This document shows, piece after piece, positions 1 through 32,826 of a DNA stretch of 32,826 nucleotides. The position numbers were made by a program, and so were the translations under genes. How positions within the stretch are numbered: the stretch's first letter is position 1; the number at the start of each line of letters is the position of its first letter. This DNA is from Anaerolineae bacterium (lineage in GTDB: Bacteria > Chloroflexota > Anaerolineae > Aggregatilineales > Phototrophicaceae): the NCBI GenBank assembly GCA_013360465.1, contig JABWBO010000041.1, positions 1 to 32,826 of the forward strand, in the 5' to 3' direction. The notes beneath the pieces were generated by a model. That model did no database searches and was not told the origin of the DNA. It saw only the letters and a list, made by a program, of their open reading frames with translations.

Positions 1-84
1 CACTTTGAGACGAAGTGAGCAGTCACTTTGAGATAACTCCATACGTCACGCGAGCGGCTTGAGCAGCCACTTTGAGACACTACA
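1..84 (-). mobile_element. End of an IS21-like insertion sequence (continues beyond the left edge)
   Basis: Read on the minus strand, an end beginning TGTAGTGTCTCAAAGTGG starts at position 84, directly after the last plausible native ThiF codon (Pro, 87-85). The block AGCAGNCACTTTGAGA occurs twice (plus-strand positions 18-33 and 62-77) and its CACTTTGAGA core a third time at 1-10. A TG-starting terminus with several repeated subterminal blocks is typical of IS21-family ends, where they are transposase binding sites. No transposase is visible because the element runs off the window, so the family assignment is inferred from end structure only. TGTA and TCAAAGT lie in the same register as in the 260-bp element at 10933-11192. 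Confidence 0.5.
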
Positions 85-642
85 GGGTGCTTCGGGTTCG
101 AGCAGTGATGGAAACAGCAGCCCTTCTTTCGGCAGATAAGCATATTTGCCTTCCTTGCCGTCAATATGTCGCCGCATCAGTTCCGCATCCGGCGTATTGC
201 CGATGACCACTTGCCCGCCGTCGCGGTAATTACCTGCACCGATCAGGATGCCGCGTGACTGGTGCAGTTCGCGCCGCGCAATGTGGTTATCGACGCAGCT
301 AATCACCACCTGTGAGCCGTACCGATCTCCATGTTTATCGTGCTGGAACGGCTCGACAATCCACGCGGTGTCCAGCCCAAGTGCCATGTTCAAACGCCTG
401 CCGACGACTTCGACTTTCGGCAATCGGAGAGCCGCATCTGCCGGCGTGAACAACTGTCGCCCGACGTTCTTTTCCTCCACAATGTCGGGGTCAATCAGGA
501 TGATTTTCGGCGTGTGCAGTCGGGCGCGCTGCATGTCGTAGACAATGCGTCCAACAATGCGGGCGACCTGAGCGCCTGTCCCACCGCACCCGACAATGAC
601 GATGGATTGAATGTGCGTGTTCGGATCGAAAAGATTCATCAT
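46..642 (-). pseudogene. PRTRC-system ThiF-family protein, C-terminus truncated by an IS end
   Basis: ThiF/E1-like adenylating proteins are a defining member of the PRTRC cassette carried by plasmids and integrative elements; the biochemical role of the cassette is not established. The Rossmann nucleotide-binding loop VGCGGTGAQVAR is near residues 17-28, and SCVDNHIARR, a typical E1-like segment, is near the middle. The ATG at 642 overlaps the PRTRC B stop (ATGA), so the two are translationally coupled; an adjacent ATG at 639 is an alternative. About 186 residues look native. The last 12 codons (starting CSVSKW) are read from the IS end at 1-84, and the protein is shorter than usual for the family (about 250 residues or more, from memory). 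It is probably non-functional or altered. Confidence 0.8.
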
Positions 643-1343
643 TCCGCGTCCCCCAAGACTTGCGCTAGCGTCTTCTTGACTGGGATGAGATCGCCTTTCG
701 GATATGCCCGCGCTTTCTTCGCTTCGAGATCGATGAGCAGTTTGCGAATATCACGCGGTTCGCGCTTGCTCTTGCTGCCGACGGCATGGTCGCCGAACGA
801 CGAGCCAAGGAGCATCGTCCAGTCGTCTGCCAGTGATCCGCTACGCAGTGCAGTATCGGTCACGCGCTGGACCGTTCCCCAGCAGACCGCACCGGAGCCG
901 AATACGTTGGGCAGCGGGGCATGAAACAGCGCGGTATCCAGCTTTTCCGGGCGGCGTTTCACGGCATACACGCCATAGACAGGTGCTTTCTCATCCGTCG
1001 TGACGCGGATCATGACCAGACCGGGCAGCGGCACGCGCAATGCTGTTTCTGAACCGTCGAGAAACACACCCGTCTTTTGCGGCGGACGGTATTCAACCAC
1101 TGTCCGCTTCACGCCGTCCTGCCGTACCAGCAAGGTATTTCCACCGAGCAGTCCGGTATCGAAGGTGACTTTCGCTGCCAGCGCCAGCGCGACTTGACCG
1201 GGGTCAACTGCAAATTCGGTGGTGACTTCACCGTCCGTCTTACGTAGCATCACGCCGAAGCTGTAAAACGCCAATGTCAACGATGGCTGTTCCGTCAGCG
1301 CGGCTGCCAGCGCCTTCCCATTCCAATCGGATGATCCGTTCAT
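639..1343 (-). CDS. PRTRC system protein B
   Basis: A 234-aa protein that I recognise as the PRTRC protein B family. It shows the succession of a VPLPGLVMIRV segment, then FHAPLPNVFGSGAVCWGT in the middle, then a C-terminal FGDHA segment, as in family members. The function is unknown; the family is known for its conserved neighbourhood with ThiF, C, E, F and a ParB-like gene on mobile elements. No signal peptide or membrane segment is seen, so it is cytoplasmic. The ATG at 1343 is preceded by AAAGGAAAGCTCG, a fair ribosome binding site. This start makes a 104-nt overlap with the upstream gene, which is unusually long, but the N-terminal strand segment (SLTLAFYSFGVMLRK) looks like part of the fold. 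The stop overlaps the ThiF start. Confidence 0.8.
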   Translation of the reverse strand: MNGSSDWNGKALAAALTEQPSLTLAFYSFGVMLRKTDGEVTTEFAVDPGQVALALAAKVTFDTGLLGGNTLLVRQDGVKRTVVEYRPPQKTGVFLDGSETALRVPLPGLVMIRVTTDEKAPVYGVYAVKRRPEKLDTALFHAPLPNVFGSGAVCWGTVQRVTDTALRSGSLADDWTMLLGSSFGDHAVGSKSKREPRDIRKLLIDLEAKKARAYPKGDLIPVKKTLAQVLGDAE

Positions 1344-2124
1344 CGAGCTTTCCTTTCTTCTTCAATTCACGGTACAGGGTTGCAATATTCCGTTCCAGCG
1401 CCGTCATCAGCTCAGGGGTTGTCTTGAGCAAATCGAGTCCCATCTGTACATCGCGCATGATGCCGTCCGCTTCTTCGATCAGTTCGACCGCGAACGCGAT
1501 GTCATCGGCTGACCACGAGAGCGGCGGAATCTCCGCGAGGGCTTCATCGTTGTAATCGACCAGCGAATTGCCCGTGCAGCTAAACAGCCAGCCGAACAAC
1601 CAACCAATCTGCCGCAGCGCCGGGTCGCTCTGCTCGTGCAAGCTAGTAGCGATGGCACAGCCGACTTTATGGACGCACTCCGGTAGGTCGACGCTGTAAG
1701 TCTCACCTTCGGGCATGTCGATACCGAACGGCGCAAGAACAGGTAGGAGATCGGTATGGACGGCGTAGAACTCTGGGTCTTCAAGATCAACGCCCACAGC
1801 AGTCATGGGCACACCCCACCCAATCGTGTCGAGGTCATCGAGTGGGATGCCTTTGGCTGAGATTGCCTTGCAGAGCAGTCGATCCATCTCTCCATAGGGT
1901 GCGCCCGCCCGCAGTCGCTCGACCGCTTCCGCATAGATATCGGGGAACGCGCCGCGTGTGACCTGCACAGCAATCGTGAGCGGGTCGGTGTCGTAGTCGA
2001 TGTCTGCCTCGTCGAAGTCTGCCCAGAACGGATCGAAGGCGGCGACCGCCGATGCCAGCAGAAGCAGCGGATCGGCGGTGAGCGATACGGCAAGTTGTTC
2101 ATACATCTCGGTCAATGGATTCAT
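1240..2124 (-). CDS. Hypothetical protein, probable PRTRC system protein F-like
   Basis: A 294-aa soluble acidic protein. The segment WLFGWLFSCTGNSLVDYNDE followed by a DDIAFAVELIEEADGIM helix resembles what I remember of PRTRC protein F, and the place between C and B fits, but I cannot confirm it without a profile search. The start is taken as the ATG at 2124 (MNPLTEMYEQL), which overlaps the preceding 86-aa gene by ATGA. The frame is open further upstream but that extension reads through the neighbour and is low-complexity Arg-rich shadow sequence. The 3' end overlaps protein B by 104 nt. Together with the 86-aa protein the length is about 380 residues, so the pair could be a split version of a longer ancestral protein; that is speculation. 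Confidence 0.6.
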   Translation of the reverse strand: MNPLTEMYEQLAVSLTADPLLLLASAVAAFDPFWADFDEADIDYDTDPLTIAVQVTRGAFPDIYAEAVERLRAGAPYGEMDRLLCKAISAKGIPLDDLDTIGWGVPMTAVGVDLEDPEFYAVHTDLLPVLAPFGIDMPEGETYSVDLPECVHKVGCAIATSLHEQSDPALRQIGWLFGWLFSCTGNSLVDYNDEALAEIPPLSWSADDIAFAVELIEEADGIMRDVQMGLDLLKTTPELMTALERNIATLYRELKKKGKLDERIIRLEWEGAGSRADGTAIVDIGVLQLRRDAT

Positions 2125-2381
2125 ATGCCAAACTCCAGAAGGGTCGCGGACAGCAGGGGAACAGGCGTGAGGTTCGCCAATTGACGTGCCGCCGCCGCGC
2201 AGCGCCCCGTGTAGGCGACGATTTCTGTCACCGCTTCGACCAACTGGGGGCGTGCGATGCGAGACGAACCAGCGATGAGATGAGGCTGCTCCCGCAGCAG
2301 CCCCATCCCCTTCAATTCGACCGGTGCGATGGATGCAAGACAGGCGCGCAGATCGTCTAATCCGAGTGTGACTTGAGTCAT
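2121..2381 (-). CDS. Small hypothetical protein whose start codon comes from an inserted element
   Basis: An 86-aa protein of unknown function (the LDDLRACLASIAPVELKGMG region, then a helical Ala/Leu-rich half). The annotated ATG (2381-2379), the next four codons (TQVT) and most of the sixth lie inside the terminal repeat and target duplication of the 304-bp element at 2367-2670. Removing the element and one CCGAG copy restores an ancestral in-frame start at 2690-2688, giving MFGSPLGLDD instead of MTQVTLGLDD, the same length, 5 nt after the protein C stop. The element also offers a Shine-Dalgarno-like GAGG seven nt before the new ATG. So the gene probably survived the insertion with only four changed residues after the Met. 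The stop overlaps the next gene's start (ATGA). Confidence 0.6.
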   Translation of the reverse strand: MTQVTLGLDDLRACLASIAPVELKGMGLLREQPHLIAGSSRIARPQLVEAVTEIVAYTGRCAAAARQLANLTPVPLLSATLLEFGI

Positions 2382-2670
2382 AAAATGTCCTCACTTTGAG
2401 GCATATCCTGTCCGAATTGGGCGATATTGGTGTGGTTTTGCGGAGTTTGCGTCATGGTCCTTGAAGCATATCCTGTCCAAAGTCGTGAATTTTGAAGCAT
2501 AAAGCGTCCCATCGTTAAGAGACGGCTTGGATATGCAACGGGAACAACAGCCGAGAAGAGGATGTTATTCTCCGCTCGGCAGCTATTAGAATGCGGGTGG
2601 AACCATAATGTGTCCGCTGCGATTTGGAAGCATAACGTGTCCAAACGGACATTTTATGCTTCAAGTCACA
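2367..2670. mobile_element. 304-bp non-autonomous (MITE-like) element with IS21-like ends
   Basis: The termini are 24-bp inverted repeats, TGTGACTTGA(GT or AG) followed by CATAAAATGTCC, matching 22 of 24 (2367-2390 and the complement of 2647-2670). They are flanked by the 5-bp target duplication CCGAG (2362-2366 and 2671-2675). Direct internal copies of the motif TTGAAGCATA..TGTCC lie at 2395-2413, 2461-2478, 2491-2509, 2603-2615 (partial) and 2624-2642. Multiple subterminal repeats with TG..CA ends and a 5-bp duplication fit the IS21 family. There is no credible coding region inside. It lies between PRTRC C and the 86-aa gene and supplies the latter's start codon. Confidence 0.88.
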
Positions 2671-2695
2671 CCGAGCGGAGAACCGAACATCGCCG

Positions 2696-2911
2696 CTAGC
2701 CTTTGCGACCAGGCTGAGGCAAGAATTCGACGACACGCATCCCGTTCTCGTCACGCTCACGGAGGGTCGCGTTGGCAATTTCCGGGTAGCTGGTTTTGAG
2801 CAGGTCACGTACCTGCTCGTTCGTCGCGCCGGACATGGAGGCATCCTCAGTGATGCGCGTCGCGCCGATCTTGAACACGCGGGTCGGTTGGGTCGGGTTT
2901 TGGTCGGTCAT
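2696..2911 (-). CDS. PRTRC system protein C
   Basis: A 71-aa protein matching the small PRTRC C family: an RVFKIGATRITEDASMSG segment, an EVxxxLxxxYPEIANA-like helix, then VVEFLPQPGRKG at the end. The length is normal for the family. Its role is unknown; the fold resembles small ThiS/ubiquitin-like proteins that partner with ThiF-type enzymes, which makes a modifier or adenylation partner attractive, but that is inference. The C-terminal residues are RKG rather than the GG of true ubiquitin-like donors. AAAGGAT lies upstream of the ATG at 2911. Originally its stop was followed 5 nt later by the next start; the 304-bp element now separates them. Confidence 0.82.
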   Translation of the reverse strand: MTDQNPTQPTRVFKIGATRITEDASMSGATNEQVRDLLKTSYPEIANATLRERDENGMRVVEFLPQPGRKG

Positions 2912-2943
2912 GATTCAAGTATCCTTTACTTGGAATAGGTGAA

Positions 2944-3642
2944 CTAGAGCAGCGCGGTTTGGTCGGAGGCACCGTTGTGGTGTCCGTTGGCGGAGATCGG
3001 GGTCTTGCGTGGCGGCGCGATGGTCAGCGCTGCGCTGTCTTCATCGACTTCATCAAACACATCCGGTTCGTCCGCCGTCTCTTCTGGCGCATCGTCCGGT
3101 TCGAGTGTGCCGACCTGCACGAAGTCTTGGAGCGTGAACAAGGACAGTTCCCGTTCGCTGAGATGCTTCATCTTCTTCGCCAGCATGTACACATCGTCGA
3201 TGCGAATCGGGCTTTCGCCGTCCCACAGTTTGCCGTCAATGAGCTTCCCAGCAAGCAGCACGGCTTGACGATAGGCGGCGGCATCCGTCTCCCCGCCGAC
3301 GATCTTGAGGTGACTAATCTTGACCGCCTTCGTCCCCTTCTTGAGCGGGACATCGACGGTGGGTTCGGCGGATGGCGTGGGTACTGCCACTTTCTTCGTT
3401 GGCTGCGGCTTGGGCGGTGGCGCTTCGGGGATGATCGGCGGGTCGGCTTCGACGGCGGCGAAGGCAATCAGCGCGTCGGCGATAATCTCGCTCAGATCAG
3501 CGATGCGGGTGTAGGTGAACTGATGCAGCCGGGCGAGATCACCGCGCTGGACGAGCAGCGTCCCGCCGAGCGTAGCATCCTCGTTTTCGGGCAGTGTGAG
3601 CGTGATGACCGTCGGTGGCTTTGGAGTGGATTTCTTGGACAT
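2944..3642 (-). CDS. Hypothetical protein at the PRTRC E position
   Basis: A 232-aa acidic protein. The first 65 residues (VITLTLPENEDATLGGTLLV, then a helical DLSEIIADALIAFAAVE) form a small alpha/beta module that resembles in layout the N-terminal part of PRTRC protein E. A Pro-rich linker (PEAPPPKPQPTKKVAVPTP) follows, then a second folded module (residues about 105-180) and a disordered acidic tail. The order E-C-F-B-ThiF in known PRTRC cassettes makes E the expected gene here, but the sequence similarity I can see is weak. The ATG at 3642 has AAAGGAA upstream. It lies 21 nt after the primase and 32 nt before protein C, consistent with one operon. Confidence 0.5.
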   Translation of the reverse strand: MSKKSTPKPPTVITLTLPENEDATLGGTLLVQRGDLARLHQFTYTRIADLSEIIADALIAFAAVEADPPIIPEAPPPKPQPTKKVAVPTPSAEPTVDVPLKKGTKAVKISHLKIVGGETDAAAYRQAVLLAGKLIDGKLWDGESPIRIDDVYMLAKKMKHLSERELSLFTLQDFVQVGTLEPDDAPEETADEPDVFDEVDEDSAALTIAPPRKTPISANGHHNGASDQTALL

Positions 3643-3662
3643 GACATATTCCTTTCATGGAA

Positions 3663-4625
3663 TCAACGGGTGAGTATTCGACTTGAAACACGAGTTGCGG
3701 AACCGGGCATCACCTCCTTTCGTGTCATACCGTTGTGATCGGACGGGCGAACATTCAACGCGGCGCACAAGTCTTTGAGCAGCAGCGTGCCGCACACATG
3801 GCAAAAGCCGTATGCACTGCGCATATTGAAGCCGAAGCTCGCGTGTTGGTCGGCGTTCCTGTGGTGTTGGGGAAAGGGACAGGCACCGTTCACCCAGTCG
3901 CCGCGCATTCTGCCGCCGCGCTGCATGAGCGCACTTACGACGAGAGTGAGCAGGTCGGCACTCGGAATGTAGGGTGTCGTTATCTGGCTGCGCTGCAATG
4001 TGGGACGTGGAGACGGCCGCGGAAGATAGGCAGCAAAGTCATCCAGAGCATAGCGCCGCTCGTGAAGTTCAAGCAGGCTGCACATGACATTTCCGCGCGA
4101 TGGTTTGGTGTTCACTGAACCGACCACCCGTAAGCTCTGAGCGACGCTGAGGCTGTCCCCACCCAATGCTTCTGCCAACCCGCGTAAGAGCAGTCGGGCT
4201 GTGTTCAGGTCGGTGGTCGGTTCATTCAGCCACCAATAGGCGTGATAGCCGCCGCCACTCGACACGATGCACGATGGCTTGAGTTGAGCGCATTGCAATC
4301 GCACCAGGGCTTCCGATGACGTATCATCGATATCAACGAACAATGCGGGCAGTGCGATAACGGCTGCTGCGCCGCCGCGTTTCCAGCGGGTCAAGCCGGG
4401 ACGACGCAGCCCGACCGCGAAGTACGCGCCCCAACCCAGCGTATTCGCCGCATTGAGTCGTTCAAGTGTGTCGTGCAGTGCAGCCGGGTCGTCTAGTCGG
4501 ACATGGCGCGAGGGTGTCGGGTGTTTCCCATCAGGATGGATGGCGGTGAGCGTGAGATCGGTGTGGGGAAATGCATTGCAGCGAGCGAGCAGTGCCGCAA
4601 AGAAGGCGTGGCGTTCGTCGCGCAT
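3663..4625 (-). CDS. Archaeo-eukaryotic primase (RepB-like) with C-terminal zinc finger
   Basis: A 320-aa replication primase. Residues 97-101 (VDIDD) carry the metal-binding acidic motif and residues 123-131 (SGGGYHAYW) the second catalytic motif of the primase-polymerase superfamily as seen in plasmid RepB-type primases. A third segment, RVVGSVNTK, follows near 166-174. The C-terminus has a CHC2-like zinc finger (CPFPQHH near 249, then CHVC at 275-278). The start is set at the ATG at 4625, which begins 4 nt after the helicase stop; an in-frame extension to 4778 would run inside the helicase gene. Coupled expression with the methyltransferase/helicase and the PRTRC genes suggests a replication or maintenance module of a plasmid-like element. 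Confidence 0.8.
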   Translation of the reverse strand: MRDERHAFFAALLARCNAFPHTDLTLTAIHPDGKHPTPSRHVRLDDPAALHDTLERLNAANTLGWGAYFAVGLRRPGLTRWKRGGAAAVIALPALFVDIDDTSSEALVRLQCAQLKPSCIVSSGGGYHAYWWLNEPTTDLNTARLLLRGLAEALGGDSLSVAQSLRVVGSVNTKPSRGNVMCSLLELHERRYALDDFAAYLPRPSPRPTLQRSQITTPYIPSADLLTLVVSALMQRGGRMRGDWVNGACPFPQHHRNADQHASFGFNMRSAYGFCHVCGTLLLKDLCAALNVRPSDHNGMTRKEVMPGSATRVSSRILTR

Positions 4626-4629
4626 GACA

Positions 4630-7149
4630 TCAGAACAACGCCAACTGTTGGGTGAGCGCTTCTTCGTAGATCGGTTCCTGACGGGGAAATGAGTGTGGCT
4701 GGCGCTCCGGTTCGCGTTTACGCTTTGGCGCTGTGACTGAATGCGGCGGTTCTCGCCTTGGCGGCTCAGTATCCGCATTGTTTCCAGCCAGCGCGATGAT
4801 TTGTGCTGCGACTTCCGCTTCGCACCCCGGAAAGACGATGCGGTGTTCCGTCAACCATGTGCTGATCTCCGCCTGAGTGCCACCGTCGAGCATGGTCAGG
4901 AGTTCAACCTTCAACCGCTGCCACGCCGCGTCATCTGCAATCAGGTGAACGGTTTCGAGGTAAGTCATGACCGCATTGACTGGGCGATCTGTCATCTTCT
5001 GCACGACGGGGGCATCCGCTTTCGTCGATTGGTTGATCGGTGTGACTGTGCCGCCCAGTTCGAGTGCCAGCGCAATCAGTGGGTCGCCTTCGTCAATAAC
5101 CGGTTCATCGACCGTCGTTTCCGCTCCTTCGACGTTCCAGTAGCCCGCATCTTCCGCGTCGATTTCGCTGACCGCGCCTGCTGCCTTGAACAACTGCGAC
5201 GGATCGAGCAGCGTCTCGTCGCGCCCGATGGCTTCGAGTAGTGCTTCCTCGAAACCACCTTCGGATTCCGTCAGCGCATCCAACCCGGTCAAACCAATAT
5301 CGCCCGTGAGTAGTTTCGCGGCACGCTGTTTGCGGCTCATCAACTGCACAGCGGTCTGCTCCATCGTCGCTTCTGCGAACAGGTAGAACACCTTGCAGTG
5401 TTCGTGCGTCTGATTCAGCCGATACGAACGTGCCGCCGCCTGCATGAGCGTGCTGAGATTGAACACGAGTTCATAGAAAATCAATGTCGGGAAGTAGATG
5501 AGGTCGAGCCCCGTTTTGACCAACTCGGGATTGCAGAGGACGACATTCGTGCCTTTGGCGATTTCGCGCTCTATAACGGCTTCGCGCCGCTCGGCATCGA
5601 CCGTGTTCTTGAGGATGAATGTCCGTGCCTCAGGTACATGCTGGCGCAGCAGTGTTTCCAAACGAGGCTGAATGTCGCGCGTCGCGGTCTGGCGAAAGTA
5701 GATGACGCAGGGACGATTTTCGGCAAGCTCCGCTTTCACGAGGTCAATGAGTGCCTGCTCTTTAGCGTAGATGCGCTCATCACCGTAGGATGGTATCGAG
5801 GCGACCGTATACGGTTCCTTTATGCCGGTGATCGGGTGCTTGAGATTGTGGATGACTTCGTAGGGACGAAACGATGCGTTCACCCACCCCATCGACCATT
5901 GGAGATAGGCTCCGCGAAACGTCGCATCCCCCTCCCAGCGGCGCTGGATGAGGTAGTCTTTCAAGCGGGCGCGGGTGCGGTCATATTCGGCATACACATC
6001 CGGGTCGAGTTCAACCGGCAGCGCGATTTCCTCGTACTGCGGGAGCGCCTTGCCCAGATCGCCAAGTGAGAAGAAAATCGCGTGATCGAGCACTTCCGCG
6101 ACCAGCAGCGGTGAAATACCGGGCGCTTCTTCATAAGGTCGCTCGTAGGTCGATGTTCCCGTGTACGCCCCTGTGTCCCGGTCGTAACTCGGTCGTTCTT
6201 CGACGACTTGCTCCCTTACTCCCATATCGGCGACCCAGCGCGACTCGGCGCGCCCGCGCTGGTTGGCGCTCTCGCTGACAACTTCCTGAAATCCGCGTGA
6301 ACCGCGCTCTTTGGGACTGAGGCGTTTTGCACCACCCCAGTTGTAGCGTTCGCGCACACGCGGGTTGAGCGCATATTCGAGATTGAAGATCGACGACGAC
6401 CGTCCGTTGAAGGGAGTACCGGTCATCGCCAGCACCTTTTTCGCTATCCCTGCCATGCGGCTGAATGCTTCGCCGTTGCCGGTATCCGAATGTTGCGCCT
6501 CATGCACCTCATCCCAGATGAGCAAAAAGACGCGATCCGGGTACATGCGCTTGAGGTACTCATCGAGACGATAACGCGGATTCTTCGGCGGGTATTTCTC
6601 GCCCGGTTTTGGCTGTGCGCCGCGGTCGCGGCTCTCACGCCAGAGCGGTGACTGACAGATAGCACACGTCCGCTTGCCACCTTCCAACCACGCTTGCGAG
6701 GCGGACGCACTCACGCCTTTCTTTTCCTGCATGATGACCGAACCGCAGTGGGGACACTTTGGCACACGTTCCCGCCGAATGCGCTGCTGTGGCAAATAGC
6801 CATCGGGGACGGGCGCACCGAACCGCCACAAGGCGACGGCTTCATTCCGCCAGACGACCGACGGTTCCCACGGGCAACTGAGCTTGGTCAGGTCACGCTT
6901 GATCAAGCCAATTTTGGGGACGGTCGCGTCGAGGGTTTCGACTTTGGACATGAATTGGCGAACATCTTCATGGCGGTCAAGGCGTTCGATAAACGCTTTT
7001 GGCGCGATGCTGACCAGTTCGCGTTTCCATTTGTCAATCAAGTGGGGGGGAGCAACGATGAGAGTGACTTGATCGGAATGCATTTCTCCCTGAAAGGCAG
7101 TGGCGATATGTGACGCAATAGCGATAGAAGCAGCGCCTCCGAGCGCCGT
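4630..7149 (-). CDS. Methyltransferase/helicase fusion, exon 2 (helicase part)
   Basis: This is the downstream exon of a 1269-aa protein interrupted by a group II intron. It begins with the ACG codon for the Thr of Walker A (GQMGVGK|T). In spliced numbering it has a zinc ribbon (CPHC at 562-565, CAIC at 592-595), motif II DEVHE (643-647), motif III-like TGTPFNG (673-679) and a QAAARSYRLNQ motif VI, so it is a complete superfamily 2 (SNF2-like) ATPase. The C-terminal 200 residues are acidic linker then a small helical domain ending ALTQQLALF. The frame is open upstream to 7233 but those 28 codons are intron sequence. Translation of this half as part of the protein needs splicing. The stop is 4 nt before the primase start. 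Confidence 0.85.
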   Translation of the reverse strand, partial: TALGGAASIAIASHIATAFQGEMHSDQVTLIVAPPHLIDKWKRELVSIAPKAFIERLDRHEDVRQFMSKVETLDATVPKIGLIKRDLTKLSCPWEPSVVWRNEAVALWRFGAPVPDGYLPQQRIRRERVPKCPHCGSVIMQEKKGVSASASQAWLEGGKRTCAICQSPLWRESRDRGAQPKPGEKYPPKNPRYRLDEYLKRMYPDRVFLLIWDEVHEAQHSDTGNGEAFSRMAGIAKKVLAMTGTPFNGRSSSIFNLEYALNPRVRERYNWGGAKRLSPKERGSRGFQEVVSESANQRGRAESRWVADMGVREQVVEERPSYDRDTGAYTGTSTYERPYEEAPGISPLLVAEVLDHAIFFSLGDLGKALPQYEEIALPVELDPDVYAEYDRTRARLKDYLIQRRWEGDATFRGAYLQWSMGWVNASFRPYEVIHNLKHPITGIKEPYTVASIPSYGDERIYAKEQALIDLVKAELAENRPCVIYFRQTATRDIQPRLETLLRQHVPEARTFILKNTVDAERREAVIEREIAKGTNVVLCNPELVKTGLDLIYFPTLIFYELVFNLSTLMQAAARSYRLNQTHEHCKVFYLFAEATMEQTAVQLMSRKQRAAKLLTGDIGLTGLDALTESEGGFEEALLEAIGRDETLLDPSQLFKAAGAVSEIDAEDAGYWNVEGAETTVDEPVIDEGDPLIALALELGGTVTPINQSTKADAPVVQKMTDRPVNAVMTYLETVHLIADDAAWQRLKVELLTMLDGGTQAEISTWLTEHRIVFPGCEAEVAAQIIALAGNNADTEPPRREPPHSVTAPKRKREPERQPHSFPRQEPIYEEALTQQLALF

Positions 7150-7206
7150 ATTGGGTAGGCACCCGGCGAGCCACCTTAATAGGCGCTTTTCCGTGTGCCC
7201 CCCACC

Positions 7207-7240
7207 GAACCGGACGTGACACTTTCGCGTCATCCGGCTC
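7207..7240 (-). ncRNA. Group II intron domain V
   Basis: On the minus strand a 34-nt hairpin starts GAGCCGGAUGACGC, has a GAAA tetraloop, and ends GUGUCACGUCCGGUUC. Length, two-base bulge position and tetraloop match bacterial domain V, the catalytic core of the ribozyme. It lies 11 nt after the intron-encoded protein's stop, as usual. Confidence 0.92.
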
Positions 7241-7251
7241 TCCAGATTTCT

Positions 7252-9063
7252 TCAACTGCTCAACTTGGGTGTACGTCCCGCGTGAATATTGACATGACAG
7301 CCGTGACAGACCATGAGTGTTTTTCGCTGCATGGTTATCATGCGAATCACCCAACTCGGCTTGTCTTTTCTTCCTGCCCAACGCCGCTTGAGGTCGGAGA
7401 GTTTGCGGATGTGATGCACCTGCACTCGGTCGTGTGAGCCACAGAGTTCGCAGGTATCCGCTTTCAAGCGTTGGATAAGGTCGGAACGTACATTTGTCGT
7501 GTAGTATGTTTTCGCGTCGTTCAGAGGTTGGCTGAAGTTCTTGACCGTTTTCAAGGGAATAGCACCCCAGTAGATGTCGCGGGTGCCTTTTTGGGTTGGA
7601 ACTTCGATGTGCAATGTTTTGTAGCTGTACCCCTCTACCGTTTTTGTGCCACGATAACGACGGTAGATTTTGCTCACGCTGAGTTTGAATTTGTGCGCTA
7701 ATGTTTTGGCGAGCGACTGCTGCATAATGTGTTTCAAGCCTTGCAGGTGGCAGCGGTCTACCGCATAGCAGTAGTATTCTGCGATGCCGCGAAAGCGTGC
7801 CTGAAACAGGTCGATGATGTGCGCGTCAGAGTGCATGAGGATACCGGATTGGCTGATGGTTTTGCCCGCTCTCATGTAGTCGCGTGCGGCTTCGTTCACG
7901 AGTCCGTAGGGAATGCCTAGACGAACGTGTCCGTTGATGCTGCGGCGTTGAGCGAGCATGTGGGGATGCGCGGTGAGTTTGTCGTTTACCTGATAGATGC
8001 TGATGTCGTAGCCCAGAAATTTGGCTTTCTCACTGGTTGCGTGCGTGATGAGCGTTTTTGTTGAACTCAGTTCCAGTTTGAGACGGTCACGTAGAAATCC
8101 AGCGATGGCATCTCGGATGGCTTCGGCTTCTTTGCGTGTGCCGCAAAAGGCGATGATGAAGTCGTCAGCGTAGCGCACGTACTTCAGCCTTCTGAAGTTC
8201 GGGTCGTACATATCCCGCGACGGGATTTGGCGGCGTGTCTGTTCAAGTTGTTTCACTTGTTCAGTATCGCCAGCCGCTCGCGCTCGTTTGAGCAAATGCT
8301 CTAGTCGGCGGTATTCGGGATTGTGACGGCGTTCCTTGCCTCCGCGAGTGTACTGGGGTTTCAGTACCGTTTCGATGTAGTCGTCAAGCTCGTGAAGGTA
8401 GATGTTACTCAAAAGCGGGCTGAGGATACCGCCCTGCGGTGTTCCACTGTAGGTATCCTTGTATTCCCATTCTTCCAGTTTTCCCGCTTTCAACCCCTGC
8501 CGGATGAGATTGAGCATCCGTCCGTCTTGAATATCTCTGGACAAAATTTCCATCAGCACATCATGGTCGATGTTGTCAAAGCATCCTTTGATGTCGCCTT
8601 CAATGAACCACGCTGCTCCCCTGAAGCTCTGTTTAATCTGCTGTAATGCGGTGTGACAGCCGCGTCCCGGTCGATAACCATGTGAGCAGTCATGAAAACG
8701 CGGTTCGTAGTACGCATCCAGCAGCATTCGCAAAGCCTCTTGCACCAGCTTATCCACGAAGTCTGGCATACCGAGTTTACGGATTCCGCCTGACTTCTTA
8801 GGGATACCTGTACCGCGTGTTGGGCGGAACTTGAAGCGCTCGTGACGCATCTTGTCGATGGTATCCCGAACCACTTTCATGCTCATCCCGTCAGCGGTTT
8901 CTCCTTCTGACCCCGGTGTTAGCGCACCTGCATTTTTGTAGATTTTCGCGTAAGCACTGAGATACAACTCCTCACTGAACAGACTGCGATACACACGAGT
9001 GAGCGGTGTGCGCTTCACTCCCATGTTGTGCAGCGCTTGTAAAATAGGTTGGCTTGTCTGCAT
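7252..9063 (-). CDS. ltrA: Group II intron-encoded reverse transcriptase/maturase with HNH endonuclease
   Basis: A 603-aa multifunctional protein that helps splicing and drives retrohoming of the intron. The RT domain shows the GIPKKSGGIRKLGMP start, GDIKGCFDNIDHD, SGTPQGGILSPLLSNIYLHE and the catalytic YADD box. A maturase (X) domain follows, then a C-terminal HNH endonuclease with CELCG, VHHI and CHGCHVNIHAG zinc and active-site residues. No frameshift or stop is seen and all catalytic motifs are present, so the intron is plausibly still mobile. It starts with the ATG at 9063. The gene symbol is used in the generic sense for this family. Confidence 0.95.
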   Translation of the reverse strand: MQTSQPILQALHNMGVKRTPLTRVYRSLFSEELYLSAYAKIYKNAGALTPGSEGETADGMSMKVVRDTIDKMRHERFKFRPTRGTGIPKKSGGIRKLGMPDFVDKLVQEALRMLLDAYYEPRFHDCSHGYRPGRGCHTALQQIKQSFRGAAWFIEGDIKGCFDNIDHDVLMEILSRDIQDGRMLNLIRQGLKAGKLEEWEYKDTYSGTPQGGILSPLLSNIYLHELDDYIETVLKPQYTRGGKERRHNPEYRRLEHLLKRARAAGDTEQVKQLEQTRRQIPSRDMYDPNFRRLKYVRYADDFIIAFCGTRKEAEAIRDAIAGFLRDRLKLELSSTKTLITHATSEKAKFLGYDISIYQVNDKLTAHPHMLAQRRSINGHVRLGIPYGLVNEAARDYMRAGKTISQSGILMHSDAHIIDLFQARFRGIAEYYCYAVDRCHLQGLKHIMQQSLAKTLAHKFKLSVSKIYRRYRGTKTVEGYSYKTLHIEVPTQKGTRDIYWGAIPLKTVKNFSQPLNDAKTYYTTNVRSDLIQRLKADTCELCGSHDRVQVHHIRKLSDLKRRWAGRKDKPSWVIRMITMQRKTLMVCHGCHVNIHAGRTPKLSS

Positions 9064-9605
9064 TTCGCATACCTTCTTTCTTCTACAAGCGAAAAATCCT
9101 GACCCCCTTCGCCCTGTAGCTGCTTACTGATTCGCAGCCGCCTTGGTGGGACGTGACCCCCACGACTACTATGGTTATGGTCTCTGTCGCCATGAGCCTC
9201 GCGGCTTGTAGGCGATCCCGCAGTACGGTCGTAAGTGACGTATATAGCGTGACTTAGGTGCGTCCGTTCGCAGCTTGACCGGTCTCATTGACCGTTGTTC
9301 CTGTCAGGAAGGTTTCGCGCCACGGCAAAACTAAAGCGCTGCTGACAGGTCTCGACCACAGCCGTTGTGTCGAGGGAGGGGAACGTGTCTCCAACTCGCT
9401 GCTAGACTTGAAGCAATCCAGCCTTGCCCATATCACGCAGGTCTCGAAGTCCCATTCAGCTAAACGGCTTCGCTGTTGACCCCTTTTCCGACATGCTGTT
9501 GTCCCCACTAGGTTTCCCCGTTAGGTAAGTCGGATGACCTCGCAGGCAGTTTCCTTCAGCCTGCGGTACTTAAAGTACAATCACCTACGCCGTCGTGCGG
9601 CGCAC

Positions 9606-10895
9606 CTTGCCAACGCCCATTTGACCGATCAGCAGGATACTGTCGCGGTCTTGCAGTCCGCGTGTCACTGCCGCTATCACATGCTTTTGCGCGGTGTAGA
9701 GCGCGTATTTCCCCTTCAAACGGATGCTGTCGAGCCACCGCCCAATCCCATTCATATCGAAGCGGTACATGGGCTGAAACTTGGCATTCAGGTAGCTTGC
9801 CAGTGCCCGCTTGTTGGAGGTGATGAAACCGAGCAGCGCCTCGTCACCTTCCATCTCGACGGTTGTGCCGTCCGCGCCGAGCAACGTGAGCGTGGTCGTC
9901 GGTTTCAGCCGGATGGTCGTCTTCTTGACCTGTCGTTCTGGGTCGTTCGGGTCGGCTTCAATCTCGACACGCGCAATTTGCTCGACATGGCGGGTCTTGC
10001 CGCGCAGCGCGACATGCCCATACTCGTCCGTCTCGATGACTGCACCATCTGCCACGCCTGCCGCCAACACAAGGGCGAGGTGTCCCGGACGCGGTGCAAC
10101 GACCGGCTCAATTTCCGTCACGGGTGGGGGAACTTCCAGCAGTGCTTGAAATCCGCCCGTTTTCCATGCGCCTTGTTCTTCGATCAGCTGCAGTCCAGCG
10201 ACCTCATCGAGCATGTCCGGCGCGAATACGAACCGTTGAATGGGACGCGGCGATGGGAGGCGGTAGGTGGGTTCGGGTTGAATAGTGAGTGGCTGCGGAT
10301 TGTCCCGGTCACGGATGAGCTGCTCATACAGGGCGGCGACATCCAATGGAACACCTTTGACGGCGGCGACGATCATTTGGTCGTACTCGCCAAGATGCTT
10401 GCCTGGCAGCGCCCAGATATCAACGCGACTGCTGTGTTTGGCGAGGAATGCCGCCGCTTCGCTGGTGATGTGCTGGCGGTAGATACACCAGAGCGCGAGA
10501 CCGCCGTCCTGTACCCACTTCCACGCATGGCGCAGGTAGCGGAACTCAACGCGCTTGCTGCCTGATGCGCCCGCATCGTGGTCATACGGCGGGTTGAGCC
10601 ACGCTGCACCGAAAGCGTTGTTGGAGGCGACCAAGCGCTCCACGTCGCAGCGCACCGCCTGCGTCGCACCAAAGCGAGCAATACATGCCGTCGCACGCTC
10701 ACCGTCGAGTTCGTTGGCATAGGGTGTCAGGTTCCATGCTTTTGCCGCTGCTTCAAGGAATGCGCCTTCTCCCGCGAACGGATCGAGCAGTTTCACCACT
10801 GGCGTGGCGGGTGCCACTAACGAAAGAAGCGCTGGATAGTGGCGCTCCTCGATGGGTAGAAACCCCATAATTTGTTTACTTTCGGCACGCGCCAT
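9606..10895 (-). CDS. Methyltransferase/helicase fusion, exon 1 (methyltransferase part)
   Basis: Upstream exon, 430 codons ending in the Walker A Lys. Residues 38-44 (DPFAGEG) are the S-adenosylmethionine motif and residues 101-104 (NPPY) the catalytic motif of gamma-type adenine DNA methyltransferases; the N-terminal part resembles the DUF6094 class. Residues about 270-390 form an ill-defined middle region, and 424-430 (GQMGVGK) start the helicase. So a single polypeptide would carry methylation and DNA translocation activities. The ATG at 10895 has AGGAGA eight nt upstream. Without splicing, translation runs into the intron (VRRTTA then stop) and gives a 436-aa protein consisting of the methyltransferase alone. 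Context: replication and PRTRC genes follow. Confidence 0.85.
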
Positions 10896-10913
10896 GAGCT
10901 TTCTCCTGAAATG

Positions 10914-11204
10914 AAAAAAGCCCCCGTTTGAGTGTAGGTTTTCAGAGTTATTGAACCGACCGTCAGATTACCTGCGCTGGATGTCACAGTTTTTGCGGAA
11001 ACCCTCTAAAATCAGATCGGGGTTGAGTTCACCTGAGGGAAGAAAGTGTGGACTGCGCTTAGAGAGGTTTGGTGCAATAACTTTGACACCAATGGAGGTT
11101 CAGCGCAGGAACTCTGCAAATCCGGCGCAAATACTGTGAAACTGCTTCCCGTGAAGGTGCAGTTTTTGGCGCAATAACTTTGAAGCCTTACATTGAGCGG
11201 GGGC
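10914..11204 (-). terminator. Intrinsic terminator split by a transposable element in its loop
   Basis: Removing the 260-bp element and one TTGAG copy gives, on the minus strand, GCCCCCG, loop CTCAAA, CGGGGGC, then TTTTTT: a perfect 7-bp stem with a U tract. The arms now lie at 11204-11198 and 10926-10920, with the T run at 10919-10914. It would have ended transcription from the 81-aa gene just before the methyltransferase/helicase gene. With the arms about 270 nt apart, termination is probably weakened. Confidence 0.8.
10933..11192. mobile_element. 260-bp non-autonomous element with IS21-like ends, TSD TTGAG
   Basis: The ends are TGTA...TACA with imperfect 25-bp inverted repeats (10933-10957 and 11168-11192, 19 of 25 matching; shared core TTCA(G/A)AGTTATTG). 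The exact 5-bp duplication TTGAG flanks it (10928-10932 and 11193-11197). Internal copies of the right-end motif are at 11071-11090 (GGTGCAATAACTTTGACACC) and, degenerate, 11124-11140. There is no credible gene inside. The end architecture is the same type as the 304-bp element at 2367 but the sequence differs, so a different parent IS is implied. It lies in the 336-bp gap between the 81-aa gene and the methyltransferase/helicase gene. Confidence 0.8.
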
Positions 11205-11231
11205 GGTTGGCATTCGATTAGAGTGAGGGAA

Positions 11232-11477
11232 TTAGGACGACTTGAAGAGGTCGAAGTATTCCTGAGGAAGCAATTTATCAGGGAGTTCAGCATCCGCGTC
11301 AAGCGATTCGCGGTAGCCCATTTCGATCATGCATCGCAGGATCGCTTGATATTGTCGAACGAGCACCAGCTCTTCTTGCGGGTCGTCCGTTCCTCGCCAC
11401 TTAGCGGCAAGCCGCCCCAGTCTTGTTTCCAACGCATCAAGGAGTTGTGCGTCGGTCTCAATTGAAATGTGCTGCAT
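11232..11477 (-). CDS. Small hypothetical protein
   Basis: An 81-aa acidic, largely helical protein (LLDALETRLGRLAAKWRG, then QEELVLVRQYQAILRCMIEMGY). I do not recognise a family. The ATG at 11477 has AGGAACC four nt upstream and follows the preceding stop by one nucleotide, so it is translationally linked to the 179-aa gene. Its 3' side held the terminator now split by the 260-bp element, so this was probably the last gene of the upstream transcription unit. Confidence 0.65.
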   Translation of the reverse strand: MQHISIETDAQLLDALETRLGRLAAKWRGTDDPQEELVLVRQYQAILRCMIEMGYRESLDADAELPDKLLPQEYFDLFKSS

Positions 11478-11478
11478 G

Positions 11479-12018
11479 TCAGGTTCCTTTCGGAGACCAG
11501 GGTTGTCCCTGTTCTTCTAGAACACGAACGTAATCTTTGATTTGTCCCACTGGATCGAAGATCGGCAATCCCAAGCGGCGCGGAAAAGTTGCACAGTTAT
11601 CCCGATCCGCTTTCGGTTCATCCGGTGGGAATGTGTATGGAAACACCATCTTCTCATTATACCACTGCAACGCCTGTTGACGGATGCGCTCGAATGTTTC
11701 GTCGTCCACTTCGACAACGAACTGCCAGACGTGCGTTCGCGCTCCTTGTTTCACCAACTCCACAGCCCGTGTGAATACGCTATAGTCTTGTTGCACGATG
11801 CCATCGAGTGTCTTTTTCTCTCGGAGCCATGAGATCGCAGCCTCTTCACCTCCAACATCTTCGACCGCTTTCTGCGTCGGGTGAAAGCCTAAGATGCTGG
11901 TCTCATCCCTCTCGAAAGAAAACCCGACGTGTCCCGCACGGATCAGTGTGTCCTCGTCAACAAACTTCTCGTCACGAAAACCCGTCCCGCGAAAGGCGAT
12001 CAAGTAGATTTTCTTCAT
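11479..12018 (-). CDS. Possible permuted NlpC/P60-like (papain-fold) protein
   Basis: A 179-aa cytoplasmic protein. A His in the early segment RAGHVGFSFE and a Cys in the late segment RDNCATFPRRLG are arranged as in circularly permuted papain-fold proteins (the YiiX/LRAT-like branch of NlpC/P60), where the His precedes the Cys. This is a motif-level guess and the activity, if any, is unknown. The start is the ATG at 12018 with AGGAG five nt upstream; a GTG six bases earlier is possible. It lies between a 727-aa protein and the 81-aa gene in a run of same-strand genes. Confidence 0.65.
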   Translation of the reverse strand: MKKIYLIAFRGTGFRDEKFVDEDTLIRAGHVGFSFERDETSILGFHPTQKAVEDVGGEEAAISWLREKKTLDGIVQQDYSVFTRAVELVKQGARTHVWQFVVEVDDETFERIRQQALQWYNEKMVFPYTFPPDEPKADRDNCATFPRRLGLPIFDPVGQIKDYVRVLEEQGQPWSPKGT

Positions 12019-12044
12019 GGACACTCCTAGCGCAAATGCCCGAA

Positions 12045-14228
12045 TTATACCGCTAGTTCAGGGAGACGGATGATTTTCTGCTCCAGTCCGCCCGTGATAA
12101 GGCGCGTCCACGCATCAACATCCAGATCGACGCTGAGTAGGTCAACGCCGCCCGCCGAGCGCGTCTTGCGGACGAGCATCGCCTTTTGTCCCGCCTCATA
12201 CAGATATGCCGACCACACATCGAACACGGGAATGTTCACGAGCTGGGTGATGTGATGTTTGAGTTTGGCGGTCGCCTGTTCCGCGCTGGTGCGGAAGATG
12301 AACGTCGTCGATTTGCCGCCGTAATTCGGCGTGACCGCCCAGTCATGCACGAGGATGAGTGAGGCGAACCGCGCTTCTGGTAGATAATGCAGGTACGGGT
12401 GATACATGCCCGAATTTCCCTCCCCGGCGGTCAGTTCAACGGCGGGCGCATCCGGTGGCACGACGGAAACCTGTTCACCTTTTGACAGCTTTGCCCTGAT
12501 CGCTTCCACGCCCATTCTGGGTCCAGCCATGTTGATGAACACGGCGATTCCTTCGTGAACCGCGTAGCCGAAACAAAACACCTCCCCGGTGATACTTCCG
12601 GTCAGCTCTCCAACGTAAGCCTGCTCAATGGGTGTCATCCGTCCAGTTGAATAGTGGACTGCAGGCAAGGTCTGAAGGTTTTCCCGCTTGGCTTCGCGGA
12701 TGGCGGTTTGTATGGCATCGAGCGGTTCACCATCGGCGGGCATCACTGCGGGCTTGATGACACGGATGGCGGGTGGTGCATCGACGGGCGCGACGGACTG
12801 TTGCTCGTCCATATCAGGGTCGTTGGGTGCAACCGGAGGATCAATCGGGGTCGGCTGCTGTCTATACTCGATAAGTGTGCGTTTGATTTCAGCATCCGTC
12901 GGCGGAAGCGCTGCGCCCGGCGGCACGACTGCCCCGCGCACAATCTTGATGCCGGGGATCGGCTCATACGGTGTCAGTTCGCGCTCGAAACACCAACACA
13001 CGCCGATGTTTTCGAAATCGACATCGTAACTCCAGCCGTGCTTCGCATTGTGGTTATACAGCCGAACTACTTTACCCCGTGTGCCAGTTGGAATCGGTTT
13101 GCTGTCTGCTGTTTCCAGTTCGTGACGGGCGTAGGCGGTCTCATCCATTTCAAACAATCGCGCTGGCGGCTCATTCGTAGGCGTTTCCTTGACCTGCAAC
13201 CCTAGAATGACGGCAGCCTCATCGACAGTACAGGGTTCATCATCGTTGAACGGCACTTCTGCCGCCAATGCATCCAGCACTGCCACTTTGTCCGGCTGCT
13301 CGAAGTGCCATTTTCTTGTGTAGAGGGAATACATGGCGTTATTCGTTTGCAGCGCCTTCTGGATCACTGGCAGTGGATTGCCCACTCGTTCCTGCGGCGG
13401 CAGGTCGAACTCCCACACGGTTTCGGGTTTGTCGTTTCGGTCGATCCAGGTGGTGCGGGTGGCGAAGATGCCATTCTCGCCGCGCAGGATGATATCACCG
13501 TTGGAGGCGTATTCTTTCCCTCCGATGCGTCCGCCGAAGATCGTCAGCAGCGGGGAGGCAGATGCAGCTGACGGCTCGTCTACGTCGGGTTGGGCTTCGC
13601 TCGTGACCAATGCCCGGATCGCAGCAGGTAATTCCGCGCCCACGTAATACCATGCTTTGCGCTTGCCGCTGAAACGCGCCCCGTGCTGTTTGAGCAGGTC
13701 ACGATGCGGATACGTCTCGCCAAGCAACCACCACCATACGCTGCCACCTTCCTCGCGCTGGCTGCGTTCGGCGATAATGCCTGTGACGACGCATTCCCGC
13801 ACTCCCGTCGATGGCGACGGCGGACGAAAGCCCATCGGATTGAAGGTTGGACCCGAACGATAGCCGGGTTCGGTGAAATCGGCATGGTTGCTGTCCGGGA
13901 ATGCCCACCACTTTTTGTCACGCCACAGAAACACGCCCGCACGGTGACTCTGACGGGCGATCTGCTCTGCCTTCGCCAATTCGTTCGCCGTGAGCGTGAG
14001 GAGAATGTGACCGTGCCGCACGACAACATCCCCATCGATCTGCAAATAACGATACGATGCCTGTTTGGGCGATACGTCGCGGGCGTTCGTCCCGTACAGT
14101 GCCAGCAGCACGGCGGTCACGGCGCTGGTGTAGCCCAGCTTATAGGCACTGACAATTTTGCCTGTCTGCGGATCGGTGACGCGCTGCGCCCCGTAAGTAT
14201 CAATTGCGATGATGTGCCCATCAGCCAT
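12045..14228 (-). CDS. Large hypothetical protein with a DUF5710-like WY module
   Basis: A 727-aa protein without signal peptide or membrane segment. Around residues 170-200 the stretch ending KQHGARFSGKRKAWYYVG resembles the short DUF5710-type module (GARWD..R.WYV) found in primases, helicases and other plasmid proteins; it may bind nucleic acid. The middle has a QVKET linker region and a short KVVRLYN segment (about residues 380-430) of beta character; a Pro-rich linker (PPVAPNDPDMDEQQ) precedes a C-terminal domain of about 180 residues. I do not recognise the whole protein. The ATG at 14228 overlaps the SLOG gene's end by 8 nt. Its length and position among replication and PRTRC genes suggest an element-specific function. 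Confidence 0.7.
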   Translation of the reverse strand: MADGHIIAIDTYGAQRVTDPQTGKIVSAYKLGYTSAVTAVLLALYGTNARDVSPKQASYRYLQIDGDVVVRHGHILLTLTANELAKAEQIARQSHRAGVFLWRDKKWWAFPDSNHADFTEPGYRSGPTFNPMGFRPPSPSTGVRECVVTGIIAERSQREEGGSVWWWLLGETYPHRDLLKQHGARFSGKRKAWYYVGAELPAAIRALVTSEAQPDVDEPSAASASPLLTIFGGRIGGKEYASNGDIILRGENGIFATRTTWIDRNDKPETVWEFDLPPQERVGNPLPVIQKALQTNNAMYSLYTRKWHFEQPDKVAVLDALAAEVPFNDDEPCTVDEAAVILGLQVKETPTNEPPARLFEMDETAYARHELETADSKPIPTGTRGKVVRLYNHNAKHGWSYDVDFENIGVCWCFERELTPYEPIPGIKIVRGAVVPPGAALPPTDAEIKRTLIEYRQQPTPIDPPVAPNDPDMDEQQSVAPVDAPPAIRVIKPAVMPADGEPLDAIQTAIREAKRENLQTLPAVHYSTGRMTPIEQAYVGELTGSITGEVFCFGYAVHEGIAVFINMAGPRMGVEAIRAKLSKGEQVSVVPPDAPAVELTAGEGNSGMYHPYLHYLPEARFASLILVHDWAVTPNYGGKSTTFIFRTSAEQATAKLKHHITQLVNIPVFDVWSAYLYEAGQKAMLVRKTRSAGGVDLLSVDLDVDAWTRLITGGLEQKIIRLPELAV

Positions 14229-14682
14229 AAGGTTTTAGCTCCCGATCGAATTTGATGAGGTGTGCATCTTTACCGCGCTGCACCGCGTACTCGTATCCCG
14301 CCTTCGTGCCGGGGCTGTCGCCATTCCACACGAACAGGCAGGTCTGCGCCTGGTCAACCATCCAGCGGTCGCGGGCGGCATACGGACTGCTCATGTGATG
14401 CGGCGCGGAGAAGTACGTTTCGTACCCGACTTTGATGTATGTGCCGTGCTTGCAGCCGTAGTTGCGCGGGAAGTTGGCGATACCCGCGACGATCACGCGG
14501 GCTTTCAAACGACGGCATTCCTGCACGACCGCCATATCGACCCCTTTCGGGTTATCGCCGACGATGATGGTGTAGCCTTTCGCGTGCGCACGCTGCACCG
14601 CGCGGCGGGCGTAGTCGAGCATCTCACGAGTGGCATAGCGGCTGCCCGCGATGAGAACATGATGGGTGGACTGAATGTGCAT
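14221..14682 (-). CDS. SLOG-superfamily (YspA/DUF2493-like) nucleotide-binding protein
   Basis: A 153-aa Rossmann-like protein. The IAGSRY loop near residues 11-16, GDNPKGVDMAVVQEC near the middle and WNGDSPGTKAGYEYA near the end match the SLOG/YpsA-related pattern of nucleotide or ligand binding proteins, often encoded by phages and plasmids; some SLOG members sense nucleotide signals in defence systems. What this one binds is unknown. The ATG at 14682 has GGAGG six nt upstream, an excellent ribosome binding site. It is the first convincing gene of the left-hand transcription unit. Confidence 0.75.
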   Translation of the reverse strand: MHIQSTHHVLIAGSRYATREMLDYARRAVQRAHAKGYTIIVGDNPKGVDMAVVQECRRLKARVIVAGIANFPRNYGCKHGTYIKVGYETYFSAPHHMSSPYAARDRWMVDQAQTCLFVWNGDSPGTKAGYEYAVQRGKDAHLIKFDRELKPYG

Positions 14683-15330
14683 TCTGCACCTCCAGAGAGG
14701 TTGAAAGATTGGGAAATGAAAAACGCGCCGCCTCTCGACCGAGAAACGACGCGGAAAAGTTCGTTATGTGCGCCCATCACCGCATTGACATGCCTGGATG
14801 CGCCCCAAGTCAGGCATGAACCTGCTCAAGACGTTGACCCTTCCAGTAGTACAGCTTTTTATCTGCGGCGCAGCCGCTCGCTGTCCCATCCACGACGGTG
14901 TACGGTATCCGAACCGAATTGTTCGGGGGCGTTTGGCACAGAGGATCAGAGCGTTCACCTGTAGGAGGCAGTCAACGCACATCGGCGTTGGGCAGGGTTT
15001 ACAGCGCGCCCTTTCGAGCTAACGCAGCCATTACACCACGCATCCGTGTGACCGATGACCCGCTGTGCATTTGTTAAGGTGCAACTACGCACCGTATTCA
15101 GCACACCATCCCCGTCTGGCTACCCGAAGGGCGACACGGTTTTGCCATGAGCGTAGCGGCGCAAGCCAGAGGCAAAACCGTAGGCGAAGCCGCTTGCGGC
15201 TTTAGCCCAGCGGGGTGGTGTGCTAGGGTGCGTTAGTGGTTGCACCGATGCACAGATGGGAAGGTCTCACAGGCGGAGGGGAAGCGATTGCAAAAGTGCA
15301 GTCGCAAAGATGCAGTGCTGCGAGAACAGA
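14683..15330. other. 648-bp gene-poor junction between the plasmid-like and copper regions
   Basis: I see no convincing gene here. A 72-codon minus-strand reading frame (14764-14982) starts with MCVDC but lacks a ribosome binding site and a family. The right part is taken up by the nested inverted repeats at 15078-15244. A short hairpin-forming stretch with AGCGG and CCGCT (about 15332-15355) overlaps the end of the next gene. The region is a candidate for an element boundary, origin or structured RNA, but I find no direct repeat or integrase to prove a boundary. Confidence 0.55.
15078..15244. repeat. Nested imperfect inverted repeats (about 165 bp)
   Basis: Three pairs of arms nest around one centre. 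Outer: GTGCAACTACGCACC (15079-15093) with GGTGCGTTAGTGGTTGCAC (15226-15244). Middle: AGCACACCATCCCCG (15100-15114) with CGGGGTGGTGTGCT (15211-15224), one base missing. Inner: CGGTTTTGCC (15137-15146) with GGCAAAACCG (15171-15180), perfect. A side hairpin CGAAGCCGCTTGCGGCT is at 15185-15201. The whole could fold as a long branched hairpin in RNA or as a cruciform. Confidence 0.75.
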
Positions 15331-17112
15331 CTAGCGGCGAACGAAGCGAAACCGCTGTTGAAAAATCAGTCCACTCACAATGTAAGCATCTCCTGCATTT
15401 TGTAAGCGATTGTCTGCGCCATCCCCCAACATGGCATTCGGCGCAATGTCGAGATGCCCATCCTGATCGAAATCGTAGACTGCTAACCCATAGACCGTTT
15501 CGTCGTCAGAATCTGCGCCAACGAGATAATTTACATCGAGGGTTGTTGGCAGACTCGACGGCAAAATAAGCTGTTGATCGAACATCCGCGAAATGTGTTT
15601 TCCACCCCAGAATACGGCGAGGAGACCTGTATCTTCTCGTAATGATGCCTCATCCCCATAATCGTAAGTTGGCGCTCCATAGAGCAGTTCGTCGTATCCA
15701 TCGTCGTTCAAATCAGCGAACCGCAGAATGTCCCCACCCATACTATCGGCTTGATCCGGGTAGATGACGAAACCGCGTCTAGGTTCGAGACTCAACACAT
15801 CAAATGCCTGTCCGCGAAACGGAGGATGGGCTGAAATGATCCATGCCTCACCCGCTTCAAATGCGGTGTTGTCTGCGCCATTGGCAATCAGGCTACCCAG
15901 TGCGATTTCGCTGATACCATCGCCATTGAAATCGCCGACTGCAAGTTCCTCACCCAACAAATCGTTAGCATCTGCCCCGTAAATGACGCTGATCGCCTCA
16001 GAATTTGGTACACCGTCTACCAGCAGTGCTGCCAGGTCAATCACTAAACCCCGCAACTGCGAATGCCCATAGATGACAAATGTTTCTCCACTGTTGTAGC
16101 GTCGATTGTCGATCCCATCTCCGCCACCTAGCTCCAAACCACCTATCCCTGCCGACTCACGCCATAAGGCAGCGCTGACTAAAGCATCATCAAAGCCATC
16201 GCGGTCAACATCAGCGCCCAGCGTCGTTGAGCCGAACAGGTCATCATAGTCTGCACCAATAATCCGCGCTGCGGATGAAGGTGGCATCGACATATCCGTC
16301 TGCGGTTTATACAGCGCTGTCAGATCGGTTCCGCCAAACACGATCCATGCTTCACCTACATTGATGCGTTCATTGTTTATGCCGTCAGCCTGATTTGCAC
16401 CGATTAGAAGGTCGGCATAACCATCTCCATCAAAGTCACCGCCGTCAACCCACAGACCGAATCGATCCTGTGGGGAAGCTCCGTAGAAAGTAAAAACATT
16501 GCTGGGTGGATTGGATAAATCGATGATGTCGTTCTGCTCAAACGCTTCACCGCCTAAAATGACATAAGCGGCTCCCGCGTCGCGCCGACCACCTACTGCT
16601 CCATCGTTATTCTGAGCGCCCAGAAGTAAATCGTCGTAGTCATCGCCGTTGAAGTCGGCAACGAACACCTCCGTTCCAGCCATGTCGCCGGATTGAGCGC
16701 CCCAAATAGTGATAACGTCATAATCATAGGGCGGTTCATCTGCCATGCTGATAGTTCCAGCGATAGTGCAGATGTCCATAACAATACGGACATGTCCGGC
16801 ATTTCGTCGTCCTGAAGTTTCCGTGCGTATTGTTGCGTTCGAGGCAGCGATCACCAGATCGCCGCATCCATCACCGTTGAAATCCCCTGCTTCCAGTGGT
16901 TTTCCGGTTTGTGATGCTCCCGCAGGTGAATCATAAAAGGTGAACTGACCACGCTGGTCGATGTCGGCTAAATCCCACGTTCCATCGCCAAGGTCATCGT
17001 CAGTTTGTGCTCTGCTCACGCCAGCAACTTGACCCAAGCTGATCACCACAATCAGCAGCCCGATAGAAGTAACCAGCTTCAACCACCTACCGACAAAATT
17101 CGTAATCAACAT
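15331..17112 (-). CDS. Exported FG-GAP (integrin alpha-like) beta-propeller protein
   Basis: A 593-aa secreted protein. The start is placed at the ATG at 17112, giving a signal peptide (ITNFVGRWLKLVTSIGLLIV, then a cut near VSRAQTDD); GGAGAGG lies nine nt upstream. Seven FG-GAP/calcium-loop repeats follow, with loops such as DFNGDGCGDL, DFNGDDYDDL, DFDGDGYADL, DVDRDGFDDA, DFNGDGISEI, DLNDDGYDEL and DFDQDGHLDI, so a full seven-bladed propeller is expected, outside the membrane and probably calcium-bound. The partner is unknown. It follows the C39-like gene by 24 nt, so they form one unit under the palindrome promoter at 18579-18647. Confidence 0.85.
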   Translation of the reverse strand: MLITNFVGRWLKLVTSIGLLIVVISLGQVAGVSRAQTDDDLGDGTWDLADIDQRGQFTFYDSPAGASQTGKPLEAGDFNGDGCGDLVIAASNATIRTETSGRRNAGHVRIVMDICTIAGTISMADEPPYDYDVITIWGAQSGDMAGTEVFVADFNGDDYDDLLLGAQNNDGAVGGRRDAGAAYVILGGEAFEQNDIIDLSNPPSNVFTFYGASPQDRFGLWVDGGDFDGDGYADLLIGANQADGINNERINVGEAWIVFGGTDLTALYKPQTDMSMPPSSAARIIGADYDDLFGSTTLGADVDRDGFDDALVSAALWRESAGIGGLELGGGDGIDNRRYNSGETFVIYGHSQLRGLVIDLAALLVDGVPNSEAISVIYGADANDLLGEELAVGDFNGDGISEIALGSLIANGADNTAFEAGEAWIISAHPPFRGQAFDVLSLEPRRGFVIYPDQADSMGGDILRFADLNDDGYDELLYGAPTYDYGDEASLREDTGLLAVFWGGKHISRMFDQQLILPSSLPTTLDVNYLVGADSDDETVYGLAVYDFDQDGHLDIAPNAMLGDGADNRLQNAGDAYIVSGLIFQQRFRFVRR

Positions 17113-17135
17113 CAGCACATACCTCTCCACAAAAC

Positions 17136-18539
17136 TCACGATGAAGCGTCCAATGTAGCCAGTGCGTCCTGTGCATCGGTGTAGAGCGGATTTGCCTGGA
17201 GCGCTCGATTGAAAGAAGCACGCGCCTCGGATACCTGTCCCTGAGCAGCGTAAACCTGTCCTTGCCAGAAATAAGTTTCTTCGACATACGCACCGCCGTT
17301 GTTTAAATTGGAACTTACAAGCGCTGTTACATCGCTGTAGCGTCCAACAGTGAAATACGCTTCGTATGGACCAAACTGGTACCACATCATCCGCCAGGGC
17401 AAATCAAATCGCCGTGCTTGATCGTATGCAATTGCAGCCTCTTCATAACGCTCCAGCGAGAGAAGAGCGGTTCCCATATTGAACCAGGCAAAGCCGTTCC
17501 GAGGTTCCCTGCGCACTTCGTCCTGTGCGGTTTCAAGGGCAAGTTCTGCTGCACGTACAAGGTCGCCACGTTCGCCCAAAATTTCGGCGACACGCCCCTC
17601 ATTTTGAACTTCATACAAAACGATGAAACGTCGATTGAACTGCTGCCATGCGGTATCAAGCGCATCGTAGGATACAGCAATTCCCTCGCCATTCTGACCT
17701 GTACCCAGATAACTGTCATAAGCGAAAAACTGGCGCTGCGTGTCGTCGTATCCAACGATGGCACGGTAATGACCCAGCCAATCCTCACCTTCGGGTGCAT
17801 AACCAATCGACACGATCACGGGAAAGCCGTTAGTGATAAAGGCGCGTATGAATTCAAGCGTTCCGCCCATACGTGTAAGCGCGCGAACACCCGTCTGTTC
17901 ATTGACGAACTGCACCATTTCGCTGGGAGTGACGTTTTTGTCTTCTTCATCTGGCTTTAGAAACGAAGCCGCATAGACCTGATCCTCAGTCCAGCTAAAA
18001 TAACTCAAACCCATCGTGATGGTTGCCGGTCCACAGTTGTTCCACGTCTGGAAGACACCACGCAATCCGTAGATTCGTGCTGACGTCGGCAGCGAAAAAG
18101 CACTTTCGAGTGTTGCCGTCGGCACTACTTCAGGGGATGTCGTGGAGGGCATGAGGGTCGGCATCGCCGTAGCAGTCAGGGTGGGCAAAAGTGCGGACGT
18201 TGAAGTCGGCGCAAGTGTCGGTGTTGCGGTCGGACTTGTAGTCGGGGTTGGCGATGCAAGTGCAAAGCTCAATAAATCTTCTGGAGAAATTGCGCTGTTC
18301 TGAGGTAACGCGGTCGGAATGCGGGCATTCTCGTCCGCTCGATAAGGTAGAAACGACTCCATGAACGGCAGTACACCGATGATGCGCTGCTGCTGACCTG
18401 GACGCAGCACATTCTGGAAGATGAGCAGTCCAGCAGCAGCCCCAGCAATCATCAGTATGCAACCGCCTACTACTAGGACGATGAACCATCGTGGTGGCGG
18501 CTGGAGATCGGGCATGTCTATCTCTGGTGAGCGACTCAC
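17136..18539 (-). CDS. Membrane-anchored C39-like peptidase domain with TPR repeats
   Basis: A 467-aa protein. An N-terminal membrane anchor (VLVVGGCILMIAGAAAGLLI, residues about 22-41) is followed by a Thr/Pro/Ser-rich extracytoplasmic linker, a C39-like papain-fold domain with the Cys motif FQTWNNCGPATITMGLSYF, the His in WLGHYRAIVGYDD and Asp in FAYDSYLG, then TPR-like helices to the end. A peptidase role outside the membrane is likely, the substrate unknown. The first codon is GTG (18539), with GAGGAA about 11 nt upstream; the ATG at 18515 is an alternative and would still leave the anchor intact. Two palindromes and a TAAAAT -10 element lie upstream. It heads an operon with the FG-GAP gene. 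Confidence 0.82.
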   Translation of the reverse strand: MSRSPEIDMPDLQPPPRWFIVLVVGGCILMIAGAAAGLLIFQNVLRPGQQQRIIGVLPFMESFLPYRADENARIPTALPQNSAISPEDLLSFALASPTPTTSPTATPTLAPTSTSALLPTLTATAMPTLMPSTTSPEVVPTATLESAFSLPTSARIYGLRGVFQTWNNCGPATITMGLSYFSWTEDQVYAASFLKPDEEDKNVTPSEMVQFVNEQTGVRALTRMGGTLEFIRAFITNGFPVIVSIGYAPEGEDWLGHYRAIVGYDDTQRQFFAYDSYLGTGQNGEGIAVSYDALDTAWQQFNRRFIVLYEVQNEGRVAEILGERGDLVRAAELALETAQDEVRREPRNGFAWFNMGTALLSLERYEEAAIAYDQARRFDLPWRMMWYQFGPYEAYFTVGRYSDVTALVSSNLNNGGAYVEETYFWQGQVYAAQGQVSEARASFNRALQANPLYTDAQDALATLDASS

Positions 18540-18578
18540 AGACAGCGGTTTCCTCGCAAACGGACGACCATCTGTGAG

Positions 18579-18647
18579 ATTTTAGAGTTCAGACGCGCTC
18601 AGGCGAATGCGCCATTTAGCGGGAGAAATACACGCCAAACAGCGTAT
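18579..18647 (-). promoter_or_regulatory. Promoter of the C39/FG-GAP operon with two copper-locus palindromes
   Basis: On the minus strand CCGCTAAATGGCGCAT (18622-18607) lies with its GGCG end exactly 25 nt before the -10 hexamer TAAAAT (18584-18579). A second, weaker copy ATACGCTGTTTGGCGTGTAT (18647-18628) is 23 bp, about two helical turns, further upstream. The GTG start is 39 nt after the hexamer. Confidence 0.7.
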
Positions 18648-18669
18648 TGCTTCGGTGACATTTTGTGGG

Positions 18670-19719
18670 TTACGTTTTCAGAGGAAGATAAGCTGTTGGA
18701 TTGTGCTGAAATGCCCCTTGGCACACGGGGCAGCAGAAATAGTACCGTTCCCCCTCATAAACCGTACTGCCAAACGCCCGCTGCGGCTCAATGACCGCAC
18801 CGCAGACCGGATCGCGGACGTGCTCGGTCGGTTGCGCGACCTGATCTAGCGGCAGATCGACGCGGATGGTTGTGCCGACACCTGGAAAGCTGGTCACTCC
18901 AAGCCTGCCATGCAGATGTTCGACGCGCTCACGCATCCCTAACAGCCCAAAATGCTGCGCCTGTGCCAGTTCGTCCAGCGTATTGGGCGGTGTAAATCCA
19001 GCCCCATTATCATGAACGATGAGCGTCATGGTGTCTGGTTGAAAGTTCAGGTCAAGCTGTATCAGACCGGGCTGTGCGTGTTTTTCGGCATTACGCACCG
19101 CCTCTTGTGCGATGCGAAACAACGCCAGCTCCTGCGCTGCACTGATACGCCGCGCATTTCCGGTGACCTGAATTTCGAAATGCGCCGTATGCGGTTCATC
19201 CGCGAGCATCTGCAGCGCGGCGACGATACCTAGTTCCTCCAATGCCGGTGGACGCAGATCAGCGATCAGGCGGCGTAGACTTTGAACGTTCTCGACCGCC
19301 TGTGTGCGTGCCATTGTGAGCATTGCACGAGCGCGTTGTGGGTTAGTTTCGATCCAACTTGCAGCCAGTTCGATGCTCTGCGCGATAGCGACAAGCGACT
19401 GCACTGTATCGTCATGCAGCTCGTGAGCGATACGGGCGCGTTCCGCCTCCTGTCCGTCAGTGAGCGCGTGCCGATAGGTCAGCGCCTCCGCCTGGGCGCG
19501 CTGCACATGCCCCGCCATGCTTGCCATCGACTGCCGCAGATCAGCGATTTCACGGATGCCGCCGCACTGCTGTTCCAATGCAATCATATCGCCCTGCGTC
19601 AATCGCTCGGCACTCGCTGCCAGGCGGCGCACCGGACTCAGCACGCGCACGAACGCCCACAGGTTTACGGCGACTGACCCGACCAACAGCCCACCGAACA
19701 GCATGACGAATCGCTTCAT
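18670..19719 (-). CDS. Histidine kinase (NarX/LiaS-type) with a C-terminal YHS metal-binding domain
   Basis: A 349-aa sensor kinase of the HisKA_3 family. It has a single N-terminal membrane segment (residues about 5-26), a HAMP-like stretch, the H-box ERARIAHELHDD with the phosphoacceptor His102, and a HATPase domain (NAEKHA, VHDNGAGFT, GLLGMRERVEHL). No extracellular sensor is present. Instead residues about 303-345 form a YHS domain: DPVCGAVIEP, then YYFCCPVCQGAF and NPTAYL, with three or four Cys able to bind a metal. YHS domains occur in copper and heavy-metal ATPases, so cytoplasmic metal sensing is plausible (inference). Its ATG overlaps the regulator's stop (ATGA). Confidence 0.88.
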   Translation of the reverse strand: MKRFVMLFGGLLVGSVAVNLWAFVRVLSPVRRLAASAERLTQGDMIALEQQCGGIREIADLRQSMASMAGHVQRAQAEALTYRHALTDGQEAERARIAHELHDDTVQSLVAIAQSIELAASWIETNPQRARAMLTMARTQAVENVQSLRRLIADLRPPALEELGIVAALQMLADEPHTAHFEIQVTGNARRISAAQELALFRIAQEAVRNAEKHAQPGLIQLDLNFQPDTMTLIVHDNGAGFTPPNTLDELAQAQHFGLLGMRERVEHLHGRLGVTSFPGVGTTIRVDLPLDQVAQPTEHVRDPVCGAVIEPQRAFGSTVYEGERYYFCCPVCQGAFQHNPTAYLPLKT

Positions 19720-20357
19720 GACGATGCTCCATCGTTGAGTGTAATCAAGCCGCGCGTCAGTCCAGCGGTCACCGCTTCTGTGCGCGTCTTGACGCCCAAC
19801 TTCTGATAGATGTTTTGCAAATGCCCCTGCACCGTGCGATCCGAGATGAACAGCCGTCCACCTATCTCTTTGTTGGTCAACCCTAGTGCCGCACAGTGCA
19901 GGATCTCCATTTCACGATCCGTCAGCCCTTCGACGAGTTTTGGCACTTCCGTTTCGTGCCTTGCCGCTTTTGCCAGCACATCGGGATCGAACGCAGTTCG
20001 CCCCACCCCGACATCCTGAAGCGCGCGATAAAGCTGTGCCAGTTCCGCCGTCTTGAGGACGAACCCGTCCGCCCCAGCATCGATCAGCGCATGGACATAC
20101 GCAGGATCATCGTAGGCGGTCAGCACCAGCACGCGCACATTGGGGTTATCTAGGCGAATGCGTCGCGTCGCCTCGACCCCTGTCAGTTCTGGCATGTGAA
20201 TATCCATGACCACCACATCGGGCTGTAGATCGCGCGTTAGGCGTACTGCCTCTACACCATTGGTCGCTTCGCCGACGACTTCGATGCCCATGCTCTCCAG
20301 ATACATTCGCGTCCCCTGACGCACGATTTTGTGATCTTCAGCGAGCAAAACCCGCAT
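19716..20357 (-). CDS. NarL/LuxR-type response regulator
   Basis: A 213-aa regulator. The receiver domain starts MRVLLAEDHKIVRQG, has the phosphoacceptor Asp in VVVMDIHMPELTG and the conserved Thr and Lys in VLTAYDD and FVLKTAE. The C-terminal LuxR helix-turn-helix is LTDREMEILHCAALGLTNKEI with the recognition helix in ISDRTVQGHLQNIYQKLGV. The start is the ATG at 20357; in-frame sequence upstream lies inside the GDCCVxC gene, whose stop is 4 nt away. The stop overlaps the kinase start. It is the only DNA-binding regulator encoded in the copper region and hence the best local candidate to bind the palindromes, including the one in front of its own operon. Confidence 0.9.
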   Translation of the reverse strand: MRVLLAEDHKIVRQGTRMYLESMGIEVVGEATNGVEAVRLTRDLQPDVVVMDIHMPELTGVEATRRIRLDNPNVRVLVLTAYDDPAYVHALIDAGADGFVLKTAELAQLYRALQDVGVGRTAFDPDVLAKAARHETEVPKLVEGLTDREMEILHCAALGLTNKEIGGRLFISDRTVQGHLQNIYQKLGVKTRTEAVTAGLTRGLITLNDGASS

Positions 20358-20361
20358 TTGT

Positions 20362-20556
20362 CTATTCCGTTTCTGCCTGCATGGGTGGGCATTTGACACT
20401 ACCATACGAACAAAATACACAACAATCCCCGTGCGAAGGCTTGAGTAAAACTCCACAGTGAACACACTGATAAAAATACTGGCAGCAATCAGTGGGCATC
20501 GTCTCTTCTTTCATTCCTGCACACTGAGGACAAGTAATAACCGATTGAAGTTGCAT
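20362..20556 (-). CDS. GDCCVxC-domain small Cys-rich protein
   Basis: A 64-aa cytoplasmic protein with five cysteine clusters: CPQC, DCC, CVHC, GDCCVFC and a KCPP end. The GDCCVFCSYGSVKCPP stretch is the signature of the GDCCVxC family, some members of which are selenoproteins; here the positions are Cys codons. Members are found next to mercury, copper and other metal genes, and a metal-binding role is presumed but not shown. The ATG at 20556 is preceded by AAGGAGG, with a leader of only about a dozen nt if the -10 TAAAAT at 20580-20575 is right. It leads the operon with the response regulator and kinase, and faces the CopZ gene. Confidence 0.85.
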   Translation of the reverse strand: MQLQSVITCPQCAGMKEETMPTDCCQYFYQCVHCGVLLKPSHGDCCVFCSYGSVKCPPMQAETE

Positions 20557-20574
20557 AATTCGCCTCCTTCATTG

Positions 20575-20647
20575 ATTTTACAAGCATGAAGCCATCTCAA
20601 AATACCGCCAAATGGCGTATACGCTGAAACCTCGTCGGTGCTACGCT
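20575..20647. promoter_or_regulatory. Shared palindrome between divergent GDCCVxC and copZ promoters
   Basis: The best palindrome in the window, ATACCGCCAAATGGCGTAT, is at 20602-20620. Reading left, its CGCC half ends 25 nt before the minus-strand -10 TAAAAT (20580-20575). Reading right, its GGCG half ends 24 nt before TACGCT (20642-20647), a weak -10. One symmetrical site could therefore drive both directions. Confidence 0.7.
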
Positions 20648-20683
20648 TGGATCGAAGGGCGTTTCCAAAAAGGAGAATGGGCA

Positions 20684-20893
20684 GTGGAGACCAAAACGTT
20701 CAAGGTTCCGAACATGACATGCAACGGCTGCGTCAGCACCGTGCGCGGTGAACTCGAAGGCATTCCCGGCGTGGAAGTGCTGGACATCAACAAGCCGGGG
20801 CAGCTCGTCACCGTGCAGTGGAAGCAACCCGCCTCGTGGGACACCATCGAGCAGGCGCTGACCGCCATCGAGTACGCGCCCGCCGAGGCGTAA
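20684..20893 (+). CDS. copZ: CopZ-like HMA-domain copper chaperone
   Basis: A 69-aa single heavy-metal-associated domain with the metal-binding loop PNMTCNGCVSTV and the typical hydrophobic pattern to the end (DTIEQALTAIEY). It should carry Cu(I) in the cytoplasm to CopA, encoded convergently. The GTG start at 20684 is chosen because AAGGAG lies eight nt upstream and the domain begins right after; the ATG at 20612 would add 24 residues without HMA character and overlap the operator. It is the only convincing complete plus-strand gene in the window, transcribed from the shared palindrome. A 9-bp-stem terminator follows. Confidence 0.88.
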   Translation: METKTFKVPNMTCNGCVSTVRGELEGIPGVEVLDINKPGQLVTVQWKQPASWDTIEQALTAIEYAPAEA

Positions 20894-20924
20894 CGGAGTT
20901 TACGTTTGATTAAGGCAGAACTTT

Positions 20925-20952
20925 AGGGCGCTTACCAGACGACAAGCGCCCT
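20925..20952. terminator. Bidirectional hairpin between copZ and copA
   Basis: AGGGCGCTT (20925-20933) and AAGCGCCCT (20944-20952) form a perfect 9-bp stem with a 10-nt loop, between two convergent gene ends. On the plus strand only a poor T tract follows (CTGCTGTT); on the minus strand AAAGTTCTGCC follows. So it is likely a weak or factor-assisted terminator serving both genes. Confidence 0.6.
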
Positions 20953-20962
20953 GCTGTTACGG

Positions 20963-23509
20963 TTAGTCACCGACCGCGTTCACTGGCTTCAGCGCGGCTG
21001 GCTGAACCGCAGGTTCTGACTCCAGCTTTCGTCCCCGGAGGCGGAGACTGTTGCTTACAACGAAGATGGACGAAAAAGCCATCGCTGCAGCGGCAAGCAT
21101 CGGGATGAGCGTGCCCGCCATCGCCACGGGGATAAGGATGATGTTGTAGATGAACGCCCAGAACAGGTTCTGGTAGATCGTTCGCATGGTCGCCCGACTC
21201 AGGCTGACCGCCCGCGCTACACCGCGCAAATCGCCGCTCACCAGCGTCACATCCGAGGCTTCGATTGCGATGTCCGTTCCCGTGCCGATGGCAATCCCCA
21301 CATCTGCCTGCGCCAGAGCCGGTGCGTCATTGATGCCGTCACCTACCATTGCGACGCGCTTTCCCTCACCTTGCAGCCGCTTGACCATCTCCGCTTTCTG
21401 ATCAGGCAGCACGTCCGCCAGCACGCGCGTGATGCCCACCTCGCGGGCAATCGCCTGTGCAGTCTTTTCATTGTCGCCCGTGATCATCACAACTTCGAGA
21501 CCCTGCGCCCGCAGCGCGGCGACGGCTTCGCGTGATCCATCCTTCACCGTATCAGCAATACCGAGGATGCCCGACAGTACGCCATCGATGACCGTCAGCA
21601 CGGCAGTGCGCGCCCGTCCTTGCAGCGCTTCGATCTGCCCGGTATATGCGGTTAGATCGTGTCCCTGTTCACGGATGAAGCGCGGGCTGCCGACAAAAAC
21701 GGTTCTGCCTTCGACTGTTGCACGCACGCCGCGCCCAGACTCCGCCTCGAACGCTTCCGGCTGCGTCAGCTTAAGATCACGCGCCGCCGCCGCCGCGACC
21801 ACCGCCTGTCCCAATGGGTGTTCACTACCTCGCTCGGCAATCGCGGTCAGACGCAGCACCTCATTCTCATGACAACCGTTCAGCGCGATGACATCCGTTA
21901 CGCTCGGTTCACCGCGCGTGATCGTCCCGGTTTTATCCAGTGCCACGACCTGCACGCGCTTGGCGCTCTCCAGCGCTTCGCTGTTTTTGAACAGCACACC
22001 CATTTCTGCCCCACGTCCTGTGCCAACCATAATCGCCGTCGGGGTCGCCAAACCCAGCGCGCATGGGCAGGCGATCACCAGCACGGCGACCGCATTGACC
22101 AGCGCTGCCGTGAAGCCAACTTGCCCAATTACCAGCCAGCCGATGAAGGTCAGCACTGCCAGGACAAGCACAATCGGCACGAACACGCCCGACACCTGAT
22201 CGGCGACGCGCTGAATCGGCGCTTTCGACCCCTGCGCCTGTTCCACCAGCCGGACAATCTGCGCCAGCGCGGTTTCTGCGCCAACGCGCTGCGCCTCGAT
22301 CACAAGCCGACCCTGTTTGTTGATGGTCGCGCCGATCACCTCACTGCCTGTTTCTTTGTTGACGGGCAAGCTTTCACCTGTCAGCATGGACTCATCGACC
22401 GATGACCGCCCAGTGACGACCAACCCATCGACGGGGATACGCTCACCAGGGCGCACGACCAGTTGATCGCCTACGACAACATCATCGATGGCAACCTCGA
22501 CCTCATCACCATTCCACAGCAACGTCGCGGTTTTCGGTGCCAGACCGAGCAACTTCTTGATCGCCTCGCTGGTGCGCCCTTTGGCGCGGGCTTCCAGCAG
22601 CTTACCGAGTGTAATCAGCGTGAGGATCACGGCAGCCGTCTCAAAATAGACATGCGCGCCGACCGCACTATATCCCACAACCATGCCGATCAGTACGACG
22701 ATACTGTACAGGTATGCCGCCCATGAGCCGAGCGCGATCAGCGTGTCCATACCCGTTGTGCCGTTGCGTGCTGACTTCCATGCACCAACGGTGTATTGCC
22801 GCCCGACGATGAGCTGTACCGGGGTTGCCAGCAGCAGGAAGCCAAACGGCCAACCCGACCAGAGCAGCCAGTTCAGCGCCGGGTTGGGACCTGCCATCGC
22901 GCCGGAGAGCATCATCTCTGCCATATCCATACCCGCGAAACTCGCCATGTACAGATCACGCCCCATGCTCAGGATGAACAGGGGAATGGTGAACGCCGCA
23001 CCAATCAGCACCATATGTCGCTGACGGTCGATTTCTGCCTGACGCGCGGCACGTTCGGCATCTTCCGGCGCTTCGGCGGATGAGAGATCAACCACGCCGT
23101 ACCCCGCGCTCTCGACCGCCCTGATTAGGTCTCCACGCCGCACTGCATTCGGCAGGTATTGCACGGTCGCGCGTTCGGTCGCCAGATTGACCGCCACCTC
23201 CAGCACGCCAGGCTGTTTGCCAATTGCACGTTCGACGTTGCGCACGCACGATGCACAGGTCATGCCAGTGATAGGAAGTTCAATCGCAGCGGTCGCCACC
23301 CCATACCCCGCATTCTTGACACGCTCGATGATCTGAGGAACGCTCACCGTCTGTGGATCGAACTGAACGCTGGCGCGTTCGGTTGCCAGGTTGACGCTCG
23401 CCCCATCTACGCCTTCCGTTTTGGTCAGCGCGCGTTCGACATTACGCACACAGCTTGCACAGGTCATGCCTGTGATGGGGAGTTCAATTTGCCTAATTGC
23501 TTCTGTCAT
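20963..23509 (-). CDS. copA: Copper-exporting P1B-1 ATPase CopA
   Basis: An 848-aa membrane ATPase that exports Cu(I) from the cytoplasm. Two N-terminal HMA domains each have [16 protein letters not shown]. Eight membrane segments are expected, with the CPC motif in [14 protein letters not shown]. The phosphorylation site is [11 protein letters not shown], the nucleotide domain has [10 protein letters not shown], and the hinge is [10 protein letters not shown]; the C-terminal membrane pair SLRLRGR region is present. Length is normal for CopA. The ATG at 23509 has GAGGA seven nt upstream. It has its own palindrome promoter at 23542-23586, downstream of the multicopper oxidase terminator, so it is a separate transcription unit. 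Confidence 0.96.
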
Positions 23510-23541
23510 CGCTGTATCCTCTGCACGGCTTTTCGTGTTCT

Positions 23542-23586
23542 ACGATACGACAGTCCTGAGCGTCGGGTACGCGCTAAATGGCGTAT
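23542..23586 (-). promoter_or_regulatory. copA promoter with copper-locus palindrome
   Basis: On the minus strand ATACGCCATTTAGCGC (23586-23571) lies with its AGCG half ending 24 nt before TATCGT (23547-23542), a plausible -10. The start codon is 32 nt after the hexamer. The palindrome's second half is imperfect (AGCG for GGCG). Confidence 0.65.
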
Positions 23587-23616
23587 TCCTTAAAGTGCGG
23601 AGCATCTTTACACAAC

Positions 23617-23647
23617 GAAAAAGCGTATGAGATATATCCCATACGCT
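23617..23647 (-). terminator. Intrinsic terminator after the multicopper oxidase gene
   Basis: On the minus strand AGCGTATG (23647-23640), a 10-nt loop, CATACGCT (23629-23622), then TTTTTC. An 8-bp stem (extendable by AA/TT pairs) with a U tract, 38 nt after the oxidase stop. Confidence 0.85.
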
Positions 23648-23684
23648 TTGGGTCGAACACATCAAGTGTCGCTATAAGCGGGTG

Positions 23685-26108
23685 TTACTCAACGATGTTG
23701 ACAACGAGTGTGAGTCCTCCCGGTTCTTCCCCATCATTGGTGACGTGATGCAGAATGTGGCAATGTACCGCCCACATTCCCGGCTCGGTGGCGACAAACT
23801 CAATGTCATAGCGTTCACCCGGTGCAACTGCCACGGTATCTTTTGTAAGTTGCGCCACATCCGGGACAGGGTGTCCATCGGTAGCGACGATCTGGAAGGA
23901 TGTGCCATGCGTGTGCATGGGATGGACAAATTGCCCTGCATTGATGAAACGGATGCGAACCCGCTGCCCTACCTGAACGTTGATCGTTTCTGTTGCCGGG
24001 AAAGCTCTGCCATTGATCGTGAAATAGTTTGGTTCTGCTCCTGCCATCGGCATGGATGGATAAGTGAGTCCATCCACGACGCGCCACTCGGAGAGCATCA
24101 GCGTGACATCGACATCAGGTAGTACCGTTTCTGGTTGCACAGGATCAATGATCAGGGGGGCGTACAATCCCAATCCGATTTGGGTATCGGTATTCAGGTG
24201 CGAATGATACCAGAACGTGCCGCTGGGACTCGCAATGAATTCGTAGACGAACGTTTCGCCGGGTTCAACTGGATTTTGAGTGACGTTCGGAACGCCATCC
24301 ATCACGTTTGACAATGTGTTGCCGTGAAAGTGAACTGTTGTTGCTTCGGGAAGCTCGTTGGTGAACACAACCCGGACGCGATCCCCTTCCGTTACCCGAA
24401 TCATTGGTCCCGGGACGGTACCGTTGTACGTCCATGCAGTAACAGAAACATCGTCGAGGATGTTCCACAATACGGGACGCGCGGTGATTTCAAACACCTT
24501 CACACCATCTTCGAGCGTAAACTCCAGCGGTTGTCCGCCTATGGAGTCCGTAGCAGCGGGTACACCTTCGCTGCTGATAGGCATCATATCGTGACCGCCA
24601 GCCCCCATGTCCATACCTTCACCACTTTGCCCAGAGTGGTCATCCATATCCGACATCATGCCGCGCATCTGCTGCATCATCGACATCATGTCGTCGGACA
24701 TCTCCATGCTCATCATTTCGTCCATCAGGTTCATCATGGGCTGCATCATGGTGGACATGTCCATGCCGCCCATCATATCCGCCATACCACCACCCGACAT
24801 CATGCTCATCATCATATCCATCATGCCGCGCATCCGCTGCATCATCGGCATCATGTCGGTGGACATCTCCATGCCCATCAGGTCGTTCATCAGGCCCATC
24901 ATAGTCTGCATCATGGCTGACATATCCATGCCGCCCATATCCATTTGCCCCATTGTGGACTCGGTTATCGCTGGTACAACCGTTGGGGTGACTTCACTGG
25001 CAGGGTGATGTGCGTCATGGTCTTCCTCAATCCCCTGATCGAGCGCCAATGCGATCTGGGGCTGTTGGGCAGAAACCGCAGGCAGCGGTGAGAAACTAAT
25101 TCCATTCGGGCTGTCCCCGGTTGTGACACGGGCGACAATTTCCAGAGTTGACAGGTCGATTACGGCAACATCGTCACCATAAATGTTGGCGATATAAGCG
25201 TAGCGCCCGGACGGCTCAATGACGACTCCATGCGCCCCTTGTCCGGTTTCAAGAGTCTCCACGACCGCGAAGGTTGCTACGTCGATAATCGAAACCGTCG
25301 TGCTAGGGTTTTCCGCTGTACCTTGATTGGCAGCGAGTACATAGCGATTATCAGGCGTGACATAAACTTGGATAGGCCCTTCGCCGATTTCGACAGTGCT
25401 AACCAGCGATTGGGAAGCAACATCGACTTTGCCAACCGCGTTTTCGCCGTTGAGCGAGAAATACACATATTCACCACTCGGATCAAACGCGACCTGAACG
25501 GGACGTTCGCCAACTTCGATGTTGGTGACACGCTCGTTCGTCGTCGTGTCGATCACGCTTAACGTGGTATCACTGGCATTCGCCACGTAAATCCAAAGGC
25601 CATCGGGGCTGGGACGAAGCCCATGTGGAAACTCGCCAACCGGAATAGTCGTAATCACCTCTTTGGTGGCAGCATCGATGACGGTTACGCTGTTCTCGCC
25701 TCCGTTGGTGACGTAGACTGTACCACCATCAGGGGATACGATAATATGGGCAGGATGCTCTCCGGTAGGCGTCGTCCCAAGAACTGTATAGGTACGAGCA
25801 TCAATCTGTACTGCCGTATTGTCGTGCCCGCTTACTACCCAGACGGTTGCGCCATCGGGGGACACTTGAAGATTGTGCGGACCTTCAATCCCCGTGAGCG
25901 TCGTGACGACTTCATTCGTGCTGGCGTTGATGACGGTGATGCTGTTTCCATTTTCGTCTGCAACCCAGATCGTTCCCTGAATCGGTAAGCTCTGTGCCCC
26001 AACAGTGAGAGGTTGACGCAGACCGAAGACAAGCGTAATTAAAGCAACCAGAACTGCCGATTGGCGTAGAAACCTGTTGCCCATGATTAACCCAACTGCC
26101 TTTCCCAT
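23685..26108 (-). CDS. YVTN propeller / Met-rich linker / two-domain multicopper oxidase fusion
   Basis: An 807-aa exported protein. A signal peptide (RQSAVLVALITLVFGL, cut near VGAQS) is followed by seven YVTN-type propeller repeats (about residues 45-345, each ending like VIDAATKEVITTIPVG). A linker at about 385-509 contains some 51 Met plus Asp and His, including two 120-bp-encoded copies. The C-terminal oxidase (about 525-807) has all copper motifs: HFHGN, WYHSHL, HPMHTHGTSF and HCHILHH, in two cupredoxin domains. It probably oxidises Cu(I) outside the membrane. The ATG at 26108 lacks a ribosome site; the ATG at 26084 gives a cleaner signal peptide. No clear promoter is seen, so it may be read through from the copB operon. 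A terminator follows. Confidence 0.9.
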   Translation of the reverse strand: MGKAVGLIMGNRFLRQSAVLVALITLVFGLRQPLTVGAQSLPIQGTIWVADENGNSITVINASTNEVVTTLTGIEGPHNLQVSPDGATVWVVSGHDNTAVQIDARTYTVLGTTPTGEHPAHIIVSPDGGTVYVTNGGENSVTVIDAATKEVITTIPVGEFPHGLRPSPDGLWIYVANASDTTLSVIDTTTNERVTNIEVGERPVQVAFDPSGEYVYFSLNGENAVGKVDVASQSLVSTVEIGEGPIQVYVTPDNRYVLAANQGTAENPSTTVSIIDVATFAVVETLETGQGAHGVVIEPSGRYAYIANIYGDDVAVIDLSTLEIVARVTTGDSPNGISFSPLPAVSAQQPQIALALDQGIEEDHDAHHPASEVTPTVVPAITESTMGQMDMGGMDMSAMMQTMMGLMNDLMGMEMSTDMMPMMQRMRGMMDMMMSMMSGGGMADMMGGMDMSTMMQPMMNLMDEMMSMEMSDDMMSMMQQMRGMMSDMDDHSGQSGEGMDMGAGGHDMMPISSEGVPAATDSIGGQPLEFTLEDGVKVFEITARPVLWNILDDVSVTAWTYNGTVPGPMIRVTEGDRVRVVFTNELPEATTVHFHGNTLSNVMDGVPNVTQNPVEPGETFVYEFIASPSGTFWYHSHLNTDTQIGLGLYAPLIIDPVQPETVLPDVDVTLMLSEWRVVDGLTYPSMPMAGAEPNYFTINGRAFPATETINVQVGQRVRIRFINAGQFVHPMHTHGTSFQIVATDGHPVPDVAQLTKDTVAVAPGERYDIEFVATEPGMWAVHCHILHHVTNDGEEPGGLTLVVNIVE
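24654..24938 (-). repeat. Two 120-bp repeats encoding the Met-rich copper-binding linker
   Basis: The segments 24654-24773 and 24819-24938 are near-identical direct repeats with a 165-bp period. Each encodes a 40-residue unit running MGGMDMS.MMQ..M through MEMS.DMM to RMRGMM or QMRGMM. It is an in-gene duplication that doubled the number of Met ligands. Confidence 0.88.
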
Positions 26109-26272
26109 GTTTTGCGTGAAACGCTTATAGTGAGCGTTTTCAAAGATACAAACCTAGAGATGAGCGTACCTCAAGCGCCTTACACAGGTATGCGCTCTTC
26201 AGCGTGTTGAGGCACAGGCAAAATGGCGGGGGTTAATTCAACAAACAGTAATGGCTTCTCTGGTGTGTTTTG
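26109..26272. other. 164-bp spacer with two inverted repeats before the oxidase gene
   Basis: GAAACGCT with AGCGTTTTC (26117-26140) can form a hairpin just upstream of the oxidase start. CCTCAA with TTGAGG (26169-26212) encloses GCGC and GCG and can form a bulged hairpin. An AAATGGCG core at 26220-26227 resembles half of the copper-locus palindrome, but no -10 lies at the expected distance. The spacer may hold processing or attenuation structure; no clear promoter is seen. Confidence 0.4.
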
Positions 26273-26494
26273 TCATATCACCGCTCCGGTGCGCGGCATG
26301 ATCACGAGATGATACACTACTGAACCTATAACCAACCCGCCCGTAACTGCCATCGAGAATTTGCCGACAGGTAAAGATGTAAATCGTATACGCTTTCCCT
26401 GTGCTATCGCCAGCCTCCTCTTCTCAGCATGTTTAGCCGTTACTGCCGTACCTAAAGCCGCCGACATAGGAATAGCCGCACAAAACATACACAT
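26273..26494 (-). CDS. Small membrane protein starting MCMFC, function unknown
   Basis: A 73-aa protein with two hydrophobic stretches (about residues 5-20 and 46-66) and a basic segment between (KHAEKRRLAIAQGKRIR), so a two-pass inner membrane protein is likely. The N-terminal MCMFC could be a metal-binding pair of Cys with Met. I have seen similar short proteins next to copper genes but know no function. The ATG at 26494 is 6 nt after the stop of the BNR-type gene, so it is in the same operon. Confidence 0.7.
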   Translation of the reverse strand: MCMFCAAIPMSAALGTAVTAKHAEKRRLAIAQGKRIRFTSLPVGKFSMAVTGGLVIGSVVYHLVIMPRTGAVI

Positions 26495-26500
26495 GACTGC

Positions 26501-27448
26501 CTACTCCCCTCCAATGCCATCATTTGCGATTTGTGTCCATGCCCCATCCCCAAACAATACAAAAATATCTTTCTCATTTGTGGCTGCTGCCATTTGACCT
26601 GACGTGGGACTATCAGCAACATAGATCAGTGCGTCATTATTTGCCAGCGGCGGCGTGAGCAGCGGTGTATTCTCCCCAGTAGCAAGATCAAGTCGATAAA
26701 GCTGTCGATAACCGAAGTAAAGCCTGTTTGCATCAAGATCGAACACAACCGCTGTTACTGGCTCAGATGTAAACACAGGGGTAAATGTGTTTCCGTAATC
26801 CGTTGATAGCCACAAACCATCTTCGGTCGCAACCGCCACCGTACCAAGTTCGTCAGGGTGTACAGCGATTTGTATTGGACTGCTCTCCAATCCCGCCGCC
26901 TGGCTTTGCTGCCATGTTTGCCCCTCATCAAGGGTATAAAACATACCTACCCCTAATTGAGAATTCGGCGATTGGTTGATGACATAGACTGCATGATTGC
27001 GATAACCGGCGGCGAGCAGATGAAAGTCACTTTCGCCTTCGAAAATGAGTGTCGTAATCGTGCGTCCGCCATCCTCGCTCTTGATCAAGCCTAAGAGCGG
27101 TTCGTAATCTGTGCGTAGATCGGGATGACCACTGCTAAAGAAGCCGCTATCAATAGGAGAAAATCCCATGTAATCGTGAGCGGGTAAATCCGGCTGTGAC
27201 CATTGGTTATTCTCGTACACCAGCAGCCCAATGTGTGCGGGGACGAGCAAGCGACTTCCATCAGACGAAAATCCCAAGCCGTGAATATGCGGTATTTCTA
27301 CCCGTACCGCTCCACTTGTACCGTCCTGTTGACGGGCGTTCAGTAGAACAAAAACACCTATTACAGCGCCGATCAAACAAATCGCGCCGATGACCAGATG
27401 CCGTCTCGTTATCACAATCCCATCTGATGGACTTTGTTTTTTCTTCAC
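26501..27448 (-). CDS. F510_1955-family BNR/sortilin-like beta-propeller protein
   Basis: A 315-aa protein with one N-terminal membrane anchor (VIGAICLIGAVIGVFVLL) and an outside domain that starts with the family signature HIHGLGFSSDGSRLLVPAHIGL. BNR-like blades follow (SEDGGRT, LDEGQTW, STDYGNTF). The family is annotated as glycosylhydrolase-like, but no catalytic residues are evident to me and it may simply bind a partner. The GTG start at 27448 has AGAGGA five nt upstream and lies 9 nt after the cytochrome stop. It is part of the copB-YceI-cytochrome operon. Confidence 0.8.
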   Translation of the reverse strand: MKKKQSPSDGIVITRRHLVIGAICLIGAVIGVFVLLNARQQDGTSGAVRVEIPHIHGLGFSSDGSRLLVPAHIGLLVYENNQWSQPDLPAHDYMGFSPIDSGFFSSGHPDLRTDYEPLLGLIKSEDGGRTITTLIFEGESDFHLLAAGYRNHAVYVINQSPNSQLGVGMFYTLDEGQTWQQSQAAGLESSPIQIAVHPDELGTVAVATEDGLWLSTDYGNTFTPVFTSEPVTAVVFDLDANRLYFGYRQLYRLDLATGENTPLLTPPLANNDALIYVADSPTSGQMAAATNEKDIFVLFGDGAWTQIANDGIGGE

Positions 27449-27457
27449 TGAATTCCT

Positions 27458-27985
27458 CTATTTACCATTGACCTCGTATTCAGCATCCAATTCGGCACGA
27501 CGCTGTGTCACCTGTGCCTGCCACGCCCGTTGGTCATCCGTCCACCACAGGCTCATATAGGCGATGAGCTGATCGATCTCCGTCTCTGTAACCACCCCCT
27601 CAAAAGGTGGCATGGGATAATGTTCGAGTGGGTTCTGGATGCCGTTCAAAACCACCAGTTCTATCAACTGGCTGGGATGCTGCCAGGTATGTCCGGTCGC
27701 ATCGTGAGGAGGCACAGTATGCAGCCCAAGCTGCTCTGTATTGGGCACAGTCGAAAGAAGTTGTCCTTCCCCTGCGTAGCCATGACAGTGCGCGCACCGC
27801 AGGTTGTACACCGTTTGACCCGTCACTAAGTTTTGGTCAGCGGCGATCATAGCGGCACGCTCTGGCGAGTCGGTCGGACGCACAGCGACGACGGGCGGTT
27901 CGCTGCTGGTTTGGCAGCCAGCGAGGATGATCATCACGGCTGCAAGCAGGAACATGAGCAGACGAGGAAGCTGCATCATCGTCAT
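27458..27985 (-). CDS. c-type cytochrome lipoprotein
   Basis: A 175-aa exported lipoprotein. The N-terminus MMQLPRLLMFLLAAVMIILAG ends in the lipobox LAGC. The heme motif is CAHCH, followed by GYAGEG; an axial Met is likely in HYPMPPFEG. The conserved PPHDATGHTWQHPSQL segment is shared with the two other cytochromes at 31.3-32.2 kb, so all three are paralogues. The likely start is the ATG at 27985, one base after the YceI stop; the ATGs at 27979 and 27976 are alternatives. It probably carries electrons on the outer face of the membrane, possibly for the oxidase or the terminal oxidases. Confidence 0.88.
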   Translation of the reverse strand: MTMMQLPRLLMFLLAAVMIILAGCQTSSEPPVVAVRPTDSPERAAMIAADQNLVTGQTVYNLRCAHCHGYAGEGQLLSTVPNTEQLGLHTVPPHDATGHTWQHPSQLIELVVLNGIQNPLEHYPMPPFEGVVTETEIDQLIAYMSLWWTDDQRAWQAQVTQRRAELDAEYEVNGK

Positions 27986-27986
27986 C

Positions 27987-28877
27987 TCAGGATGCAACCG
28001 CGCGTGCAACAAAATCGAACTCCAGCCGTACCTGTTCAGCAACACCGTGATAGGCGAGCATATCGTCGTCGAGAATGCCGAAATCACTGCGGTTGACAAA
28101 CGCGGTTGCCTCACCACGTATTTCCTCAGCACTGCCCAACGTCATCCGAACAGTGAAGGTCACCGGGCGCGTTACCCCGCGCAGCGAGAGATTACCCGTC
28201 ACCTGCAAATCGACTGTCTGACCGAGAGACACCTGGGTTGGTAACCCCGTAACCGAGGTGGGGACGAATTCGGTGAACTCATAGGCATCCTGAGCCGTAA
28301 GCAGAACACAGCAGCGGATCGAGTTGTCACGATCGGGGTCGTCGGTTCGCAGCGTGCGCAGGTTGATGCGAATGACCCCAAGCTGAGAATTCGCCGGATT
28401 CGCAAAGTCGATGATGAAGTCGCCCGCGATCTGATTGGTTGTGCCAACTGCTGTCTGTGGCGGGATCGTTTCATCGACCGCGAAACGAACAACCGACTCA
28501 CTGGTCGAGATACGAAAGAGCTGGCGAGCCAGCACAACCGGCACTGCCGTTGGCATGGCGACGCTCGACATCGCCGCCATATCATGGGTTGCACTGGGAA
28601 CGACGCTCGCCGTTGTCGGTGCGGTAGTAGGTTGAACCGTCGACACAACGGCGGCGGTAGTGGGTACTATGGTCAGGCTGTCCAGTGATAACGTGGGCGC
28701 GCTGATGGGTGCGCTGGGTTGGTCATTCGACCCGGTTACACGGATGAACACGAATACACCACCCACACCCCCAATGACAGCGCCAATCAGCATCCCTGCC
28801 AGAAAAACACCAACGATGATGGGCATCAGTTTTCGAGCAGGACTGACGCTGTTATAGTTGCCTTCGAATCGTGCCAC
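27987..28877 (-). CDS. YceI-domain protein, membrane-anchored
   Basis: A 296-aa protein with one N-terminal membrane segment (IIVGVFLAGMLIGAVIGGVGG), a Ser/Thr/Pro-rich linker, and a YceI lipocalin-like beta-barrel domain from about residue 115 (ISTSESVVRFAVDETI through GNLSLRGVTRPVTFTVRM and FGILDDD). YceI proteins bind isoprenoid or quinone-like lipids. The domain usually takes part in stress responses in the periplasm or cell envelope; here its place next to copB and cytochromes suggests a link to electron carriers. The GTG start at 28877 has AGGAG seven nt upstream. It lies 33 nt after copB. Confidence 0.88.
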   Translation of the reverse strand: MARFEGNYNSVSPARKLMPIIVGVFLAGMLIGAVIGGVGGVFVFIRVTGSNDQPSAPISAPTLSLDSLTIVPTTAAVVSTVQPTTAPTTASVVPSATHDMAAMSSVAMPTAVPVVLARQLFRISTSESVVRFAVDETIPPQTAVGTTNQIAGDFIIDFANPANSQLGVIRINLRTLRTDDPDRDNSIRCCVLLTAQDAYEFTEFVPTSVTGLPTQVSLGQTVDLQVTGNLSLRGVTRPVTFTVRMTLGSAEEIRGEATAFVNRSDFGILDDDMLAYHGVAEQVRLEFDFVARAVAS

Positions 28878-28910
28878 GCTGAGACTCCTGTACCAGATTG
28901 GATTCCGACT

Positions 28911-31178
28911 TTAAACCGCCGCTAAATCGAGGCGGCGTAAGAGTTGCGCGTTGAACGCGACCACGATGGTGCTGACCGACATGAATACCGCGCCAATCGC
29001 CGGGTCGAGTGTGATACCAAACGGTGCAAGCACCCCCATCGCCAGCGGGATTGCCACGATGTTGTAGCCCGTCGCCCACACCAAGTTCTGAATCATCTTG
29101 CTGTAGGTGGCGCGGCTCAACCGGATAATCTTGACGATATCTATCGGGTTCGAGCGCACCAGGATGATCCCTGCACTTTCGATGGCGACATCCGTTCCCG
29201 CGCCGATGGCAATGCCGACATCAGCCGTCAGGAGCGCGGGCGCGTCGTTCACACCATCGCCCACCATCGCCACTTTACTGCCACCTTTTTGCAGTTCACG
29301 CACTTTGTCGGCTTTGTGTTCGGGCAACACCTGGGCGAAATAGGTGTCGATGTTCAGTGCTTGTGCGACTGCTCGCGCGACAGATTCACTGTCGCCGGTT
29401 AGCATAGCTACTTTCAAGCCCAGATCGTGCAGCTTCCGGACGGCTTCACGGCTTTCCTCGCGGATCACGTCGGCGATAGCGAACAGCGCCAGAATTGCTT
29501 TGTCGTTCGTCAGGTAGATGACCGATTGCCCGGCGTTCTCCGCATTCGACTTTGCGATTTCGAGCGACGTGGGTACGCGCAGGTTGAGCTGCTCCAGCAA
29601 GCGCGGGCCACCGATAGAGTAGGTCACACCATCGACGACGGCTTTCACACCGCGCCCGGCGATGCTCTCGAAACGGCTGACCGACGCAGGAGTAATACCG
29701 CGTTCCTTTACGTAAGTCCGAATCGCTTCCGCAATCATATGTTCGCTGTCGCCTTCCAGTCCGGCGGCGATCCGCAGCGCATCCGCTTCGGCGATGCCAT
29801 CGACGGCAACCTGCACCACGCCCTGTTCGCCTTTGGTCAGGGTTCCGGTCTTGTCGAAGATGATGATGTTCAGGTCTTTGGCGCTCTCCAGCGCGATTCG
29901 CTGGCGCACGAGCAAGCCGTTCCGCGCTGACAGCGTGGTCGAGATCGCCACGACCAGCGGTACAGCGAGACCGAGCGCGTGCGGGCAGGCAATCACCAGT
30001 ACCGTCACCATGTTCTTGACCGCTTCAGCCAGACTGCCTGTGAACACCAGCCAGCCGATAAAGGTGAGTGCGCCCGCCGCCAACGCGATGATCGTCAGGT
30101 AGAAGGCGGCGCGCTGTGCCAGCGTCTGCGCCCGCGACTGGCTTTTCTGTGCATCCTCGACCAGCCGCATGATACCTGCCAGCGCCGTGCCTTCGCCGAC
30201 CTGCTGTACCGTGACGCGCAGCGAACCCGATTCGTTGACCGTGCCGCCAATCACCCCGTCACCAAGCTTTTTATCCACCGGGCGGCTTTCGCCTGTGATC
30301 ATCGCCTCGTTGACACTGCTTTCGCCTTCGGCAACCGTCCCGTCGGCGGGGATGCTTGCGCCCGGGCGGATGAGCAGACGGTCACCAATCTGAAGCTGCG
30401 ACACATTTACAGTTTCCGTCGCGCCGGATGGCAGCAGACGTTCGGCGGTGTCGGGCAGCAGTTTCGCCAGTTCGCGCAGCGCGCCCTGCGCCTGACCAAC
30501 GCTGCGAAGTTCGATCCAGTGACCGAGCAGCATGACCGTGATGAGCGTCGCCAGTTCCCAAAAGAAATCCATCATCGGCATGGACGTCACCCCTGCCATG
30601 CCCATCGTTTCGCCGGGCGGGAACAGGAATATGCCGACGCTGTACAGGAAGGCCGCCGTGATCGCCACCGAAATCAGCGTCATCATGCCCGGCTGACGCC
30701 CCGTCAGTTCCTGCCGCGCCATGCTCAGGAAGGGCAGCCCGCCATAGAAGAAAATGAACGACCCCAGTATCGGCGCGATCAGGCTGCTGCCCGGAAATTC
30801 GGGCATGGTGAAACCGAGCCACGCCTGCACCATTGGCGAATACAGGACGACGATGATCGTGAGCGGCAGCACGACGAAGAAGCGGTTACGCATCATCGTC
30901 GCGTGGCCTTCGTGCATCACACCATGTCCGGTGTGATCGCCGTGTCTTGCGTGTGCGTCGTGCTTGCCTTGTTCGGCGTGCATCTCGTGCGCTGTCTGAT
31001 CCGGCTCTGGTTTGAGGAGTTCGCTGGCGCGATAGCTGCTGTCGTGGGCAGCATGTTCCGCCGGGTCAGCCGACGGCGTGTGTGCGCTATGACGGGCATG
31101 GTCGGCGCGGGCGGCATCACCGTCCATTGCAGGCGGCATGTCATGCGCTGTGTCATCTTTATGCTGTGGGTCTTTCAT
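28911..31178 (-). CDS. copB: P1B-type copper ATPase with CPH motif and His-rich N-terminus (CopB)
   Basis: A 755-aa ATPase. The first 100 residues are rich in His, Asp and Met ([19 protein letters not shown]) in place of HMA domains, and the membrane motif is [10 protein letters not shown] (CPH), both typical of CopB (P1B-3). [21 protein letters not shown] and the usual membrane segments are present. In the nucleotide-binding HP motif SEHP is replaced by SEHM, a variant to note. The ATG at 31178 (AAGGAG seven nt upstream) is preferred; 31181 is possible, and the in-frame start at 31196 lies ahead of the ribosome site. Promoter palindrome at 31251-31266. It leads an operon with YceI, a cytochrome, the BNR protein and the MCMFC protein. 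Confidence 0.93.
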
Positions 31179-31220
31179 CATCAGGCTCCTTAACACTCCT
31201 GCTCTTCGGCTTCACTTTTC

Positions 31221-31266
31221 AGTGTAGGCACGATGCAGAATGAATCGGATGCGCTGAATGGCGTGA
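31221..31266 (-). promoter_or_regulatory. copB promoter with copper-locus palindrome
   Basis: On the minus strand TCACGCCATTCAGCGC (31266-31251) has its AGCG half ending exactly 25 nt before TACACT (31226-31221), a plausible -10. The palindrome is the least perfect of the set. It begins 8 nt from the stop of the cytochrome gene upstream. Confidence 0.65.
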
Positions 31267-31273
31267 AATCCAT

Positions 31274-31765
31274 TCAACCACCGGGATTGATTTGCAGCGG
31301 GTTGGACTCTCGTTCCCCTTCTGCGGCTGTCACCTGCATCTGGCGCGTAAGCTGTTCGTCGTTCCAAAAGGTTTTGATGTACGCCAGCGTGAGCATGATC
31401 TGTTCGTCGGTGATCTGTTCGCCGAAAGCAGGCATCGGATACCAGTTAGTCGGGTCGGTCAGGCTCATACCGCCGTTCCGTACATACTCGACCAGCATTG
31501 CGTCGCCGTGATGCCAAGTATGACCGTTTCCATTGTGCGGGGGCGCACCAAAGCGCCCAGTCGCGTCACGCTCAGTCGGAGCATTTGGAAACTGCCCTTC
31601 ACCATTCACCCCGTGACACGAAGCGCAATACTGCGCGTAGAGCTGCTGCCCCTGCGCGATCTGCTCGGCGTTGAGCGTCGTGCCGCTGACGACAATGACG
31701 TCACGCTGGCTGGAACAGCCGACGAACAGCAGTGCCAACAGCACTATCAAACTCAGTTTCGCCAT
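31274..31765 (-). CDS. c-type cytochrome lipoprotein (paralogue 2)
   Basis: A 163-aa lipoprotein with signal and lipobox LLALLFVGC. The heme motif is CASCH followed by GVNGEG, an NGNGHTWHHGD segment is shared with its neighbour, and the axial Met is in WYPMPAFG. Closely related to the cytochrome at 31787-32209, so the pair is a tandem duplication. The ATG at 31765 lies 21 nt after the preceding stop and has AAGGAGGAATG just upstream (on the minus strand). It ends the rhodanese operon; the copB promoter follows directly. Confidence 0.9.
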   Translation of the reverse strand: MAKLSLIVLLALLFVGCSSQRDVIVVSGTTLNAEQIAQGQQLYAQYCASCHGVNGEGQFPNAPTERDATGRFGAPPHNGNGHTWHHGDAMLVEYVRNGGMSLTDPTNWYPMPAFGEQITDEQIMLTLAYIKTFWNDEQLTRQMQVTAAEGERESNPLQINPGG

Positions 31766-31786
31766 ATCAATGCCATTCCTCCTTTT

Positions 31787-32209
31787 TCAAGGACGCTCAT
31801 GCCATATCGTCTTGATGTATGCAATGATCCGGGCAATCTCTTGATCGGACAGTTGATCGCCAAACGCAGGCATCGGATAGTACAGTGCTGGGTTTCGCAG
31901 GCTGATGCCGCCGTCTCGCACATACGCAATCAACCAGTCGTCCGGGTGATGCGAGGTATGACCATATCCATTGTGCGGCGGTGCGCCAAAACGCCCGGTC
32001 TCATCCGGCAGCAGCGGAAAATCCGCGAACTGCCCTTCGCCATTTGCACCATGACAGGACGCACAATACTGCGCGTAGAGCTGCCGCCCCTGCGCGATCT
32101 GCGCCTCGTCAAACACCACACCGCTGACGGTGATGGTGGCGCTCTGGCTTCCGCAGCCCACCAGCAGCACGCTTAGCAACCCTGCCAGAAGGGAGGTTCT
32201 CAGCCTCAT
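31787..32209 (-). CDS. c-type cytochrome lipoprotein (paralogue 1)
   Basis: A 140-aa lipoprotein with lipobox LLSVLLVGC. The heme motif CASCH is followed by GANGEG, and the axial Met is in YYPMPAFG. The start is the ATG at 32209, which overlaps the rhodanese stop (ATGA); a frame open further upstream lies inside the rhodanese gene. Electron transfer on the membrane's outer face is likely. Its tandem paralogue follows. Confidence 0.9.
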   Translation of the reverse strand: MRLRTSLLAGLLSVLLVGCGSQSATITVSGVVFDEAQIAQGRQLYAQYCASCHGANGEGQFADFPLLPDETGRFGAPPHNGYGHTSHHPDDWLIAYVRDGGISLRNPALYYPMPAFGDQLSDQEIARIIAYIKTIWHERP

Positions 32210-32634
32210 GAGCCGTCCCCGGACATGAGCAGTTCGCGCCCGCTGTCCGTCCACGCATTCATCCCGCCGGAAACATCGACGACGTTGGTGTATCCCAGTG
32301 CAACAAGTGCGCGGCTCGCCTCTTCACTCATCCGACCGCTGCGGCAGTAGAGAATAATGGGCGCGTTTCGGTCCGGCAATGCCGCCGTCAACGCATCGAG
32401 ATCGTTGTATGGGATGTAGTCGTCCGTGTTCGGCACTTCACCTTCGTAGGGGATGTGAACATTGATAACGGTGAAAGCGTCGGGTTGATCGAGCGCGACT
32501 GCAAATTCGTCGGTCGTGATGGCTTTATATACCGCCTCTCCTGAGGGTGTCGGCGGTACAACAGGAGCGGCGCTGCACGCCGCTCCAACCACTATCAAAC
32601 TGATGAATAGTCCCACTGCGATGATCATTCGCAT
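32206..32634 (-). CDS. Rhodanese-domain lipoprotein
   Basis: A 142-aa exported lipoprotein (VGLFISLIVVGAAC lipobox region) with a single rhodanese domain. The active-site loop is YCRSGRMSEEAS with the catalytic Cys, after FTVINVHIPYEGEVP; NVVDVSGGMNAW is the usual end. It should handle sulfane sulfur outside the membrane; why this belongs to a copper locus is not known, but copper-thiol or sulfur-ligand handling is possible. The start is the ATG at 32634, with GGAGG five nt upstream; 32649 is an alternative with no ribosome site. It leads the cytochrome operon under the palindrome at 32688-32703. Confidence 0.88.
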   Translation of the reverse strand: MRMIIAVGLFISLIVVGAACSAAPVVPPTPSGEAVYKAITTDEFAVALDQPDAFTVINVHIPYEGEVPNTDDYIPYNDLDALTAALPDRNAPIILYCRSGRMSEEASRALVALGYTNVVDVSGGMNAWTDSGRELLMSGDGS

Positions 32635-32659
32635 CACACCCTCCAGCATTTATCGGCGA

Positions 32660-32703
32660 ATTATGCAGCGACGTTGAGTGATATGGCATACGCCATTTGG
32701 CGG
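32660..32703 (-). promoter_or_regulatory. Rhodanese/cytochrome operon promoter with copper-locus palindrome
   Basis: On the minus strand CCGCCAAATGGCGTAT (32703-32688), identical over 16 bp to the site at 20605-20620, has its GGCG half ending exactly 25 nt before CATAAT (32665-32660), which has a TG one base upstream (TGCATAAT). The start codon is 25 nt after the hexamer. Confidence 0.75.
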
Positions 32704-32782
32704 GGTGGAAGGCATAAAAAGATAGGCGTAACTGCTCAGGGGGTGTAGCCAGCGGAGCAGAAATGGGCTATAAAAGTGGGCT

Positions 32783-32826
32783 ATGGACAACACACGTGAA
32801 GCAGAACTCCTCGCCATTATCCGCGA
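32783..32826 (+). CDS. Possible start of a plus-strand gene (cut by the window edge)
   Basis: An ATG at 32783 opens a frame MDNTREAELLAIIR that continues past the end. Only a weak AGTGGG precedes it. Too short to name. If real, it diverges from the rhodanese operon, with the palindrome between. Confidence 0.35.
   Translation, partial: MDNTREAELLAIIR

Follow-up and report, generated by a model that had tools for sequence, protein, structure and literature searches.

To our knowledge, the known copper two-component systems measure copper in the periplasm or outside the cell. Cytosolic copper is usually read by one-component regulators. E. coli CusS, P. aeruginosa CopS and other copper systems are of the HisKA/OmpR class, and DesK/DesR, LiaS/VraS and NarX, which are built on a HisKA_3 core, answer other signals. 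Copper is bound on the periplasmic side by E. coli CusS and P. aeruginosa CopS (PMC7763554). The closest described case that we compared, CopSR of C. glutamicum, pairs a HisKA kinase, in which two transmembrane helices flank a small outside region, with the OmpR-type CopR, which activates its own and a divergent promoter (PMC3353115).

We found one published parallel for a signalling enzyme with a YHS domain at its extreme C-terminus, the class III adenylyl cyclase of M. phlei. That cyclase was stimulated sixfold by 1-10 uM Cu2+ with Mn2+; with Mg2+, Cu2+ turned it on, whereas Zn, Fe, Cr, Co and Ni did not, and EDTA abolished the effect (PMC4626032). The same text describes one Asp and three Cys as the proposed ligands of YHS/TRASH domains (PMC4626032). 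What appears to be new at the locus described here is a NarL-type two-component system with a YHS module, which we read as a copper sensor.

The window, meaning the whole stretch of DNA that was analysed (32,826 nucleotides; contig JABWBO010000041.1 of the Anaerolineae bacterium assembly GCA_013360465.1), encodes a sensor histidine kinase of 349 amino acids on the minus strand (18670-19719). We characterized this kinase by Pfam, hydropathy, key residues and an alignment of 24 kinases, comprising the window and 23 of 26 family loci (L003, L017 and L025 were omitted as a near-copy or fragments). A membrane helix (residues about 4-24) is followed by a HAMP-like region (25-73), the HisKA_3 domain (93-160; 59 bits), the HATPase_c domain (197-292; 49.9 bits) and the YHS domain (301-346; PF04945, 42.8 bits, E 5e-11, cut-off 30.3). 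The HisKA_3 and HATPase_c matches were likewise above their cut-offs, and the HAMP match was below its own (18.2 of 25 bits). Pfam therefore bears out the sequence-only reading of a HisKA_3 kinase with a C-terminal YHS domain. Residues H102, D103, Q107, N210, D237, G239 and G241 were invariant in the 24 aligned kinases; they supply the H-box with its phospho-accepting His and DxxxQ, the N box and the G boxes of a HisKA_3 kinase. The core of the kinase model (pLDDT 80.9, pTM 0.57) had DesK as its best PDB match (E 2.6e-12). DesK/DesR, LiaS/VraS and NarX share this HisKA_3 core and fold as well as NarL/LuxR regulators, but those that were matched have no YHS domain.

Hydropathy identified a single hydrophobic stretch in the kinase (19-residue windows starting between residues 4 and 12), and N-terminal hydrophobicity was visible across the whole alignment, in which the starts were set by script. 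Because this stretch is the only one and lies at the extreme N-terminus, the kinase has no extracytoplasmic domain, and the arrangement of CusS and CopS, an extracytoplasmic sensor between two transmembrane helices, is not found. The earlier claim that an extracellular sensor is missing thus holds, yet a membrane helix and a HAMP-like linker are present, and on this basis the kinase is probably membrane-anchored with a cytoplasmic input.

The cognate partner of the kinase is a NarL/LuxR-type response regulator (19716-20357, minus strand; Response_reg 102.7 bits, GerE 69.5 bits by Pfam). Its output domain is GerE/LuxR and not the OmpR-type winged helix of CusR and CopR. The HisKA_3 kinase, the NarL-type regulator and the cytoplasmic YHS domain also set the pair apart from C. 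glutamicum CopS and CopR and from E. coli CusS and P. aeruginosa CopS. The stop codon of the regulator overlaps the ATG of the kinase, and in 23 of 26 family loci the gene immediately upstream of the kinase encodes this regulator; a contig end cuts the remaining three. A GDCCVxC protein of 64 amino acids (20362-20556, minus strand; NF041374, 95.8 bits, cut-off 40) is encoded first, its gene ending 4 nt before the regulator start. Given the overlap and the 4-nt gap, the three genes look like one operon, as had been proposed for the GDCCVxC gene from the letters alone. Only 4 of 26 family loci contain a GDCCVxC gene, as does L062, a locus from the same genus, and it then lies between the HMA gene and the regulator gene; we found no mention of GDCCVxC in the open-access literature.

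The YHS domain of the kinase (18682-18819, minus strand) is the sole YHS match in the whole genome assembly. D303, P304, V305 and C306 as well as Y326-C333 (YYFCCPVC) were invariant in all 24 aligned kinases, and D303, C306, C329 and C333 fit the proposed ligand set of one Asp and three Cys. The second Cys of the FCC motif, C330, is additional to this set and could give the module redox reactivity. It was present in 75 of 77 rows found by the motif script, many of which repeat one gene, the two exceptions being the single gene of genome G613. Its equivalent occurred in 6 of 24 other YHS stretches from 20 loci sampled from the class, one of them a helix-turn-helix (HTH)-YHS protein discussed below. 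The AlphaFold model of the domain had a mean pLDDT of 96.9, and Foldseek placed it near toluene/phenol hydroxylases and ribosomal L24e at E-values of 0.05 or worse. By these weak fold-search values, SilP, toluene monooxygenase, archaeal L24e and standalone YHS proteins share the same small domain and predicted fold, but in them it is not fused to a histidine kinase or an HTH, unlike here. The kinase and the M. phlei cyclase both have one Asp and three Cys, and the linker before YHS is 8 aa in the cyclase, while HATPase_c ends at residue 292 and YHS starts at 301 in the kinase. The cyclase makes cAMP and, in the sections considered, has no described operator or regulon, whereas the kinase has a dedicated regulator, the extra Cys of FCCPVC and a predicted operator and regulon; Cu2+ activation in the cyclase is matched here by a copper neighbourhood (PMC4626032).

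The kinase also contains a juxtamembrane Cys, C52 (window 19564-19566), in a CGGI motif. Of the YHS-kinase rows that span this part of the protein, counted with near-copies, 26 of 31 have it, and none of the 10 YHS-less rows does; rows L017, L025, L062 and L027-L029 could not be scored. C52 may be a partner of the YHS module or a mark of the lineage.

Divergent from the two-component operon is a gene for a small HMA (CopZ-like) protein (20684-20893, plus strand; Pfam), the start of which was inferred from homologues. Beside it is a gene for a CopA-like copper P-type ATPase (20963-23509, minus strand; Pfam and family matches). A setting beside exporters and oxidases is shared with CusRS, CopRS and CopSR. 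A C39-peptidase-like/TPR membrane protein (17136-18539, minus strand; Pfam) is a possible regulon member, and in L062 a protein judged by reading to look similar follows the kinase behind a site of its own. Further away, a rhodanese-like protein (32206-32649, minus strand) is the first gene of a cluster with cytochrome c and a second copper ATPase (26501-32649). At 23685-26108, a YncE-like beta-propeller is fused to multicopper oxidase domains through a very Met-rich linker (MMQTMMGLMNDLMGMEM...). A group II intron reverse transcriptase that also carries maturase and HNH domains is encoded at 7252-9063; this stretch, with a helicase and a methyltransferase-like frame alongside, may be a mobile element beside the copper cluster.

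By site comparison, we identified a palindrome, CGCCAAATGGCG (20606-20617), between the two divergent operons. A predicted -10 box of the two-component operon, TAAAAT, is located 25 nt from it (20575-20580, minus strand), and a predicted -10 box of the HMA gene, TACGCT, 24 nt from it (20642-20647, plus strand). Operator-like sites with one mismatch were found ahead of CopA (23572-23583; TATCGT 24 nt on) and ahead of the C39/TPR gene (18610-18621; TAAAAT 25 nt on). An exact site, CGCCATTTGGCG, precedes the rhodanese cluster (32691-32702), with CATAAT as the candidate -10 box 25 nt on. Only two-mismatch sites lie ahead of the multicopper oxidase and the second ATPase of the window. The sequence-only reading had given the two-component operon its own palindrome; the palindrome was confirmed, but it does not belong to this operon in particular, being common to several copper genes here. 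The same dyad was present in the HMA/two-component intergenic space of most loci.

The family loci, 276 kb in all, contained 38 exact copies of CGCCAWWTGGCG, spread over 21 of the 27 loci, whereas the 24 control loci (seven short sisters, three long-sensor loci and 14 others; 252 kb) contained one. The lone control site lies ahead of the sister regulator in L060 and has a -10 box. Adding the window brought the number of exact sites to 40 in 309 kb; 20 first-order shuffles averaged 0.45 and never exceeded 3. Allowing at most one mismatch gave 70 sites, of which 46 near gene starts, taken as 48 oriented pairs, revealed a -10-like hexamer 24 nt past the dyad. On both sides of the 40 exact sites, TANNNT was found on 44 of 80 flanks at 24 nt and 13 of 80 at 25 nt, with 4 or fewer at any other offset from 10 to 44. 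At least one side carried TANNNT at 24-25 nt in 37 of 40 exact sites, compared with 0 of 23 background sites (Fisher p 2.8e-14). The CGCCATTTGGCG site is among the three that fail this rule, as CATAAT does not fit TANNNT. The background sites were chosen from the places listed in the own genome (3), YHS-negative family genomes (15) and YHS-positive family genomes (5); the kinase contigs of YHS-positive genomes, two places close to a contig end or start and the L060 site were excluded.

If the hexamer is a -10 box at -12 to -7, the dyad would be centred near -42.5. Class II activators sit near this position. The palindrome is thus a shared promoter element, placed as for an activator, of the copZ-like, copA and two-component genes. 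One operator recurring at constant spacing before copper genes is what a regulon calls for, and the regulator would be the protein that binds it. The own genome contained seven exact 12-mer sites, two of them in the window and three others in or at genes that look unrelated on reading and without a -10 box. The number of 12-mers per genome did not track the kinase (2-22 in YHS-positive and 1-14 in YHS-negative genomes), and the operator string was absent from the open-access literature.

A scan of named bacterial and archaeal genomes yielded 43 loci. In 26 of these (L002-L026 and L035) the same kinase carries YHS at its C-terminus, and the record titles of all 26 name Anaerolineae, Anaerolinea, Anaerolineaceae, Aggregatilineales or Chloroflexi. 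Using a profile of the ATPase-YHS junction, which is tuned to HisKA_3-type kinases and for which 11-48 first-look candidates per genome were scored in the large samples, we found the fusion in 27 of 98 genomes of the GTDB family of the window, at 35 places. In the class sample it was found in 6 of 396 genomes including the own one, all from the family of the window and one cut by a contig end. A phylum sample of 301 genomes added only G613, whose kinase (L104) has the canonical FCSPAC motif and no membrane helix; no tested copper gene and no operator were found within 12 kb of it. In samples taken from the phyla to which Paraburkholderia, Paenibacillus and Nitrospira belong, the fusion was found in 0 of 349, 0 of 199 and 0 of 148 genomes in a search run without a positive control; a single match in the Nitrospira-phylum sample (1 of 148) was a 66-aa frame matching the YHS part only and was rejected. 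Reading of the longer YHS frames from the rest of the class (L117, L133 and L134) indicated that they are not kinases.

Relatives of the kinase occurred in 943 records of a plasmid collection, all below 60% identity, and no YHS kinase was annotated among the 15 matches listed. A plasmid search with the YHS domain only matched 2983 records, and 34 of the 40 matches listed were SilP. No HTH-YHS fusion was annotated among the 10 matches listed, of 1094, when the HTH-YHS protein was searched against plasmid and viral collections, and viral contigs gave no matches. We found no joint mention of a YHS domain and a histidine kinase in the open-access literature, a corpus that leaves most subscription papers outside; the one paper there that names both a TRASH domain and a histidine kinase does so in unrelated passages. 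The fusion is therefore a conserved, narrow family. The earlier reading had named a frequent and already characterised architecture as an alternative outcome, and in the sampled genomes and the open-access literature the fusion is neither.

The suggested search for the HATPase and YHS pair and its surroundings also gave a consistent neighbourhood. By tblastn with the proteins of the window, 22 of 26 loci had one or more copper-type neighbours (HMA, CopA/B, multicopper oxidase, cytochrome c or propeller), and three of the other four are cut by a contig end. HMA relatives were found in 19 of 26 loci and a copper ATPase in 12 of 26. The same test on seven YHS-less sister systems with short kinases found the regulator in 7 of 7 and copper-type neighbours in 0 of 7. 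On the tree, the YHS label requires three changes, which is compatible with a single or a repeated origin of YHS in the kinases and with either loss or primary absence in the sisters. A third branch has a long kinase of 468-469 aa with an apparent outside sensor, and two of its loci (L061 and L063) lie beside a multicopper oxidase. The own genome also carries a long-sensor two-component pair of this wider family (L068, contig C244), next to a His/Met-rich protein that we take to resemble DUF305. With such a kinase in the own genome as well, some genomes may sense external as well as internal copper.

The sister systems also bear on what binds the operator. Ahead of their own regulators, the site was exact in L060, where the dyad was flagged by script, and diverged in L055, L057, L058 and L067, where it was seen by eye; no recognisable site was found in L056 and L059. 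The recognition helices of the sister regulators are similar (SDRTVQVHLQ and SDRTVQGHLQ). Since five of seven sisters keep an exact or diverged site together with a similar recognition helix, the NarL-type regulator is the likely binder of CGCCAWWTGGCG.

Several relatives point to the YHS domain as the input. In L062 the YHS-kinase frame lacks the membrane and HAMP region, an absence that could also reflect a broken gene or an assembly fault, and L104 has no membrane helix. Genome G011, of the same genus, has no YHS kinase by the junction profile but contains a frame of at most 147 aa (L135:2348-2791) in which a LuxR-type HTH (GerE 69.4 bits) is joined directly to YHS (38.1 bits), the only recognised input domain. 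Its gene and an HMA gene point away from each other, separated by an exact CGCCAAATGGCG; a -10 box is present at 25 nt on the HMA side, and none at 24 or 25 nt on the HTH-YHS side. The product is an apparent one-component regulator. In another family (f40; L126-L128), separate YHS genes follow a regulator-kinase pair with a long kinase on the same strand, with a small frame between kinase and YHS in L126 and L127 (that of L127 matches no Pfam family). On account of the kinases without a helix, the HTH-YHS protein, the standalone YHS genes and the M. phlei cyclase, the YHS domain is likely the input of the kinase. Going further, we put at somewhat better than even the idea that YHS is a portable cytoplasmic copper-input module in Anaerolineae, carried by NarL-type kinases, anchored as well as membrane-free, and in one genome of the same genus by a LuxR-type HTH, both at the same operator beside a copper chaperone gene.

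We consider it probable that the locus encodes a copper-responsive two-component system in which a cytoplasmic YHS sensor controls a NarL-type copper regulon. Under this proposal, excess cytosolic copper would bind YHS through D303, C306, C329 and C333, possibly with the extra C330, and the copper-bound domain would reposition the adjoining ATPase domain in the kinase dimer. This would shift the balance from phosphatase, for which the D103xxxQ107 motif is present, to kinase. A shift away from phosphatase has also been proposed for P. aeruginosa CopS (PMC7763554). The phosphorylated regulator would then bind CGCCAWWTGGCG near -42.5 and activate its own operon, the CopZ-like chaperone and CopA, and probably also the rhodanese/cytochrome/ATPase cluster. 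The architecture, its conservation, the copper neighbourhood and the spacing of operator and promoter are read directly from sequence, and from these comparisons we infer that the regulator binds the operator, that YHS binds metal, that the signal is copper and which way the switch turns. Cytoplasmic copper sensing, as first suggested from the window, gains comparative support from the Cys and Asp positions, the copper neighbours, the membrane-free relatives, the HTH-YHS protein at the same site and the published copper-activated cyclase (PMC4626032); metal binding, the identity of the metal and the direct control of autophosphorylation suggested with it have the standing of predictions. Copper is preferred over another metal because of the copper neighbours and the M. 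phlei cyclase. As a counterpoint, the kinase and regulator persist in the YHS-less sisters with a similar operator kept. The lack of tested copper genes and of an operator around L104, the missing -10 box on the HTH-YHS side in G011, the possible gene fault in L062, the 12-mer counts per genome, the potentially redox-reactive C330 and the two-mismatch sites at the oxidase and the second ATPase also weigh against the proposal.

The YHS domain could instead receive a signal other than copper, such as another soft metal (Ag or Hg) or thiol redox through the vicinal C329-C330, which would suit the near-constant C330 of the family compared with its minority occurrence elsewhere in the class, the SilP silver ATPases that make up most of the plasmid YHS matches listed, and the cytochromes c in many family loci. 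We regard this as unlikely, given that the neighbours are copper genes (a CopA-like ATPase, a CopZ-like protein and multicopper oxidases) and that the sole tested YHS sensor answered Cu2+ with the metal selectivity and EDTA effect noted above (PMC4626032). It is also conceivable that YHS does no more than bind zinc structurally or soak up copper, with the signal entering through the membrane helix and HAMP region (C52) or through a partner, the HMA protein or GDCCVxC. The distribution of C52, frequent with YHS and absent without it, would fit such a route. However, the membrane helix is absent from L062 and L104 and the HAMP region from L062, YHS is the only input domain recognised in the HTH-YHS protein and GDCCVxC occurs in few of the family loci, which makes this quite improbable in our view.

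Whether the operator answers to this regulator at all has to be weighed as well. Sites lie ahead of many genes, and in L014 a frame that looks CsoR-like from its sequence lies beside CopA, so that a CsoR-type repressor, for example, could own the operator while the two-component system controls something else. A centre near -42.5 at fixed spacing fits an activator replacing the -35 element and not a repressor. The site precedes the regulator operon in many loci and, exact or diverged, the regulators of five of seven YHS-less sisters without copper genes, and the HTH-YHS gene adjoins the same site. We therefore give ownership by another regulator very little credence. In L014 the CsoR-like frame (near 1285-1650) is divergent from CopA and overlaps the operator, and double copper control is possible in that locus.

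If YHS is indeed a portable cytoplasmic copper-input module, the two-component systems described here would form a class of their own, tuned to copper in the cytosol and not in the periplasm, with a one-component regulator to match. A kinase that reads cytosolic copper through a module behind its ATPase domain would be gated in a different way, from its catalytic side. Natural comparisons exist within the family, with and without YHS, with and without a membrane helix, and with YHS placed directly on a DNA-binding domain, and the family provides a testable copper-gene operator for bacteria known mostly from metagenomes. The widespread and little-tested YHS domain would thereby gain a clear function.
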